Shown: piece after piece, positions 1 to 52,718 of the stretch
Numbering within the stretch: position 1 is the first letter of the stretch
How the letters are laid out: each line of letters begins with the position of its first letter
IMG/VR virus record: IMGVR_UViG_3300042896_001131
Span: 1-52,718 of that record
Origin: a virus
Reading direction: 5' to 3' (one strand)
DNA length: 52,718 nucleotides
Notes under the pieces: model-generated
The model's database searches: none
What the model saw: only the letters and a program-made list of their open reading frames with translations
What the model was told of the DNA's origin: nothing
Program-made: the position numbers and the translations under genes

Positions 1-280
1 ATAAAACAGCTGAAGCTTATGTAGCTGCAAATCCTACAGCATCATTTGTTGATAACACTACTAAGTCAGCTCAATTAGAACCTAAAACTACTAGGTCAGA
101 GCAATTACAAATAGATGTCGATAAAACAGCTGAAGCTTATGTAGCTGCAAATCCTACAGCATCATTTGTTGATAACACTACTAAGTCAGCTCAATTAGAA
201 CCTAAAACTACTAGGTCAGCTCAACTAGAACCTAAAACTACTAGGTCAGCTCAACTAGAACCTAAAACTACTGCATCCGC
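1..280 (+). repeat. 120-bp and 30-bp in-frame tandem repeats
   Basis: Bases 1-99 recur at 121-219 with a period of 120 bp and no visible differences. The end of the second copy passes into 30-bp units (starting near 211 and 241). The periods are multiples of three, so copy number can change without breaking the frame. The array may extend upstream of the window. Confidence 0.9.
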
Positions 281-692
281 GCTTTCGAAAAAAGAACAAG
301 ATATGTTGGCTGAAGTTAATAACCTTAATGTACAAGAAGCAAAACTTAAAGCTGAACGAGATGCTGAACCAAGTTACAAAAACTATGGCGATGATAAAGA
401 ATCGATGGAAAAAGATTTAAATAGATTAAGTGAAAATTATACTAAACAACATGACGTAGACGAAAAAAGAAATGCTATAATTGGGACTCCTGAATATATG
501 GAGGCAGCAAAAAAACAAAAAGGTGAATCTGGTCAATCTCAAGCACCAGCGCGTCAACAACCTCAACAACAACCTCAACAAACACCTGCTCCTGCTGCAG
601 GTGTTGGAAAATCAATTCCAAGCGTAAGAAATGACGACCCAACTATAAAAATGATGGAAGAAGGAAGTATGTGGAGTACTCAAGGAGCATAA
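1..692 (+). CDS. Repeat-rich virion-type protein, C-terminal part (5' truncated)
   Basis: The frame that starts at base 3 is open from the window edge to the TAA at 690-692, so this is the 3' end of a longer gene; the ATG at 303 is internal. The first 90 codons are a tandem repeat of about 40 residues (KTAEAYVAANPTASFVDNTT and onward) that decays into 10-residue units (TRSAQLEPKT). A charged, probably helical segment follows, then a Gln/Pro-rich linker near residues 178-200 and a short tail ending in SMWSTQGA. No catalytic motif is visible. Repeats plus a Q/P-rich linker are common in phage structural proteins, but the function is unknown. The gene ends at a bidirectional terminator shared with gp32. 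Confidence 0.7.
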   Translation, partial: KTAEAYVAANPTASFVDNTTKSAQLEPKTTRSEQLQIDVDKTAEAYVAANPTASFVDNTTKSAQLEPKTTRSAQLEPKTTRSAQLEPKTTASALSKKEQDMLAEVNNLNVQEAKLKAERDAEPSYKNYGDDKESMEKDLNRLSENYTKQHDVDEKRNAIIGTPEYMEAAKKQKGESGQSQAPARQQPQQQPQQTPAPAAGVGKSIPSVRNDDPTIKMMEEGSMWSTQGA

Positions 693-698
693 AAAAAA

Positions 699-719
699 GG
701 GAGCCGAAGCTCCCTTTTT
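699..719. terminator. Bidirectional rho-independent terminator
   Basis: GGGAGC-CGAA-GCTCCC with an A-run before and a T-run after. It lies between two convergent genes and can serve both strands. Confidence 0.9.
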
Positions 720-722
720 CAT

Positions 723-1652
723 TTAGTCATCATCACCGACTAATTTACTGAAATAACTCATATCATCATCTTCATCATCAATTACTGCTTTAACAAATGA
801 AGCAGTAGTTTTCTTTTCAACTACGTTTTGCACAAACACTTCATCTTCAACCTCATCAAGAGATTTTGCTGTATAATCTTCAGCAGTTTTATATTTTGAT
901 TGATTAGTTTGCCCTAAAACTCTTTTTAGGCGAGTTTCTAAATCTGCATAAGATTTAAAGTTTTTAGGTTCAAGTAATTCTTGTAAAGAATATTGCGATT
1001 TCCAAAGTTTTTCTAATTTTTCATCATCATCAAATAATGGAGATGCGCTATCAAATTCAGCTAAGTCGTAATTTTGATAACCATCAACTTTACGAACTTT
1101 TAATTTAAAATTTGCGCCTTCCCAGAAATCAAATGGATCGATTGGTTTATCATCTTCAAACTGAGGATTCATGGCTTGCGTAATTTTTTCAAAAATTTTC
1201 TTACCGTAAGTATATTTAAATACTTTTCCTTCGTGTTCTGGATGTTTCGTATCTTTAACAATATAAATGTTAGACACATAGTGCAATCGACGTTTTTGCT
1301 TACGTGCTTGCTCCTTATTAGCTTCAATCCCTGATTCCCATAGTTCGCTATTATGTTTTCCTAACGGATCGTCAAGACCGATTGACGTTAAAGATTTCTC
1401 GATATACCAACCACCTGGACCTTGAAAGCCATGATCATAGTATTTTGCCCATGGAAGACCATCTGATTCCGCATCTTTTGGAGATGTTGGAAGAAAACGA
1501 ATAACTGCATAACCATTACCAGATTTATCCAACTCACATTTCCAGTATTCATCTGCATCACTATTTTGATTTCCGCCAGCCATTTGCTCAACAGCTTTAG
1601 CCATTTTTTCTAAGTTTGAACCTGATGATTTTTTTAATTTAGAAAAGTCCAT
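723..1652 (-). CDS. 32: Single-stranded DNA-binding protein (T4 gp32-like)
   Basis: Likely the phage ssDNA-binding protein that coats replication and recombination intermediates. The N-terminus MDFSKLKKSSGSNLEKM matches the style of cyanophage-type gp32. The core has an aromatic and basic OB-fold-like composition (WYIEKSL, YVSNIYIV, VFKYTYGKKIF). The tail is strongly acidic (VIDDEDDDMSYFSKLVGDDD), as in gp32 proteins that recruit partners through an acidic C-terminus. The length of 309 residues is close to T4 gp32 (301). I start at the ATG at 1652 because AGAGGTG sits seven bases upstream; an upstream in-frame GTG at 1661 has no such signal. It is followed on the same strand by gp59 and gp33, the T4 order 32-59-33. 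Confidence 0.88.
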   Translation of the reverse strand: MDFSKLKKSSGSNLEKMAKAVEQMAGGNQNSDADEYWKCELDKSGNGYAVIRFLPTSPKDAESDGLPWAKYYDHGFQGPGGWYIEKSLTSIGLDDPLGKHNSELWESGIEANKEQARKQKRRLHYVSNIYIVKDTKHPEHEGKVFKYTYGKKIFEKITQAMNPQFEDDKPIDPFDFWEGANFKLKVRKVDGYQNYDLAEFDSASPLFDDDEKLEKLWKSQYSLQELLEPKNFKSYADLETRLKRVLGQTNQSKYKTAEDYTAKSLDEVEDEVFVQNVVEKKTTASFVKAVIDDEDDDMSYFSKLVGDDD

Positions 1653-1714
1653 ATTTAACACCTCTTATTAACAATTAATTTAAACAATGTATTAACAACT
1701 TAACACAACTTATT

Positions 1715-2311
1715 TCACTCAGTAAATTCTTTGACGGTATCAATAAACGTCTTTTTAAACTTACTTTTATCATACTCTAAAAACGACCTATATTTAAACA
1801 GTTTAAGTTTAACTTTTGGCCAAACAAATTCGTCTTTAATATTTACTTCCCATTTAGGTAGAAAATGTAAAAACTCATTCATAATTAATATAGTTTCCGG
1901 AGAAACTTCATTTCGTAATAACTTCGTTAATAATAACGGAAGGTCATCACTATTTGATTTGAATAACAATTTATGATTTTCTTCACCAAAAATTGATATT
2001 AACTCGCCTTCAAATACATAAGATAATGATTGACATTTCGTATTAAACTTTACGAAATTTTCATATGCTTCCTGCGATAACAAGTCTTGAACCCATACGT
2101 TTTCGTTTTGCAAAAAATTAGCGATAAAGAATTTTTTAAGATCCTCATCGCTAAATTTCTTTGCAAGTTTTTCATACACATATTTATGTGAATTTTTATC
2201 AAACTGCGCAGGAGTATATTTTACTTTTCCTTTATACTTATTGAAATCATAATCTGTTGTAAAATGTAGTTTTAAGGCTCGATATAAGCAACAAGCTGTA
2301 TATCCTGACAT
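1715..2311 (-). CDS. 59: DNA helicase loader (T4 gp59-like)
   Basis: Resembles T4 gp59, which loads the gp41 helicase on gp32-coated forks. It has 198 residues (T4: 217). The N-terminus MSGYTACCLYRALKLHF, the lysine-rich first half and the phrases QNENVWVQDLL and PETILIMNEFLHFL are typical of phage gp59 proteins. An AGGTGA ribosome-binding site lies just upstream. Position next to gp32 supports the call. A sigma70-like promoter begins about 20 bases upstream (2332-2360). Assignment rests on synteny and overall resemblance, as gp59 has no short catalytic motif. Confidence 0.8.
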   Translation of the reverse strand: MSGYTACCLYRALKLHFTTDYDFNKYKGKVKYTPAQFDKNSHKYVYEKLAKKFSDEDLKKFFIANFLQNENVWVQDLLSQEAYENFVKFNTKCQSLSYVFEGELISIFGEENHKLLFKSNSDDLPLLLTKLLRNEVSPETILIMNEFLHFLPKWEVNIKDEFVWPKVKLKLFKYRSFLEYDKSKFKKTFIDTVKEFTE

Positions 2312-2331
2312 TTTGTTTCACCTACTCAATA

Positions 2332-2360
2332 ATTATACTATACTACTTTTAAAAAGTCAA
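2332..2360 (-). promoter_or_regulatory. Early sigma70-type promoter for gp59-gp32
   Basis: On the minus strand: GC-TTGACT (2360-2355), 17-bp spacer, TATAAT (2337-2332). The start would fall just before the gp59 leader. Confidence 0.85.
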
Positions 2361-2573
2361 GCGCGGAGATGAATTTTTTATCAACCTCAGCCCAATAGCT
2401 TCTTCTTCCATTTTAGATTTAAGAGCTGGAGATATCAGCGATATAATCGAATCAACTTCCAATTCTTTTTCTGAGCAGTACGATACAATTGCATCCAGAT
2501 ACTCTAGTTTACTCGATTTTACTTTATCAAAAATAATATTCGAGAATTTATGCATTTCTTCAAAGTTTTCCAT
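2349..2573 (-). CDS. 33: Late-transcription coactivator (T4 gp33-like)
   Basis: A 74-residue protein. Its core (KFSNIIFDKVKSSKLEYLDA, then VSYCSEKELEVDSI and LKSKMEEEA) follows the short cyanophage-type gp33 pattern. In T4, gp33 bridges the sliding clamp and RNA polymerase carrying gp55 to activate late promoters. The place directly behind gp59 matches T4 order, and the many TATAAATA boxes in this window imply such a factor. It overlaps the stop of the upstream wall-hydrolase gene by one base, so the two are probably translationally coupled. The gp59 promoter lies over its last codons. Confidence 0.72.
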   Translation of the reverse strand: MENFEEMHKFSNIIFDKVKSSKLEYLDAIVSYCSEKELEVDSIISLISPALKSKMEEEAIGLRLIKNSSPRLTF

Positions 2574-3067
2574 TAAGCAATCTTCTTTGTATAAAAGTTA
2601 GTTTTACCTAGTTTTGACACTAGCTTGTAATTACCCTTTCCAAACCCTCGTCTGCAGTTAATACTTCTGAAGAACAATACATTTAAACCAAAGTCTGGAA
2701 GAGAAACTTTGTTGCTTAGAATATCATTAGATAATTCTAAACTATTTTTCCACTCAGCACTACCCCATTTAATTTTGGGTCGGGTACATACCCATGAAAA
2801 TTGACAGACTTTTCTCCCTTTACGAGTAGTAATTTCATTAACTACTGAACATATTGTTTTGGGAAAATGTTTATCGGATTTTCGATTTAAGACAACTTTA
2901 GCTACACCTTTTTTACCAGATAGCGGTTCTCCTCTGGTTTCATGATAAATTACTTTAGCCAAGCACGTTTTTTCTGATTCGTCTATTAACGATTCTGCGA
3001 AACTCGCTTTTGATATTATTATTAGAGTAATAGCAAGAATTATCGCCTTTTTCGCAATTGAATACAT
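2573..3067 (-). CDS. Secreted SleB-like cell-wall hydrolase
   Basis: A 164-residue protein with an N-terminal signal peptide (Lys-Lys, then AIILAITLIIIS, cleavage probably after SFA near residue 24). The rest matches the Hydrolase_2/SleB family of peptidoglycan hydrolases: AKVIYHETRGEP with the family glutamate, GVAKVVLNRKSDKHFP, CQFSWVC and WKNSLELSNDIL. It is predicted to act in the periplasm, so it could help lysis without a holin. An exact late box lies upstream at 3198-3205. AAGGAG precedes the start. Alternative: a virion-associated lysin, but a cleavable signal fits export better. Confidence 0.82.
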   Translation of the reverse strand: MYSIAKKAIILAITLIIISKASFAESLIDESEKTCLAKVIYHETRGEPLSGKKGVAKVVLNRKSDKHFPKTICSVVNEITTRKGRKVCQFSWVCTRPKIKWGSAEWKNSLELSNDILSNKVSLPDFGLNVLFFRSINCRRGFGKGNYKLVSKLGKTNFYTKKIA

Positions 3068-3197
3068 CTTTGTTTTTCTCCTTAAAAAGCATCCAATACA
3101 ATCCCAGCGAATACTTTTAATTATGAAATTAGGACTTATCTTTTCCTGAAAAGCTACTAATTTTGTTAAAAAATTTCAAAACTTAATGATATAGGAG

Positions 3198-3205
3198 TAT
3201 TTATA
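3198..3205 (-). promoter_or_regulatory. Late promoter TATAAATA
   Basis: Exact T4-type late box on the minus strand (TATTTATA on plus). It gives a leader of about 120 nt for the SleB-like hydrolase and overlaps the 3' end of the gene at 3201-3557. Confidence 0.65.
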
Positions 3206-3557
3206 CCCTCCGATTATTAGGTTTATCGCATAAAATAGAAACTCCCAAATACCAAATCTCACTAAAGAATTTATGTAATTTGGAATCTTTAACTGAATTT
3301 TTAAAGTTAGCATAATTTATTTGTTGAACTTCATTTAACAAAAATTCATTTAATTCTTCTACAGTCAAATATACCCTGTATCCATAATCTGAGTTAGGGT
3401 ATTGAAAAACTTTTTTATTTGGAAACCCGTGCTGCAAATGATTAACATCTCTTGTTCTAACAGTAAAAACTTCATTTACAGCATTATCACCATCATTTAT
3501 ATATAACGGATTTACTTTAACAATACTAAAAAACCCATAATTTGTACATATCCACAT
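3201..3557 (-). CDS. Unknown 118-residue protein
   Basis: Not recognised. A soluble protein of 118 residues rich in Asn and aromatic residues, with two Cys near the ends, no signal peptide and no membrane segment. Sequence such as IVKVNPLYINDGDNAVNEVF and GYRVYLTVEELNEFLLNEV suggests a small alpha/beta fold. It has its own early promoter (3591-3619) and a GGGA ribosome-binding site, so it is probably a real early gene, perhaps host-modifying. The terminal Cys-Asp-Lys-Pro-Asn-Asn-Arg-Arg tail is basic. Confidence 0.65.
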   Translation of the reverse strand: MWICTNYGFFSIVKVNPLYINDGDNAVNEVFTVRTRDVNHLQHGFPNKKVFQYPNSDYGYRVYLTVEELNEFLLNEVQQINYANFKNSVKDSKLHKFFSEIWYLGVSILCDKPNNRRV

Positions 3558-3590
3558 AATTTAATTCCCGCTCAAAGTTAACATAAATTT

Positions 3591-3619
3591 ATTATACTAC
3601 GAAGATTCTAGATTGTCAA
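3591..3619 (-). promoter_or_regulatory. Early sigma70-type promoter
   Basis: Minus strand: GC-TTGACA (3619-3614), 17-bp spacer, TATAAT (3596-3591). It overlaps the last codons of the kinase-like gene and drives the 118-residue gene. Confidence 0.88.
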
Positions 3620-4325
3620 GCAGTTTTTTATGTCTACGTTTAAAATTATTATGTAATTCTTCCCAGTTACTTAATCCAGAGGACTTAAATGCCTCATGAA
3701 CTTTATCTGGATGCATACTTTTTAACGAATCGACGACATGTTGTTTAACTCCAGGGTGCTCCATTGCTTTATTAAAGAACTTAGCTCCCTCTGACATACT
3801 AGGGTTTCTCAAAGAATCTTTTTCAGCAATGTCATGCCCATAATCTTTATGCCCGCCCTGTGCTCTAAAATTAAAAGACCCACCTTGATCTGTTGAAACA
3901 AGATGACCTTTGTTTTTATCTAAGGAAACGTTTCCTTGACCGTGTTCGATTCCAGTTCCCATTGCATCCCAATTTTTAGTAAGAACACCAGCAGCATAGA
4001 TTTTACCTAATTGTTTATGGTGTTCGCTAGTTAAATGGGGAATATGTTTAGAGGTAACTGGTTCAAGATTATGATTAAATTCTGTTGATACTGAAGTTTT
4101 ATTATTATGTTCAATATTAACTAATTTAGGTTTAAGTGTGTGAATTCCCATTAATTCATGAAGTTTAGAAGATAAAACTTCTGTTTTTGCTTGATCTGGA
4201 TTATCTGGATGTTTAATATAATGTTCAGTATTTTTCTTAGTATCCCTATATGTGCCACCTGGATTTGAACCTTTTTGACCTGATATTTTAACTAGCTCTT
4301 CTCTTAATTGTTTAAACTTTTTCAT
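3597..4325 (-). CDS. Kinase-like protein with capsid-targeting N-terminus
   Basis: A 242-residue protein that reads like a minimal PI3/4-kinase or HipA-type fold. Candidate elements are a Gly-rich loop (GSNPGGTY, 19-26), a lysine strand (HYIKHP, K38), a helix with Glu (AKTEVLSSKL, E49), a catalytic segment (NWDAMGTGIEHGQGN; D110, N122) and a metal-binding DxGG (STDQGGS, D136). The start MKKFKQLREE resembles the T4 internal-protein capsid-targeting signal. It is the last gene of a three-gene operon behind two ADP-ribosyltransferase-like genes and overlaps the preceding one by 14 bases. I infer a packaged, co-injected enzyme that phosphorylates or otherwise modifies host targets. The kinase call is from motif reading only. 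Confidence 0.6.
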   Translation of the reverse strand: MKKFKQLREELVKISGQKGSNPGGTYRDTKKNTEHYIKHPDNPDQAKTEVLSSKLHELMGIHTLKPKLVNIEHNNKTSVSTEFNHNLEPVTSKHIPHLTSEHHKQLGKIYAAGVLTKNWDAMGTGIEHGQGNVSLDKNKGHLVSTDQGGSFNFRAQGGHKDYGHDIAEKDSLRNPSMSEGAKFFNKAMEHPGVKQHVVDSLKSMHPDKVHEAFKSSGLSNWEELHNNFKRRHKKLLDNLESS

Positions 4326-5196
4326 TAGGATCCTTTGTTATTTGCGATTCCGGAATGCGTTTAACATGATGCACGTGAACTGTATTTCCGTTATCGTCTC
4401 TATATTTGTCGGTGCCCATATGTTCAATATGATGTCTATTTTCAGTAGTTTCGGTTCTAGGAATTAATACTTCATGCTCATGAGGGTACTCGCTATGTTT
4501 TCCTATAACGCCAATCGGATTTCCTTCATTATGATGCCAATGCAAGATATGAACATCTTTGGATTTATTTCTTTTAGCAGCTTGTAAACCAAATTCGCCT
4601 GCAACATGTTTATTAATAGAAGAAGATAGATAAGTTGGTTGATGATAAACTAGATTACCTTGTTTACTTTTACCAGCCGGTTTAGCATTTTTTATGTTAA
4701 ATCCTACTCCGGAATAAGTATCAAATTTATGCCTAGCCGAAATAAACCCGTGTTTATCTAAGTTATCAATTTGTTTTTTATGAATTAAAGGTCTATTATT
4801 TGTATGATGTTTAACTAAGTCAGAAGTTATACCAGCAGAACCTTCTGTAAACTGTTTTAACTGTTTTCTACCTTCGTCTGAATGCATATAATTTTTATGT
4901 AAGGTATCCATACTTTTACCAATACCTTTGTCATATGCATCACTTTCTTTTTTTGATGAAATTTTAGGTAAAAAATGTTCTTCAAAACTTGGATGGGGGT
5001 GTAAACGTAGGCGTTCTTCTTTTAGTTTTGTTGATTTACTTGCATGAGCGCCATGACTGTTAGAAATTACTTCGTATTCTTTTTTTGGTTTTTTAGTATG
5101 TTTATCTATAGTAGCATGAGATCCATGACTATTAGAAATTATCTCATATTCTTTTGGTTTTTCCGCTTCTAGGATATATTGTTTAAATGATTTCAT
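4312..5196 (-). CDS. Putative ADP-ribosyltransferase, Alt-like packaged effector (copy 1)
   Basis: A 294-residue protein. The start MKSFKQYILEAE resembles T4 capsid-targeting signals. Two direct copies of EYE(I/V)ISNSHGxHA follow (about 16-29 and 40-52). The C-terminal half has the layout of R-S-E mono-ADP-ribosyltransferases: FDTYSGVGFN (159-167), TYLSSS (188-193, STS position) and an ExE motif HEHEVLIPR (E240, E242). The usual Arg of the first motif is not visible; Ser162 is there instead, as I recall for some phage members. T4 Alt is packaged and modifies host RNA polymerase on entry; a similar role is inferred. It is paralogous to the gene just upstream (two-base gap). AAAGG precedes the ATG. 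Confidence 0.72.
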   Translation of the reverse strand: MKSFKQYILEAEKPKEYEIISNSHGSHATIDKHTKKPKKEYEVISNSHGAHASKSTKLKEERLRLHPHPSFEEHFLPKISSKKESDAYDKGIGKSMDTLHKNYMHSDEGRKQLKQFTEGSAGITSDLVKHHTNNRPLIHKKQIDNLDKHGFISARHKFDTYSGVGFNIKNAKPAGKSKQGNLVYHQPTYLSSSINKHVAGEFGLQAAKRNKSKDVHILHWHHNEGNPIGVIGKHSEYPHEHEVLIPRTETTENRHHIEHMGTDKYRDDNGNTVHVHHVKRIPESQITKDPNEKV

Positions 5197-5197
5197 A

Positions 5198-6055
5198 TTA
5201 GCCTTTTACTATTTCCGATTCAGGAACTCTTTTAACGTGATGAACATGAATTATGTTATCATAATTATCGCTATATTTGTCAGTTCCCATATGTTCAATA
5301 TGATGTCTTGAAGCAGTAGTTTCTGTTCTGGGAATTAATACTTCGTGTTCATGAGAATATTCGCTATGCTTACCAACAACGCCAACTGGATCGTGTTCAT
5401 TGTGATGCCAATGCAATATATGAACATCTTTGGATCTATTTCGATTAGCAGCAGTAAGCGCAAAAGAACGAGCGACATTTTTATCGATAGAAGAAGATAG
5501 ATAAGTCGGTTGATGATAAACTAGATTACCTTGTTTACTTTTTCCAGCTGGCTCTGCGTTTTTAATATTAAAACCAACACCAGAATAGGTATCGAATTTA
5601 TGTTTAGCTGGTACGAACCCATGTCTATCTAAATCATGAATAAAATGTTTGTGTTCTAATGGAACGCCTTCTGTATGATGTTGAATTAAATCGTGAGTTA
5701 TTCCGCTAGAACCTTCGGTAAACCTTTTTAACTGTGTTTTACCTTCGGTTGAGTGCGGATGAGTTTCGTGTAAATTATCAATATGATCATCCATACCTTT
5801 ATTAAATTTGATGCGATCATCAGCAGATTTAATTTTAGGTAAAAAATGCTCTTCAAAACTAGGATGCTCAGTATTTTCTTTTAGTTTTGTTGGTTTACTT
5901 GCATGAGATCCATGACTATTAGAAATTATTTCATATTCTTTTTTTGGCTTTTTAGTATGTTTATCTATAGAAGCATGAGTTCCATGACTATTGGAAATTA
6001 TTTCGTATTCTTTTGGTTTTTCTGATTCAAAAATAAATTGTTTAAAAGTTTTCAT
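5198..6055 (-). CDS. Putative ADP-ribosyltransferase, Alt-like packaged effector (copy 2)
   Basis: A 285-residue paralogue of the next gene, collinear over its whole length. It has the N-terminus MKTFKQFIFESE, the twin EYEIISNSHG repeat, FDTYSGVGFN (154-162), TYLSSS (184-189) and the ExE motif HEHEVLIPR (E236, E238). The copies differ most in the region after the N-terminal repeats and between the STS and ExE motifs, as expected if they now have different targets. It is the first gene of the operon. A late-type box AATAAATA lies about 30 bases upstream and GAGGTC precedes the ATG, which suits a protein made late for packaging. Biochemical activity is inferred. Confidence 0.72.
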   Translation of the reverse strand: MKTFKQFIFESEKPKEYEIISNSHGTHASIDKHTKKPKKEYEIISNSHGSHASKPTKLKENTEHPSFEEHFLPKIKSADDRIKFNKGMDDHIDNLHETHPHSTEGKTQLKRFTEGSSGITHDLIQHHTEGVPLEHKHFIHDLDRHGFVPAKHKFDTYSGVGFNIKNAEPAGKSKQGNLVYHQPTYLSSSIDKNVARSFALTAANRNRSKDVHILHWHHNEHDPVGVVGKHSEYSHEHEVLIPRTETTASRHHIEHMGTDKYSDNYDNIIHVHHVKRVPESEIVKG

Positions 6056-6079
6056 TTATAGACCTCGATAACTGTGTAT

Positions 6080-6178
6080 CTAATATTTATTTAAATATAA
6101 TTGCTTTCTTTCAACTAATGGCTTAATATAAGGTCTAATTTCTTTAACAACAATTGTCACGATCTGTTTAATTACCAT
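6080..6178 (-). pseudogene. C-terminal remnant of a second exonuclease gene
   Basis: Read on the minus strand, these 33 codons give VIKQIVTIVV, then RPYIKPLVERKQLYLNKY and a stop. This matches the end of the intact exonuclease at 6973-7629 (VKQVVTIIAV, RPYIKPLIDRRMQYKNLFGY), with an internal deletion of about 12 residues and loss of everything upstream. It abuts the late box and hairpin of the first HNH gene. Confidence 0.8.
6084..6091 (-). promoter_or_regulatory. Late promoter variant AATAAATA
   Basis: Seven of eight bases match TATAAATA on the minus strand, about 30 bases before the start of the ADP-ribosyltransferase operon. It overlaps the 3' end of the exonuclease remnant. Confidence 0.5.
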
Positions 6179-6185
6179 ATAAATA
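6178..6185 (+). promoter_or_regulatory. Late promoter TATAAATA for HNH gene 1
   Basis: Exact late box. Expected initiation 6-7 bases downstream would place the hairpin at 6191-6220 at the very 5' end of the mRNA. Confidence 0.7.
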
Positions 6186-6190
6186 AAAAT

Positions 6191-6220
6191 GCTAGTCGCG
6201 ATGCGCTAACATCCACTAGC
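6191..6220 (+). ncRNA. HNH-leader hairpin, copy 1
   Basis: GCTAGT (6191-6196), an 18-nt loop beginning CGCG and ending TCC, ACTAGC (6215-6220), then CTAAACAT. Two more copies precede other homing endonucleases (7666-7695; 44110-44139, minus). All have the same 6-bp stem and 18-nt loop lengths, with compensatory changes in the stem. Confidence 0.75.
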
Positions 6221-6252
6221 CCTAAACATCTTCGCAGTTAAAAGGATTAACA

Positions 6253-6987
6253 ATGCTCAGCACAAATACTTATATAGACGCAATAATAAAACTTTCTATT
6301 GAGTCTCGCGGAACCAACAAATATTTAAATTGGTATCTTTCTATTATAAAAAAATCACAGAATAGAAATCTTACTGAATATACAGAAAAACATCATATTG
6401 TTCCTGATTGTTTTTATATAAATCGCAAAAGAAAAGGTAGAGCAGGTTTTTTAGAAGGATCTGGAGAACACAAAAATAATTTTGTAAGATTAACCCCAGA
6501 AGAACACCAATTAGCGCATTTATTATTAGTTAAAATGTTTGATGAAAATTTTAAATATTATAAATCATTATTACATTCAGCTGACATGATGTCTGTTAAT
6601 TCTTCTGGTAATAGAATTAATGCGAAAACGTATGCATGGCTAAAGAAAAAATTAAGTATGTTAAAATCTATTTCTATGCGAGGTAATACATTTAGAAAAG
6701 GTATCCCGAATAAAAATAAAGGAAGTAAAAATCCAGAATTATCCAAACGAATGCTAGGAAATACAATAAATGTAGGTAAAAAATATACTAAAGAACGCAC
6801 AGAAAAATGTGCAGAAAGTAATAGACGTTTATATAAATGTATATCGCCATCCGGAACTGAACTAATAACCAAAAATTTAAAACAATTTTGTGTAGATAAT
6901 GGGTTAACTTATCAAAATATGAATAAAGTTTCCAATAATAAACGACCGAATCATAAAGGTTGGAAATGTATATTAATATCCGAATAA
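6253..6987 (+). CDS. HNH homing endonuclease 1
   Basis: A 244-residue free-standing homing endonuclease. The HNH core is EKHHIVPDCF, then NNFVRLTPEEHQLAHLLLVKM. After it come NUMOD-like DNA-binding modules (GNTFRKGIPNKNKGSKNP; SPSGTELITKNLKQFC, a helix-turn-helix module near the end). The N-terminus MLSTNTYIDAI is nearly shared with the second HNH gene (MFSTNTYIENI). The gene lies on the plus strand inside a minus-strand block, has its own late promoter and hairpin leader, and converges with the exonuclease with a 15-bp overlap at the 3' ends. It is a mobile element in its own right. Confidence 0.9.
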   Translation: MLSTNTYIDAIIKLSIESRGTNKYLNWYLSIIKKSQNRNLTEYTEKHHIVPDCFYINRKRKGRAGFLEGSGEHKNNFVRLTPEEHQLAHLLLVKMFDENFKYYKSLLHSADMMSVNSSGNRINAKTYAWLKKKLSMLKSISMRGNTFRKGIPNKNKGSKNPELSKRMLGNTINVGKKYTKERTEKCAESNRRLYKCISPSGTELITKNLKQFCVDNGLTYQNMNKVSNNKRPNHKGWKCILISE

Positions 6988-7629
6988 ATTTTTATATTGC
7001 ATTCTACGATCAATTAAGGGTTTAATATAAGGTCTAAGAGGTTTTATAAAAATCTGAGGCTTTTTGTCTTCAACAGCAATAATTGTTACAACTTGTTTGA
7101 CCTTATTTCCTGTCATCTCATAATATGCTAAAGAATACATTACTTCTTGTAAAAAGTAGTCAAAAATCCACTCTTCTTTTTTATCCCTACGGGAATTCTT
7201 AAAATCAATTACAGATAACAATCCATCAAACTCAGCAATACAATCAACAGTTCCAGCAATTTTTAATTTATCGCTGTACAGAGTTGCTTCTTGGCAATGA
7301 ATGTTATTAATTCTATGTAGAACTGGTTTAAGCGAATAAAACATTTCCAATGCATCAGGCATTTTACAAGAAAGAGGTCTATTGTTAAGATAATCTTCGC
7401 ACATTAGGTGAAGATTAGTTCCTCTTTTAGATGAATTGGCGGAAATACGATCAGCTTCGTTATCTCCAACGCGTTTCCGCCATTCATTAAGATGAGTTTT
7501 ATCAGCAGTGGAACCTAAGACATTGGTAATAGATGGATAACATTTATGACCTATTTGATAGTGTCGACTACCATTTACATCAACTCTTGGGTATTCTGTT
7601 AATTCAATATTAACATGACAAAAATTCAT
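6973..7629 (-). CDS. PD-(D/E)XK exonuclease (Cas4/MGME1-like)
   Basis: A 218-residue nuclease. The core motif GTVDCIAEF(D129)-x12-IDFKNS (D142, K144) is the PD-(D/E)XK signature, with a RecB/Cas4-like upstream His (GTNLHLM, H74) and a downstream QEVMYSLAY helix equivalent to motif QxxxY. Such proteins are common in T4-like cyanophages and probably act in DNA degradation or recombination. I start at 7629 (MNFCHVNIEL) because AGAGAGAAATAAA precedes it; the longer reading frame to 7713 would run into the HNH leader hairpin. A broken second copy of the C-terminus lies at 6080-6178. Confidence 0.82.
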   Translation of the reverse strand: MNFCHVNIELTEYPRVDVNGSRHYQIGHKCYPSITNVLGSTADKTHLNEWRKRVGDNEADRISANSSKRGTNLHLMCEDYLNNRPLSCKMPDALEMFYSLKPVLHRINNIHCQEATLYSDKLKIAGTVDCIAEFDGLLSVIDFKNSRRDKKEEWIFDYFLQEVMYSLAYYEMTGNKVKQVVTIIAVEDKKPQIFIKPLRPYIKPLIDRRMQYKNLFGY

Positions 7630-7649
7630 TTTATTTCTCTCTATTAAAC

Positions 7650-7657
7650 TATAAATA
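7650..7657 (+). promoter_or_regulatory. Late promoter TATAAATA for HNH gene 2
   Basis: Exact late box eight bases before the leader hairpin at 7666-7695, the same arrangement as in front of HNH gene 1. Confidence 0.7.
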
Positions 7658-7665
7658 ATAAAAAA

Positions 7666-7695
7666 GCTACTCGCGGAACGCCAATTCCCAGTAGC
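7666..7695 (+). ncRNA. HNH-leader hairpin, copy 2
   Basis: GCTACT (7666-7671), an 18-nt loop starting CGCGG and ending CCC, AGTAGC (7690-7695), then ACTAAACATT. Relative to copy 1, stem position 5 changes from G-C to C-G with pairing kept. Confidence 0.75.
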
Positions 7696-7731
7696 ACTAA
7701 ACATTCCTTTCAATATTCATGGAGAACATTA

Positions 7732-8766
7732 ATGTTCAGCACAAATACTTATATCGAAAATATTTTGAGTAGTAAACCACATAATAAACATTATTTAAAT
7801 AGATATTTAAAATTTATAAAAAAATTTTCTAATCAAATAGCAATAAAAGGCGAAACTGAAGTTCATCATATTTGCCCTAAATCTTCTGATTTATTTCCAG
7901 AATATAAATCTTTTAAAATTAATCCATGGAATAAAATAAATTTAACATATAGACAACATTTTATTGCGCATTATATGTTAACAAAAACGTATCCAGATAG
8001 CAAACAAATATATGCATTTTGGGCTATGTGTAATAAACAATCTCCATCAGATAATATAAGAAATAGAGATTATAAAGTAACTTCTAGGATATTTGAATCA
8101 ACAAAAAAATTAGTATCAAAAAAAGTTTCAAACGCGAATAAAGGTTATAGTACATATTACGATACCAATAATAACAAAATAAGATGTAAAACTAACGACG
8201 AAAAAGTAATATCTGGAGAATATATACCAATTGGAGTAGGTAAGAAAATTAACAGAACAAAAAAATTTAAATATTCATGGGAACAATTAGCTAATATGTA
8301 CCCTAACAAAAAAGTAAATTTATACTTTTTAGAAATAAAAATAGTTGTAAATCATTATACAGACAATTATATTAATTTGATTGAACAAGGCTGGGTACGT
8401 GAAATAACTAAAGAATTTAGAACGATGCAAGCTATTAAAAATAACAAAAATATGACTATAGAATCAAGAAAAAAAGCTGGAGTAAATATCTCAAAAACAA
8501 TAACAGGTATCGTTAGAAAAAAATCAAGAAAACGCTGCGAGCTATTAAGAAAAAAAGATAATTCGTATTATTTTGAATATTTTTACAATACGATAACTAA
8601 TTCGGTCGAATATATAGATTCTTATTATAAATCTATATATCATATTAAATGTTTTAGTAGAAATTCACATAATAAATTTATCTGGATTAATAATGGAATA
8701 AAATCATTCGTTTATAATCCAGATATACCGTTTTTATTAGAAGGATATGTTAAAGGTAGATTATAG
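7732..8766 (+). CDS. HNH homing endonuclease 2
   Basis: A 344-residue protein. The HNH-type core is EVHHICPKS, then INLTYRQHFIAHYMLTKTYP. The long Lys/Asn-rich C-terminal part probably binds DNA; it ends in a segment (WINNGIKSFVYNPDIP) typical of phage HNH proteins. The N-terminus MFSTNTYIENI and the leader match HNH gene 1, but the rest is divergent. It is inserted on the plus strand between the exonuclease and phoH and overlaps the phoH stop by six bases. Confidence 0.87.
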   Translation: MFSTNTYIENILSSKPHNKHYLNRYLKFIKKFSNQIAIKGETEVHHICPKSSDLFPEYKSFKINPWNKINLTYRQHFIAHYMLTKTYPDSKQIYAFWAMCNKQSPSDNIRNRDYKVTSRIFESTKKLVSKKVSNANKGYSTYYDTNNNKIRCKTNDEKVISGEYIPIGVGKKINRTKKFKYSWEQLANMYPNKKVNLYFLEIKIVVNHYTDNYINLIEQGWVREITKEFRTMQAIKNNKNMTIESRKKAGVNISKTITGIVRKKSRKRCELLRKKDNSYYFEYFYNTITNSVEYIDSYYKSIYHIKCFSRNSHNKFIWINNGIKSFVYNPDIPFLLEGYVKGRL

Positions 8767-9465
8767 ATTTAATTTTTCTTTAGCAATAAGAAAACTTTTA
8801 ACGATATCTGAACGCACGATGTCGTCAACAGTAAATTCAACTAAAGAAAATTCAGACATAATTGTGGCAATAGAAATTAAATCTTTAACTCCTGAATTTT
8901 CTTTTCGTTCATTTAAATCTGACTGACGAACGTCCCCAGCAAAAATAATTTTTGAATTTTCCCCTAATCTTGTTACGATTGTCGAGATTTCATGTAATGT
9001 CATATTTTGAATTTCATCTACGAAAATTAAACAATTGGCATATGTTAAACCTCTCAAAAATGAAGAGGATTCAAACTCAATAATATCTTTTTGTTTCATA
9101 ATATCATAAGCATCAGCACGACCAAACAATTCATTAATTATTGACCGATATGGAGCTTCATAAACAGATATTTTTTCTCGTTCAGTTCCAGGAAGAAACC
9201 CTAAATCCCTTGTCGCAACAGCAGATCGTAGGATTACGATTTTACTAAATGCCGCTTCATCAAGCATTTCTTTTAGACCTAGATATAAACTTAAAAAACT
9301 TTTTCCAGAACCAGCACTACCATACACGACTAGGTTCTTTCCTTCATCATACAAATCAAACACTTTCTTTTGGTTTTCTGTCATTGGATAGATTTTTTTT
9401 AATTCAAAATGCAATGCAGAAACTCTATTTGCTGATTTTTTAGATCTGTTTTTAGGTTTTAACAT
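8761..9465 (-). CDS. phoH: PhoH-like ATPase
   Basis: A 234-residue P-loop ATPase of the PhoH family. Walker A is GSAGSGKS (49-56), Walker B LIFVDE, and the family segments RSAVATRDLGFLPGT, EAPYRS and GDVRQSDL are present. PhoH is frequent in marine and freshwater myoviruses; it resembles the helicase or nuclease-linked PhoH ATPases of bacteria, and its phage role is unsettled. AAAGGAATTT precedes the ATG. A terminator-like hairpin lies upstream at 9494-9535, so transcription probably begins within 9466-9493 or reads through. Confidence 0.92.
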   Translation of the reverse strand: MLKPKNRSKKSANRVSALHFELKKIYPMTENQKKVFDLYDEGKNLVVYGSAGSGKSFLSLYLGLKEMLDEAAFSKIVILRSAVATRDLGFLPGTEREKISVYEAPYRSIINELFGRADAYDIMKQKDIIEFESSSFLRGLTYANCLIFVDEIQNMTLHEISTIVTRLGENSKIIFAGDVRQSDLNERKENSGVKDLISIATIMSEFSLVEFTVDDIVRSDIVKSFLIAKEKLNL

Positions 9466-9493
9466 AAATTCCTTTTATGGTTGATTTAAAGTG

Positions 9494-9535
9494 AAAAACC
9501 CGCTTACCGATTATTAGTCGATTCGCGGGTTTTTT
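9494..9535. terminator. Rho-independent terminator
   Basis: AAAACCCGC (9494-9502) pairs with GCGGGTTTT (9524-9532), followed by more T. It ends transcripts between the gene at 9555-9827 and phoH. Confidence 0.75.
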
Positions 9536-9554
9536 TTACTACTATACGAACATC

Positions 9555-9827
9555 TCAATATTCCTTTGGAATTTGAAACTTTCTATCATGGAGTGTATTT
9601 CCAGGGATAGACTCTTTCATTCTCCCAATAACGCCTTTCATAAAATCAGCAGGCGGTTTTTTAATTCCTAGTCTAACTGGGTCGCCGAAACTAGTTTTTG
9701 AACATTCAGAATCATAATATCTTTGAATATGAGGATTATCTTTAACATATTCTTCATATTCGGCAATCTTCATAATTTTCTCAAAGATTTCGCCAGTTTC
9801 AGTATTTTTTAATGGATAGATTGGCAC
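9555..9827 (-). CDS. Conserved small phage protein with FmdB-like N-terminus
   Basis: A 90-residue protein with a GTG start (MPIYPLKNTETGEIFEKIMK). The opening resembles the small FmdB-like proteins of T4-like cyanophages (MPxYxxxNxxTGE), but no CxxC zinc pair is present, so a zinc ribbon is not supported. The C-terminus (FMKGVIGRMKESIPGNT) fits the same phage family. A CATAAATA/AATAAATA late-type sequence lies about 30 bases upstream (9856-9863). Function unknown. Confidence 0.65.
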   Translation of the reverse strand: MPIYPLKNTETGEIFEKIMKIAEYEEYVKDNPHIQRYYDSECSKTSFGDPVRLGIKKPPADFMKGVIGRMKESIPGNTLHDRKFQIPKEY

Positions 9828-9862
9828 AATTTAATTCCAATAGGGATAATATGATTATTTAT

Positions 9863-10198
9863 TTATGCAGCTTCTTTCGATGCAATCCATTCTTTATATT
9901 GATTAGTACGTTTATCGACATTTCCTGTTGGTAGACGAGGTAAGTGTTCTGGATATTCATTAGCAGCATTAACCAATTCTTCAGTAAAAACGACATCCTT
10001 CTCAACAGAAAGTTTAACTGTAGGTTTAGCATACCTTTTTTTAAAATCAACAAATGACTCTAATACACTGATATGAGTATCATTATCAAAAAAGATAACT
10101 GTTTCTTGACCTCCAGAAGAAGGAACTGCATAAGCAATTTTCTCTGGATTTACTAAGATTTCCTCACCAAACTGATTTTTCGATTTAACTATAAACAT
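9863..10198 (-). CDS. Unknown 111-residue protein
   Basis: A soluble protein opening MFIVKSKNQFGEEILVNPEK, followed by short beta strands (IAYAVPSSGG, ETVIFFDNDTHISVL) and a charged C-terminal half. The strand pattern recalls small LytTR/FlbD-type beta folds, but this is weak. I use the ATG at 10198 (GGAG seven bases upstream) rather than the TTG at 10204. It has a strong early promoter at 10223-10251. Confidence 0.65.
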   Translation of the reverse strand: MFIVKSKNQFGEEILVNPEKIAYAVPSSGGQETVIFFDNDTHISVLESFVDFKKRYAKPTVKLSVEKDVVFTEELVNAANEYPEHLPRLPTGNVDKRTNQYKEWIASKEAA

Positions 10199-10222
10199 AA
10201 ACAAACTCCATTAAAAAATAAT

Positions 10223-10251
10223 ATTATACTATATACTAACAAATTAGTCAA
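10223..10251 (-). promoter_or_regulatory. Early sigma70-type promoter
   Basis: Minus strand: GC-TTGACT (10251-10246), 17-bp spacer, TATAAT (10228-10223). It is divergent from the promoter at 10268-10296. Confidence 0.88.
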
Positions 10252-10267
10252 GCAAAAGAAAAAATGC

Positions 10268-10296
10268 TTGACTAAATAAACTTTATAGAATACACT
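10268..10296 (+). promoter_or_regulatory. Early promoter for the structured RNA
   Basis: GC-TTGACT (10268-10273), 17-bp spacer, TACACT (10291-10296). The -10 is weaker than in sister promoters. Expected start near 10303, at the first hairpin of the structured region. Confidence 0.65.
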
Positions 10297-10299
10297 ATG

Positions 10300-10860
10300 T
10301 AAAGTTGGCTCCGAACCCAACGTCACAGTTATACCCTACAATTTATTAGCAAAAAGTGAGATAGCAACTCACCTTACCGGAGAAACCCTTATCTCCAGTA
10401 GGTCTGAAAAGATAAAATCTATATGTGACTAGATTATTATCGTTCCTGAGATGAGGCAGACAAACCCTAATAAGGTTAAAAGTATATATTCGAATACTTT
10501 TCGGCAACTGGATAATCGGTGTCGTTATCATTAGTCTAGGGTTGGTCCCTTTGTCTGTTGTTTATGCGTCCTATGTTGATTTTAGCCACAACACTTCTTC
10601 AGCCAATCAGAGCATAAATAATCGGCGGACTATCTTTAACAGGATAGTTTCTAGTTGTAATAGTTTTTGTAGCTGACACCCGCACCAGTTGCAGTTTTTC
10701 TTTAAAACCTAAGTGTATATATTCATATACATGAACGGGGGGTCAAAGAAATTCAATCTAAGAAAAACTGGATCTTGATTCCGAAGGAATCGATCGAGCG
10801 AAGCGAAGATTATATTAGTATCAAATTAAATGTTCGCTTCGCTCACATTGCTTCGCTTTA
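10300..10860 (+). ncRNA. Large structured non-coding RNA (candidate)
   Basis: About 550 nt without a credible gene. Perfect helices include GTTGG/CCAAC (10304/10317), GTGAG/CTCAC (10356/10368) and GGAGA/TCTCC (10379/10392). CAGACAAA (10457-10464) pairs with TTTGTCTG (10550-10557), extended by CCCTA/TAGGG (10465/10537). That helix encloses AAAAGTAT/ATACTTTT (10478/10494) and GATAA/TTATC (10511/10525). Further helices are GACTATC/GATAGTT (10628/10643) and the long-range CAGTTTTTCTT/AAGAAAAACTG (10692-10702/10760-10770), which encloses TGTATAT/ATATACA (10714/10725). The end has GATTCC/GGAATC and GAGCGAAGCGAA/TTCGCTTCGCTC (10796/10833). It has its own promoter. The size is in the range of the ornate phage RNAs GOLLD and ROOL, but I cannot show homology. 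Confidence 0.7.
10796..10844. repeat. 12-bp inverted repeat at the end of the structured RNA
   Basis: GAGCGAAGCGAA (10796-10807) and TTCGCTTCGCTC (10833-10844), a perfect inverted repeat with a 25-nt loop; a further partial copy follows at about 10849. It may be the 3' end or terminator of the RNA. Confidence 0.75.
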
Positions 10861-10881
10861 TTAATGTTGTTAAATAAATGC

Positions 10882-10910
10882 TTGACGAAAACAAAAATTC
10901 AAGTTACAAT
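10882..10910 (+). promoter_or_regulatory. Early promoter of the 11-15.6 kb operon
   Basis: GC-TTGACG (10882-10887), 17-bp spacer, TACAAT (10905-10910). The leader of about 90 nt contains a C-run and a small hairpin (CCCCCCTTCGGG). Confidence 0.8.
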
Positions 10911-11006
10911 AAATAAAAATGTAGAAACAAATCTCCCCCCTTCGGGAAATTAACCATATGGAATCAGTAATTGATTCTAACAGTAACTTTAAATGAAAAT
11001 TAATTT

Positions 11007-11435
11007 ATGATTAAGAACGTACATGAAATTCTAGATGAATTTAATCTAGCAGTAAACAAACAACAAAGAGTAGAAATTCTTCAACAGAATAATCTTTATC
11101 ATTTTAAAGAAGTATTAAAATATACATTTAATCCAAACTATCAATTCTATGTTGAAGATAACTTTCCAACAGATTATATCGAACCAGATACTCTATTAGG
11201 TATTAGATATGCTGGAATTGAATCGGAAATCCGTCGAGCTTATTTGTTCGTTAAAGGAGATCCAACTGCTGATTCATTAACAGATGATAAACGTAATCTT
11301 CTTTTGTTACAATTACTAGAATCTTTTGAGCCTAAAGAGGCTAAGATTTTCTTTAATATGTTACATAAAGACTTGAAGGTTAAAGGCTTAACAGCAGATT
11401 TAGTTCGTGAAGTATATCCAGAACTTTTAAATTAA
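11007..11435 (+). CDS. Conserved phage protein (DUF6433-like)
   Basis: A 142-residue soluble helical protein. The layout (EILDEFNLAVNKQQRVEILQ, then LKYTFNPNYQF, then LLLQLLESFEPKEAKIFFNM and DLVREVYPELL) matches a family widespread in T4-like phages that I remember as DUF6433; its function is unknown. It is the first gene after an early promoter and is followed by small genes and the topoisomerase, so it is probably an early or replication-linked protein. Confidence 0.75.
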   Translation: MIKNVHEILDEFNLAVNKQQRVEILQQNNLYHFKEVLKYTFNPNYQFYVEDNFPTDYIEPDTLLGIRYAGIESEIRRAYLFVKGDPTADSLTDDKRNLLLLQLLESFEPKEAKIFFNMLHKDLKVKGLTADLVREVYPELLN

Positions 11436-11456
11436 ACTTAGTAAATAGTACAACAG

Positions 11457-11624
11457 ATGAAAAAGCACAGCAATATTCTTATGGAAGATTATACTGATTT
11501 CCAGCCTAGAAAAACCAAACAGATTAAGAAATTCAAAACGAATCAAGTTTCGTTTTCTGAGTTAGAGTATGACGATTTTCAACCAGCAAAGAAGAAAAAG
11601 AATGTCAATTTTAAACAGTATTAA
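11457..11624 (+). CDS. Small basic protein, 55 residues
   Basis: The reading frame MKKHSNILMEDYTDFQPRKT and onward ends in KKKKNVNFKQY. It contains a repeated phrase (DYTDFQPRK; EYDDFQPAK), and its highly charged composition is unlike random AT-rich sequence. It overlaps the next gene's start and lies in a tightly packed run, which supports a real gene. The ribosome-binding site is weak. Function unknown; a short nucleic-acid-binding or partner-binding peptide is possible. Confidence 0.55.
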   Translation: MKKHSNILMEDYTDFQPRKTKQIKKFKTNQVSFSELEYDDFQPAKKKKNVNFKQY

Positions 11625-11769
11625 AGACGTATATAACAGTATCCCTAAACAAGAACCTGTTAAACAAATTGTAACCCCGATGGATCCAGAATTATTGGGC
11701 AAAACTTTGGACCATCTTAACCAACAGCCTCAAATTGCCCCAAATATTACTAGGAAACCAGAAAAATGA
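11602..11769 (+). CDS. Small unknown protein, 55 residues
   Basis: Starts MSILNSIKDVYNSIPKQEPV and ends PNITRKPEK. I take the ATG at 11602, preceded by AGAAGAAAAAGA, over the upstream in-frame ATG at 11569, which lies deep inside the preceding gene. The start overlaps the previous stop and the stop overlaps the next ATG (ATGA), so translation is probably coupled. No recognisable domain. Confidence 0.55.
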   Translation: MSILNSIKDVYNSIPKQEPVKQIVTPMDPELLGKTLDHLNQQPQIAPNITRKPEK

Positions 11770-11942
11770 ACTTAAAAAATCTGATATTCCGTCAACACTA
11801 TCTGATGGAATTGAGTTACTCATCAAGTAACAAAGCTAAACAAGCTTCAAAAGAGCAAGTAGTAACTTCTAAAACTTTATACCCCGAAGATTTCGCTGAA
11901 GCGATGTTCGGTATTTTCACTGAAAAAGATCTCAAAATTTAA
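11766..11942 (+). CDS. Small unknown protein, 58 residues
   Basis: Begins at the ATGA overlap with the preceding stop (MNLKNLIFRQHYLMELSYSS) and ends AMFGIFTEKDLKI. The C-terminal phrase LYPEDFAEAMFGIF looks like a structured short helix. Tight packing between two small genes supports it. No recognised family. Confidence 0.55.
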   Translation: MNLKNLIFRQHYLMELSYSSSNKAKQASKEQVVTSKTLYPEDFAEAMFGIFTEKDLKI

Positions 11943-11958
11943 TCTAGGAATTTATATC

Positions 11959-12216
11959 ATGACACAAATCGATAAAGATACATTAAAAGCTAACTTACAA
12001 AATGGAACTGGAACTATTGTCTTTACAAAAGCTGATGGTTCAGAAAGAACAATGAAATGCACTTTAAAATCAGATTTATTACCTGTGGTAGAGATTAAAG
12101 AAGGAGCGAAAGTTAAAGTAGAAAATCCCGAAGTATTATCTGTGTGGGACTTAGAAAATTTAGGATGGCGTTCATTTAGACTTGATTCAATTATTTCTGC
12201 TAATGTAACTTTATAA
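11959..12216 (+). CDS. SH3-barrel-like small phage protein (DUF2693/WYL_2-like)
   Basis: An 85-residue protein. LQNGTGTIVFTKADGSERTM followed by KCTL and, later, VWDLENLGWRSFRLDSI is the pattern of a small phage beta-barrel family often annotated as WYL-like or DUF2693, where the FTKADGxxR turn and the GWRSFR strand are conserved. The role is unknown, perhaps nucleic-acid binding. It lies just before the topoisomerase. Confidence 0.72.
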   Translation: MTQIDKDTLKANLQNGTGTIVFTKADGSERTMKCTLKSDLLPVVEIKEGAKVKVENPEVLSVWDLENLGWRSFRLDSIISANVTL

Positions 12217-12225
12217 AGAATTGAT

Positions 12226-12245
12226 GGGGGAGTTTAACTCCCCCG
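12226..12245 (+). other. Strong hairpin before the topoisomerase genes
   Basis: GGGGGAG-TTTAA-CTCCCCC in the 57-nt gap before the topoisomerase large subunit. There is no T-run after it, so it may be a processing or mRNA-stability element rather than a terminator. Confidence 0.5.
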
Positions 12246-12273
12246 AATTTAACATCTATTTTACTATAAATTA

Positions 12274-14142
12274 ATGACAAAACACATTCAACAAACTTAT
12301 CAAGTTCTTGACGAGATTGAACACATTAGAAAACGAACTGGCATGTATTGCGGTTCTACTTCTGTTCAAACAAGTCAAGAATGGGTGTTAAACAACACCA
12401 CAAAGAAAATGGAAAAGCGAGATATTTCTTATATCCCAGCTTTTATTAAAATCTTCTCTGAAATTCTCGATAATTCAATTGATGAAGGAAAAAGAGCACC
12501 GGATACATTAACTCAAATTAAAGTCGATATAACTTTTGATGAAATTTCCGTTCAAGATGATGGTAGAGGTATTCCAGTAGTTCTTCATGAACAAACAGGA
12601 ACTTATATCGCTGAAACTGTATTTTCAAATTTAAGAGCTGGTTCTAATTTTAACGATAATGAAGACCAATCGCTAATTGGAACTAATGGTGTTGGTTCGA
12701 CGTTGACAAATGTTTTATCAACAAATTTTAAGATTGAATCTTGTGATGGTAAGAAAAAACTAACGCAAGATTTCTGGAATGGTATGCGCGAGCGTTCCGA
12801 GCCTATAATTAAAGATTTTACTAAAAATGGAACTAAAATTACGTTTACTCCAGATTATGAATTTTTTAAACTAAGTGGGTTAGATGCAGACCATATTCTA
12901 CGAATTCAGAAAAAAGTAATAGATGCAGCTGCGAATAACTTAAATATTAAATTTTATTTTAATGGGGAATTAATTAGATTTAGATCTTTTGACGATTATG
13001 TTGCATTATATTCAGATAATTACTTTACCGATAATAGTAAAGATTGGAATGTTGGCATTACCGATTCTGATGGATTTGAGCAAATTTCTTTTATTAACTC
13101 AGTAGAAACCTATCAGGGTGGAACTCATGTTAATTATGTTGTTGATCAAGTAACAAATAAGTTACGCGAACATTTTAAAAAGAAACATAAAGTTGATGTA
13201 AAACCATCTGATATTAAAAATCATTTTAGAATTTTTATTGCAGGAACTGTTAACCGCCCTAGATTTTCCAGTCAAACTAAAGAAAATATGATTAGTCCTG
13301 CATCTGAATGGAAAACTTCATGGACTGTTAGCGATAAATTTATTAAAGGTTTATTAAAATCTGATATTATTCAGTCTATTTTAGACTGGGTTCAAGCTAA
13401 AGAAAAAGCATCTGAATTAGCTGAATTGCGTAAAGCTAATAAGAACTTAGATAAAGCCGATCCAAGAAGAGTTGATAAATTCCATGATGCTTCTACTAAA
13501 CAACGTAGTGATGCTATGTTATTCTTAGCAGAAGGAGATTCAGCTTTATCTGGTTTATTATCAGGTAGAGATCCAAAGACAATGGCTGCATTTCCGCTAC
13601 GTGGCAAACCCATAAATGTAATGCCAATGGAATTAAAAGATATTCTTGAAAATAGAGAGTTTAAAAATATTATGACAATTACTGGGCTTCAGTTTGGGGT
13701 TAAGGTAAATTCTATTGAAGATATTCGATTTGGTAAAATTGTATTATCAACAGACCAAGATTTAGATGGATTTGGTATTCGTGGACTATTGTTAAATGCT
13801 TTTTATAAATTTTGGCCAGAATTATTTTCCTTGGGTATTATCCATATTTTAAATACACCAATTGTCAAGGTTAAGTATAAAAAAGATACATTATCTTTTC
13901 ATGATTTGACATTATTTGAGAAATGGAAAGAAAAACATGTTAACGAAAAATATGAGTCAAAATATTACAAAGGATTAGGAACTAGTTCTAGTAAAGAGTG
14001 GAAAGAGTATCTAACGGATTTATCTGGTAATTTGGAAAAAGTTGTTAGTGAAATTGGTGATGTAAATATTTTTACATTACAATTTTCTAAAGATACTGGT
14101 AGCGCTGATAAAAGAAAACAATGGTTGAATATTGAAGGATAA
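12274..14142 (+). CDS. 39: Type II DNA topoisomerase large subunit (T4 gp39/gp60-like, fused)
   Basis: A 622-residue ATPase and TOPRIM subunit of the phage type II topoisomerase. The GHKL ATPase domain is seen in EILDNSIDEGKRA, QDDGRGIPV and GTNGVGSTLTNVLS. The transducer has TYQGGTHVNYV. The TOPRIM domain has FLAEGDSALSG (near 418) and DQDLDGFGIRG (near 494). T4 splits this polypeptide into gp39 and gp60; here it is one uninterrupted chain. It relieves torsional stress in replication with gp52, which follows after two bases. I see no GyrB-specific insert. Confidence 0.95.
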   Translation: MTKHIQQTYQVLDEIEHIRKRTGMYCGSTSVQTSQEWVLNNTTKKMEKRDISYIPAFIKIFSEILDNSIDEGKRAPDTLTQIKVDITFDEISVQDDGRGIPVVLHEQTGTYIAETVFSNLRAGSNFNDNEDQSLIGTNGVGSTLTNVLSTNFKIESCDGKKKLTQDFWNGMRERSEPIIKDFTKNGTKITFTPDYEFFKLSGLDADHILRIQKKVIDAAANNLNIKFYFNGELIRFRSFDDYVALYSDNYFTDNSKDWNVGITDSDGFEQISFINSVETYQGGTHVNYVVDQVTNKLREHFKKKHKVDVKPSDIKNHFRIFIAGTVNRPRFSSQTKENMISPASEWKTSWTVSDKFIKGLLKSDIIQSILDWVQAKEKASELAELRKANKNLDKADPRRVDKFHDASTKQRSDAMLFLAEGDSALSGLLSGRDPKTMAAFPLRGKPINVMPMELKDILENREFKNIMTITGLQFGVKVNSIEDIRFGKIVLSTDQDLDGFGIRGLLLNAFYKFWPELFSLGIIHILNTPIVKVKYKKDTLSFHDLTLFEKWKEKHVNEKYESKYYKGLGTSSSKEWKEYLTDLSGNLEKVVSEIGDVNIFTLQFSKDTGSADKRKQWLNIEG

Positions 14143-14144
14143 TT

Positions 14145-15452
14145 ATGAAAGAAATTACAATTGAAAGATTATTTCAGGAACAATACAAACCATATGCTAA
14201 TTATGATAACGAACGGTCAATCGTTAATTTAATTGATGGATTAAAGATTACACAGAGAAAAGTTCTTTATACATGTTTATTAAAGAATGTTAATTCTGAA
14301 ATGAAAGTTGCGCAATTAGCATCTTCTGTTGCTTATGAAACACAATATCATCATGGAGAACAAGGAATAGCTGGGGTTATTTGTAATCTAGCTCAAGACT
14401 TTACTGGATCCAATAACTTAAACTGGTTAGATCCCATTGGTCAGTTTGGTTCAAGATTATCACCTGTTCCTGCAGCTGCTCGATATATTTTTACTAAATT
14501 ATCGAAAAATTTTAGATTATATTTTCGTAAAGAAGATGATATTATCTTAGAACATTTATTCGAGGATGACTTTAAAATAGAGCCTAATTTTTTCGTTCCA
14601 ATCCTCCCTGGAGTGCTTTTAAACAACTCGCTAGGAATAGGTACGGGTTTTGCTTCTACGATCCTCTCAAGAGATCCAAAGGAACTTGTAAAGTATATTA
14701 AAGCTAAACTCTCTGGAAGTTCAAAGAAATTTCAATTATTACCACATTTTCGCGGATTTAAAGGTAGCGTAACTCGACTTGATGATAATAAGTATCAAAT
14801 CAAGGGTTCTATCTCTAGAATTAATGCTACACAGGTAAAGATTACTGAATTACCAGTAGGAATGTATCTTGATGATATTAAGAAACAGCTTAATAAATTA
14901 GTAGAGAATAATTCTATTAAAGATTATGAAGATAATTCAACGGAAGAAGGGTTTGATATTGATGTATTTTATCAGCGCGGAATTCTTAATTCAATGGAGG
15001 ATGATACTATTCTTGAGAAATTAAAATTAGTTACAACAGTAACAGAGAATTTGACATGTTGGCTGCCTACTGGTAAATTAAGAAAGTTTGGATCGGTTAA
15101 TGAAATTATTGATTATTTTATCGATTGGCGTTTAGGTAAATATACAGATAGAATTGACAAATTAATTGAAATTCTTGATAGTGATATTGTTGAATTAAAC
15201 GAAAGAATTAGATTTATCTATTTTTATCTAGGTAATGTTAATAAATTTAAAAATGCTTCTAAGATTGAATTGTTTAGTATTTTAGAAGAAAATAATTTTG
15301 ACAGTAAATTATTAGATATGAAAATTTGGAATTTAACTGGCGATAGAATTATCGAGTTAGAGCAAAAGGTTAAATCTTTGGTTGAGCAAAAGGTTGAGTT
15401 GCAAGAAACAACAAATATTGTATTATACGCAAAAGAATTGGAGCAAATATGA
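14145..15452 (+). CDS. 52: Type II DNA topoisomerase medium subunit (T4 gp52-like)
   Basis: A 435-residue cleavage-religation subunit related to the GyrA N-terminal region (T4 gp52: 442). Opening features are ERSIVNLIDGLKITQRKVLY and YHHGEQGIAGVICNLAQDF. The catalytic tyrosine is in PVPAAARYIFTKLS. GTGFASTILSRDP and the coiled-coil C-terminus (WRLGKYTDRIDKLIE) complete the family pattern. The protein lacks the GyrA wrapping domain, as expected for the phage enzyme. Confidence 0.94.
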   Translation: MKEITIERLFQEQYKPYANYDNERSIVNLIDGLKITQRKVLYTCLLKNVNSEMKVAQLASSVAYETQYHHGEQGIAGVICNLAQDFTGSNNLNWLDPIGQFGSRLSPVPAAARYIFTKLSKNFRLYFRKEDDIILEHLFEDDFKIEPNFFVPILPGVLLNNSLGIGTGFASTILSRDPKELVKYIKAKLSGSSKKFQLLPHFRGFKGSVTRLDDNKYQIKGSISRINATQVKITELPVGMYLDDIKKQLNKLVENNSIKDYEDNSTEEGFDIDVFYQRGILNSMEDDTILEKLKLVTTVTENLTCWLPTGKLRKFGSVNEIIDYFIDWRLGKYTDRIDKLIEILDSDIVELNERIRFIYFYLGNVNKFKNASKIELFSILEENNFDSKLLDMKIWNLTGDRIIELEQKVKSLVEQKVELQETTNIVLYAKELEQI

Positions 15453-15634
15453 GTGTAAATTTAACGCCAAAAGAGATGTCAGAATTACAAGGTAGATTTT
15501 CTACCGTGATGATTAATGAAACTATTAGTAATGATACTATTGTTTGTACTTTATCTACGGGTAAGGTGGTAAACGGAGTAGTTACTGAGAACGGAGTTCA
15601 AATTAAATCTGTTTCTGAATTATTATTCGGGTAA
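15449..15634 (+). CDS. Small unknown protein behind gp52
   Basis: A 61-residue protein overlapping the gp52 stop by four bases (ATGA), so translation is coupled. Its body (STVMINETISNDTIVCTLST, then GKVVNGVVTENGVQI) suggests a small beta barrel, related in style to the 85-residue protein before the topoisomerase. Function unknown. Confidence 0.6.
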   Translation: MSVNLTPKEMSELQGRFSTVMINETISNDTIVCTLSTGKVVNGVVTENGVQIKSVSELLFG

Positions 15635-15640
15635 ATAAAA

Positions 15641-15662
15641 AATGGGAGCTTTCGCTCCCATT
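15641..15662. terminator. Bidirectional rho-independent terminator
   Basis: AATGGGAGC pairs with GCTCCCATT around a short TTTC loop, between convergent genes, with A-rich and T-rich flanks. Confidence 0.85.
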
Positions 15663-15666
15663 TCCT

Positions 15667-16854
15667 TTATTGCATTTTGGCTAATCTTTCTTTGGCAATC
15701 GAACTTACAGTTTGCGCGTCATCATTTGCTAAATGTTGTAAATGTTGTTTGGTAGCTAAAGGGTGAGCAGCAACAACTTTTCTTACTAATGAGTGCGGGT
15801 CTTTTATAGCTTTATCTAAATGTTTTGTGGTTACAGTTTTAGGTCGAGTTAATGCAAGTTCCCGTGTAGTTACGCTTCTATTGTCAGTATTATTTAATAC
15901 TTTATCAATATGATCAGAATTTATTTTTGGATGCGTTATTGCATTATTTTTTATATTTCCTATTTTATCATCTAATGCTGTATGTAAATGGTCTTCATCA
16001 ACATTAGGATGTTTTATTGCTTTATTTCTTACTTCCCAATTTTCGGAATGTAATCCATCATGAATATCTTTTTTAGATGCTGTTGGTGAGTCTAATTTTT
16101 TATTTGAGATATGATCATCGTATGCTCTTTTAACTGGGGCAATTTTCTTTACGTCTGGATTTCTATGAACAAAGTCTTCTAATCTATCGCCTTCAATTGT
16201 TTTATTATTTTCATCTTGAAATTGTCCTTCTACTCCAACGCCACCAATTCTTCTATATGGAAATTGTTCTTTATGCATATGTAGGATATGGAAATTACCT
16301 TCAGACTCGTCATTATAATGATTAAACATATTTTGATTTGCATCTGGATGAGAAGTACACCAACCCAATTTCTCGCCTTTTGGTGATTTACCTAATTCCT
16401 GAGCTGCTTCTGTTTTATGCACGTGATAAGCCGTAGCATTTGGACTATTATGAATAACAGTTGAACCTTTATTAATTTTATCTTGATTTACAGCTTTTAC
16501 TTGTTCATCTTGTTCTTTATGCGGATGAATAGCTGTTTTTAATTCCGAAACAGATTTATATTGTTCAACTTTTTTCTTCGGAAGATTATGTTTGTATTTT
16601 TCAAAATTAGTCAACGTATCTTTCATATCAGGAGCATCTTCTTGTTTCATTTCGCCTTTTTTATATCGGTCAACCATCCATCGAGTATGTTGGACGTTGC
16701 CATTAGGAGTATGTTTATGGAAGTGATCGATAATATCCGCAGCAGATTTATGTTTTCCTTCTAAATCATGTTGAGTAGAAATATCTTTTTCTTGAGCTTT
16801 ATAGTCGTCTATCTTAGCTTCAAGTAAAGAAATGAAATGTTTAAATCTTATCAT
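15667..16854 (-). CDS. Predicted packaged protein with WCT motif and LRV/HEAT-like repeats
   Basis: A 395-residue protein. The start MIRFKHFISLLEA matches the capsid-targeting-like N-terminus seen in five other proteins here. The middle contains AYHVHKTEAAQELGK and LGWCTSHPDANQNMFNHY, a WCT-type motif known from phage proteins of unknown function. From about residue 265 there are variant leucine-rich or HEAT-like helical repeats (NWEVRNKAIKHPNVDEDHLH; HSLVRKVVAAHPLATKQHL). It has an exact late box upstream at 16907-16914, which fits a virion protein. I infer an injected host-interaction protein; the enzymatic role, if any, is unknown. Confidence 0.62.
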   Translation of the reverse strand: MIRFKHFISLLEAKIDDYKAQEKDISTQHDLEGKHKSAADIIDHFHKHTPNGNVQHTRWMVDRYKKGEMKQEDAPDMKDTLTNFEKYKHNLPKKKVEQYKSVSELKTAIHPHKEQDEQVKAVNQDKINKGSTVIHNSPNATAYHVHKTEAAQELGKSPKGEKLGWCTSHPDANQNMFNHYNDESEGNFHILHMHKEQFPYRRIGGVGVEGQFQDENNKTIEGDRLEDFVHRNPDVKKIAPVKRAYDDHISNKKLDSPTASKKDIHDGLHSENWEVRNKAIKHPNVDEDHLHTALDDKIGNIKNNAITHPKINSDHIDKVLNNTDNRSVTTRELALTRPKTVTTKHLDKAIKDPHSLVRKVVAAHPLATKQHLQHLANDDAQTVSSIAKERLAKMQ

Positions 16855-16876
16855 ATGGAGATCCTAGAAATAATGC

Positions 16877-16905
16877 TTGACTTTTTAATATATGTATGGT
16901 ATAAT
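16877..16905 (+). promoter_or_regulatory. Early promoter for rnh
   Basis: GC-TTGACT (16877-16882), 17-bp spacer, TATAAT (16900-16905). It nearly touches a late box for the opposite strand. Confidence 0.9.
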
Positions 16906-16906
16906 A

Positions 16907-16914
16907 TATTTATA
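16907..16914 (-). promoter_or_regulatory. Late promoter TATAAATA
   Basis: Exact late box on the minus strand, 53 bases before the gene at 15667-16854, directly behind the early -10 box of rnh on the other strand. Confidence 0.6.
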
Positions 16915-16936
16915 AATTAACTTAAAGGAAATGATA

Positions 16937-17785
16937 ATGGCGATTTTGATTGATTTTAATCAAGTAGTGATTAGTGGATTGCAATCTCAAGTTGCATCAA
17001 ATAGAATTAATGTTTTAAGTAAAGATTTATGTCGGCACCTAGTTTTAAACTCGATTAGATCGCATATACATAAATTTAAAAAAGAATATGGTGAAGTAAT
17101 TATCTGCTGCGATTCTAGAAAATACTGGAGAAAAGAAGTATTTCCATTCTATAAAGCAGGAAGAAAAAAAGCACGAGAAGCATCTAAATTAGACTGGACT
17201 GTTATTTTTGAAGTGCTTGATGAAGTTCGCGAAGATTTAAAAATTATTTTTCCGTATAAAGTGGTGCATGTTGAGCGAGCTGAAGCTGATGATGTAATTG
17301 GTACATTAGTTCCTAGAATTAGTGCTCATGAAACTGTAATTATAATTAGTTCTGATGGCGATTTTAAACAATTACATCAATATTCTAATGTTAAACAGTA
17401 TAATCCAATGTTAGGGGTTTATGTTAAATCAGAAAACCCTCAATTAGAGTTAAAGGAAAAAATATTAACTGGTGATGCTGGAGATGGTATTCCTTCGGTA
17501 TTATCTAATGATGATGTATTTGTTGCGGGTATTCGTCAGAAACCTTTAACAGCTAAGAAAAAAGCTGTTATGTTAACTGAAGATTTTAATAACCCAGATA
17601 TTGAAAATTATCGTAATATTCAGAGAAATAAATTATTAATTGATTTGACTATGACTCCCCAGGATATCAAAGATGCCATCGTTGAACAGTATGAAGCTCC
17701 AAAAATAGGTTCAAAACAGATGTTGATGAAGTATTTTATCGAAAAAAAGCTCGTCAAGTTATTAGAATGTATTGATGAATTTTGA
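16937..17785 (+). CDS. rnh: RNase H / 5'-3' exonuclease (T4 Rnh-like)
   Basis: A 282-residue flap-nuclease-family enzyme that removes Okazaki RNA primers. Acidic metal-binding clusters are visible: LIDFNQVV at the start, EVIICCDSRKYWRKEVFPFY, ERAEADDVIGTLVPR, IISSDGDFKQL and TGDAGDGIPSV. The helical arch segment KAGRKKAREASKLDW fits T4 RNase H. T4 Rnh has 305 residues. I choose the ATG at 16937 since AAGGA lies eight bases upstream; the ATG at 16931 is too close. Driven by its own early promoter. Confidence 0.92.
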   Translation: MAILIDFNQVVISGLQSQVASNRINVLSKDLCRHLVLNSIRSHIHKFKKEYGEVIICCDSRKYWRKEVFPFYKAGRKKAREASKLDWTVIFEVLDEVREDLKIIFPYKVVHVERAEADDVIGTLVPRISAHETVIIISSDGDFKQLHQYSNVKQYNPMLGVYVKSENPQLELKEKILTGDAGDGIPSVLSNDDVFVAGIRQKPLTAKKKAVMLTEDFNNPDIENYRNIQRNKLLIDLTMTPQDIKDAIVEQYEAPKIGSKQMLMKYFIEKKLVKLLECIDEF

Positions 17786-17796
17786 TGTACCATAGA

Positions 17797-17817
17797 AACC
17801 AACTATAACGGTTGGTT
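17797..17817 (+). terminator. Terminator after rnh
   Basis: AACCAAC (17797-17803) pairs with GTTGGTT (17811-17817), followed by TTT. It insulates pmoC from rnh transcription. Confidence 0.7.
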
Positions 17818-17819
17818 TT

Positions 17820-17827
17820 TATAAATA
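17820..17827 (+). promoter_or_regulatory. Late promoter TATAAATA for pmoC
   Basis: Exact T4-type late box directly after the rnh terminator, giving pmoC a leader of about 60 nt. I see no GCTTGAC-type early promoter in the gap. Confidence 0.7.
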
Positions 17828-17830
17828 AAC

Positions 17831-17870
17831 TTAACTTGGATTGATGTTTAATTCAAGCTAAACTTTTTTT
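17831..17870 (+). promoter_or_regulatory. Terminator-like hairpin in the pmoC leader
   Basis: TTA-a-CTTGGATT (17831-17842) pairs with AATTCAAG-c-TAA (17850-17861), followed by C and a run of eight T. This is an attenuator-like structure between the late promoter and the ribosome-binding site, or a second terminator behind rnh. Confidence 0.5.
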
Positions 17871-17896
17871 AATTTTCCCTTGGTTAGGAGAATAAT

Positions 17897-18655
17897 ATGT
17901 CAGCTACAGTTGAAACAGTAAAAGCAGAAGTTGCAGAAGCACCGCTTTTAAACAAAAGAAATATGTTGTTAGGCGCAGCTTTGTATATTGTATTTTATGG
18001 TTGGGTTCGTTGGTATGAGGGTGTATATGGATGGTCAGCTGGTTTAGATTCATTTGCTCCAGAGTTTGAAACATATTGGATGAATTTCCTTTATATTGAG
18101 ATGGTACTTGAGGTATTAACTGCATCAGTGTTGTGGGGTTATATCTGGAAGACTCGCGATCGTAAAGTAATGTCAATTACCCCTAGAGAAGAATTGAGAC
18201 GTCATTTTGCTCATTGGGTATGGTTAGTAATGTATGGTATTGCAATTTATTATGGTGCTTCATATTTTACTGAACAAGATGGTACATGGCATCAAACAAT
18301 CGTTCGTGACACTGATTTTACTCCAAGTCACGTTATTGAGTTTTATCTAAGTTACCCAATTTATATTATTACTGGTGTAGCTTCATTCTTATACGCTAAA
18401 ACTCGTTTACCAACCTATCAAAAAGGATTACCATTACAATATTTGGTATCTGTAATTGGTCCTTTTATGATTCTTCCAAACGTAGGTTTGAATGAATGGG
18501 GTCATACCTTCTGGTTTATGGAAGAATTGTTTGTTGCTCCTTTACATTACGGTTTCGTATTCTTCGGATGGGCTGCTTTAGGTGTATTAGGTGTTGTAAA
18601 TATTGAAGTTCAAGCTATTTCTAAATTATTGAAAAAAGATTTAGCTGCAGTATAA
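17897..18655 (+). CDS. pmoC: Particulate methane monooxygenase subunit C
   Basis: A complete 252-residue PmoC, an integral membrane subunit of the copper enzyme that oxidises methane to methanol. Five to six hydrophobic helices are visible. The metal ligands keep the spacing of the Methylococcus capsulatus protein: DGTWH with D128 and H132, then H145 (PSH); and NEWGH with N199 and H203, then H217 (PLHYG). ITPREELRRHFAHW and RDTDFTPSH are family signatures. AGGAGAATAAT precedes the start. No pmoA or pmoB is nearby, so the product must join host subunits. The alternative AmoC cannot be excluded, but the DGTWH-RDTDFTPSH sequence fits PmoC. Base composition is like the phage, so the transfer is not recent. 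Confidence 0.96.
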   Translation: MSATVETVKAEVAEAPLLNKRNMLLGAALYIVFYGWVRWYEGVYGWSAGLDSFAPEFETYWMNFLYIEMVLEVLTASVLWGYIWKTRDRKVMSITPREELRRHFAHWVWLVMYGIAIYYGASYFTEQDGTWHQTIVRDTDFTPSHVIEFYLSYPIYIITGVASFLYAKTRLPTYQKGLPLQYLVSVIGPFMILPNVGLNEWGHTFWFMEELFVAPLHYGFVFFGWAALGVLGVVNIEVQAISKLLKKDLAAV

Positions 18656-18678
18656 GTTTATTGTTATGTGATTAATGG

Positions 18679-18699
18679 ATAGGGGTTTAATACCCCTAT
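18679..18699 (+). terminator. Hairpin after pmoC
   Basis: ATAGGGGT-TTAAT-ACCCCTAT, followed by TCGTCATTTAG. The T-run is poor, but the position suggests a transcript end or 3' stabiliser of pmoC mRNA. Confidence 0.6.
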
Positions 18700-18728
18700 T
18701 CGTCATTTAGTTCTTAGAAAACTAATTC

Positions 18729-18736
18729 TATAAATA
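18729..18736 (+). promoter_or_regulatory. Late promoter TATAAATA
   Basis: Exact late box 28 bases before the gene at 18764. Confidence 0.7.
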
Positions 18737-18763
18737 TTATTAAGTAACCACGAGGAAATATTT

Positions 18764-19273
18764 ATGGAATTAGACGAAAGAAAAAGTCCGCTTACTCTTA
18801 AATGCTGGAAAAATTACCACAAACAAGGCACTAAGATGAAAGGCGGCAAGCGAGTTAATAATTGCGTTCCCAATGAAAGCGTTGAATTAACGCCTGAAGA
18901 AATGTTTGATATGATTGAAAGTACCGTTGAAGAATATGCAACTGACAATGGGTTTGCTAGCGAATACCTTTGGGAGTTATATGATGTTATTAGTGATAAT
19001 GAGTTATTGGAATATGCAATTGATGCAAAAGGTCACAAAAGTTCTACTGGCGGGTTAACTCAAAAAGGTGTTGATGCGTATAGAAGAGAAAATCCAGGAA
19101 GTAAACTTAAAACTGCTGTAACTACTCCACCAAGTAAATTAAATCCAGATAGCAAAGCTGCAAAAAGACGTAAAAGTTTTTGTGCTAGGATGGGTGGTAT
19201 GCCTGGAGCAATGAAAGATGACAATGGAAAGCCTACTCGAAAAGCATTAGCTTTAAGAAAGTGGAATTGTTAA
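18764..19273 (+). CDS. Conserved phage protein with DUF6321-like C-terminus
   Basis: A 169-residue protein. The N-terminus (MELDERKSPLTLKCWKNYHK, then GGKRVNNCVPNE) is a module repeated in many phage proteins. The C-terminus (GGLTQKGVDAYRRENPGSKL, then KRRKSFCARMGGMPG and ALRKWNC) matches the basic Cys-containing domain I remember as DUF6321, common in T4-like phages and probably virion- or nucleic-acid-associated. AGGAAA precedes the start and a terminator follows at 19277. It is a late gene by its promoter. Confidence 0.78.
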   Translation: MELDERKSPLTLKCWKNYHKQGTKMKGGKRVNNCVPNESVELTPEEMFDMIESTVEEYATDNGFASEYLWELYDVISDNELLEYAIDAKGHKSSTGGLTQKGVDAYRRENPGSKLKTAVTTPPSKLNPDSKAAKRRKSFCARMGGMPGAMKDDNGKPTRKALALRKWNC

Positions 19274-19276
19274 ACT

Positions 19277-19300
19277 AAAAGGAGCAAAAAGCTCCTTTTT
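19277..19300 (+). terminator. Rho-independent terminator
   Basis: AAAAGGAGC-AAAAA-GCTCCTTTT followed by T. Confidence 0.88.
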
Positions 19301-19315
19301 TATTCTGGACGTATT

Positions 19316-19423
19316 ATGGAAAGTGTAACCGTAGCAGACGAATTCGGTGTAGTAATGATAGCAATTATATCAACAATTGCTATATTAATGTATGCCTTAG
19401 ATTGCGATTGCGATGACTGTTAA
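19316..19423 (+). CDS. 35-residue membrane microprotein with DCDCDDC tail
   Basis: MESVTVADEFGVVMIAIIST, then one hydrophobic segment (VVMIAIISTIAILMYAL) and the tail DCDCDDC. A single membrane helix ending in a cluster of three Cys and four Asp looks like a metal- or membrane-surface ligand. The ribosome-binding site is weak (GGACG). It overlaps the 3' end of the opposite-strand HNH gene by four bases. Could be chance, but the helix-plus-cysteine pattern is unusual. Confidence 0.45.
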   Translation: MESVTVADEFGVVMIAIISTIAILMYALDCDCDDC

Positions 19424-19743
19424 TTTTTATAATAGTTACAAAATTTAGTTATTTCTTCTTCGGATAAATTATTTTTAGCTCGATTAGCTTTTACTGATAT
19501 AATTAGCAGATTATCTATTTCGTATCCTTTCGAACTATCAATTCTATCGAAACTATAACTATCATCTTGAGGTTTGTTTCTATGCCATTTTAACGGTATA
19601 TTCAACACAGGGCAAGAAATTGGAAAACTTATATTATTTAACTCAGATAAAGTTAATGTAAAATTTATATTTCTTTTTTTAGCTGATGATTTTAAGTTAT
19701 TATAGATCTGTTTAATTTCCGGTGGTTTTATTCTATATTCCAT
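19420..19743 (-). CDS. Small HNH/EndoVII-like homing endonuclease
   Basis: A 107-residue free-standing nuclease. The signature is CPVLNIPLKWH followed by SFDRIDSSKGYEIDNLLII and SVKANRAKNNLS, the usual DRID-x-KGY-x-N-x-x-x-x-S-x-x-AN-x-x-K core of phage HNH proteins related to endonuclease VII. I start at 19743 (MEYRIKPPEI); the open frame continues upstream to 19803 but would overlap the next gene's start. Only one CxxC-like cysteine is visible, so the zinc knuckle of EndoVII is probably absent. A mobile intergenic element. Confidence 0.78.
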   Translation of the reverse strand: MEYRIKPPEIKQIYNNLKSSAKKRNINFTLTLSELNNISFPISCPVLNIPLKWHRNKPQDDSYSFDRIDSSKGYEIDNLLIISVKANRAKNNLSEEEITKFCNYYKN

Positions 19744-19794
19744 AGTTTTGCATTTAAAATAAATATATCTATAACAACATAAAATAGGATTCTT

Positions 19795-20166
19795 ATGAAA
19801 CACTACTTAAAAGAAATTTATGATGAAGAAATACATGATGGTTTTATGTTTATCTTAGATGAGAATGAACAATTAGATATTTCAGCATTTACATATAAAG
19901 ATAATGCTCAACCAATTGAAAAACATGAATTAGGATTTAAGTATCATATTATAACATATAAAGAAACAATTGACGGGGATGTAGTAGAACCTGATATGTT
20001 TGAAGCAATTTTAGGTAATCCGCATCATTATATTGCAAATTTACTTAAAAGCGGATTCTTTGGAACGATTTGTAAGAAAACAAAAACATCAAGTGAACTT
20101 GCCAATACAATGTATGAAGATTTAATAAACATGGTAACAGAAGACGATGAATACGCAAGTGCATAA
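19795..20166 (+). CDS. Unknown 123-residue acidic protein
   Basis: Soluble, acidic (MKHYLKEIYDEEIHDGFMFI at the start; NMVTEDDEYASA at the end). AGGATTCTT precedes the ATG. No family recognised. It overlaps the next gene by 20 bases, which suggests co-translation. An AAATAAATA-like late box lies upstream near 19757. Confidence 0.65.
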   Translation: MKHYLKEIYDEEIHDGFMFILDENEQLDISAFTYKDNAQPIEKHELGFKYHIITYKETIDGDVVEPDMFEAILGNPHHYIANLLKSGFFGTICKKTKTSSELANTMYEDLINMVTEDDEYASA

Positions 20167-20389
20167 ATTAATTGAGGAATATTTTCCTAATGACAAAGAA
20201 AAAGCCCTAGCATTTGTTCGAGCTATTTCTCATGGAATCAATTCCGAGATACAAAGATTTTCAACTGAAGAATATAAAAAATTTACATCTAGTACAAATA
20301 ATGAGATTAAAGGAAGTTCATATGTATTAGGAGTTAGCGATGGAGCTGATATTTGTATTAGTTTAATACAAGATATGCTTGACGAATAG
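20147..20389 (+). CDS. Unknown 80-residue protein
   Basis: MNTQVHKLIEEYFPNDKEKA followed by a helical body (AFVRAISHGINSEIQRFSTE) and a hydrophobic C-terminal helix (VLGVSDGADICISLIQDMLD). Soluble and acidic; no known domain. It overlaps the end of the preceding gene, and an early promoter for the next gene starts over its last codons. Confidence 0.62.
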   Translation: MNTQVHKLIEEYFPNDKEKALAFVRAISHGINSEIQRFSTEEYKKFTSSTNNEIKGSSYVLGVSDGADICISLIQDMLDE

Positions 20390-20407
20390 ATAGTTTTATA
20401 GTATAAT
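20379..20407 (+). promoter_or_regulatory. Early promoter of the zinc-ribbon microprotein
   Basis: GC-TTGACG (20379-20384), 17-bp spacer, TATAAT (20402-20407). Confidence 0.9.
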
Positions 20408-20440
20408 TAATTTGTTGTTTAACTAAAGTGAGGTATTAAA

Positions 20441-20593
20441 ATGGCGTCAACTGTTGAAATTAAACGTTGTAACTGTACTGGCGGAAAAGCTGCTGAATAT
20501 CAAGATGCAACTTATGGTAAAAATATGCGAGTTATGAACGAAGACCAAAAGAAAGGATATACTTGTACTGTCTGCGGCGCGAAACATAAGTAA
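20441..20593 (+). CDS. 50-residue zinc-ribbon protein
   Basis: MASTVEIKRCNCTGGKAAEY, then a basic middle and GYTCTVCGAKHK. CNC near the start and CTVC near the end form a plausible four-Cys zinc site. Small proteins of this plan are common in T4-like phages, and I recall similar cyanophage sequences. It has a consensus early promoter, GAGGT as ribosome-binding site and its own terminator, so it is a complete single-gene unit. Function unknown. Confidence 0.82.
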   Translation: MASTVEIKRCNCTGGKAAEYQDATYGKNMRVMNEDQKKGYTCTVCGAKHK

Positions 20594-20628
20594 TCATTCT
20601 ACAATAATAATATAAGTTATGTATATTT

Positions 20629-20662
20629 AAGCCAGAAGCGCAATACTTCTGGCTTTTTTTAT
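20629..20662. terminator. Strong bidirectional terminator
   Basis: AAGCCAGAAG (20629-20638) pairs with CTTCTGGCTT (20647-20656), then T. It lies between convergent genes. Confidence 0.92.
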
Positions 20663-20666
20663 ATTA

Positions 20667-20969
20667 TTACTTTTTACTTTTTTTGGCTGCTTTTGCTACT
20701 GTTGAAACTTTACCTGCTACATCTGCAATTTTAGCTTCACCTTCAGATGCCGCCACAGTAGATATTTGTTCTGATACTGCGCCAACTAAATCTCCTGAAG
20801 TATTTACTTCCTCGCCAACTTTTGCAGCTGCATCGCCTGCTTTTTGAGTTAAAGCCACTAAATCTGCATGACCAGTTGCTACTTCCACTGTTGTTGCTAT
20901 TGCCGTTAATGTTGGAGCTGCTTTACCTAATCCAACAAATGCCTCTTTTATTTTACTAAAAAAACTCAT
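20667..20969 (-). CDS. Ala-rich small protein, possibly virion or membrane-associated
   Basis: A 100-residue protein starting MSFFSKIKEAFVGLGKAAPT and ending in a Lys tail (AKAAKKSKK). It is composed of Ala/Val-rich amphipathic helices with no clear membrane span. GGAGAAATAAA precedes the ATG. It follows the membrane protein at 20971-21207 by one base and shares its late promoter. The amphipathic N-terminus could bind membranes. Family not recognised. Confidence 0.65.
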   Translation of the reverse strand: MSFFSKIKEAFVGLGKAAPTLTAIATTVEVATGHADLVALTQKAGDAAAKVGEEVNTSGDLVGAVSEQISTVAASEGEAKIADVAGKVSTVAKAAKKSKK

Positions 20970-20970
20970 T

Positions 20971-21207
20971 TTATTTCTCCTTTGTATCTTCTTTTAGGAA
21001 TATCCCTGCTATAGCAAATACTGCAGATAACCCATTCATTACATTATTCCACATTTGATCTGAAATATTAGTTCCAAATACGGCAAATATCGCAGCTAAT
21101 GCGGCATGACTACTTGGTTCTCTTAGTCGACTATAAACGTAAAATAGTTTATTATATTCGCCTTGTAAAGTTCTTGGTTCTTTTATATATGCTAGTATTT
21201 TATTCAT
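20971..21207 (-). CDS. Small holin-like membrane protein
   Basis: A 78-residue protein with two hydrophobic stretches (SHAALAAIFAVFG and GLSAVFAIAGIFL) and a charged C-terminus (KEDTKEK), the plan of phage class II-like holins or anti-holins. I start at the ATG at 21207 (GGAG, six-base spacing) rather than the GTG at 21210. A late box lies at 21232-21239. It is distant from the endolysin at 46131, so a second lysis function or another membrane role is possible. Confidence 0.6.
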   Translation of the reverse strand: MNKILAYIKEPRTLQGEYNKLFYVYSRLREPSSHAALAAIFAVFGTNISDQMWNNVMNGLSAVFAIAGIFLKEDTKEK

Positions 21208-21231
21208 CACTTTCTCCAGTTTTTTACTTCT

Positions 21232-21239
21232 ATTTATAT
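21232..21239 (-). promoter_or_regulatory. Late promoter TATAAATA
   Basis: Exact late box on the minus strand, 25 bases before the gene pair at 20667-21207. Confidence 0.7.
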
Positions 21240-21279
21240 AAACTAAATAAATTGGGATTAATTATTAAAATAGGATTTT

Positions 21280-21495
21280 ATGTTAAATTGGCTCGGTACT
21301 GTAAACTTTCTTATCGCTGGATCTTTAATTGCAACAAATATTGAACCGTATACAAAATATGCATTTATTTTCTTTTTGATAGGGCATGGATTATGTTTAA
21401 TAAATGCATATTGTAAAAATATTGCATCATTAAAATTGCGATATTCGTTTTTCTGTGTAATAGATTCTTATGGGATCTACAATTGGTTTACATAA
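21280..21495 (+). CDS. Small membrane protein, 71 residues
   Basis: MLNWLGTVNFLIAGSLIATN opens a first membrane helix; YAFIFFLIGHGLCLINAYC is a second. AGGATTTT precedes the start. The pattern resembles small two-helix YgjV- or PQ-loop-like membrane proteins, but it is too short for assignment. A microprotein with a strong ribosome-binding site follows. Confidence 0.6.
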   Translation: MLNWLGTVNFLIAGSLIATNIEPYTKYAFIFFLIGHGLCLINAYCKNIASLKLRYSFFCVIDSYGIYNWFT

Positions 21496-21504
21496 GGAGA
21501 TATT

Positions 21505-21585
21505 ATGATTTCGCTTTGGATTGCTGCGTTTTCTGTTATACTCACATATTTTTTAGTTGAAACTTTGTATAAAGATAATGAATAA
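21505..21585 (+). CDS. 26-residue single-span membrane microprotein
   Basis: MISLWIAAFSVILTYFLVET then LYKDNE. One hydrophobic helix with a charged tail. The ribosome-binding site AAGGAGATATT is the best in the neighbourhood, and a terminator follows immediately, which argues for a real gene. Confidence 0.6.
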   Translation: MISLWIAAFSVILTYFLVETLYKDNE

Positions 21586-21586
21586 A

Positions 21587-21609
21587 AAAAGGAGCTTTAC
21601 GCTCCTTTT
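21587..21609. terminator. Bidirectional terminator
   Basis: AAAAGGAGC-TTTAC-GCTCCTTTT between convergent genes. Confidence 0.88.
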
Positions 21610-21836
21610 GCTTTTGGGATAGTAGGCGTCTTACAATAAGAATCAACCATTTTTCTAGCTGCATCTGGTGTCATTTTATGATCTTTTACTACAGCATCAA
21701 CTGCTTTTTTAATATGTTTTTGTTCGACAGGTGCAGCGCCAGAAGCAAAAATTGGACCAATATGGTATTTAATTGTTTGCTGAACGTCTTTTACTGAACC
21801 TTCATATAATTGTCGAAATTCTCTAAAACTTTTCAT
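21597..21836 (-). CDS. Small predicted packaged protein
   Basis: A 79-residue protein starting MKSFREFRQLYEGSVKDVQQ, the capsid-targeting-like pattern shared with other proteins here. The rest is helical (KKAVDAVVKDHKMTPDAARK, then MVDSYCKTP) and resembles a small DUF-type three-helix domain. AGGAAAAATAA precedes the start. Its size recalls T4 internal head proteins. Function unknown. Confidence 0.65.
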   Translation of the reverse strand: MKSFREFRQLYEGSVKDVQQTIKYHIGPIFASGAAPVEQKHIKKAVDAVVKDHKMTPDAARKMVDSYCKTPTIPKAKGA

Positions 21837-21852
21837 TTATTTTTCCTAAAAA

Positions 21853-21869
21853 GGGGGATTTCTCCCCCA
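21853..21869 (-). terminator. Terminator of the gene at 21876-22937
   Basis: GGGGGA-TTTC-TCCCCC; read on the minus strand it is followed by TTTTTAGG. Confidence 0.8.
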
Positions 21870-21875
21870 TATCAA

Positions 21876-22937
21876 TTAAGATCTTGGATCTTTATAGATT
21901 GATGTATTTTGTTTTGGTGCAGGGAACTTTTTAACTACATCATGAACCGCGTCAAAATGTTTAGGTGATTTTTGCATGTGAGCCATAACTTCTTGTCTTT
22001 TTTGTGGTTTTAATCCAGCCATAAAGCTATTAATTCTTTTTGCATCGCCATGTTGAAGAGTAACAGATCCTTGTCTTAAATCAATATCTCTATGAGCATT
22101 TGGTTTTGACATTTCACCTTTAGCTGCACGAGCTGCTAATCCAGCTTGAACTCTTTTATCATCAGGATTTTCTTTTTCATCATCAGATAATGGATTATCA
22201 TCAATATCTTCAGCTGTTTTTAGTTTACCATGAAGAGATTTACTAAATGAATCATCATCTACTTCAGCATGTTTTTCATCTTTATAATCATCATCTTCTT
22301 TTGGTTTTTTCATTTTACTAATTGTTTTGCTGTAATCATCATGATCATTGTCATCATCATCGTCGTGTGATTCTTGAATACCAAATACTCGTTGAGCAAC
22401 ACCAATTTTAGATTCTTCTAATCTGGCTGCAATTTTAGACGAGATAATATCAGTAAATGATTGTGTAGATTCAACTAAATTACCTGATAAGATAGTTTCA
22501 ATCATACCTTGAATAGATTCTCTTGTTACTTGCATATCATCATGTTCTTGACCAGAACGACGAGTTGCAGGTTTGTTTCTAGCAAGATAACGAGCATCAT
22601 GTTTTTCTGGTGGTTCGCCGGCATCTTTGCGTTCCTGCGCTCTTAAACGCAATAAATCACCTAATTCATCTTTTTTCTGTTTTTTAGGGCGACCATAGCT
22701 ACCTGTATATGCTTCTTCGACTCCACCTTTATATTCTTTAGCTTTTTGTGCGTTAATGAAGTCTTTTAATGAAGAATCAGGATTCTTTTTCATAAACTTA
22801 TCATAGTTTGCTTTGAATTTAGGGTGTTTTGGATTATGTAGTTCGTATGGACCAGAACCTTCTTCTAATTCTTCTTCTTCCTCGAAATCATCTTCATCTA
22901 GGTCAAAATCATCTGGGTCGTTGTATAAATTACTCAT
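21876..22937 (-). CDS. Acidic prohead-core/scaffold-like virion protein
   Basis: A 353-residue, highly charged, probably disordered protein. It begins with an acidic block (DPDDFDLDEDDFEEEEELEE). Near residues 144-190 is the module ESIQGMIETILSGN-LVESTQSF-SSKIAARLEESK-GVAQRVFG, a motif found in head-core and scaffold proteins of T4-like phages and shared with the protein encoded next (22985-24685). Asp/Lys-rich linkers follow. A late box precedes it. I infer a role inside the capsid; the precise T4 counterpart is uncertain. Confidence 0.6.
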   Translation of the reverse strand: MSNLYNDPDDFDLDEDDFEEEEELEEGSGPYELHNPKHPKFKANYDKFMKKNPDSSLKDFINAQKAKEYKGGVEEAYTGSYGRPKKQKKDELGDLLRLRAQERKDAGEPPEKHDARYLARNKPATRRSGQEHDDMQVTRESIQGMIETILSGNLVESTQSFTDIISSKIAARLEESKIGVAQRVFGIQESHDDDDDNDHDDYSKTISKMKKPKEDDDYKDEKHAEVDDDSFSKSLHGKLKTAEDIDDNPLSDDEKENPDDKRVQAGLAARAAKGEMSKPNAHRDIDLRQGSVTLQHGDAKRINSFMAGLKPQKRQEVMAHMQKSPKHFDAVHDVVKKFPAPKQNTSIYKDPRS

Positions 22938-22969
22938 TTTTGTATTTCCTTGTACGGTTAATTAATTAT

Positions 22970-22977
22970 TATTTATA
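22970..22977 (-). promoter_or_regulatory. Late promoter TATAAATA
   Basis: Exact late box on the minus strand, 33 bases before the start at 22937. Confidence 0.7.
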
Positions 22978-22984
22978 TATTTAT

Positions 22985-24685
22985 TTAGTTTTTGTCGTTA
23001 TAAAATGCTGCAATAGCTCTTTGACGACGTTTTTCTTTAGAGTCGCCTTCGAATCTAGAGTCATCTGATTTTATGAAATCATCTATATATGCTTTGACGC
23101 CCATAGAAGGATTTAAAACTTCATTTAATGCATCTTCAATCGCTTCTTCATTACATGCAGTATCGCATTTATTGGTATATTTTTTAGCTCTTAGTTTTTT
23201 GAAATCGTCAGAGTCTAATTTACCATTTTTGTTTTTATCTAAATCTTTGTCATATCTTTCAGAATAAACTGCTTTTTTAGCTTCAAGTAATCTAGATGCA
23301 ATTTTACTTGATAAAACAGCTTTAAATGAATCAGTTGATTCGACTAAATTATTATCTATGACTTTATCTAACATTTGTATTACAGATTCTGTTGTATTTT
23401 GTTTTTTATTCACGGTTTTGCCTTTTTTAGGTGAAGGTTTTTCTGTTGCATGTAAAATTTTAGTTACATCATCGCTTTTTCTGCTGTTACCTTTTGTCCA
23501 CATTTTATGCGAAAATAATGGATTTCCGCTTTTATCCATGGCATGGATTCTTAATGTTGCGCCACTTCTTTCTACTTTAAAATGATTAGCATTATTTAAA
23601 TGGTCATTCAATGATGTTGAATGGTCTTCAAAATGATGGCCATTATGATTATTATTCTTATCAACAGTCATATGCGCCCTAGCAGCAACAAAATCTGGAT
23701 TAGGAATTTGTAATTTATTTCTTACAAAATTTTTAATATGTTCGTGTCCATTCGGTCCATCTTTTATTTTATTTAAAGTATTTTCTAAATGACTTGTAAC
23801 ATTATGATTCTTATTTTCATAAGAATCATTTACTGCTTTTATATTATTTTTTAATCTTTCGTCATCTGGGCTTCCGCGAAGAGAATCTACATCGTGGTCA
23901 TATTTATGTTTTCTAACGCTTTGTCCGCCGGAATAGATTCCTTGTGTAAGTTTTTTATGATTATCTACTTCTATTTTAGCTTTAGCTTTAAACTCATTAA
24001 CGGTATCTTCGTGATCATTTCCAAAATCTTTAGCGTCTAATATTGTATTATGCGTATTATTCTTAGCAGTTGGAGTTTGATTTTTTTGGCTGCCCCATTT
24101 TAAACTTAATCCAATTGGTTTTTGATTTCCTTTTTTATCTTTAATAGTAGCCATAACATCGGCATCATCAGTTCCCTTATTCATCTTTCTATCAGGATTA
24201 CTGCCATGTTTTTTCATATAACTGTTAACATTTCCATCAATAGAAGTCCATGCAACATTACTTAACGATTTAGGGTCGTATCCTCTTTCTTCTAAATGAT
24301 TATGTAATTCTTTTGCGTGGTGTACTGCATTTCTATAATGACTATAATGTTCTTCTGGTTCTAACGAATCATGAGTATATCTATCGTGAACTGATTTTGG
24401 AATTTGATTATCTTGATCGCGATAATGTTCTGGCATATAATGTTCTGAAAAATGTCCATTTTTAACATGATTATCAAAATGCTCTTTTAACTCTTTATCA
24501 TCCATTTCAAATAAATTTGGATGATTTCCTCCATGATATGGATTATTTGAACTGTTATGATGTTTAGACATATGATTTAAAACGCCTGCAGTCAGCAATT
24601 CATGTCTGACTCCATTAGTATTTGCGGCTGCGCCAGCTTTACTGTTTTCTTTTGCTTCAGTTAGGAAAGATTTAAATCTTAACAT
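22985..24685 (-). CDS. Predicted packaged protein with nuclease-like core and EF-hand
   Basis: A 566-residue protein. The start MLRFKSFLTEAKE is capsid-targeting-like. Residues 171-198 (GTDDADVMATIKDKKG, IGLSLKWGS) give a D176-x19-K196 pattern like the D...SLK core of HaeIII-type PD-(D/E)XK nucleases, with E29 (GVRHELL) as possible third residue. Residues 431-475 repeat the LVEST-SSKIA-RL module of the neighbouring scaffold-like protein. D483-D494 (DKNKNGKLDSDD) is a canonical EF-hand calcium loop. A variant late box lies at 24718-24725. I infer a head protein, possibly an injected nuclease; the activity is not proven by motif alone. Confidence 0.6.
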   Translation of the reverse strand: MLRFKSFLTEAKENSKAGAAANTNGVRHELLTAGVLNHMSKHHNSSNNPYHGGNHPNLFEMDDKELKEHFDNHVKNGHFSEHYMPEHYRDQDNQIPKSVHDRYTHDSLEPEEHYSHYRNAVHHAKELHNHLEERGYDPKSLSNVAWTSIDGNVNSYMKKHGSNPDRKMNKGTDDADVMATIKDKKGNQKPIGLSLKWGSQKNQTPTAKNNTHNTILDAKDFGNDHEDTVNEFKAKAKIEVDNHKKLTQGIYSGGQSVRKHKYDHDVDSLRGSPDDERLKNNIKAVNDSYENKNHNVTSHLENTLNKIKDGPNGHEHIKNFVRNKLQIPNPDFVAARAHMTVDKNNNHNGHHFEDHSTSLNDHLNNANHFKVERSGATLRIHAMDKSGNPLFSHKMWTKGNSRKSDDVTKILHATEKPSPKKGKTVNKKQNTTESVIQMLDKVIDNNLVESTDSFKAVLSSKIASRLLEAKKAVYSERYDKDLDKNKNGKLDSDDFKKLRAKKYTNKCDTACNEEAIEDALNEVLNPSMGVKAYIDDFIKSDDSRFEGDSKEKRRQRAIAAFYNDKN

Positions 24686-24717
24686 ATTGATTTCCTTTGT
24701 TGAATGTTATATCTATA

Positions 24718-24725
24718 TATTTATT
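24718..24725 (-). promoter_or_regulatory. Late promoter variant AATAAATA
   Basis: Seven of eight bases match on the minus strand, 33 bases before the start at 24685. Divergent from the early promoter at 24737. Confidence 0.5.
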
Positions 24726-24736
24726 TAAACAAATGC

Positions 24737-24765
24737 TTGACTAATCCGGCTTTATACGTTATAAT
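24737..24765 (+). promoter_or_regulatory. Early promoter
   Basis: GC-TTGACT (24737-24742), 17-bp spacer, TATAAT (24760-24765). Confidence 0.9.
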
Positions 24766-24797
24766 TATAATATATAAACGATTAAAAAGGAAAAATA

Positions 24798-25322
24798 ATG
24801 TCTGAAGTATTCTTCTGTGGTGATCACCATTTTGGTCACAAAAATATTATTAAATTTACGGATGAAAATGGCAATAGATATCGTCCATTTGATACACTAG
24901 AAGAAATGCACGAAACTATCATTTATAAACATAACTCAGTTGTTGGTAAAAACGATATCGTTTACTTCTTAGGAGATGTTACATTTAACAAAAAATATCT
25001 TGAATTATTAGATGAAATGAATGGTGAGAAATATCTTGTAAAAGGTAATCACGATTCTTGCTATCCATCAGTATATCTAAAATACTTTAAAGATTTATAT
25101 GGTGTAATTAAGAAACACGATTTTGTATTAACACATGTTCCTGTTCATCCATCGCAATTAGGCAGATGGAAATTGAATATTCATGGACACTTACATGCTG
25201 ATATGATTATGATGGATGGAGTCCCTGATACCAGATATTATAATGTTTCTATGGAGGCAATTGATTTTACTCCTGTAAATTTAGATATAATTAAACAATT
25301 TGTTGAGACTAGAGATGCTTAA
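24798..25322 (+). CDS. Calcineurin-like metallophosphoesterase
   Basis: A 174-residue minimal phosphoesterase. Metal-binding blocks are GDHHFGHKNII (D-x-H), GDVTF, KGNHDS, THVPVHP and NIHGHLHAD. Proteins of this type are frequent in phages and bacteria and may act on cyclic or capped nucleotides or polynucleotide ends; the substrate is unknown. Consensus early promoter and AAAAAGGAAAAATA before the start make it an early gene. The next gene overlaps its end by eight bases. Confidence 0.88.
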   Translation: MSEVFFCGDHHFGHKNIIKFTDENGNRYRPFDTLEEMHETIIYKHNSVVGKNDIVYFLGDVTFNKKYLELLDEMNGEKYLVKGNHDSCYPSVYLKYFKDLYGVIKKHDFVLTHVPVHPSQLGRWKLNIHGHLHADMIMMDGVPDTRYYNVSMEAIDFTPVNLDIIKQFVETRDA

Positions 25323-26157
25323 ATTAAAAGATAATGTTAAAGTTTTACAAGTACCGAAAAATTCAATTGATTTTTCTTTTGAAAAATTATCATTAGCAGG
25401 TAAACAAGTTAATGTTGTTGGTATGTGTTGGGATGCAGTGTTTAATGAATTTTTATACGCTGTTTATGATAATAGATTAAAAGTTAATCAGTGGTTTCGT
25501 GAGGAATATTTAAACTTAGTTGAGGAAGAAAGTATGCGTGAATTTAAAGTTGGTGATCGAGTTCGGGTTGTTCGGAAAGTTGAACGAGAAAATGGCTGGG
25601 AAAATAGCTGGTTGCCTGACATGAATATGGCAATTAATACTAGTTATGTTTTTACTATTGCCGACATTTCCAAAGAGGGTGTTTATTTTAAACAAAATTG
25701 GAGCGATAATATTGAAATTCGTGTATATAGTTTAGGATATCCTCCAAGTTCGTTAGAATTAGTTGAAACTGTTGAATCAAAAATTACAACAAGTACAAAC
25801 TTCCAGTATTTAAATGGCGCTAAATTAGGTCCAGGTGCTCATATAAGCGATTTATGTTTAACTATCCTTACAACTATAACTAAATACCCTGACGGGACTG
25901 CTAAGGTCGACTGGTCGGTTGCATTTAAGCATCCAAAAGATAAGTTTAACAAAGAATTGGCTCGTCAGGCTGTGTTAACTAAAGAAACAAAAGAATTAAT
26001 ATTAAGTAAAGGATATAATCGTAATGAGATTGTATTAAAAATTCTTGCTGATTTATTGTATCATGATGCATATTTGTCTAGTCAATATAGAGCATATGTG
26101 TTATTTTTAGTTGCACAATATTCTACTAACATTTTAAGAAAGGCGTTATTCAAATGA
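25315..26157 (+). CDS. Unknown 280-residue early protein with KOW/SH3-like segment
   Basis: Starts MLKLKDNVKVLQVPKNSIDF. A central stretch (REFKVGDRVRVVRKVERENG, later YVFTIADISKEGVYFKQNW) looks like a small SH3/KOW-type barrel. The C-terminal half is alpha-helical (LARQAVLTKETKELILSKGY) and may be a separate domain. I use the ATG at 25315 rather than the TTG at 25300. It overlaps the phosphoesterase upstream and the small gene downstream, so all three form one early operon. Function unknown. Confidence 0.65.
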   Translation: MLKLKDNVKVLQVPKNSIDFSFEKLSLAGKQVNVVGMCWDAVFNEFLYAVYDNRLKVNQWFREEYLNLVEEESMREFKVGDRVRVVRKVERENGWENSWLPDMNMAINTSYVFTIADISKEGVYFKQNWSDNIEIRVYSLGYPPSSLELVETVESKITTSTNFQYLNGAKLGPGAHISDLCLTILTTITKYPDGTAKVDWSVAFKHPKDKFNKELARQAVLTKETKELILSKGYNRNEIVLKILADLLYHDAYLSSQYRAYVLFLVAQYSTNILRKALFK

Positions 26158-26363
26158 GTGAAAGTACAGTATCTTTATATCGCAGCGAATTAGAAGATAT
26201 CGCTAAAGTGTTAAAAAAATTTCCAGAAGCTGAAAGCCTTGACATTACCGTTGATAACAGCAGCGGGATTGGTAAAATAACTGACATTGTTATTCCTAAT
26301 GTAGAAATTAATGGAGCTACAGGTGATCTAAAGATTTCAATTACTGGCGTTGATCATTGGTAA
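26154..26363 (+). CDS. Unknown 69-residue protein
   Basis: MSESTVSLYRSELEDIAKVL then KKFPEAESLDITVDNSSGIG and a beta-rich tail ending ISITGVDHW. It overlaps the previous stop by four bases (ATGA) and ends at a strong terminator. Last gene of the early operon from 24737. No family recognised. Confidence 0.65.
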   Translation: MSESTVSLYRSELEDIAKVLKKFPEAESLDITVDNSSGIGKITDIVIPNVEINGATGDLKISITGVDHW

Positions 26364-26384
26364 TTTTTTAGTAATACTAAAAGC

Positions 26385-26405
26385 GGGGAGCTTCGGCTCC
26401 CCATT
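26385..26405 (+). terminator. Terminator
   Basis: GGGGAGC-TTCG-GCTCCCC with a UUCG tetraloop, then ATTTCTC. Confidence 0.85.
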
Positions 26406-26413
26406 TCTCATTA

Positions 26414-26421
26414 CCTAAATA
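26414..26421 (+). promoter_or_regulatory. Late-type box CCTAAATA
   Basis: Six of eight bases match TATAAATA, 29 bases before the fibre gene at 26450. The same variant precedes the endolysin (46087). Confidence 0.35.
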
Positions 26422-26449
26422 TTATAAATGTATATTTGGATACCCGTCA

Positions 26450-28768
26450 ATGACTGAATTAAACGATTTTTTAAACCTTATTTCTGAAGCAAAAAAAGAA
26501 TCTGAGAATAAGATAGGGAATCATGTAATCGAAAATTTGTCAGATAAAATAAAAGAAAATCCATTTTCTTCCCTTTTAGAAACAACAAAAGTTACACCAA
26601 AAGAACCTCATATTATTCAAAATGATTTAATCGAAGAACAAGTAGCTGAATCTGCGATTGAACCTGCAGAAATTTCAACACGTTTACCAAAAACTATTAA
26701 AAAAATAGACATTTCTTCTTTAACGGAAAAGATTAAAACCAATGAGTTTTCGACGCTGCTGGAAACAACAAAACTTGTCTCAGAAATACCAGTTCAAGAA
26801 CAAATAGTAACAAAACCTATTAAAAAAATAGATACTTCGTTTTTATATGAAAAGATTAAAGATACTTCTTCATTTTTTTCTTTATTTAATACAGAAATAG
26901 AAAAAGAAAAACAAATAGAAATAAAAGAAAAAGTTAAAGAACAAGAATTTATTTCGTTATTTTCTAGCAAAAAAGTTGAAATATTACCAGAACAAGAATC
27001 CATAGAATTTGTTGAAGAAATTATTGATTCTGTTATTGAAGAAATTGATGTTATTGACGAAGTTACACAAGAACAAATTACTGAAGAATTATTAATTGAA
27101 GCGCCAAAACAGGTAGATTTAACTGATGGTGCTCAATATGATAAATTATTTAAAACAAACGTTGATTTATTTAATCAACCAAAAAACCCAAAAGTAGCTC
27201 CAGAAATAAAAGCAATAACCGATAAACTTCAATACATGGAGAATTGGTTATCAAAAATTTCCATGGCAGGTCCAGGTGGCGGTGAAGTAAATCTTAGATA
27301 TTTAGATGATGTCAACGATAAAACTATTCAAGATGGAAGATTTTTACGTTATAATGCTGCTTCTGATAATTTTGAATTTGCTACAGTAACAGGAGGTGGA
27401 GCTCCACAGATACAATCCGATTGGACTCAAATTGACTCTGGATCTGTTGATTATATTAAACATAAACCATCTATTCCTGTAAATTTAGATGATTTATCTG
27501 ATGTTTCTTTATCTTCCGTTACTTCGGGACAAGTATTAAAATATAACGGTTCAGTTTGGGTAAATGATACAGATTTATCTAGTTCTAATGGAGGAGCAAC
27601 TCCTGGATATTACGGTTCATTTTATGATATTCAAACACAAACTGTTCCTAGTCGTAATACTCCAAGAGCAGTATTATTAAGAGCTTCTCCAGTTGAATCA
27701 AATGGGGTTACTGTTGCTAGTAATACTAGAATTACTACAACACATAGTGGCGTCTATAATATACAATTTTCGTTTCAATTACATCATGGCAGTGGTGGAG
27801 GTAATGACGAAACAGTTATAATTTGGGTTCGTAAAAATGGAATTGATATTCCTGATACTTCTTCGGAAATAACAGTAACGACAGCTAATCATCATACTGT
27901 TGCTGCTTGGAACTTTATATTCCCTAGTGATGCAGGTGATTATTTTGAACTTATGTGGACAACTGATAATACTAACATTGTCATTGAATATATAACTCCA
28001 ACAAATGGTTGGCCATCAATTCCTTCTGCTATTGTAACAGTTCAACAAGTTGCATCAACTATGGTTGGTCCAACTGGAAATACTGGTGCGCAAGGATTAA
28101 CTGGTAACACCGGTCCACAAGGTATTCAAGGATTAACTGGTAACACTGGTCCACAAGGACCAACCGGAAATACTGGTGCACAAGGATTAACGGGTAACAC
28201 TGGTGCTAGTGCATATGATACCGCGATTACTAATGGATTTGTTGGAACCGAACAACAATGGTTAATTACATTAATTGGAGCAACTGGAAATACAGGGGCA
28301 ACTGGATCAGCTGGTAATACTGGACCACAAGGACCTGCCGGACTAAATGCACCAAATACAATAATATCTTTAATAGATGTTGATGTTACCAATTTAGCAA
28401 ATAATACATTATTAAAATATAATGCAGGAACTTCTAAATTTGAATTTGTATCGTTTCCGTCAAGTATAAGAACGTTTAACTTATTTGGAGAATTAGTTCC
28501 AACAACTGGAACAACCAAATGGTTTCCTCATGCTCCAGTACAAATCACTAGTGGATATTTGTCTATTGGTACAAAATCTTCAGCAAACGTCACATTACAA
28601 ATTAGTATAAATACGAATATAGTAGGAACTTTTACATTACTAGCCAATACATTTAGATCAAATACGCAATCAATTAGTTTAAGTATGTTACCAACTGATT
28701 ATATGACTGCTGATTTGTTAACTACTGGCGGAGAAAATTTAACATTAACACTGGAATATAACACATGA
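26450..28768 (+). CDS. Long tail fibre with collagen-like repeats
   Basis: A 772-residue fibre. The N-terminal third has four degenerate repeats ([59 protein letters not shown]) separated by acidic linkers. The middle has fibre motifs also seen in cyanophages ([32 protein letters not shown]). A C1q/TNF-like beta region ([19 protein letters not shown] and onward) precedes a collagen-like stretch of about 25 G-x-T/P-G triplets near residues 543-580 and 610-632. A beta-rich tip follows. Trimeric fibre is inferred. The following gene overlaps its stop. Confidence 0.82.
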
Positions 28769-30987
28769 GTATAACAGCAAAGTATATTGGTTCATCAACA
28801 ATACAAATATCAACTACGTTTGCTGCGGCAAGCGGTAATACAAATCTAACTTCATTTGCTCAATTTGCTAATACTGTTGTAGATGCAATGACAAATACCA
28901 CTTCATTAACTGGAACCAATGGTGTTTTATCTGGAACTGCGTTTACAGCTGATTCTGGAATAACTGCACAAACTGCATCTGGGTGGACTTTATTTGATTC
29001 ATTCTGGGGTGGTCAAAATGCTACCGCAGGAACTAGTTCCCCTGTTTATACTCAAGTATTTCGCTCATTAAATGCCGATGGCATAACATATAAAAATATT
29101 ATTTTTAGATATAACACTAAAGAACAGGTAATTAATACTTCTACTTGTGAATATTGGGATACTTCTACAAATTATGACGCAGGTTCTCCTAGTACACCTA
29201 CAATTCGTTCTCCAACTAATGAAGCATGGACTTATTTTGATTGCGCTCCGATTGGATATAACTTAGCCACTTGTGATTTACTAATAAATGTTTCTCCTAG
29301 ATGGTGTGCTGTTCACTCATATTTAAATAATGAGGCATCATTATGGTCTGGTGTATTTGAAAATGCACGAGAAGATATAATGGATACTCCTACAGCTAAA
29401 TATCCTTGCTGGGGTTGGATTAGTTCAACTTTATGGATGCTTGGTGCTGCAACTCCAAACGCAAAACCATTAGCAGCTGCTGATCATACTCTTTATTCTA
29501 TGCCAAGAACTCGTCAAGGTTATACGGGAGTTACTGCTGCAAAAGCTTGGGGTGGAGATTATGGAATAACTGCAGTTCCAAATTGGTTAGCTACTACAGC
29601 CGCATCATTTATTTACTATCTTGGAAATCAAAATAATAAATTTATATCAAATGCATGGGATGGTTCTAGACGTTTAACATTACCAATTAAACCTGTATCA
29701 GATTATTCAACAACTGTTGCTAATTACGGCCAATTATATGGTATAAAATTAGTTGCTCCAATCGGTTCTAATATGAATAAAATTACAGTTCCAACTGATG
29801 CAAATGGTAATGCGTCAATAACTGGAACAGATAGAACTCATTGGTTGTTAAATTGTCATTATAAAACATACACTAACGAAACTACTTCTTGGTTTCCGCA
29901 AACTGGCGGTACTGGAAACGTAACTTGGGCAACAGAAACAATTGCTGTTGGAGGTAGACCAATTTCAATAGTAAGCACTGGCGCTGCATATTATTGTATT
30001 ATGAATGGTGGTGCTTCTGTTGTAAAAATTAATGCAATAACTAAAACATATTCAACAGTATATGCAACTACTGGTATAACTGATATGAAATATGATGGCG
30101 AAAGATTTCTTTATATTACATCTTCTACTGCTGCAAATGCTTTATGTAGATTTGATACTGCTGATGATGTTACAACAGTAAACGTTCCTGTTACTGGCGG
30201 TTTTTCTACTGTAGCGATTTCTGGTGAAACGGTAACATGTTCTCCTGCTGCAACAGCTACAAATATTATATTTAATCGTTATGTCAGAGCATCTCAAAAT
30301 ACAGCAGGTAATATCGCAATAGCTAATTCAACTATTGCTACTGCAAATGCTACTGTAGTTGATACTGGTATCGTTAAAGATATGACTTGTGATTTTGAAG
30401 GAAACGTTTGGGCGTTTCCTAGTTATACTACACCTGCTAACTCTAGATTAGTTAAAATTGCCTATAATGCTGCTAGTAATACCGTTGTAACTGGTTTAGC
30501 AACTGCTGGCGCTGGTGTTAATTATGGTCTTCAATTTTTAAATGGTGATAATGCAATTGCTTGGCATGCAGTTTCAGCTGCTGCATTGTATCAAGTTCAA
30601 TTTAACCCAAGAACAAATGCTATAGTTGGATCTGTCCAAACAGCATCAACTACTTCTGCTCTTACTGCACAAACTCAGTTAACTGCCGCGAAAATTCAAG
30701 GAGCATTAATGGTTGTTCCTAATAATAGCACAGTGGCAAATTTCTTCTTTGTTAATTCATTGGGTAAATCTATTACTGCTACATTAGGCGCTCCTGTAGT
30801 TAATATTGATCAAGGAACTGGTAATACTTTAGCAACTGCTGGAGATTTTATATACTTTGATGGGGCTAGATTATTTACTAATACCGATACTGGGCTTAGA
30901 ATATATTCAAACGTTAATGGTGGTTTAAATGTTGGTGGTAATGCAAATACCACTGTATCTTTGGGTCAAGTAGCGCTGCCTGCATGA
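28765..30987 (+). CDS. Large virion or fibre-associated protein, 740 residues
   Basis: Starts [20 protein letters not shown], four bases inside the previous gene. Rich in Ala, Thr, Asn and Gly, with aromatic clusters ([28 protein letters not shown]). The second half reads as beta-propeller-like blades ([36 protein letters not shown]). No enzyme motif recognised. Its place inside a fibre operon suggests a structural or receptor-binding role. Confidence 0.7.
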
Positions 30988-31811
30988 TTTCGCTAGTATT
31001 TGCATCAAGGTCTGCTACTCTTACAGATGCAACAGACCTTGTAAGAACAGCCAATAATCACGGATTTTCTGCTAATAATCAGATTAAATTCCTGACTATA
31101 ACTAGTACCACGGGTATTTCTACCAATACGTGGTACTATGTTGCTAATAATGTATCGCTTACTGCAAATACTTTTCAATTAACTGCTAGTGCAGGTAGTG
31201 CAGTTCTTCCATTAACAACTAATGGAACTGCAACAATAGCTATTCCTATTCATCCAGTGCAAACCTCAAAAGTAGGTACTACCGCAAAAACATTAACAAC
31301 ATCAATTAAATTCTCTTCTGTAAAAGTGACATCGGCAGTAATAAGCGCTAAAGCTAGATTAACAAATATTATATCAGAATTTGTAAAAATATCTCCAGTT
31401 ACCGTAACTTTTCTGGTAACAACTGCTAATGTTAGATTAAGAAATATTATATCAGAATTTGTAAAAATATCTCCAGTTACTACACTTAAAAATATAAGTT
31501 ATGTAAAACCATACTGGACTTCAATAGATAAAATTAAAACTAATTTTTCTAGTATTATTAATTTACCTGCTGTTATCTCAATTCAACTTAATACAAAAAT
31601 TACTGATTACTTTAAAGTAAAGTTTACTCCAATAAATACAGTTAATGTTTTAAGTTCAACTGCAATAACAATTACAAATACTACTAGTAACTTTGTAAAA
31701 ATGAGTTTTGTTAATACAATAGCAGTTGTTACTAGAAAATTGCCAATTCCCAGAGATACTTGGGCTAATGTAACCCAACAAGTAAAAACCCTTATTCAAT
31801 TTTGGAGCTAA
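30984..31811 (+). CDS. Fibre-associated repeat protein, 275 residues
   Basis: Overlaps the previous gene by four bases. The N-terminus (DATDLVRTANNHGFSANNQI) matches a short phage fibre domain with an FxxNNxVxF-type turn. The C-terminal half has a repeated phrase (IISEFVKISPVT, twice, with similar FVKMSFVN and YFKVKFTP). Low-complexity Thr/Ser/Val composition. Probably structural. Confidence 0.65.
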   Translation: MISLVFASRSATLTDATDLVRTANNHGFSANNQIKFLTITSTTGISTNTWYYVANNVSLTANTFQLTASAGSAVLPLTTNGTATIAIPIHPVQTSKVGTTAKTLTTSIKFSSVKVTSAVISAKARLTNIISEFVKISPVTVTFLVTTANVRLRNIISEFVKISPVTTLKNISYVKPYWTSIDKIKTNFSSIINLPAVISIQLNTKITDYFKVKFTPINTVNVLSSTAITITNTTSNFVKMSFVNTIAVVTRKLPIPRDTWANVTQQVKTLIQFWS

Positions 31812-31812
31812 A

Positions 31813-32022
31813 ATGAAATATCAAGATGTAGTTGAAAGAATGCCTAATGCGTCATTAATCTATGAAAATGTAACTAATGAAGAATTATCTCTTATCTCTG
31901 TTAGTAAATATCAATTAGAAACTGAACCTAATAGCGGAATATTCTATGTTGGAACTAATTCGGAAATTCCTGAATTAATCAACAAAATAATGCAACCAAA
32001 TACTAATATGAGTTTTAATTAG
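31813..32022 (+). CDS. Small protein at the end of the fibre operon
   Basis: A 69-residue protein, MKYQDVVERMPNASLIYENV, preceded by GGAGCTAAA and starting two bases after the previous stop. Acidic and soluble, ends QPNTNMSFN. It could be a chaperone for the fibre genes, as small proteins at this position often are, but I see no direct signature. Confidence 0.6.
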   Translation: MKYQDVVERMPNASLIYENVTNEELSLISVSKYQLETEPNSGIFYVGTNSEIPELINKIMQPNTNMSFN

Positions 32023-32095
32023 ATATTGCATCGTATGCGGATCTGAGACAGAGATAGAAGCAAACCAAGAAGAAGAAATAGAAGATGAAGAATAA
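32018..32095 (+). CDS. Possible zinc-knuckle microprotein without ATG
   Basis: An in-frame stretch reading RYCIVCGSETEIEANQEEEI plus EDEE and a stop. CIVCGSE is the usual opening of small phage zinc-ribbon proteins, and the acidic tail is not random-like. No ATG, GTG or TTG is available; the only upstream option is ATT at 32018, overlapping the previous stop. It may be a remnant, a frameshift extension of the 69-residue gene, or a real gene with a rare start. Confidence 0.3.
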   Translation: MRYCIVCGSETEIEANQEEEIEDEE

Positions 32096-32136
32096 CTCCT
32101 AAGTAAAGTTATATTAACTTGAATAGGTAAAAATTA

Positions 32137-32559
32137 ATGTGGCTCTATAATAACACTCCAATCCAAATTCCTCCGGAAAATGCAATTGGATTCGTCTATC
32201 TAATTACCAACCTTCAAAATAATAAAAAATATATCGGTAAAAAAGTTTTCCACTTCCAAAAATCAATCCAAAAAAATCTGAAAAAGAAAAAAATAAAAGT
32301 TGAATCGGATTGGAAAACTTATACTGGATCTAATGAAGATCTTCTTAATGATATAAAAAATTTCACCCCAGAATTAAAACAAGAAATAATCCAAATTTGT
32401 TACTTCAGATCCGAACTCTCTTACATCGAAGCATACCATCAGTTCATCAACAACGTACTAATAGATTCCAGTTATTATAATAATTGGATATCAGTGAAAG
32501 TAACAAGAAAACACCTGAACAAATATAAAATAATGCTTGACGAATCTAATTCCATATAG
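32137..32559 (+). CDS. GIY-YIG homing endonuclease
   Basis: A 140-residue protein whose N-terminal half carries the GIY-YIG fold: GFVYLITNLQNNKKYIGKK, with the catalytic-type Arg/Lys-rich helix after it (FHFQKSIQKNLKKKKIKVES) and YTGSNEDLLNDI. This resembles T4 Seg-type free-standing endonucleases and the short nickase-like versions in phages. It sits in the gap after the fibre operon. An early promoter for a downstream microprotein starts over its last codons. Confidence 0.8.
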   Translation: MWLYNNTPIQIPPENAIGFVYLITNLQNNKKYIGKKVFHFQKSIQKNLKKKKIKVESDWKTYTGSNEDLLNDIKNFTPELKQEIIQICYFRSELSYIEAYHQFINNVLIDSSYYNNWISVKVTRKHLNKYKIMLDESNSI

Positions 32560-32565
32560 TATAAT
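32537..32565 (+). promoter_or_regulatory. Early promoter
   Basis: GC-TTGACG (32537-32542), 17-bp spacer, TATAAT (32560-32565). It faces a microprotein and a long non-coding repeat region. Confidence 0.9.
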
Positions 32566-32596
32566 AAAGTAAATCTAAACTCTATCGAAACTCTAT

Positions 32597-32755
32597 ATGG
32601 AACTAATTCTACTCCTGATTGTTATTATTCTACTAATCCAATCTAATAATAATGCTCTTTCTCTTCTTGCCTCTATTGTTATTCTCGGTGTCGCTGCCTA
32701 TGCAATAATCTGGGTCGCTGCTCTTGTCTTTGTTGTTGCTCTTATCGGAAATTGA
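32597..32755 (+). CDS. 52-residue hydrophobic membrane microprotein
   Basis: MELILLLIVIILLIQSNNNA then LSLLASIVILGVAAYAIIWV and AALVFVVALIGN: two or three hydrophobic segments with a short Asn turn. A consensus early promoter ends about 30 bases upstream, so the transcript start is near the gene. No Shine-Dalgarno sequence is visible. It could be an early membrane-acting host-takeover peptide; the hydrophobic run is unlikely to be chance in this AT-rich DNA, but the call is not certain. Confidence 0.55.
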   Translation: MELILLLIVIILLIQSNNNALSLLASIVILGVAAYAIIWVAALVFVVALIGN

Positions 32756-32809
32756 ATTTAATCTATTCCTCGGAAATTGAATTTAATCTATTCCTCGGAA
32801 ATTGATTCC
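32747..32809 (+). repeat. 25-bp direct repeat
   Basis: The 25-bp unit beginning GGAAATTGAATTTAATC occurs twice in tandem plus a third partial copy (start points 32747, 32772, 32797). The first overlaps the stop of the microprotein. Confidence 0.85.
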
Positions 32810-32900
32810 TCTGTCTTCGGAGTCTGTCTCTTCCGATAATGGGAAATTCTAAATTATGAGAATTACTAAGTAGTCTAAGTCAAAAAAGACAGTTTTACAA

Positions 32901-33100
32901 AACTTCAGTATCCATCAGCAAACTTCAGTATCCATCAGCAAACTTCAGTATCCATCAGCAAACTTCAGTATCCATCAGCAAACTTCAGTATCCATCAGTA
33001 TCCATCAGATAACCTCAGTATCCATCAGCAAACTTCAGTATCCATCAGTATCCATCAGCAAACTTCAGTATCCATCAGTAAACTTCAGTAAACTTCAGTA
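32901..33100 (+). repeat. 10-bp-period repeat array
   Basis: Twenty consecutive 10-bp units of two types, A = AACTTCAGTA and B = TCCATCAGCA (with minor variants), in the order ABABABABAB BAB ABB ABAA. Both units share TCAG at the same phase, so TCAG recurs every 10 bp, close to one helical turn. No gene is open across it. There are no unique spacers, so it is not CRISPR. Confidence 0.92.
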
Positions 33101-33130
33101 TAATCACTAAAAACTCCCATATTCCCTTTA

Positions 33131-33170
33131 TCGAAGACTCTCGAAGACTCTCGAAGACTCTCGAAGACTC
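33131..33170 (+). repeat. Four copies of TCGAAGACTC
   Basis: A second perfect 10-bp tandem array, 30 bp after the first one, also with a helical-turn period. Confidence 0.92.
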
Positions 33171-33347
33171 TAAAGAATTTCCAATACCTATTAAATCACT
33201 TTAATAAATTTTTCTATTCCGCCTCAGAAAACGCTCATATTTAGATTCGCCCTAAAATGAGGCGAGATACCCTTTAGATAGCAAATATTTTACATCAATA
33301 CTTCGCTCTATTTTAGGGCGAGTAATAATAGAATTACTGTGTAAGAA
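33171..33347. other. Non-coding gap with 12-bp inverted repeat
   Basis: The rest of the gap from 32756 to 33347 contains no gene that I can support. TCGCCCTAAAAT (33247-33258) and ATTTTAGGGCGA (33310-33321) form a perfect inverted repeat with a 51-nt loop. Together with the arrays upstream it could be an origin-like or packaging-related site, or a non-coding transcript from the promoter at 32537. Confidence 0.6.
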
Positions 33348-33833
33348 TTACTGTTGGTTTACTTTATATACAAAGCTTCTAGAAAGAGTTTCATTATTAT
33401 CTTTGGTAATTTGATTAGTCAGAGTAAATTCTTGCAGAGAAGATGGAATAGTAGATACAGTAACAGCAGTTTTCCATAGATCTATAGTATCATTTAGAGA
33501 CATAGCAGTATTACTAGAAGACCAAGTTGAGTTAGCAATATTTTCATTTGGTAGCAGCCACAGATTCCATGGAACAGCAGTAAAGGTCACAGAGCCAGAT
33601 TGAGTTTCATCTTGAGACCAAGTAGGTTGTGTATTACCAGAGACACCATTAATTATACATTGGTAGTAGTAGCCATTATCTGAGGTTGGACGAGTAATAT
33701 CCCCAGATCTATAGACAGTTTGCGGACTCCATTCAGGAGCATTCCAGTATACATGAATAGTAGTAATATCATCCGGATCAATAAATCCAGATACTTTTAA
33801 CGGACCTTTAAGACTAGGAGAATAGATTTGCAT
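33348..33833 (-). CDS. Tail-associated protein with carbohydrate-binding-like module
   Basis: A 161-residue protein. Its centre, WSPQTVYRSGDITRPTSDNG then YYYQCIINGVSGNTQPTWSQ, follows the W-x-x-x-T-x-Y-x-x-G-D...YxCxxxGxSGxxxPxW pattern of small modules found in phage tail and baseplate proteins, thought to bind sugars. It is encoded 10 bases behind the giant repeat protein, so it is probably its partner or tip. AAAGGTAATGTA precedes the start. Confidence 0.7.
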   Translation of the reverse strand: MQIYSPSLKGPLKVSGFIDPDDITTIHVYWNAPEWSPQTVYRSGDITRPTSDNGYYYQCIINGVSGNTQPTWSQDETQSGSVTFTAVPWNLWLLPNENIANSTWSSSNTAMSLNDTIDLWKTAVTVSTIPSSLQEFTLTNQITKDNNETLSRSFVYKVNQQ

Positions 33834-33843
33834 TACATTACCT

Positions 33844-36800
33844 TTAGTTTGTTATAAGAATAGTATTAGTATCAACTTGAACAACAATAGCATTATTCAT
33901 AGCAGTGATTAATAGAGCATCATCATCACGTTGTACAAGAATTTCCGATTCATTTTTATTTAAGCGAGCACTAGCACCTGGAGCAGCGATTAGTACAGCA
34001 GCATCATCACGTTGAATCAGATTATTATGATGATTATGTGTAACGAGAATACGTTTAATATTGGTATTAATCAACCTAGCAAGTAGATCAGCATTAATAC
34101 TACAAGCATTATTTGCTGTTATAGCAGCAGAAATAACAATAGCGGTAGATAGATTACAGGTACTCGTTGCGATTACACTAAGAGCAGTGGCAAGTTGCAC
34201 TTTGGTGTTTAGTTCCGGAGAGGAGACAGCAGTATTAACAACACCAGAACTAATTAAAACAATACCAGTGTTTAATTGAGCTGCATTAGATACAATACAA
34301 GTATCAGTTGATGTTAGATAGATATTTGTATCAATGGTTAATGCAGTAACAGATGTTTGAGTTGTTGCACGAGCATTTAGATATACTCTAGTATCAAGAA
34401 CAGCACTGCTATTTACCAAGGATTGAGCAGTTGCTGTTATTGGCATAGCAACAGATAAATTCGCGCTTACTGTAGCAGTATCAATAACAAGAGCATTTAA
34501 CTTTATTGCAGTAGCAAGAGCAGATACACAATTAACTTGAGCAGAGCAACTTGCTCTTGCATTTATTGCAGTAACAAGAACAGCATTACTTGTAACAACA
34601 GAACTTGCATTACCAAGTAGAACAACGCCAGTATTTAATTGTCCTGCATTAGATACGTTACATGTATCGATGGCACGTAATTCAATATTAGTTTCCAGAG
34701 CAGCAGATATAGATACGATATCTGTTACATAGGCATTGGCTTTGATTGCAGTTGTTAATCTACTGTTACTAGATGTACTAGAATAAGCAGCTGCCACTAG
34801 AACAACGCCAGTATTTAATTGTGCAACATTAGATACAATGCAAGTATCTATAGACGCTAGAAGAATATTTGTTGTTAAACTAGATGTAGTAGCAGCTTGT
34901 GTGGCGACTTGTGCATTGGCTTTGATTGCAGTTGTTAATCTACTGTTACTAGATGTACTGGAATAAGCAGCTGCCACTAGAACAACGCCAGTATTTAATT
35001 GAGCTGCATTAGATACAATGCAAGTATCTACGGATGCAAGTTGTATTCTAGTTGTTAAATCTGAAGTAACAGTTACTTCATCTATTAATGTAGAATCAAG
35101 CGCAATTACACTAGTTGTTAATCTACTGTTACTAGATGTACTAGAATAAGCAGCTGCCACTAGAACAACGCCAGTATTTAATTGGGCAACATTAGATACA
35201 ATGCAAGTATCTACGGATGCAAGTTGTATTCTAGTTGTTAAATCTGATGCAGAGACAGCAAGAGCAGCGACTTGTGCATTGGCTTTGATTGCAGTGGTTA
35301 ATCTACTAATTGCTAATACTTGACAAACAGCATTACCCAATAAAACAACTTCTGTATTTAATTGAGCTGCATTAGATACAATGCAAGTATCTACGGATGC
35401 AAGTTGTATTCTAGTTGTTAAATCTGATGCAGAGGCAACAAGAGCAGCGACTTGTGCATTGGCTTTGATTGCAGTGGTTAATCTACTGTTACTAGATGTA
35501 CTAGAATAAGCAGCTGCCACTAGAACAACGCCAGTATTTAATTGAGCCGCATTAGATACAACACAGGTATCTACGGATGCAAGTTGTATTGCAGTGGTTA
35601 ATCTACTGTTACTAGATGTACTAGAATAAGCAGCTGCCACTAGAACAACACCCGTATTTAATTGGGCAACATTAGATACAATACATGTATCTACCGATGC
35701 AAGTTGTATTCTAGTTGTTAAATCTGATGCAGAGACAGCAAGAGCAGCGACTTGTGCATTGGCTTTGATTGCAGTGGTTAATCTACTGTTACTAGATGTA
35801 CTAGAATAAGCAGCTGCCACTAGAACAACTTCTGTATTTAATTGAGCTACATTAGATACAATACATGTTTCCGTAGATGTTAATTCAATGCTAGTTGTTA
35901 AATCTGATGCAGAGGCAGCAAGAGCAGCGACTTGTGCATTGGCTTTGATTGCAGTGGTTAGATTACCCAATGCAGTTGAGATGCTTGATGTATCGCTTAA
36001 CAGAACAACTTCTGTATTTAATTGAGCTACATTAGATACAATGCAAGTATCTACGGATGCAAGTTGTATTCTAGTTGTTAAATCTGATGCAGAGGCAGCA
36101 AGAGCAGCGACTTGTGCATTGGCTTTGATTGCAGTGGTTAATCTACTAATTGCTGATATTTGACAAACAGCATTACCTACTAGAACAACGCCAGTATTTA
36201 ATTGGGCAACATTAGATACAACACAGGTATCTACGGATGCAAGTTGTATTCTAGTTGTTAAATCTGATGCAGAGGCAACAAGAGCAGCGACTTGTGCATT
36301 GGCTTTGATTGCAGTGGTTAGATTACCCAATGCAGTTGAGATGCTTGATGTATCGCTTAACAGAACAACGCCAGTATTTAATTGAGCCGCATTAGATACA
36401 ATACATGTTTCCGTAGATGTTAATTCAATGCTAGTTGTTAAATCTGAAGTAACAGTTACTTCATCTATTAATGTAGAATCAAGCGCAATTACACTAGTGG
36501 TTAATCTACTAATTGCTGATATTTGACAAACAGCATTACCCAATAAAACAACTTCTGTATTTAATTGAGCCACATTAGATACAACACAGGTATCTACGGA
36601 TGCAAGTTGTATTCCGGTTGTTATGTTTGAATTTGCTACAACATTACACGATAGATTAGAATTAGCATTAATCTGTGTTAATAGATTAGGAGTAGACGTA
36701 GATACTTGACAAACAGCATTACCCAATAAAACAACTTCTGTATTTAATTGAGCTGCATTAGAAACAACACAGGTATCTACGGATGCAAGTTGTATTCCGG

Positions 36801-37758
36801 TTGTTATGTTTGAATTTGCAGTTGAGATAGTTGTTAAAGTTGCAGCTGGTTTAATGCTGGTTATTAGACCAGGAGTAGAAATAGATACTCTGTTCGCGAT
36901 GGAGCCAATTAATGGAATGCCAGTATTTAATTGAGCCGCATTAGAAACAACACATGTTTCCGTGGAAGCTAATCTAATGCGAGTTTTTAGGTTAGATTGA
37001 CTAGTAGATACAACGTTTGCTGTGCCGTTAACAGTTATACTTGTAGTTAGAGCAGAATTTGTCGATACTTGGGCGTTTATTTGCCCAAACATTCTAGAAA
37101 AATTTATTTCCGATTCACATATACATGTAACGGCAGCTCGAATTAAAATAGATGTAGATATATCTGCAAAATTTACCGTAGATATACTTGCAACAGAACT
37201 AGCTACTGTTATGCTTGTAGATAGAGCGGAATTTGATGATGTTGTATTTTGAACTGAGCCAATTAAAACTATGCCTGTATTTAATTGTGCAGCATTAGAT
37301 ACAACACAAGAATCTGTGGCATTTAATTCAATAACTGTTAATAAGTCAGATTGAGAAGAAACTGTATCTAATACATTTCCTTGCAATGTTATATTTGTAG
37401 ATAGAGTAGAATTTGCTGTAGCAATTGCAGTTAAAGTTGATGTATTCAGTTTAACTTGCGTTGCGAGATCAGCGCCACTACTTGCTAGAGAAGCAGCATG
37501 GGCAGCTAAATTTATTTGAGTATTAATTGATGCTGTAGTTAATACTAAAATATTGGTTACTGATGCAAAAAGATTTATACTCGATAATAATTTAGGAGTA
37601 GAAACTGTCGCTGTTGCTGTTGCTGTAGAATTAAATAAAATTTGAGTTGTAAGATCTGCTGCAACCGAACTTGTTGCGTTCGTAGATGTTTGTAATTCCG
37701 CTGCCGCAACGCCAGATGACGATATTGGGTTGGAACTTATTGCATAAAATCCTAGCAT
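33844..37758 (-). CDS. Giant 20-residue-repeat fibre protein (1304 residues)
   Basis: Almost the whole protein is a chain of imperfect 20-residue units with consensus L-[TN]-T-x-[IV]-x-L-x-[AS]...S-x-[AS], for example LTTRIQLASVDTCIVSNAAQ, LNTGVVLVAAAYSSTSSNSR and LTTAIKANAQVAALAASASD. The three unit types alternate in 60-residue blocks that are nearly identical in DNA in the middle of the gene (about 34700-36700). A regular beta-solenoid or triple-stranded fibre is likely. Units with TC-x-VSN and AVCQ place Cys at fixed phase. The C-terminal 90 residues are unique (LIQRDDAAVLIAAPG; ILVQRDDDALLI). Late-type box AATAAATA at 37794-37801. Confidence 0.82.
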   Translation of the reverse strand: MLGFYAISSNPISSSGVAAAELQTSTNATSSVAADLTTQILFNSTATATATVSTPKLLSSINLFASVTNILVLTTASINTQINLAAHAASLASSGADLATQVKLNTSTLTAIATANSTLSTNITLQGNVLDTVSSQSDLLTVIELNATDSCVVSNAAQLNTGIVLIGSVQNTTSSNSALSTSITVASSVASISTVNFADISTSILIRAAVTCICESEINFSRMFGQINAQVSTNSALTTSITVNGTANVVSTSQSNLKTRIRLASTETCVVSNAAQLNTGIPLIGSIANRVSISTPGLITSIKPAATLTTISTANSNITTGIQLASVDTCVVSNAAQLNTEVVLLGNAVCQVSTSTPNLLTQINANSNLSCNVVANSNITTGIQLASVDTCVVSNVAQLNTEVVLLGNAVCQISAISRLTTSVIALDSTLIDEVTVTSDLTTSIELTSTETCIVSNAAQLNTGVVLLSDTSSISTALGNLTTAIKANAQVAALVASASDLTTRIQLASVDTCVVSNVAQLNTGVVLVGNAVCQISAISRLTTAIKANAQVAALAASASDLTTRIQLASVDTCIVSNVAQLNTEVVLLSDTSSISTALGNLTTAIKANAQVAALAASASDLTTSIELTSTETCIVSNVAQLNTEVVLVAAAYSSTSSNSRLTTAIKANAQVAALAVSASDLTTRIQLASVDTCIVSNVAQLNTGVVLVAAAYSSTSSNSRLTTAIQLASVDTCVVSNAAQLNTGVVLVAAAYSSTSSNSRLTTAIKANAQVAALVASASDLTTRIQLASVDTCIVSNAAQLNTEVVLLGNAVCQVLAISRLTTAIKANAQVAALAVSASDLTTRIQLASVDTCIVSNVAQLNTGVVLVAAAYSSTSSNSRLTTSVIALDSTLIDEVTVTSDLTTRIQLASVDTCIVSNAAQLNTGVVLVAAAYSSTSSNSRLTTAIKANAQVATQAATTSSLTTNILLASIDTCIVSNVAQLNTGVVLVAAAYSSTSSNSRLTTAIKANAYVTDIVSISAALETNIELRAIDTCNVSNAGQLNTGVVLLGNASSVVTSNAVLVTAINARASCSAQVNCVSALATAIKLNALVIDTATVSANLSVAMPITATAQSLVNSSAVLDTRVYLNARATTQTSVTALTIDTNIYLTSTDTCIVSNAAQLNTGIVLISSGVVNTAVSSPELNTKVQLATALSVIATSTCNLSTAIVISAAITANNACSINADLLARLINTNIKRILVTHNHHNNLIQRDDAAVLIAAPGASARLNKNESEILVQRDDDALLITAMNNAIVVQVDTNTILITN
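34620..36800. repeat. Long near-identical DNA repeats inside the fibre gene
   Basis: Blocks of 60, 180 and 240 bp recur with few changes; for example the stretch GTTAATCTACTGTTACTAGA occurs repeatedly between about 34755 and 35795. All periods keep the frame, so recombination can change fibre length. Confidence 0.85.
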
Positions 37759-37793
37759 ATTCTCTCTATTTAATTCGTAGATTAATAATCAAG

Positions 37794-37801
37794 TATTTAT
37801 T
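37794..37801 (-). promoter_or_regulatory. Late promoter variant AATAAATA
   Basis: Minus strand, 36 bases before the giant repeat gene. A plus-strand AATAAATA lies at 37808-37815 for the divergent fibre gene at 37869. Confidence 0.5.
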
Positions 37802-37807
37802 AAATAT

Positions 37808-37815
37808 AATAAATA
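37808..37815 (+). promoter_or_regulatory. Late promoter variant AATAAATA
   Basis: Plus strand, 53 bases before the fibre gene at 37869; divergent to the box at 37794. Confidence 0.45.
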
Positions 37816-37868
37816 GTTTATATTTAGGATTGTTAAAGGAACTGGTATGGATTTATTAGGAGTAGCAA

Positions 37869-40298
37869 ATGGCTTTACAGTTAAACGATAGAGTAAAAGA
37901 ATCCTCTATTACAACTGGAGTTGTGCCTATTGTATTAGCTGGAGCGCCAACTGGATATCAGAACGTTGCTTCAAGCATTTCAACATCCAATACATTTCCA
38001 TATGTTGTAGAATTAGTAGGTGGATCTGAATGGGAAATTGGTATAGGGCAATATATCAGTGCTAATAATTCTATAATAAGAACTCAAATATTAAATAGTT
38101 CAAATAGTAGTAATATTGTAAATTTTTCTGCTGGAACTAAAAACGTATTCATATCTGTTCCAGCTGCATACATTGCATTAGCTGTAAGAGGGTTATCTCA
38201 ATTTGCAAATACTACTGGTGCTGAATTAGCATCGATTATTTCCGATACGACTGGAACTGGAAATCTAGTATTTGCAAATAATGCTGTTTTTGTTACTCCT
38301 ACTATTGGAATCGCAAATGGAACCTCATTAAATCTTACTACTGCAATATCTTCTAATTTATCTTTAGTTGGTCCGAGTTTATCGGCAAATTTAACTAGAT
38401 TTCCGAATGCATTAGCTGTTGTATCAAATACGGCAGTTAGCTTACAACAAAACGAAACTCATAATATTGGGTTAATTGCAGAGGGGGTCGCTAATGCTTC
38501 TAATACTTCTATCTATGGTATCGGCGTTTATGGTGTTGGTTATACTAACGCCGGAACTCGTTCTGGAGGGGTAGTTGGTGAAGGTCACGTAACTTCTTCT
38601 AGTGATGGCGGTAGCGCCATAGGCGTTCGTGGTTATGCCCATGATATTCATGCTGGTGGATTAAACGTTGGTCTATATGGCGATGCAACTAATGGATCTG
38701 CTAACTATGCGCTGGCAATGAATAATGGTAATATTTTATCTAACTTTGTACAGACATGGTATTTAAATGGTGGATTAACATTTACTGGTGGCGCAAATAC
38801 AGTTACTATTCCAAACCTAGTTTCAAGTAATGTCTATTTTTCTTCTGCAAATGGTACTCAGCCATTTACTGTTGTATCTAATACCTTAGTATCAAACCTT
38901 AATTCAGATCTCCTTGACGGACAACATGGAACATATTATACTGGATTAACAGGAACTGCATTCGGGCAGGCTAATACTGGCGTGGCCATAGGGCAAGGAG
39001 CTTTTGCTCAAGCTAATGCAGCTTATAATACTGCCAATACAAAATTCTCTGCTAATGGCGGAACGATTTTTGGATCAGTAACGATTACAACAGATTTAAA
39101 TGTTAATGGTAATGTTTATTTAGGTGGAAATGTTACTACATTAAGTTCAAATAACCTTTCAATTACTGATCCATTAATTTATTTGGCTGAAGATAATCCA
39201 TCTAATTTACAAGATATTGGTATTGTTGGTAGTTTTACTGGCAATAAATATCAACACACGGGAATTGTTAGGGATGCAACTGATGGAGTTTGGAAATTAT
39301 TTTCTAACGTATCTGCTGAACCTACAACTACTATAGATTTTTCTAGTGACGTAATATACGATCCATTAAAAGTTGGATCTATAATAACATCTAATGCAGT
39401 TTTTTCTGTTGCAAATGGAACAGTTCCATTTATTGTTTCTTCTAATACTTTAATACCAAACCTTAATGTTGATTTACTTGATGGTCAGCATGGAACATAT
39501 TATACTGGGTTAACCGGATCAGCTTGGAATACAGCCAATACAGCAGTAACCGTTGCTCAAGCAGCATATACTGCTGCGAATACTGGTGTAACAGTTGGAC
39601 AAGCAGCATTTAATACAGCAAATACAGAAACTATAGGTCGGGCTGCATTTACTGCTGCGAATACTGGTATAACAGTTGGACAAGCAGCATATACTGCTGC
39701 GAATACAGAAACTATAGGTCGGGCTGCATTTAATCAGGCTAATTCTGCTTATAATACAGCAAATACAATACCTGCATTAATTTCTACATCTATACAAACT
39801 ACAAATTATACTGCTGCTGTTAATAATTTAGTAAGATGTAATACAGCTGCAGGAGCATTTTCAGTAACATTCCCCGCTAGTCCAGCTGATGGATCGACTA
39901 TTGCTATTCTTGATGTTGCTGGAACATTTGCTACAAATAATTTAACATTATTGCCAAACGGTAAAACTATTGAATCTGACGCAACGTCAGTTATATTAGA
40001 TTTAAATGGTTCTTATGCATCATTTGTTTACAACTCTGCTACTTCTAATTGGAAATTGTTAGAAACTCCTACCGGAACAGTAGTTCCTTCAGCAGCAGGC
40101 AATACCGGAAACGTATTAACCAGCGATGGTTCTAATTGGGTATCATTAACATTACCTAACACTGGAATAATAATCACCCAATCCGCATTTAATCAAGCTA
40201 ATGCAGCTTATACTCAAGCTAATACTGGAGTAACATTAGCTCAATCAGTATTAGCTAAAGCTCCAGATTTTTTACTTTTTAATTTAGGAATCATTTAA
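37869..40298 (+). CDS. Tail fibre protein, 809 residues
   Basis: The N-terminus (MALQLNDRVKESSITTGVVP, then SEWEIGIGQYISANNSIIRT) is the attachment domain typical of cyanophage-type fibres. Internal repeats include twin phrases LNVDLLDGQHGTYYTGLTG/LNSDLLDGQHGTYYTGLTG, a fibre motif of T4 gp36/gp37-like proteins, and alanine/asparagine repeats (QANAAYNTAN; TAANTGVTVGQAAF). NLSITDPLIYLAEDNPSNLQ is another fibre signature. The C-terminus ends SVLAKAPDFLLFNLGII. Its stop overlaps the start of a gene of foreign composition. Confidence 0.88.
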   Translation: MALQLNDRVKESSITTGVVPIVLAGAPTGYQNVASSISTSNTFPYVVELVGGSEWEIGIGQYISANNSIIRTQILNSSNSSNIVNFSAGTKNVFISVPAAYIALAVRGLSQFANTTGAELASIISDTTGTGNLVFANNAVFVTPTIGIANGTSLNLTTAISSNLSLVGPSLSANLTRFPNALAVVSNTAVSLQQNETHNIGLIAEGVANASNTSIYGIGVYGVGYTNAGTRSGGVVGEGHVTSSSDGGSAIGVRGYAHDIHAGGLNVGLYGDATNGSANYALAMNNGNILSNFVQTWYLNGGLTFTGGANTVTIPNLVSSNVYFSSANGTQPFTVVSNTLVSNLNSDLLDGQHGTYYTGLTGTAFGQANTGVAIGQGAFAQANAAYNTANTKFSANGGTIFGSVTITTDLNVNGNVYLGGNVTTLSSNNLSITDPLIYLAEDNPSNLQDIGIVGSFTGNKYQHTGIVRDATDGVWKLFSNVSAEPTTTIDFSSDVIYDPLKVGSIITSNAVFSVANGTVPFIVSSNTLIPNLNVDLLDGQHGTYYTGLTGSAWNTANTAVTVAQAAYTAANTGVTVGQAAFNTANTETIGRAAFTAANTGITVGQAAYTAANTETIGRAAFNQANSAYNTANTIPALISTSIQTTNYTAAVNNLVRCNTAAGAFSVTFPASPADGSTIAILDVAGTFATNNLTLLPNGKTIESDATSVILDLNGSYASFVYNSATSNWKLLETPTGTVVPSAAGNTGNVLTSDGSNWVSLTLPNTGIIITQSAFNQANAAYTQANTGVTLAQSVLAKAPDFLLFNLGII

Positions 40299-40708
40299 TG
40301 TCTACTTCAGCAAATTACGCTGCTACTCCCAAGAACGGTAGCGCACAAATCGCAACAGCAAATACTAATCGAGATGGTACGGGTACGCTAGGCGTTGTTT
40401 TTACAGCAGGCGCAAGCGGCTCGCGTATCGATTCGCTAAATATTCAAGCGACAGGAACGACTACTGCGGGAATGATCCGATTCTTTATATCGAATGATGC
40501 GGGCGCAACAAAACGCCTTATTTACGAACAACCCGTTTTAGCCATCACAGCAAGCGCAACCGTTCCCGTGTGGTCTGTGACGCTTACCTCGCAAAATGCG
40601 TCATTTATGCAAAACGGCTTAGTATTGCAAGCGAATGCAATTCTTTACGCTTCAACAAACAACGCTGAAACTTTTAATGTAACCCCAATTAATGCAGGTG
40701 ACTTTTAA
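40298..40708 (+). CDS. Tail protein of foreign composition, 136 residues
   Basis: MSTSANYAATPKNGSAQIAT, then GTLGVVFTAGASGSRIDSLN and NGLVLQANAILYAST. This is a beta-sandwich tail protein of the kind common in prophages and siphoviruses of Proteobacteria. The DNA is clearly more GC-rich than the neighbouring phage genes, with GCG, CGC and CTT codons seldom used elsewhere. It starts at the TAATG junction with the phage fibre and forms a cassette with the next two genes. Confidence 0.72.
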   Translation: MSTSANYAATPKNGSAQIATANTNRDGTGTLGVVFTAGASGSRIDSLNIQATGTTTAGMIRFFISNDAGATKRLIYEQPVLAITASATVPVWSVTLTSQNASFMQNGLVLQANAILYASTNNAETFNVTPINAGDF

Positions 40709-41784
40709 TGAATAAAGGAAATTACGGCTATTCTTTGCCGCCTAACGCGCCTACTCGTGTTGCACCTCCCGAATGGCGGTCATTTAAGCTAATTACTGCT
40801 ACGACATCGGCAGAGGTTGTGCCACAGAATGTCTATCAAATGTTTGTTCATGTGTTTGGTGGCGGCGGTAATGGTGGTACAAAAGCAGGTGGTGGCGGCG
40901 GTGGCTTTGCGGCGGGAATTATTGACGTCATTCCGGGGCAATTATTGTCAACTATTACCGTTGGAGCGCAGGGTGGTACGTCGTCTTATGGAACGTTGTT
41001 ATCGGCGACGGGCGGCACTAATGGGGTGACGACTACGGTTGGAACAGGTGGAACAGGTACAGCATCGTCAAATTTACGAAGGGTAAAAACTGCAACTGGC
41101 GGCAGTGGTGGGTTTACGCTATCTACAGGAGTTACTGGTGGAGGCGCGGCTGGTAGCTTATATGGTAACGGTGGGGCAGGAGGCGTTATTAATTTTGGGT
41201 CGGGGAGTTCGGCAACCGGTGCCGGTGGTTTTGGTGGCAATGGTGGAGACGATGTAGTCGCTGGCTATACAGGTGGTGGGGGTATTTTTAACGCAGGTAA
41301 GAATGACACAGGTGGTGCTTATTCTGGCGGAGGTGGAAGCGCGTCAATGGGAATGGTTCCAACATCGCCTACAGCTAACGGCGGCAGTGGTGGCGGTGGA
41401 TATGGGGCTGCTGGTGGAAGTGGAGCTACAGCATCACTACCTGCTCAAAACGGTATAGGAGGGAAACCCTTAGTCGGAGCTTTGGCGTATTTAAATTTAG
41501 CTTTATCTGGTAGCGGCGGCGGAGGCGCAACATCCACATTTTATAAAGGTGGAGCTGGAGCAGATGGTGGCGGTGGCGGTGGCGGTGGCGGTAGCGGTGG
41601 TTTTGGTGGCGGTGGCGGTGGCGGTAGCGGTAGCGGTGGTAGTGGTGGTTTTGGTGGCGGCGGTGGTGGTGGTACTGGTACTGGCGGTAGTGGTGGTTTT
41701 GGTGGCGGCGGTGGTGGTGGTACTGATACTGTCGGTAGTGGTGGCGCAGGTGCAGTTATTTTAGCTTGGACGGAGGGATATTAA
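40708..41784 (+). CDS. Glycine-rich tail-tip adhesin-like protein
   Basis: A 358-residue protein. After an N-terminal beta region (FKLITATTSAEVVPQNVYQM, VFGGGGNGGT) it is dominated by polyglycine blocks; the C-terminal half repeats GGFGGGGGGG and GGSGGFGGGG. Gly-rich motifs recall receptor-binding gp38-type adhesins of T-even phages and the glycine-rich tips of other fibres, where polyglycine helices pack together. Composition is GC-rich, unlike most of the window. The near-perfect DNA repeats at 41570-41740 allow slippage. Confidence 0.68.
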   Translation: MNKGNYGYSLPPNAPTRVAPPEWRSFKLITATTSAEVVPQNVYQMFVHVFGGGGNGGTKAGGGGGGFAAGIIDVIPGQLLSTITVGAQGGTSSYGTLLSATGGTNGVTTTVGTGGTGTASSNLRRVKTATGGSGGFTLSTGVTGGGAAGSLYGNGGAGGVINFGSGSSATGAGGFGGNGGDDVVAGYTGGGGIFNAGKNDTGGAYSGGGGSASMGMVPTSPTANGGSGGGGYGAAGGSGATASLPAQNGIGGKPLVGALAYLNLALSGSGGGGATSTFYKGGAGADGGGGGGGGGSGGFGGGGGGGSGSGGSGGFGGGGGGGTGTGGSGGFGGGGGGGTDTVGSGGAGAVILAWTEGY

Positions 41785-42177
41785 ATGAAAGCATGGATTG
41801 AAAACGAAAAAATAAGAGATATTGCGCAGGGCGACCCGCTTGAAATATATCACCCAGATATTGCCAATCTTTACACCGTTGAAGTGCCTGACGATGCCGT
41901 AAATGGCGATGGCTGGGTAAACGGCAAATTAGTAAAACCAGAGCCTCTACCCGAACCGCCTTTACCACCTCGCACAATCTCACTTGATGACGTGCGCAAG
42001 AACTTAACCTTTGCAGAAAAGGCTAAATGGGATAGCGACAAAACTCCCGAGATTATCACGGCAAAAATTGAGTTTGCGCAACCGCTTGAAGTCGAACCTG
42101 CTACTGAAGTTTTGCAGTTTTTAGTTGATAGCGGCTCGATTTTTCAAGCGTCTATGACTAATATATTAGGGGCATAA
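41785..42177 (+). CDS. Tail-fibre assembly/chaperone-like protein
   Basis: A 130-residue protein, MKAWIENEKIRDIAQGDPLE, with a Pro-rich linker (KPEPLPEPPLPPRTISLDD) and a helical C-terminus (VRKNLTFAEKAKWDSDKTPE). A small beta N-terminal domain, proline linker and short helical end at the last position of a fibre cassette are typical of tail-fibre assembly chaperones. Base composition matches the two preceding foreign genes; the native AT-rich composition returns after its stop. Confidence 0.7.
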   Translation: MKAWIENEKIRDIAQGDPLEIYHPDIANLYTVEVPDDAVNGDGWVNGKLVKPEPLPEPPLPPRTISLDDVRKNLTFAEKAKWDSDKTPEIITAKIEFAQPLEVEPATEVLQFLVDSGSIFQASMTNILGA

Positions 42178-42236
42178 CTATGTTAATTATTGGTCAAATC
42201 GCTCACACAGTAAAAAATATATAAACGGAAATAAAA

Positions 42237-42566
42237 ATGTCAAAAACTTTTTCAAGTATATTACGAACTGGTAATGGTACCACAACGCAAGGACATGGGC
42301 AACAATCTTTTTCTTTTTCTAATGGAGGAACTGGGGGAACTGGAGGAATTGGCGTTGGTGGATTTAGAGGCGGTGGTTCCGCAGGAACTAGTTATGCTGC
42401 CGGTGGTGGTGGCGGATATTCTGGTGGTGGTGGCGGTGGTTTACAAACTTGTTCGTGTGATGATATGGGTAATGGTGGCGCTGGTGGTAGCTATTCTTCA
42501 ACAACATATGCATTTACAGCGTTAGGAACTACTGGTCATGGTTCAGTTTTAGTTGAAAAACTATAA
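42237..42566 (+). CDS. Small glycine-rich adhesin-like protein
   Basis: A 109-residue protein, MSKTFSSILRTGNGTTTQGH, with polyglycine blocks (GGTGGTGGIGVGGFRGGGSA; YAAGGGGGYSGGGGGG) and two Cys in TCSCDD. Its codons are AT-rich and native, unlike the larger Gly-rich protein at 40708. Probably a second, phage-type receptor tip; possibly the original adhesin that the imported cassette supplements. Confidence 0.6.
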   Translation: MSKTFSSILRTGNGTTTQGHGQQSFSFSNGGTGGTGGIGVGGFRGGGSAGTSYAAGGGGGYSGGGGGGLQTCSCDDMGNGGAGGSYSSTTYAFTALGTTGHGSVLVEKL

Positions 42567-42576
42567 AGGTGAAAAT

Positions 42577-42771
42577 ATGATAAACGAAAATATGATTAAT
42601 AAAAATTGGGAAGATTTCCCATTTATTGATAAAGAAGATGGAGAAAGAAAAAAAGCCATATGTTTACAGTGCGAATATATGGTAGAACATTTAACATGCT
42701 CTCTTTGTGATTGTTTTTTACCAAGTAAAATACAATTATTTAAATCTACTTGTAGTTCAAATAAATGGTAA
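42577..42771 (+). CDS. Four-cysteine zinc-binding-like small protein
   Basis: A 64-residue protein, MINENMINKNWEDFPFIDKE, with CLQC near residue 31, CSLCDCFLPSK and a final Cys near KW. The pattern CxxC...CxxCxC...C...W matches a small protein family of T4-like phages (I recall DUF6171). I start at 42577 (AAGGTGAAAAT upstream) rather than 42553. A terminator follows. Confidence 0.75.
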   Translation: MINENMINKNWEDFPFIDKEDGERKKAICLQCEYMVEHLTCSLCDCFLPSKIQLFKSTCSSNKW

Positions 42772-42775
42772 AAAG

Positions 42776-42796
42776 GGGAGCCGAAGCTCCCTTTTT
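42776..42796. terminator. Bidirectional terminator
   Basis: GGGAGC-CGAA-GCTCCC then TTTTT, the same core sequence as the terminator at 699-719. Confidence 0.9.
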
Positions 42797-42800
42797 ATTC

Positions 42801-43247
42801 TTAGTTATCCAGCTGGATAGATAAAGCTGCTGCCGAGAATGTCGGAGCCGCGTCACCGTCATTTACAGTCTTTTGGGTTGTTAAACTTCCATAAAACAAT
42901 AGATTTCCGCCAGTAACAGCATCATACATTCCAAATGAAGTAATAACGCCCCAGTTTGCTCCAGTTGGAACAGGAAAGGTAATTGCATTAATGTTGTATG
43001 TTGTTCCAGATGTACCCGAACTAGTTGAAGTTGAGCTAGAACTATCAGTTCCTGACCAATTTAACAGTGATGATGCAATACGCACTCTAGAATAACCTCC
43101 ACCAGAAACTTCAACTTGTCCTGTATTAGCATCATTTGTTGATGTTGTTAATAATCCAATCCAAGTATTTGCTGGTGCTGTATATGCTTGTTGTCTAAAA
43201 ATGTAATCAATTAATTTATTCTCAAGATAATTCGACATTGCGCTCAT
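42801..43247 (-). CDS. Conserved phage tail/virion protein, 148 residues
   Basis: MSAMSNYLENKLIDYIFRQQ, then APANTWIGLLTTSTNDANTG, VSGGGYSRVRI, ITFPVPTGANWGVITSFGMY and a closing strand SAAALSIQLDN. This layout is common in phage structural proteins, where a short N-terminal helix is followed by a beta sandwich. AAGGAGTTATAC precedes the start and an exact late box lies 12 bases upstream. Exact role unknown. Confidence 0.75.
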   Translation of the reverse strand: MSAMSNYLENKLIDYIFRQQAYTAPANTWIGLLTTSTNDANTGQVEVSGGGYSRVRIASSLLNWSGTDSSSSTSTSSGTSGTTYNINAITFPVPTGANWGVITSFGMYDAVTGGNLLFYGSLTTQKTVNDGDAAPTFSAAALSIQLDN

Positions 43248-43258
43248 GTATAACTCCT

Positions 43259-43266
43259 TATTTATA
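43259..43266 (-). promoter_or_regulatory. Late promoter TATAAATA
   Basis: Exact late box on the minus strand, 12 bases before the start at 43247; it would produce a very short leader containing the AAGGAG site. Confidence 0.6.
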
Positions 43267-43298
43267 TATTATTTAAAGTATTTAGTATTTAGTATTTA

Positions 43299-44081
43299 TT
43301 ACTTATGTTTAAGCGATTCTAAATATTCATCTGATTTCATATACGCACCTTTTGGTAATTTTAATCCGTTAGCTTTGTATAATTGTTTTATTTCTTGATA
43401 AATGGGTCTAGCTGCTTTTGATTTTTGAAATGTACCATGTAATCCTGGATTATTATTTACAAAAGCATTTTTTCCATTTTCAATTTGTTTATAAACTGGG
43501 TTTGTATCCCCTAAGAAAAAATGCGTTCCATCTTTTATTTTTGCTTTAGATGGATGATTATCATTTAAAAAATTATGCGTGCCGTTTTTAAGTCTTTTTT
43601 GTGCTAATTCTCGCTGAAATTCCCCGCCAATCCAATGATGCGTTCTATCTTTAAGCCTTTTTTGTTGAATTTTTCTTTGAAATTCTCCACCAATCCAATG
43701 ATGTGTTCCATCATTAACTCTTTTTTGTTGTATTTTTTTCTGTTGTTCAGAAGTTGTTCCGCCATCCAATCCATTTTCTAATTTTAAATTAGCCCATTCT
43801 TTAGATTTAACTATATTATATTTTTCTGATAAATTTATTGCTGTAGCAACTAATATATTAATATCATTAAATAATTCGCACCATATTGTATCAACATCTC
43901 TGCCATGTTTTTTTAAATGGGATAACCAATAATCTCCAGATCCGTTATATTTAATTGGATTTTTACAATTAGTTTTACACAAATATTTTAAACCTGTTAA
44001 TTTATGTTGTTTTATCATTAAATATGTTGGTTTAAAATTTTTTATTTGTTGTTCTGTTATATAAATATTTTCGCTAGACAT
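43299..44081 (-). CDS. Homing endonuclease, degenerate GIY-YIG type with repeat tail
   Basis: A 260-residue protein. The N-terminal part (TYLMIKQHKLTGLKYLCKTN, NPIKYNGSGDYWLSHLKKHG) matches phage Seg-like proteins in which GIY-YIG has become degenerate, followed by the conserved SKEWANLKLENGLDGG. The C-terminal half holds five NUMOD-like repeats (DGTHHWIGGEFQRKIQQKRL; NGTHNFLNDNHPSKAKIKDG). I start at 44081 (MSSENIYITE) because GGAGG lies just before it; the ATG at 44099 is earlier in the same frame. It carries the same leader hairpin as the HNH genes, although the protein family differs. Confidence 0.78.
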   Translation of the reverse strand: MSSENIYITEQQIKNFKPTYLMIKQHKLTGLKYLCKTNCKNPIKYNGSGDYWLSHLKKHGRDVDTIWCELFNDINILVATAINLSEKYNIVKSKEWANLKLENGLDGGTTSEQQKKIQQKRVNDGTHHWIGGEFQRKIQQKRLKDRTHHWIGGEFQRELAQKRLKNGTHNFLNDNHPSKAKIKDGTHFFLGDTNPVYKQIENGKNAFVNNNPGLHGTFQKSKAARPIYQEIKQLYKANGLKLPKGAYMKSDEYLESLKHK

Positions 44082-44109
44082 TATTCCTCCATATTTCATA
44101 ATGTTTAGT

Positions 44110-44139
44110 GCTGGTGGGATGTAGGAGTCCGCGACCAGC
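44110..44139 (-). ncRNA. HNH-leader hairpin, copy 3
   Basis: On the minus strand: GCTGGT (44139-44134), an 18-nt loop starting CGCGG and ending CCC, ACCAGC (44115-44110), then ACTAAACATT. Stem position 4 differs from copies 1 and 2 with pairing kept. Confidence 0.75.
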
Positions 44140-44149
44140 TTTTTTTTTA

Positions 44150-44659
44150 TTAAGTTGCTTTATTTACGGCAATAGAATTGCCTGCAGCAATATCAATTAT
44201 ATTAAGTCTACCATATGGCCATGGTGAAGTAACAGTTGTATAATTTGTATTTGAATTTGCTGTTGTTACTGCTAAAGTCGCAACATTAATCCAATTTGTT
44301 TGATTAGTTGAAACTTGAACCACTACATTTGAACTTCCGCCAGTTGAAGATGCTTGTAAAATTGCACTAGGATAATTGGTAAAGCTAAATGTAAATGTAT
44401 CTTGTGGTCCAGTTAATCCTGATCCATAATTTGGAGTTTTGGCTGCAACTCCAGTATTATTGTATTGCGGATTAGAAAAATCAATAACAGCTGTATTTCC
44501 TGATACAGAAACAACTTTTGACGCGTATCTTGCATCGTTGTTTGTGAAATATAGCGTTAAATCATTGTTGGCAAGTAAATATGGGTTTGAGTCGAATACA
44601 ATCGATGTATTACTATAAATGTATACACCTTTTACAATTCTTGTTAATTCAGTAATCAT
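44150..44659 (-). CDS. Unknown virion-type protein, 169 residues
   Basis: MITELTRIVKGVYIYSNTSI then a Ser/Thr/Asn-rich beta protein (GNTAVIDFSNPQYNNTGVAA; VVVQVSTNQTNWINVATLAV). The second half resembles a discoidin- or fibronectin-like strand pattern common in phage structural proteins. I use the ATG at 44659 with AGGA upstream; the ATG at 44692 falls next to the late box. It is encoded ahead of a homing endonuclease on the same strand. Confidence 0.65.
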   Translation of the reverse strand: MITELTRIVKGVYIYSNTSIVFDSNPYLLANNDLTLYFTNNDARYASKVVSVSGNTAVIDFSNPQYNNTGVAAKTPNYGSGLTGPQDTFTFSFTNYPSAILQASSTGGSSNVVVQVSTNQTNWINVATLAVTTANSNTNYTTVTSPWPYGRLNIIDIAAGNSIAVNKAT

Positions 44660-44692
44660 CGTTATTATTCCTAAATATGAGGTAATTTTCAT

Positions 44693-44708
44693 ATTATTTA
44701 TAAATAAT
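44693..44708. promoter_or_regulatory. Palindromic divergent late promoters
   Basis: ATTATTTATAAATAAT is a perfect 16-bp palindrome. It contains TATAAATA on the plus strand (44699-44706) and on the minus strand (44702-44695), so two late boxes overlap by four bases and face the genes at 44727 (+) and 44659 (-). Confidence 0.7.
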
Positions 44709-44726
44709 AATAAACGGAGATAATTT

Positions 44727-44897
44727 ATGATAGAGATAATAACGACTTTAGAGGATCGTTATAAATTTTTGAAATTAATGTCTTTAGATGAAAATTACCA
44801 GCAATATGTAACAAATACTACTGGCAATTTAAAAGAAGAGAAAAAACTGATAGAAGAATTACCTTCTGATGTTGTGTGGATAATGAAATATTTTTAA
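44727..44897 (+). CDS. 56-residue small protein
   Basis: MIEIITTLEDRYKFLKLMSL then DENYQQYVTNTTGNLKEEKK and LIEELPSDVVWIMKYF. GGAGATAATTT precedes the start and a late box lies 21 bases upstream. Helical and charged, with an aromatic C-terminus. Function unknown. Its stop overlaps the end of the opposite-strand phosphoesterase by four bases. Confidence 0.65.
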   Translation: MIEIITTLEDRYKFLKLMSLDENYQQYVTNTTGNLKEEKKLIEELPSDVVWIMKYF

Positions 44898-45763
44898 ATA
44901 GAAACATATGCCAATTTAAAATTATCAGCAATCGCTTCTCTTCCTGCATAACCGCGAGGATTGGCTAAAATTTTTGTTTGTCCAATAATATAATCTTGCG
45001 GGTGATGAATGTGACCATGAAACCACAGATTAATATTTGGTCTATCAATAATAAATTGTTCTAAATCTGATGCATAAGCTCCATTAAGTAATTCATCATG
45101 AACGTAACTTGGATGAATTGATTTAAATGATGGCGCGTGATGCGTTACAACTACCAATTTGTCAATTGTAGTTAACTCTCTAACCATATCAATCCACTTA
45201 ACAGTTGCATTAAATTGTACAACAGCATCTAACGGAGTCCATCTAGCTCTAGTATCTGTTGGATCCCATGAATCAAAAGCTGTTGATAATCTATTTTCGT
45301 CGTTAGAATTGTCAGAATTGTAAATAATTCTAAAGTCATTCATTGCATAACTAACGCGCTCGATAGTTTCATCATGGCCATTATTCATATCAGTCCATAA
45401 TGTTGCTCCTAAAAAGGTTACGCCATCAATTACTACGCTTTCTTTTTCTAGGATATGTAAATTTTTAATGTATCCTAAATGTTTTTTTAAATCTTTTAAA
45501 GAATCTTTAATGTTATATCGATAGTGTTCATGGTTACCAAGAACATAAACAATATGTTTAAATTCTTTAGAACAATTTATAAAAAAATCATGTATTCTAC
45601 CATTTCTTCCGTACAAAAATTCATCTGGATTATCTGGGTATGAACCAAGTTGACTTACTAAACAAATATCTCCAGCCAATACTAACACATCAGCGTTTTC
45701 GCTATTTTTTAGTTTAATCGTATCGAACTCGATATGTATATCGCTACAATATGCTATTTTCAT
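44894..45763 (-). CDS. Calcineurin-like metallophosphoesterase
   Basis: A 289-residue enzyme. Metal-binding blocks are CSDIHIEF, LAGDICL, VLGNHEHYRYN, VVTHHAPS and WFHGHIHHPQDY. LANPRGYAG near the end is typical of a phage and bacterial family of predicted phosphohydrolases. The substrate is unknown. It is the second phosphoesterase in the window and unrelated in detail to those at 24798 and 50918. Encoded behind a small membrane protein under an early promoter. Confidence 0.88.
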   Translation of the reverse strand: MKIAYCSDIHIEFDTIKLKNSENADVLVLAGDICLVSQLGSYPDNPDEFLYGRNGRIHDFFINCSKEFKHIVYVLGNHEHYRYNIKDSLKDLKKHLGYIKNLHILEKESVVIDGVTFLGATLWTDMNNGHDETIERVSYAMNDFRIIYNSDNSNDENRLSTAFDSWDPTDTRARWTPLDAVVQFNATVKWIDMVRELTTIDKLVVVTHHAPSFKSIHPSYVHDELLNGAYASDLEQFIIDRPNINLWFHGHIHHPQDYIIGQTKILANPRGYAGREAIADNFKLAYVSI

Positions 45764-45774
45764 AAATCTCCTTG

Positions 45775-45996
45775 TTAGTCAGCTTTTCTAATTTCTTCCA
45801 GCGTAAAAACTCTATCGTGAACGATAGTCATCATACCTATCTTAGTATTTAATATTTTGTAATATGAATTTTTAGTAGAACTATAAATTACTCCAGACGC
45901 TATTATAGTTCCAATAATAAGACCATAAATTGCATAAATTAAATTGGTTTTGGTTATGTTCAAATCTATTTTTATTTCGGGTAAATTTTTAATCAT
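45775..45996 (-). CDS. Small single-span membrane protein
   Basis: A 73-residue protein: MIKNLPEIKIDLNITKTNLI then one membrane helix (YAIYGLIIGTIIASGVIYSS) and a soluble tail (IVHDRVFTLEEIRKAD). It is the first gene after the early promoter at 46032-46060 and lies 11 bases before the phosphoesterase gene, so the two are probably co-expressed early. Function unknown. Confidence 0.68.
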   Translation of the reverse strand: MIKNLPEIKIDLNITKTNLIYAIYGLIIGTIIASGVIYSSTKNSYYKILNTKIGMMTIVHDRVFTLEEIRKAD

Positions 45997-46031
45997 AATA
46001 TAAGTTCTCTCGTCAAGTTTAGTTACAGCCT

Positions 46032-46060
46032 ATTATAATATATATCCTGCAGAATGTCAA
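46032..46060 (-). promoter_or_regulatory. Early promoter
   Basis: Minus strand: GC-TTGACA (46060-46055), 17-bp spacer, TATAAT (46037-46032). The -35 and -10 hexamers both match the consensus exactly. Confidence 0.92.
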
Positions 46061-46086
46061 GCACTTTTTCTAAAAAAGTTTTCCAG

Positions 46087-46094
46087 CCTAAATA
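46087..46094 (+). promoter_or_regulatory. Late-type box CCTAAATA
   Basis: The same variant as at 26414, 37 bases before the endolysin gene, the head of the lysis and curli gene run. Confidence 0.35.
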
Positions 46095-46130
46095 TAGGTA
46101 ATGTTAATCAAATAAATATGGAGTTTAAGT

Positions 46131-47168
46131 ATGTTTAGCGGAATAAAAAACTGGATTGAAGTTGCAAAAACAGTTTCCGAAGTTATAACGGAAAAAAAAT
46201 TATTAGAAAAAGAAGGAATAACTTCTACAATGGATGACCTTAAATCTATTGCAGTAGCAAAAGTTAATCCTGCTCCGGTTGAACAACCACAACCTGTTAT
46301 CGAAGAAGTTAAGCCAGAACCAGTTGTGGTTAAAACTTCAAAAGTTGAACAAAAACCTACTGGACCTGTTATGGCAGCTAAAGGCGATCCAAAAGTATTT
46401 GAATTACAAAAACAATTAATCGCTAAAGGCGCAAAAATTACTGCTGATGGTCTTATGGGACCAGCCACTAAAAAAGCTCAACAGCAATTTGCAGAAAAAC
46501 CTGCTACTTCTGATACAGCTCCAGCTATTTGTCATATAGCATCTGCAAGTGATTGCATTACTGCTGATTTATTAAAAAAATTATTTCCTACAAATAAAAA
46601 TTGCGATGCTCTTTGTACGGCTTTATGTACTATCCTACCAAAATACGAAATTAACACGCCAAATAGAATTGCAGCTTTCCTAGCTCAATGCGGTCATGAA
46701 TCAGGTGGATTTACAGTTCTACAAGAAAACTTAAATTATTCAGCTGAGGGATTAAGAAAAATCTTTCCTTCTAGATTTGCAACAGTGGCTGCTGCTCAAC
46801 CATACCATAGACAACCGGAAAAAATTGCCAATAAAATTTATTGCGATAGAATGGGTAATGGTCCAGAATCTTCAGGCGAAGGATATAAATTTCGTGGACG
46901 CGGAGCTATTCAGTTAACAGGCAAAGAAAATTACAGCAATTTCGCAAAATCCATCGGTAAATCTCTTGATGAAACAGTTGCTTATTGCGAAACATTAGAG
47001 GGAGCTATCTGTTCAGCAGCATGGTTCTGGACAACTCGTAAACTTAATGTGTGCGCTGATTGTGGTGATATTCTTTCTATGACTAAAAAAATAAATGGCG
47101 GGACTATTGGAATCGAAGACCGCAAGAAACATTACGAACACGCGTTATATGAAATTAAAAAGAGTTAA
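46131..47168 (+). CDS. Endolysin: peptidoglycan-binding domain plus GH19 glycosidase
   Basis: A 345-residue lysin. Residues 84-120 (GDPKVFELQKQLIAKGAKIT, then ADGLMGPATKKAQQQF) form a PG_binding_1 domain. Residues 150-345 form a GH19 domain: AAFLAQCGHESGGF with E190, LQENLNYS with E199, FRGRGAIQLTGKENY and a C-terminal Cys-rich part (CADCGDILSMTKKINGG). GH19 phage lysins cut the glycan strand of peptidoglycan. There is no signal peptide, so it needs a holin; three candidates follow directly. The first 80 residues are an unusual Lys/Pro/Val-rich linker that begins with an amphipathic helix. Confidence 0.93.
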   Translation: MFSGIKNWIEVAKTVSEVITEKKLLEKEGITSTMDDLKSIAVAKVNPAPVEQPQPVIEEVKPEPVVVKTSKVEQKPTGPVMAAKGDPKVFELQKQLIAKGAKITADGLMGPATKKAQQQFAEKPATSDTAPAICHIASASDCITADLLKKLFPTNKNCDALCTALCTILPKYEINTPNRIAAFLAQCGHESGGFTVLQENLNYSAEGLRKIFPSRFATVAAAQPYHRQPEKIANKIYCDRMGNGPESSGEGYKFRGRGAIQLTGKENYSNFAKSIGKSLDETVAYCETLEGAICSAAWFWTTRKLNVCADCGDILSMTKKINGGTIGIEDRKKHYEHALYEIKKS

Positions 47169-47170
47169 TT

Positions 47171-47464
47171 ATGGACGTTCAAATTCCAGCAAATTTTGAT
47201 TATTTTGGTTTAATAGAAGAGGTTGGTTTTCCAATCACTTTAGCTATGGTTTGCGGTTGGTTTATTATGCAGGCTATGGAATTGGTATTAGGCAGTGTTG
47301 TTAAATCAATTAAAAAATTAACAGGTTTAATTCGTTCAATGGATGGAAGAGTTCGTCAAATGAATACTGATGTATTAGAATTGGATGGATTAGTTTCTGG
47401 TTCGTTAATGGTTGACCCATTACCTGAAAATAGTTATTATACAATTAATCAGGAGGATAAATGA
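47171..47464 (+). CDS. Holin-like membrane protein 1
   Basis: A 97-residue protein with one N-terminal hydrophobic segment (GFPITLAMVCGWFIMQAMEL) and a charged helical C-terminus (LIRSMDGRVRQMNTDVLELD). Same plan as the next two genes and as the phage holin-like proteins in which a membrane helix is followed by a coiled segment (BhlA type). It begins two bases after the endolysin and overlaps the next start by four bases. Confidence 0.7.
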   Translation: MDVQIPANFDYFGLIEEVGFPITLAMVCGWFIMQAMELVLGSVVKSIKKLTGLIRSMDGRVRQMNTDVLELDGLVSGSLMVDPLPENSYYTINQEDK

Positions 47465-47745
47465 ATCCAGAATACGTCAAATTTTTTACAGATGTATTGG
47501 CTCCGACATTAGCGAGTTGTGTTGCAGGAAGTTTTATTTTTACTGCATTAAAATTTGTATTAAAAGATGTTATTGCAGCAGTTAATATTTTAGCGATTAG
47601 CGTTAAAGCATTAGAAAATAGGGTTAGATCTAGTTCACACGAATTAATTAAAATAGATGTAACAATTTCTTCAGTTTTAGGTTTACGTCCAGATTTAGAA
47701 CGTATTTCCAGAGCTGATGGAAAAAATGACGCAAGAAAAGATTAA
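47461..47745 (+). CDS. Holin-like membrane protein 2
   Basis: A 94-residue protein: short N-terminus, a hydrophobic segment (LAPTLASCVAGSFIFTALKF), then a heptad-like helix (ISVKALENRVRSSSHELIKI). AGGAGG precedes the start. Distantly paralogous to its neighbours by layout rather than by strong identity. Likely part of a multi-component holin/antiholin set. Confidence 0.7.
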   Translation: MNPEYVKFFTDVLAPTLASCVAGSFIFTALKFVLKDVIAAVNILAISVKALENRVRSSSHELIKIDVTISSVLGLRPDLERISRADGKNDARKD

Positions 47746-47757
47746 AAGGAAAAAATT

Positions 47758-48030
47758 ATGGGTGAAATAGGAGATTTAATATCTAAATACGGATTTCCAA
47801 TTGTAGCAGCAGGTTACATGTTAAAGATGGTAAAATATGTTTGGTCATATACCATCGATGAAATTAATCCAGTATTAGGGGAAGCAAGTAAAGAGTTGAT
47901 TGCTCTTATCGATCGTATTAGATTATTGGATAATGATTTACTACGTTTAACTGCTAAATTAAACACAGTTCTTCAAATGCGAGAACAGCAACAAGATCCA
48001 GTAGCAAAAAGAAATAATAGACAGAGATAA
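47758..48030 (+). CDS. Holin-like membrane protein 3
   Basis: A 90-residue protein, MGEIGDLISKYGFPIVAAGY, one hydrophobic segment, then a helical stretch (IALIDRIRLLDNDLLRLTAK) and a basic tail (KRNNRQR). The opening is the closest of the three to phage holins of the ISKYGFPIVAA type. AAAGGAAAAAATT precedes the start. It ends three bases before csgF. Confidence 0.72.
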   Translation: MGEIGDLISKYGFPIVAAGYMLKMVKYVWSYTIDEINPVLGEASKELIALIDRIRLLDNDLLRLTAKLNTVLQMREQQQDPVAKRNNRQR

Positions 48031-48033
48031 TAT

Positions 48034-48477
48034 ATGAAAAAATATTTACAATTATTTTTCATTATGTGTTTTTCAGTAGGAGTTAATGCAACACCTATGA
48101 CTTTTGAGTTTAAAGATCCATCATTTTCAGGAAATGGTTGGTCGGCTCAGGTTATAACTTTAGAACAAATTGAAGCGCAACGTAAACAAAAAATTAAAGA
48201 CGATCAATCGGCAGCAATTGCTAAAGCCGAAGTTGCTGCAAATAATAGCAATTTATCTAAATTTTTAGTTAATGTTGAATCTAGAATTTATGCTCAATTA
48301 TCAAAACAATTAACTGATCAACTGTTTTCTGATACAGGAGCAACATCAGGGACAATGGATTTTCAAGGAACATCAATTAATTGGATTAAAACAGCTAATG
48401 ATGTTACATTAACAATTATGGAAACAAACGGTAATACAACAGATATTACTGTGCCAATAGGACAATTCGGATTCTAA
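48034..48477 (+). CDS. csgF: Curli assembly factor CsgF-like
   Basis: A 147-residue exported protein. A signal peptide (MKKYLQLFFIMCFSVGVNA) is followed by TPMTFEFKDPSFSGNGW, the CsgF N-terminus (E. coli mature CsgF begins GTMTFQFRNPNFGGN). This segment plugs into the CsgG pore. The rest keeps the CsgF plan: helical middle (FLVNVESRIYAQLSKQLTDQ) and C-terminal strands (GTMDFQGTSINWI; VTLTIMETNGNTTDITVPIG). It comes immediately before csgG, two bases apart. In bacteria CsgF couples secretion to curli nucleation at the cell surface. Confidence 0.88.
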   Translation: MKKYLQLFFIMCFSVGVNATPMTFEFKDPSFSGNGWSAQVITLEQIEAQRKQKIKDDQSAAIAKAEVAANNSNLSKFLVNVESRIYAQLSKQLTDQLFSDTGATSGTMDFQGTSINWIKTANDVTLTIMETNGNTTDITVPIGQFGF

Positions 48478-48478
48478 T

Positions 48479-49273
48479 ATGAAATATATTATTTTATCAT
48501 TATTTTTATTACTTTCTGGTTGTTCACAACTTGCTCTAGAATTAGCAGCAGAAGAACCAGTTTCTGTTAAACCAAGAGCAAATCTATCAGAAAAACTTCC
48601 TTTTCTTGAAGGGGATTCAATTCCTATTTCTGTGTACGAATTTACCGATAAAACTGGGCAACGTAAACCGTCTGATAAATTAGCTCAATTATCAACAGCT
48701 GTTCCACAAGGCGCAGAATCTTTTGTCATTAAAGCTCTACAAGATTCAAAAAATTGGTTTAAAGTTGTTGAACGCGTCGGTTTAGATAGTTTAGTTAAAG
48801 AACGTCAATTAATTAGAAATCAAAGAGAAGTTTACGAAAAAACTGAAGCAAAACCATTAACTCCATTGATGGTTAGCGGATTAATAGTAACAGGAAGTAT
48901 ATCTGGTTACGATTCTGACATAAGATCTGGCGGTATTGGTTTACGATTATTTAAATTAGGTTTTACTGATGAATATCGTGTAGATAAAATTACTATTTCA
49001 ATGAGAGTTATCTCAGTTGCAACTGGAGAAGTTTTGTTATCGGTAATAACAACAAAAACAATTTATAGTTTTGCCTCAGGTGGCGGAGCTATGATGTTTA
49101 TTGGAACTGGTAATGTAACTGCTCTTGAAGCGGAAGTTGGTGATGCTGTTAATGAACCAATCACCGAAGGAGTTAGAGTAGCTATTGAAGATAGTGTTTA
49201 TTCCATGATACTTGAAGGTGAAAAGAAAGGTCTCTGGAAATTCAAAAAAGAAATGCAACCATTCCGCATATAA
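48479..49273 (+). CDS. csgG: Curli secretion channel CsgG-like lipoprotein
   Basis: A 264-residue outer-membrane lipoprotein. The lipobox LLSGC puts the lipidated Cys at 15. Matches to E. coli CsgG run through the protein: ISVYEFTDKTGQRKP, STAVPQGAESFVIKAL, NWFKVVERVGLDSLVKERQL, LMVSGLIVTGSISGYDSDIR, SGGIGLRLFKLG, MRVISVATGEVLLSV, EAEVGDAVNEPI and KGLWKF. CsgG forms a nonameric beta-barrel channel for unfolded curli subunits. By eye, the constriction residues Tyr51, Asn55 and Phe56 of E. coli align with Ser/Asp, Gln and Leu here. Only CsgF and a curlin-repeat protein accompany it; no CsgE or CsgD is seen. Confidence 0.93.
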   Translation: MKYIILSLFLLLSGCSQLALELAAEEPVSVKPRANLSEKLPFLEGDSIPISVYEFTDKTGQRKPSDKLAQLSTAVPQGAESFVIKALQDSKNWFKVVERVGLDSLVKERQLIRNQREVYEKTEAKPLTPLMVSGLIVTGSISGYDSDIRSGGIGLRLFKLGFTDEYRVDKITISMRVISVATGEVLLSVITTKTIYSFASGGGAMMFIGTGNVTALEAEVGDAVNEPITEGVRVAIEDSVYSMILEGEKKGLWKFKKEMQPFRI

Positions 49274-49284
49274 AGGAAAAATAA

Positions 49285-49920
49285 ATGAAAAAAATACAAA
49301 TATATTTAATTATGTTTGTTATGCTTTTTGCTAAATCTGTATTAGCTAGTGACGTTTTTATTGAACAAATTGGAAGTTCTTCTGAAATTAAAGTAACTCA
49401 GCAAGGAACTTCGAATAGAATAGGTAGTTCTTTAACTCCTTCGTTTTTTGGTGGAGATAGTAATAAATTTACAATTGAACAAGTTGGCGCTGTTAATGAA
49501 TTGGATTTATTAATTAATGGTAACAATACAAATGTAACATTAGAAACATATGGTGCTGGTAATATCGAAAGTATTATTTGCGGAAGTAAAACTACACCAA
49601 ATTCTTGCGATAATTCTACAATCGATTATACAATATCAGGTAATAATAATAAAATTACTACAAATTTAGGAGCTGCTGATAAATCTGCTACAAGTAAAAT
49701 GAATATTTCCGGTAATAATAATATTGTTACTCATACAGGGACTCATACAAGTACTCTTGGTAGTAAAATATCGGCAGATTTAACTCTTATCGGAAATTCA
49801 AATAAAATTGATATGACTCAATCAGGAAGTTTGGATGAAAACATTAAAGTCACCAGCACAGGCAACAACAATAACATTAGCATTACTCAGTCTTCTGTTA
49901 TTACTTTACTCGCCCCGTAG
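49285..49920 (+). CDS. Curlin-repeat secreted protein (CsgA/CsgB-like)
   Basis: A 211-residue protein with a signal peptide (MKKIQIYLIMFVMLFAKSVL, cleavage after A-S). Repeats of the curlin type follow: FIEQIGSSSEIKVTQQGTSN, FTIEQVGAVNELDLLINGNN, YTISGNNNKI, MNISGNNNIV, LTLIGNSNKIDMTQSG and VTSTGNNNNISITQSS. The Q-x-G-x-x-N spacing is that of amyloid beta-solenoid curlins, with Asn-rich turns. It is the natural substrate candidate for the adjacent CsgG channel. AAAGGAAAAATAA precedes the start. It overlaps the next gene by 86 bases. Two Cys (CGSK, NSCD) could form one disulfide. Confidence 0.82.
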   Translation: MKKIQIYLIMFVMLFAKSVLASDVFIEQIGSSSEIKVTQQGTSNRIGSSLTPSFFGGDSNKFTIEQVGAVNELDLLINGNNTNVTLETYGAGNIESIICGSKTTPNSCDNSTIDYTISGNNNKITTNLGAADKSATSKMNISGNNNIVTHTGTHTSTLGSKISADLTLIGNSNKIDMTQSGSLDENIKVTSTGNNNNISITQSSVITLLAP

Positions 49921-50914
49921 TTTTGGAGCAATTGGTAAAGTTTCTGAACAAACTGGAGTAGCTGAAATACAGCGAAATAAACAATCGCTACCAAGTGCTG
50001 TTAATACAGAAATTGAATCTATGGATGTCGTGGTTACTGCAAAAGGTAAACTCGACATTACTTTTAATGATAATACCAAAGTTTCCGTTGGCGAACAAAG
50101 TAAACTTGTAATTGACGATTTTGTTTATGACGCTAAAAAATCCACAGGAAAACTTGGATTAAAAATTGCATTAGGAACTGTTCGTTATGCCTCTGGGCAA
50201 ATAGCAAAACATAATCCACAAAATGTTGGAATACAAACTCCAACGGCTACCGTTGCTGTTCGTGGTACAGATTTTTCTACAACAGTAGATGAATTAGGTC
50301 AAAGTACATTTATTCTGTTACCAAGTTGCGATTTATCTGGTTGCGTAACAGGAGCTATTGAAGTTTCTACAGATGCAGGTTTTGTTTTATTAAACCAAGC
50401 ATTTCAATCAACTACTGTTTCTGATAAAACAAATTCTCCATCAAAACCAACTATAATTAATATTGATCCATTAAATATTAACAATAGCTTAATTGTATCT
50501 TCTCCAGTAAAAGCCGCTGACACAACAGTAACAGTTCAACAAATAAAAACTGGATTAGATGTTAATTTTCTTGATCAAGATTTTTTAACGTACAAACAAT
50601 TAAGTATCAATTTATTAGATGTAAAAACTGATTTAGATAAAAATAAATTAGATGAAAAATTATTAACAAATGCATTAGACGAACCGATTGATGATATTAG
50701 TGATATGCTACCTGGATATGATGAAAAAACAAATTTAAAATATAATACAAATGGAAAAGCATTAGTTCTTGATAAAGAAGCAACCAAAAATAAATTTCAA
50801 TTAAAAGTAGATAAAAATGCAGATGCAACTTTAAAATTAAATCAAGAAGGAACTGCGTTAACTCAAAATATTAACATGGGTACAACCACGAAAATAGATA
50901 TTACACAAAAATAA
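49835..50914 (+). CDS. Exported FecR-domain protein
   Basis: A 359-residue protein. The start at 49835 lies inside the curlin gene in another frame, with AGGAAG six bases upstream. The first residues form a signal peptide (ITLALLSLLLLLYSPRSFGA) encoded by DNA that also encodes the curlin C-terminus. Residues 33-155 match a FecR domain: VSEQTGVAEIQR, LDITFNDNTKVSVGEQSKLV, DDFVYD, GTVRYASGQIAKHNPQNVGI and PTATVAVRGTDFSTTV. A long Asp/Leu-rich linker follows, and the last 40 residues have curlin-like phrases (KLNQEGTALTQNINMG). Perhaps a surface partner that co-assembles with the fibre. FecR-domain proteins otherwise act in periplasmic signalling. Confidence 0.8.
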   Translation: MKTLKSPAQATTITLALLSLLLLLYSPRSFGAIGKVSEQTGVAEIQRNKQSLPSAVNTEIESMDVVVTAKGKLDITFNDNTKVSVGEQSKLVIDDFVYDAKKSTGKLGLKIALGTVRYASGQIAKHNPQNVGIQTPTATVAVRGTDFSTTVDELGQSTFILLPSCDLSGCVTGAIEVSTDAGFVLLNQAFQSTTVSDKTNSPSKPTIINIDPLNINNSLIVSSPVKAADTTVTVQQIKTGLDVNFLDQDFLTYKQLSINLLDVKTDLDKNKLDEKLLTNALDEPIDDISDMLPGYDEKTNLKYNTNGKALVLDKEATKNKFQLKVDKNADATLKLNQEGTALTQNINMGTTTKIDITQK

Positions 50915-50917
50915 TAT

Positions 50918-51667
50918 ATGGATAAAAAATACCAAAGCATTTTTATTAGCGATATACATTTAGGAACAAAAGATTCTAAAGCAATTGAATTAATTGATTT
51001 TTTAAAAAATAATACTTGCAATAAATTGTATCTTGTTGGAGATATAATTGATGGATGGAAAATACAACAAAATAAACTTAAATGGAAACCTAGTCATACA
51101 AAATTAATTCATAAATTTTTATCTTTATCGAGGAAAGGAACTGAGGTAATATACATAACAGGGAATCATGATGAATTTATTAGACCAATGGTTAATCTTA
51201 ACGTCACCTTTAGTAAAATTTCAATTCATAATCAATATGAACATAATGGAATTGATGGTAAACGCTATTTGGTAACTCATGGAGATTTATTTGATGGAAT
51301 TACTAGGCTTGCTCCATGGTTAAGTTTTCTTGGAGATAAAGGCTATGATTTAATTTTATCATTAAATAATAAATTTAATTGGGTAAGACATAAATTGGGA
51401 TTTGGTTATTGGAGCCTAAGTAAATATTTAAAACATAAAGTTAAAAAAGCTGTCGATTTTATGTTCCAGTTCGAAATAAATTTAACAGACTATTGCAAAA
51501 AACGTGGATATGACGGCGTTATCTGCGGACACATTCATCACGCGGAAATAAAAGAAATTAATGGTGTAACATATATGAATGATGGAGATTGGGTAGAATC
51601 ATTAACGGCTTTAGTCGAACATCATGATGGTAGATGGGAAATTGTAACATATAGTAAGGAGGAATAA
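50918..51667 (+). CDS. UDP-2,3-diacylglucosamine diphosphatase-like phosphoesterase (LpxH family)
   Basis: A 249-residue metallophosphoesterase. Blocks: FISDIHLGTKDSKA, LVGDIIDGWKIQ, YITGNHDEFIRP, LVTHGDLFDG, FNWVRHKLGFGYWSLSKYLK, GVICGHIHHAEI and YMNDGDWVESLTALVEH. These segments match the proteobacterial LpxH-related proteins usually encoded beside a GT4 glycosyltransferase, as here. True LpxH cleaves UDP-diacylglucosamine in lipid A synthesis; this subgroup may act on another envelope glycolipid precursor. It follows the FecR gene by three bases and overlaps the next start. Confidence 0.85.
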   Translation: MDKKYQSIFISDIHLGTKDSKAIELIDFLKNNTCNKLYLVGDIIDGWKIQQNKLKWKPSHTKLIHKFLSLSRKGTEVIYITGNHDEFIRPMVNLNVTFSKISIHNQYEHNGIDGKRYLVTHGDLFDGITRLAPWLSFLGDKGYDLILSLNNKFNWVRHKLGFGYWSLSKYLKHKVKKAVDFMFQFEINLTDYCKKRGYDGVICGHIHHAEIKEINGVTYMNDGDWVESLTALVEHHDGRWEIVTYSKEE

Positions 51668-51834
51668 TGTATATTTTAGTGGCATTACAAGCAGTAGCAG
51701 CATTAGGAACTAGTCTTTTTTGGCAACCAATTGGCGATTTTAGTTCGTATGAATCTTGTAAAGTAGCAATGGAACAATTACATAAATCAAAAGAGCATAG
51801 AGAAGGTGAAATGTATGTTTGCCTAAAAAAATAA
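51667..51834 (+). CDS. 55-residue exported or membrane microprotein
   Basis: MYILVALQAVAALGTSLFWQ then PIGDFSSYESCKVAMEQLHK and EHREGEMYVCLKK. A hydrophobic N-terminus (signal peptide or anchor) is followed by a short domain with two Cys 27 residues apart, likely disulfide-linked in the periplasm. AGGAGGAATA precedes the ATG, which overlaps the previous stop. Similar Cys-pair microproteins occur in T4-like phages. Function unknown. Confidence 0.65.
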   Translation: MYILVALQAVAALGTSLFWQPIGDFSSYESCKVAMEQLHKSKEHREGEMYVCLKK

Positions 51835-51835
51835 T

Positions 51836-52718
51836 ATGAAAAAAACTATCTTAATAATAACAGACAATTTACCGAACCAAATTAATGGCGTGGTAACTAC
51901 ATTTAATAATTTAAAACTTGTTGGCGAACAAGAGGAGTTTACTTTTGAATTTATAACTCCTCTAGATTTTAAACATATTAATATGCCAAAATATCCAGAA
52001 GTTAAATTAAGTTTTCCTTTTGGATTAACTAAGAAAATTAAAAAAATAAATCCAGATTTTATTCATATAGCAACAGAAGGTACTATTGGAATTGCAGCTA
52101 AATTGGCTTGTAAGAAAAATAAATGGAAATATAATACGAGTTATCACACGAATTTTCCAGAATTCGTTAAAAAAATTTACGGAATGCCAGAAAAAATTAC
52201 ATACAAATTTTTACGTTGGTTTCATAATCGTTCTTATAAAGTTTTAACAACAACCAATACAATGGTTCAAGAATTAAAATCTAATGGATTTAAATGTGAT
52301 GTTATTTCATGGACTAGAGGTATTAATAGAGAAGAATTAACTCCAACTAAACCAAAAGAAAATAGAGAACAAATTATATTGTTATCTGTTGGTAGGGTTT
52401 CTAAAGAAAAAAATTTAGATGTATTATGTCAATTATCAACTAATCCGCAATATCACATTCAAATTGTCGGAGATGGTCCATATAGAAAAAAACTTGAAAA
52501 AAAATACCCATTGGTAGAATTTGTTGGTTATAAATCTGGATCAGAATTAGCCGATTATTATGTTAATGCTGATGTATTTTGCTTTCCAAGTAAAACCGAT
52601 ACATTTGGAATTGTAATGATTGAAGCAATGTCATTGGGATGCCCTGTAGCTGGATATCCAGTTGCTGGTCCAATTGATGTTATTGAATCTGATGTTAATG
52701 GTTACATAGATGAAAATT
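51836..52718 (+). CDS. Glycosyltransferase family 4 (3' truncated by the window)
   Basis: The first 294 residues of a GT-B glycosyltransferase. The N-terminal domain has MKKTILIITDNLPNQINGVV, DFIHIATEGTIGIAAKLACK, YNTSYHTNFPEFVKKIYGMP and LRWFHNRSYKVLTTTNTMVQ. The C-terminal domain has LLSVGRVSKEKNLDVL, VGDGPYRKKLEK, FVGYKSGSELADYY and VFCFPSKTDTFGIVMIEAMS, which holds the E-x7-E-type donor site. These are hallmarks of bacterial GDP-mannose- or UDP-sugar-dependent glycolipid glycosyltransferases. With the LpxH-like gene it makes a two-gene unit known from bacteria. It starts one base after the previous stop (TAATATG). Confidence 0.9.
   Translation, partial: MKKTILIITDNLPNQINGVVTTFNNLKLVGEQEEFTFEFITPLDFKHINMPKYPEVKLSFPFGLTKKIKKINPDFIHIATEGTIGIAAKLACKKNKWKYNTSYHTNFPEFVKKIYGMPEKITYKFLRWFHNRSYKVLTTTNTMVQELKSNGFKCDVISWTRGINREELTPTKPKENREQIILLSVGRVSKEKNLDVLCQLSTNPQYHIQIVGDGPYRKKLEKKYPLVEFVGYKSGSELADYYVNADVFCFPSKTDTFGIVMIEAMSLGCPVAGYPVAGPIDVIESDVNGYIDEN

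Follow-up and report, generated by a model that had tools for sequence, protein, structure and literature searches.

A probable exchangeable receptor-binding tip, with its fibre tag, in a T4-like phage genome

How does a T4-like phage come to carry, directly behind its distal tail-fibre gene, three genes whose codons are not those of the rest of its DNA, and what might these genes do at the tail tip? The window analysed here, by which we mean the whole stretch of 52,718 nt, is part of a T4-like phage genome, with genes for topoisomerase II subunits, single-strand-binding protein and helicase-loader proteins. A reading made from the sequence alone had proposed that the three genes are a tail-tip cassette captured from another phage and joined to the native fibre gene. 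The foreign origin, the tail-tip nature, the source in another phage lineage and the junction to the fibre gene are all supported by the comparisons below. We consider it likely that the cassette and the very end of the fibre gene together form a horizontally acquired, exchangeable receptor-binding tip, composed of a fibre tag, an adaptor, a Gly-rich adhesin and a putative chaperone (Table 1).

Table 1. Features of the tip region, with window positions and codon statistics (LLR, in nats: codon model of donor-type contigs versus codon model of the window; positive values prefer the donor model)
Feature	Position	Strand	GC3	Codon z-score	Codon LLR	Basis or remark
Native distal tail-fibre gene minus last 12 codons	37869..40260	+			-98	AT-rich
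Fibre C-terminal tag PDFLLFNLGII	40261..40297	+				Shared-DNA edge at 40258-40263
Putative adaptor, 136 aa, all-beta, foreign codons	40298..40708	+	0.36	-6.7	21	AlphaFold
Putative receptor-binding adhesin, 358 aa, 37% Gly	40708..41784	+	0.32	-6.9	29	PF21722 below cut-off
Putative tip chaperone, 130 aa	41785..42177	+	0.39	-6.7	17	Shared DNA stops at 42170
Native small Gly-rich ORF after cassette	42237..42566	+	0.14	+1.2	-11	
Stretch where similarity to near-identical sisters resumes	42769..43302	.				DNA comparison
Pfam Gp80 podophage fibre I protein	42801-43247	-				Inside 42769..43302

Composition, edges and source of the unit

The three cassette genes stand out from the window in GC and codon use, with GC3 of 0.32 to 0.39 against a background of ~0.17 (0.17 to 0.18 as predicted from the window codon tables). 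They have the three lowest codon z-scores of the 48 window genes, the next lowest being -5.4, and the codon model of donor-type contigs is preferred for each of them, while the window model is preferred for the fibre gene before the junction and for the ORF that follows the cassette. A shift at the TAATG of 40298, with a return after 42177, had been proposed; GC and codon use bear out the shift, but the true left edge lies at about 40261. Total GC stays high up to ~42500 because the ORF at 42237-42566 is Gly-rich, though its codons are native.

A composition of this kind might instead reflect old vertical inheritance with selection acting on these particular genes, since genes for Gly-rich proteins have more G and C at the first two codon positions. 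GC3 is raised too, however, and neither the adaptor (8% Gly) nor the third protein (5% Gly) is Gly-rich, whereas the adjoining native ORF, which is, keeps a GC3 like that of the window. A pure glycine effect is ruled out by GC3 together with the synonymous-codon test. Old descent should also have left homologous genes of the same composition in all relatives; the sister phages have different, AT-rich tips (GC3 0.14-0.24), unrelated to the cassette, and this comparison already contradicts the vertical reading, which we regard as almost certainly wrong.

The same genes are present in virus contigs L003-L009. These donor-type contigs are of a small phage type of ~40% GC and encode an endolysin, a dUTPase, a thymidylate synthase and another tail fibre. 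The DNA of L006 is 96.4% identical to that of the window over 40261-42170, and other donor-type contigs have the left edge, the right edge or both in common with the window. Wherever the donor-type contigs span the side in question, the alignments show the left edge at 40258-40263 and the right edge at 42170. Outside the unit, the donor-type contigs, including L006, of which only 6 kb were compared, showed no long stretch of DNA matching the window. The left edge falls 37 nt inside the fibre gene, the shared DNA including the codons for the last 11 fibre residues, and the unit, starting at 40261, is thus slightly larger than three genes. The sequence-only reading had likened the cassette to prophage tail genes and looked to a methanotroph host. 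The nearest matches proved to be virus contigs; in bacterial genomes we found no more than 20 homologues of the adaptor, all distant (identity up to 58%) and scattered, which give no pointer to a methanotroph or to any other host. A DNA search against annotated phages returned no match.

Within the unit, too, the history is mosaic, and identity to L006 is uneven along it. It is 99.5% for the DNA of the adhesin gene, 97-99% for the adaptor gene save for a block at 40441-40540 with 84%, and 89-92% for the third gene; in the closest donor-type contigs, identity of the third protein is 88-93%. The tag has the same amino acids in both and four synonymous codon differences, so that a crossover may have taken place within the tag, or the tag may derive from an earlier exchange. 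Between L005 and L006, the adaptor is 99.8% shared and the adhesin only 73%; by this comparison, adhesins change faster than adaptors. The pattern of divergence therefore shows that adhesin alleles move between otherwise similar modules, as would be expected of the part that meets the receptor.

Could the small phages have taken the unit from T4-like phages instead? For the adhesin allele, an identity of 99.5% alone cannot tell the direction. Against such a reverse transfer, which we find highly improbable, the codon use of the unit is usual for the small contigs and unusual for the window, and the unit, present in several small contigs, was absent from every T4-like sister record searched. 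An assembly chimera, in which small-phage reads were joined into a T4-like contig, would mimic acquisition altogether. The junction k-mers were found in no other IMG/VR contig, and the junctions therefore rest on one assembly; moreover, metagenome 3300044655 is the source both of donor-type contig L007 and of L239, a sister 98.7% identical to the window, a co-occurrence that also counts in favour of the exchange. A chimera would nevertheless need two joins at functional places, one of them in frame within a tag that has kept AT-rich codons; and the sequences of the adaptor and third genes are several to over 10% away from those of all donor contigs, which makes these two genes no copies of a known contig. 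We judge this origin to be very unlikely.

The tip slot in sister phages

Acquisition from another lineage leaves the question of what, if anything, the unit displaced. Over most of 44.1-52.7 kb, three sister contigs (L226, L228 and L229) are 93-99%, mostly 96-99%, identical in DNA to the window, and their similarity ends leftward at 42769. Their AT-rich tip genes (GC3 mostly 0.13-0.22) are unrelated to the cassette, and an adaptor homologue is absent from all three, as contigs that may be fragments. On the other side of the slot, fibre residues 1-141 of sister L091 are 76% identical to those of the window fibre, and homology of the fibre to sisters continues up to about 40070. The DNA match of L188 runs to 40069, beyond which its fibre ends in NFLLMGA and is followed by different small and large proteins. 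In L095 and L096, the upstream genes and the fibre N-terminus are shared, and the slot holds a fibre, a small, a large and a fourth protein in that order, the fourth protein of L095 matching PHROG tail fibre assembly. The ORF after the cassette has a start like that of MAKSLSNIIRTG-type genes, which in the sister gene order are found after the tip module. As the same slot is taken by a different tip module in L226, L228, L229, L188, L095 and L096, these alignments indicate that the cassette is a replacement of another, equivalent tip module and not a simple addition.

The sister comparison brought several further differences to light. A 650-aa tip gene in L236 (277-2229) has a GC3 of 0.46 in a relative that is otherwise AT-rich, and is perhaps an independent acquisition of a foreign tip. 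On the minus strand at 43299-44099, the window has an intron-like DNA endonuclease gene (phrog_12324) without counterpart in L226, the alignment of which skips from 43302 to 44141; judging from the alignment, this gene was recently gained or lost. Conversely, ~620 bp of L226 (8644-9268), located between two adjoining genes, are missing from the window between 47746 and 47747. On the other flank of the fibre gene, 33844-37758 (minus strand) encodes a 1304-aa protein with many near-identical repeats (QLNTGVVLLG..., LTTAIKANAQVAAL...), which stays beside the fibre gene in sisters with repeats that differ.

The tip proteins and known systems

The first protein of the cassette belongs to a family present in hundreds of phage contigs; a single scan of virus contigs gave 262 relatives. 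Its gene is preceded by a fibre-like gene and followed by another, often Gly-rich one whose product starts with MNxG. The AlphaFold model of the adaptor is all-beta, with 10 strands and a pLDDT of 92.6. No Pfam, PHROG or NCBIfam model matches it above cut-off, and it has no sequence relative in the PDB. A fold search against the PDB gave weak matches (best E 1.5e-3, TM about 0.4), mostly to TNF/C1q-like proteins and viral jelly rolls, the best ones including chains of the TNF family and of adiponectin as well as a phage cement trimer; strong fold matches were to unnamed phage proteins only.

The second protein is a putative receptor-binding adhesin, a role suggested by its position and its Gly-rich composition. 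Its match to PF21722 (Gly_rich_2; E 2.8e-4, 21.4 bits) falls below the cut-off of 24.3, and at E 0.01 no sequence in the PDB, gp38 and other solved Gly-rich adhesins included, matches it. As its adhesin is almost the same allele as that of L006, the window phage and L006 probably bind the same receptor, and a change of host range through the new tip is plausible. The third protein had been called fibre chaperone-like, a label for which we found no family, PDB or profile support: Pfam, PHROG, NCBIfam and annotated phages gave no match, a PDB profile search gave a single weak and unrelated one, and hhalign against the sisters' fourth-position proteins, one of which matches PHROG tail fibre assembly, gave a probability of 0.6%. 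A 52% homologue comes after another Gly-rich protein in sisters L094 and L226. By position, the third protein may be a chaperone.

In T-even phages, the gene of the distal fibre (gp37) is directly followed by that of a separate Gly-rich adhesin (gp38). The window is similar in having a Gly-rich adhesin gene downstream of its distal fibre gene, but an extra 136-aa beta protein lies between fibre and adhesin. PP01 gp38 is an example of such a T-even adhesin (PMC12892980). A further comparison is Pam3, where gp24 is a fibre with a Gly-rich tip and gp25 its chaperone (PMC9608196). A Gly-rich distal domain is likewise combined there with a dedicated second protein, the chaperone, although Pam3 has its TNF-like beta domain joined to the Gly-rich domain in one protein, where the window has separate genes for a beta protein and a Gly-rich protein. 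No similarity to Tfa chaperones was detected in the third protein of the window.

Exchange itself has precedents. Alteromonas phages A5, V22 and P24 have a host-recognition module in common, and there, too, a block of tail fibre and chaperone has been exchanged across phage families (PMC10579305). In the cited part of that work, about ten neighbouring genes including the fibre are shared at lower similarity, and no adaptor of this kind is described, whereas in the window the sharing covers the last 11 fibre residues and three genes only, at 96% DNA identity. Domain shuffling in phage receptor-binding proteins likewise carries mosaic modules across taxonomic boundaries (PMC10684548); the shuffling treated in that work is of domains within proteins, whereas in the window a terminal peptide travels together with entire downstream genes. 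That host-recognition modules pass between unrelated phages is thus established knowledge (PMC10579305, PMC10684548), as is the pairing of Gly-rich adhesins with chaperones (PMC9608196). Within the family libraries and literature searched, what looks new is the uncatalogued adaptor family and the cognate fibre peptide that travels along with it. For this exchange of a receptor tip between a T4-like and a small phage, the donor-type allele, the recipient and the sister comparison are all available.

The fibre tag and its adaptor

Fibres upstream of the adaptor that are otherwise unrelated tend to end roughly in xDF[LI][LV]xxxG[IV][IV]. The upstream genes form 28 clusters with no detectable mutual similarity before the last 14 residues, and 14 of the 28 include ends of the form G[IVL][IVTSLY], compared to 13 of 1692 control ORF ends; the tag is lacking in the other half, many of these being distant homologues. 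Once upstream similarity has been removed, tag similarity still follows adaptor identity (partial r 0.54; 0 of 2000 permutations); among pairs with unrelated upstream genes the tag-adaptor correlation is 0.55, compared to 0.10 for a control stretch.

These regularities must be weighed against an ordinary exchange of tail-tip blocks, in which the tag would be a chance crossover site conserved through the ribosome-binding site of the next gene. The GGA codon of the window tag does provide a Shine-Dalgarno-like AGGA for the adaptor gene. Of 52 cases in which the genes abut (gap of at most 2 nt), 51 have Gly as residue -3, and in 36 distinct abutting cases that match the tag, the Gly codon is always GGA or GGG and the Shine-Dalgarno-like site lies inside the fibre gene in 35. 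That its codon doubles as such a site therefore accounts for part of the invariance of Gly at -3. With gaps of at least 10 nt, however, the site lies after the stop codon in 29 of 31 cases matching the tag pattern, and Gly is still found at -3 in 38 of 57, compared to a background of 15%. Residues -10 to -7 (D-F/Y-hydrophobic) also stay conserved in type although their codons vary, and the four differences between the tags of the window and L006 leave the peptide unchanged. That Gly and the residues at -10 to -7 are kept even then argues for selection on the peptide itself. Seen purely as a by-product of a ribosome site, the tag would leave part of the Gly conservation unexplained, and we consider ordinary exchange unlikely. 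In an AlphaFold model of a chain in which tag and adaptor are read through (L058), the tag is disordered, with a pLDDT of about 50, a single chain being unable to show a trimeric site.

In the exchangeable tip that we favor, the C-terminal tag of the fibre, presumably a trimer, would dock the 136-aa beta adaptor, the Gly-rich adhesin, carried by the adaptor, would make contact with the host receptor, and folding of the tip would be aided by the 130-aa third protein. Since tag and adaptor belong together, the tip could be accepted by any fibre ending in the tag, and two crossovers, one in or beside the tag and the other close to the end of the third gene, would swap tips between unrelated phages. 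Should the tag serve as a docking signal, the passage of tips between phages whose tails differ would be explained, and the compatibility of tip and fibre would become predictable.

More tentatively, and with the odds somewhat against it, one may envision a peptide code in which each small beta-adaptor family reads its own C-terminal fibre tag, making tips portable between unrelated phages. A few cases bear on this idea. A small-protein family of 108 aa (MATTYKVLGQ...) follows genes ending in NFLLMGA, VFMLMGA and NALMLMGG in unrelated phages, with two further members lacking an xLMG[A/G] ending upstream, and a third small family (MTARYP) follows STIQ[VI]G[IL][IT] endings. Members of the MATTYKVLGQ... 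family occur in L284, L285 and L188, and one is annotated by similarity as a virion structural protein.

Follow-up and report, generated by a model that had tools for sequence, protein, structure and literature searches.

A 2020 report (PMC7029224, accessible sections) described curli-type (type VIII) modules in phages, and phage type VIII secretion systems (T8SS) with FecR and a cyclase are already published for marine pelagiphages (accessible sections of PMC9599517, PMC7029224 and PMC9004378). We found no demonstrated function for such modules in the literature. The pelagiphages HTVC008M, Melnitz and the HTVC023P type share with the locus described here the order csgF-csgG-curlin-fecR, a CHASE2 cyclase and small paired genes upstream, which bears out an earlier suggestion that CsgG and CsgF occur in marine T4-like phages infecting methylotrophs and pelagibacters. 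Their CsgG is 44–46% identical to ours and they carry two curlin genes instead of one; unlike them, our group has an endolysin with three holin-like genes, a PlcP/GT-like insert and a nuclease. Enterobacterial curli (csgBAC-csgDEFG) also has CsgG, CsgF and curlin repeats, whereas in the phage module no CsgE was found, FecR and a CHASE2 cyclase are added, and the pore-constriction residues differ.

Parts of the phage module resemble bacterial sensory systems. In the accessible text on S. meliloti, CHASE2 cyclases answer an outside protein via the outer-membrane barrel NsrA (PMC13001267), and the FecR gene smc02177 is not required for signal perception (PMC5498481). The likeness lies in a CHASE2 adenylyl cyclase, a nearby FecR gene and an outer-membrane protein as outside sensor; the differences are that FecR is dispensable for perception and that curli genes go unmentioned in those sections. 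The Burkholderia BiofilmReg operon, as described in the accessible part of PMC5192318, sets a FecR-LysM protein beside a CHASE2 histidine kinase. There too a periplasmic FecR protein adjoins a CHASE2 sensor, but the output is a histidine kinase and a LysM domain stands where the phage protein has its curlin-like tail. PupR/FecR cell-surface signalling regulators share the FecR-domain fold (Z 15.6), whereas the phage FecR is predicted to be exported and no anti-sigma domain was found in it.

The DNA analysed (the window, 52,718 nt or 52.7 kb) is a genome fragment of a T4-like virus bearing the methane-oxidation gene pmoC. The features of its right-hand end are:

46131–47168, + strand, GH19-type endolysin (phrog_181, E 3.7e-77; PF00182, E 6.3e-8)
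47171–47464, + strand, holin-like paralogue 1 (phrog_18771, E 1.3e-14; holin phrog_4898, E 0.028; hydrophobic segment 18–36)
47461–47745, + strand, holin-like paralogue 2 (phrog_18771, E 2.7e-20; no holin PHROG; hydrophobic segments)
47758–48030, + strand, holin-like paralogue 3 (phrog_18771, E 2.1e-22; holin phrog_4898, E 7e-8; no segment above the hydropathy threshold)
48034–48477, + strand, csgF (PF10614, E 1.8e-18)
48479–49273, + strand, csgG, outer-membrane lipoprotein pore (PF03783, E 2e-44)
49285–49920, + strand, curlin-repeat protein with a signal-peptide-like start, predicted beta-solenoid (PF07012, E 5.5e-5)
49835–50914, + strand, fecR, overlapping the curlin gene (PF04773, E 3.3e-11; structure model with the PupR signalling-domain fold, Z 15.6)
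50465–50707, + strand, FecR linker, residues 211–291 (pLDDT below 50 for nearly all residues)
50708–50908, + strand, FecR C-terminal beta-rich tail, residues 292–358, with two curlin-like strands (model and conservation)
50918–51667, + strand, LpxH/PlcP-like calcineurin metallophosphoesterase (PF00149, E 9.4e-12; LpxH model below cut-off)
51836–52717, + strand, GT4 glycosyltransferase cut by the window end (complete copy in sister contig L005, PF00534, E 1.3e-25)

The first-pass annotation had placed csgF, csgG, a curlin-repeat gene and fecR at 48034–50914. The positions are confirmed, all on the + strand, and the profile searches it had proposed put all four proteins above the Pfam cut-offs. 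Sister contig L005 is 99.1% identical to the window across 46001–52718 and encodes, beyond that stretch, a nuclease as well as a CHASE2 adenylyl cyclase, so that the curli-type operon extends beyond the window end; the cyclase had been missed because the window ends too early. An exact match to TATAAATA, which we take to be the T4-type late promoter consensus, is absent from 45800–51000, and one-mismatch copies, as a raw count, number 229 on both strands, spread over the whole window. A search for pmoC in 30 records of other T8SS phages, picked from 60 loci, gave no match; as many of these are fragments and the search had no known positive as control, this result is uninformative.

A CsgG family profile matches solved CsgG with E 6.6e-70, and an LSGC lipobox is visible by eye, in keeping with the lipoprotein channel named at first pass. 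Positions aligned with Y51, N55 and F56, presumably the constriction residues of the CsgG pore, are mostly S or N, Q or L, and L or F. The proposed pore-binding N-terminus of CsgF likewise holds up: in addition to the PF10614 match, the N-terminus aligns to that of solved CsgF, although phmmer by itself is weak here (E 0.44). The curlin-repeat protein scores 23.5 bits against a PF07012 cut-off of 20.7, over three stretches, and is modelled as a confident beta-solenoid (pLDDT 83.9), with C99 and C108 invariant across 35 aligned sequences. It had been called secreted, as its signal-peptide-like start suggests, and it is likely the cargo of the CsgG/CsgF pore.

That the genes form a full export system stands in part. 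A curli-type module is present together with its likely substrate and a partner, FecR; CsgE (PF10627) was detected in 0 of 11 viral records, some of which may be fragments, with a positive E. coli control, and the first curlin repeat follows the signal-peptide-like start directly, with no spacer like N22, a targeting segment before the first repeat that is not known to be general. CsgE is not essential for curli according to the accessible text of PMC7029224.

To place the module, we used CsgG to find 60 IMG/VR loci for comparison; these are related to one another, so their counts are not independent events. The order csgG-curlin-fecR occurs in 50/50 loci with 1.8 kb downstream, and csgF lies upstream of csgG in all 56 having 0.7 kb upstream. 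The window and the marine pelagiphages form one CsgG clade (support 100/94), within which the window's group is a separate sister clade (99/99). The window's clade, presumed to be freshwater, is thus a deep sister of the pelagiphage modules. The CsgG of 'Salmonella phage S.Kent' was set aside, since it comes from an unannotated clone of 1.5 kb and falls among bacterial CsgG.

In the family holding the best pmoC match, 9 of 151 genomes contain CsgG, all distant in the tree, and most of those bacterial operons have a CsgE-size gene separating curlin from csgF and, over the short loci covered, lack fecR. We therefore reject recent capture from the host. It is barely credible that the module is a host curli operon that has decayed or hitch-hikes in the phage and has no function there. 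A bacterial operon with similar parts does exist (L071), but dN/dS against four relatives (L010, L011, L015 and L016) is 0.09–0.33, indicating purifying selection on the module genes, the same order is kept in two separate CsgG clades, and in the host-like family CsgG is both distant and limited to those 9 of 151 genomes. Against L010 the curlin gene has zero coding differences.

An endolysin and three holins had been noted upstream, and an outer-membrane lysis step was suggested. The endolysin and three small paralogues are there; a holin PHROG matches paralogue 3 with E 7e-8, paralogue 1 with 0.028 and paralogue 2 not at all, and a crude hydropathy scan places a membrane segment in paralogues 1 and 2 but not in paralogue 3. 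This arrangement would fit a lysis aid, proposed in the accessible part of PMC9004378, in which the CsgGF pore serves as outer-membrane channel or pinholin-like trigger, timing lysis and replacing spanins. A holin-like pair also lies directly upstream of the module in Melnitz and HTVC008M, relatives of the three genes adjoin it in other clades too, and at least one such gene flanks it on either side in 20 of 25 long loci. However, of 50 loci with an upstream stretch of 5 kb or more, just 10 have the endolysin family, the only one counted, next to the module, and these all belong to the CsgG clade of the window. Elsewhere csgF is preceded by tRNA genes, by a bilin reductase and an unknown gene, or by other genes; in 12/25 loci the holin-like genes lie downstream on the opposite strand. 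A role in lysis also leaves curlin, FecR and the cyclase without a part. Synteny thus argues against a spanin substitute as the conserved role, which we reject, and the lysis aid as a whole appears improbable. The paired small genes may be, at a guess, what the accessible text of PMC9599517 calls 'HK'; in Melnitz and HTVC008M their products measure 92–115 residues, too few for a kinase.

The FecR protein consists of a signal-peptide-like start (hydrophobic segment at residues 6–34), the FecR domain, a disordered linker and a curlin-like tail. Its model matches 6ovk_R, the PupR periplasmic signalling-domain fold, with Z 15.6 over 136 aligned residues at 2.6 Å, and 5ix9 ('cell surface anchoring domain'), which we take to be a domain from an RTX adhesin, with Z 7.6. 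No cytoplasmic anti-sigma domain was found in 15 phage FecR proteins, and PF04773, the periplasmic FecR domain, is the sole Pfam family common to all 15. On this ground and that of the signal-peptide-like N-terminus, we reject an anti-sigma or iron regulator. An uptake or iron module, in which pore and FecR would act in import or regulate in response to iron ('ferric citrate regulator'), draws on the FecR name and is suggested in the accessible text of PMC9599517; in the light of the same two features we regard it as very improbable.

The curlin-like phrase noted at the FecR C-terminus is present and conserved. Since the Pfam curlin model, whose filters discard weak matches, found no repeat in the 15 FecR proteins at E 10, the claim rests on our own matrix. 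This draws on 178 curlin units taken from 49 proteins, the number left after thinning 71 curlin proteins, and was applied to 37 FecR proteins, thinned from 56. In 30 of these 37 the best match falls no more than 45 residues from the C-terminus. It is modest: 19/37 exceed the 99% level of other ORFs, and the median score of 9.6 lies above the 95% shuffle level (7.2) and below the 99% level (10.9), while barrel-like proteins also score (median 5.8). Q337 and Q358 are invariant in 34/34 sequences; the bacterial FecR of L071 lacks the tail glutamines. The two tail strands are spaced by 21 residues, a spacing rare in curlin proteins (3 cases), where 11 and 23 are common. What is new about this FecR is that a fold of the periplasmic signalling type, with no anti-sigma part found, is joined through a disordered linker to a C-terminal tail that is conserved and curlin-like.

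Downstream, the metallophosphoesterase gene occurs in 9/60 related loci, and lipid glycosyltransferase models score below cut-off on the GT4 protein. CHASE2 and class III cyclase domains are encoded in sister contigs and relatives, outside the window: both are present in 7/7 complete phage copies scanned, and the cyclase in 33 of 34 loci having 6.5 kb downstream. All 32 cyclases compared keep what we take to be both metal-binding Asp, the adenine Lys and the transition-state Arg; 31 have D or T as the second purine residue, and the presumed catalytic Asn position is N in 10 and S in 22. Excluding L017, whose cyclase is broken by an insert, three loci without the full gene set and five near-identical ones left 23 loci for distance comparison. 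CHASE2 distances correlate with those of the FecR domain (rho 0.84) and curlin (0.87), against 0.50 with the protein's own catalytic half; the catalytic half correlates with curlin at rho 0.53 (partial 0.57; partial Mantel p-values are liberal). Between L035 and L063, CHASE2 is 92% shared and the catalytic half 53%. By these distances, the CHASE2 half evolves with FecR and curlin more than with its own catalytic half, which has been swapped with its metal, Lys and Arg residues kept; this pattern is new.

The gene content, order, domains, residues and co-inheritance seen in these sequences suggest a surface-fibre exporter of type VIII whose FecR links the fibre to a transmembrane CHASE2-cAMP sensor, a reading to which we assign a probability of about 45%. 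Export is well supported by homology; the signalling link is inferred, as are export of the curlin protein itself, FecR-curlin and FecR-CHASE2 contacts, cAMP production and the biological purpose. CsgG and CsgF would form an outer-membrane pore, with the beta-solenoid its likely cargo. Exported FecR, kept in the periplasm by its FecR domain, would hold or nucleate the curlin protein with the tail on its flexible linker. The periplasmic CHASE2 domain would sense the state of the FecR-curlin assembly, and the cyclase may then produce cAMP in the infected cell, acting via host receptors. The likely use would be remodelling of the infected-cell surface, as a fibre or coat against superinfection or for contact, with feedback on surface state. 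With a pore, a fibre protein, a fibre-like FecR tail and a cAMP-type sensor in sister contigs, the module looks more like a signal-wired fibre exporter than a lysis device. A phage-encoded cAMP receptor was rejected, as the cNMP-binding family occurs in 0 of 11 viral records.

Plain phage curli, in which the module would only build an amyloid outside the cell, either for aggregation ('sibling capture') or to bar superinfection, as proposed in accessible parts of PMC7029224 and PMC9599517, is rather unlikely. Here FecR would be a CsgB-like anchored nucleator, and the cyclase would act apart, raising host cAMP to favour biofilm. CsgF, CsgG and curlin do co-occur, FecR carries the curlin-like tail, and its domain resembles a surface-anchoring domain; in Alphaproteobacteria (30 loci fetched, three without a match to the FecR profile) it begins at most 260 residues from the ORF start in 26 of 27 matches, near the start of long ORFs. 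This reading does not account for CHASE2 following FecR and curlin more closely than it follows the enzyme half of the same protein, and clumping was not seen in Melnitz cultures according to the accessible text of PMC9004378. An outside-in receptor is a doubtful variant, in which FecR, its domain a periplasmic plug like those that retain adhesins, would send its ~80-residue disordered linker through the CsgG-CsgF pore, the curlin tip capping or nucleating an outer fibre; fibre pull or occupancy would act through the CHASE2 cyclase, cAMP reporting contact or a second phage.

Several observations speak against the sensor-exporter reading itself: no CsgE, no N22-like spacer, no cNMP-binding family and Ser at the catalytic Asn position in 22/32 cyclases. 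The modest tail match and the correlation of the catalytic half with curlin do so too, as do the dispensable smc02177 of S. meliloti and Melnitz without clumping, both from accessible sections (PMC5498481, PMC9004378).

These results correct the published reading, in that the FecR of this module shows none of an iron regulator's anti-sigma part, and the first-pass reading, in that endolysin linkage is not general. The conserved curlin-like FecR tail and the inheritance of CHASE2 along with FecR and curlin, its catalytic half being swapped, turn an unexplained cluster into a testable circuit, in which fibre export would be sensed across the envelope with cAMP as output. If true, a virus would be installing its own transmembrane receptor in the bacterium it infects.

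The first-pass annotation had placed a curli-type export set of four consecutive genes near the end of the window, and this observation was confirmed, every member exceeding its Pfam cut-off. The record is a linear fragment of 52,718 bases that carries a T4-like PHROG set (single-strand DNA-binding protein, helicase loader, both topoisomerase II parts, exonuclease and PhoH) and a pmoC/amoC gene, 88% identical to its top match among 369 sampled gammaproteobacterial genomes. The module is preceded by a GH19-type endolysin gene and a trio of small holin-like paralogues; downstream come a metallophosphoesterase, an ORF of 55 residues and a glycosyltransferase truncated at the window end. A sister contig, L005, is 99.1% identical to the window from 46001 through its final base and runs on into a nuclease and a CHASE2 cyclase; the window therefore holds only part of the operon.

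Features of the window and of its continuation in L005
Window 17897-18655: pmoC/amoC (PF04896, E 1.7e-123)
Window 48034-50914: CsgF, CsgG, curlin-repeat protein and FecR-domain protein, consecutive
Window 50918-51667: LpxH-like metallophosphoesterase
Window 51836-52717: GT4 glycosyltransferase, cut by the window end
L005 6981-7739, past the window end and directly before the cyclase: DNA/RNA non-specific nuclease with a signal-peptide-like start (PF01223, E 1e-51)
L005, after the nuclease, past the window end: CHASE2 cyclase, 671 residues

The nuclease is found on the plus strand in 14/60 loci, every one in the window's clade; a periplasmic nuclease could cut the DNA of incoming phage. The metallophosphoesterase-GT4 pair, with the 55-residue ORF between, is complete in L005 (5036-6955), and the models nearest to GT4 are those of lipid glycosyltransferases, all under their cut-offs. 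By analogy, the two genes are reminiscent of PlcP and Agt in the phosphate-saving membrane lipid remodelling described for a methanotroph (PMC9239053). One gene family, cluster 8, taken by eye for a homing endonuclease, is inserted at several points of the module (inside the cyclase in L017 and L018, between holin-like genes in L007, between curlin and fecR in L013 and L016-L019) and elsewhere in the window (6253-6987, 7732-8766 and 43299-44099); a Pfam scan of the three window copies gave no match. The window also encodes, on the minus strand (33844-37758), a 1304-residue protein with many near-identical repeats and no Pfam match, perhaps a fibre-like structural protein.

Scanning IMG/VR with the window CsgG yielded 60 loci, in which module genes were called by searching all plus-strand ORFs with profiles derived from the same loci. 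With other genes tolerated between members, csgF lies upstream of csgG in 56/56 loci with 0.7 kb upstream, the next module gene after csgG is curlin in 52/52 loci with 0.7 kb downstream, fecR follows curlin in 50/50 loci with 1.8 kb, and the cyclase lies downstream in 33/34 loci with 6.5 kb (the exception being L031); because all loci were fetched via CsgG and many are close kin, these counts are not independent events. Pfam scans of selected members agree (FecR, 15/15; CHASE2 plus cyclase, 7/7 complete phage copies). Only seven of 50,697 phage records hold CsgG relatives at E 1e-3: four of Melnitz and two of HTVC008M, both marine T4-like phages, and a 1.5-kb clone with a CsgG of bacterial type. 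Some csgG genes are long (368-415 residues, including L028 8001-9248); the sole one scanned, that of L028, ends in an SH3-like domain (PF06347, E 1.1e-4, just under cut-off), which might anchor the pore to the cell wall. An extra protein of clusters 14, 80 or 81, with a signal-peptide-like start and an outer-membrane-barrel-like C-terminus, occurs within the gene cluster in 24/60 loci; the barrel label is a reading of sequence letters, and a Pfam scan of three such proteins found no barrel domain.

In a CsgG tree of 67 rows, in which the identical L005 protein represents the window and the program flags long branches, the phage-type proteins form a single clade of 45 rows (100/94), four of them from short contigs binned as bacteria. 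This clade splits in two: one branch of 9 rows includes the marine isolates, and the other (99/99) has 36 rows, all IMG/VR contigs, among which the window's clade (100/100) and the remaining 29 rows are sister groups. We regard the 36-row clade as mostly freshwater on the basis of the pmoC gene and of dataset numbers assumed to be freshwater. CsgG is present in 9/151 genomes of the host-like family, far from the phage type in the tree, and a 96-kb MAG contig, L071, has the order curlin-csgF-csgG-curlin-curlin-fecR. Derivation of the marine module from Alphaproteobacteria has been reported (PMC9599517).

The gene order had suggested an outer-membrane step of lysis, a role proposed for the phage curli pore in 2022 (PMC9004378). 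As a general function it is not upheld: the window's endolysin family, the only one that the profile covers, lies upstream in 10/50 loci having 5 kb upstream, all in the window's own clade (100/100). Spot checks upstream in other clades revealed a bilin reductase, an RNA-binding protein, an endonuclease V/oxygenase-like gene and unknowns, and no endolysin. The ferredoxin-dependent bilin reductase (L054 5020-5715, two genes 5' of csgF; PF05996, E 1.3e-15) is cluster 10 in other loci. Among seven loci picked for tRNA-like stretches at that place, csgF starts 17-50 bases past a tRNA-Met gene in five (L029, L037, L039, L042 and L048); L029 packs 25 tRNA genes into 6 kb ahead of csgF (1270-7491). 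The small holin-like genes, candidate holins of these phages, follow the module more faithfully than the endolysin does, with at least one present on one of the two sides in 20/25 long loci. Melnitz, HTVC008M and some other clades have a pair ahead of csgF; elsewhere they lie downstream on the opposite strand, and the module and these genes are not bound in one transcript. A second cell-wall hydrolase with a signal-peptide-like start is encoded at window 2573-3067, minus strand (PF07486, E 9.9e-12; phrog_14642 endolysin, E 5.2e-12).

The repeats of the curlin protein start immediately after its signal-peptide-like start and are modelled as a confident beta-solenoid (pLDDT 83.9); two cysteines are invariant across 35 aligned proteins. 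The top structural match, a beta-helix in SufB-SufC-SufD entries (Z 17.7), reflects a common fold only. The predicted FecR model (mean pLDDT 68.5) begins with a helix resembling a signal peptide, followed by a FecR region predicted well, 80 residues nearly all below pLDDT 50 and a beta-rich C-terminal end (292-358, block means about 61-83). The FecR region resembles the cell-surface signalling domain of PupR (Z 15.6, 136 aligned, rmsd 2.6; Foldseek 4.3e-4) and the surface-anchoring domain 5ix9 (Z 7.6, below the level where Z alone tells; 73 residues, 25% identity; Foldseek 8.0e-3). Pfam found no anti-sigma domain in FecR proteins. FecR-profile matches occur in 86/289 genomes of the class of Nitratireductor; 27 ORFs from these were re-scored, often long ones, and in 26 of them the domain begins no more than 260 residues into the ORF.

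The FecR tail carries two curlin-type strands, and Q337 and Q358 do not vary across an alignment of 34 proteins that share 33-99% identity with the window FecR. Scored with a 12-column matrix made from 178 curlin units, the top site falls within the last 45 residues in 30/37 FecR proteins (expectation near 12%; binomial 2e-21, which presumes an independence that these proteins lack). Best scores have a median of 9.6, against -0.9 for tail-less FecR, -1.1 for other ORFs, 5.8 for barrel-like proteins and 1.0 for shuffles (95%, 7.2; 99%, 10.9; maximum, 19.2), and 19/37 exceed the 99th percentile of other ORFs. In 26/37 FecR proteins two xIxIxQ sites are separated by 21 residues, a spacing seen in only 3 cases between neighbouring curlin-protein sites, where 11, 23 and 27 are commonest. 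The Pfam curlin model does not detect the tail, and the L071 FecR is without it.

All 32 distinct phage cyclases keep what we take to be both metal-binding Asp, the adenine-selecting Lys and the transition-state Arg; at the presumed second purine-selecting position 23 have D, 8 have T and 1 has S, and at the presumed transition-state Asn position 22 have S and 10 have N. Two catalytic-half types alternate among close relatives. For L035 and L063, identity is 95% in CsgG, 88% in FecR and 92% over CHASE2 but drops to 53% over the catalytic half (the same four values for L048 and L042 are 91, 89, 72 and 51%), whereas L005 and L012 show the opposite pattern (84, 66, 49 and 82%). In pairwise-distance correlations across 23 loci, CHASE2 follows curlin (0.87), the FecR domain (0.84), the FecR C-terminal part (0.83), CsgF (0.79) and CsgG (0.72) more closely than its own catalytic half (0.50), which correlates with CsgG at 0.22, the FecR domain at 0.33 and curlin at 0.53. 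Partial Mantel values given CsgG, each at the floor of 2000 permutations, were 0.72 (CHASE2-curlin), 0.63 (CHASE2-FecR domain), 0.50 (CHASE2-catalytic), 0.57 (catalytic-curlin) and 0.31 (catalytic-FecR domain). Intragenic recombination breakpoints alone would give part of this pattern. That CHASE2 tracks FecR and curlin over its own, swapped catalytic half suggests that selection may keep a cAMP-making output, whatever its origin, behind a sensor that has to match the FecR and curlin of its own locus.

The phage curli pore was first reported in 2020 (PMC7029224), and a phage module including curlin, FecR and cyclase was published in 2022 (PMC9599517, whose main text lacks the word CHASE2); the window's module is a novel variant of it. 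Curli, csg and FecR are absent from the main text of PMC7674155, on pmoC phages, and a search of openly licensed papers returned none on this sister clade, the FecR tail or the catalytic swaps. As precedents, S. meliloti CHASE2 cyclases are reported to raise cAMP upon sensing an outside protein via the outer-membrane barrel NsrA (PMC13001267), its FecR gene smc02177 being described as dispensable for perception (PMC5498481), and a Burkholderia biofilm operon is described as joining a FecR-LysM protein with a CHASE2 kinase (PMC5192318). The reading we favour, at a probability of about 0.45, is that the module may export a fibre and couple it to a FecR-CHASE2 cAMP sensor.
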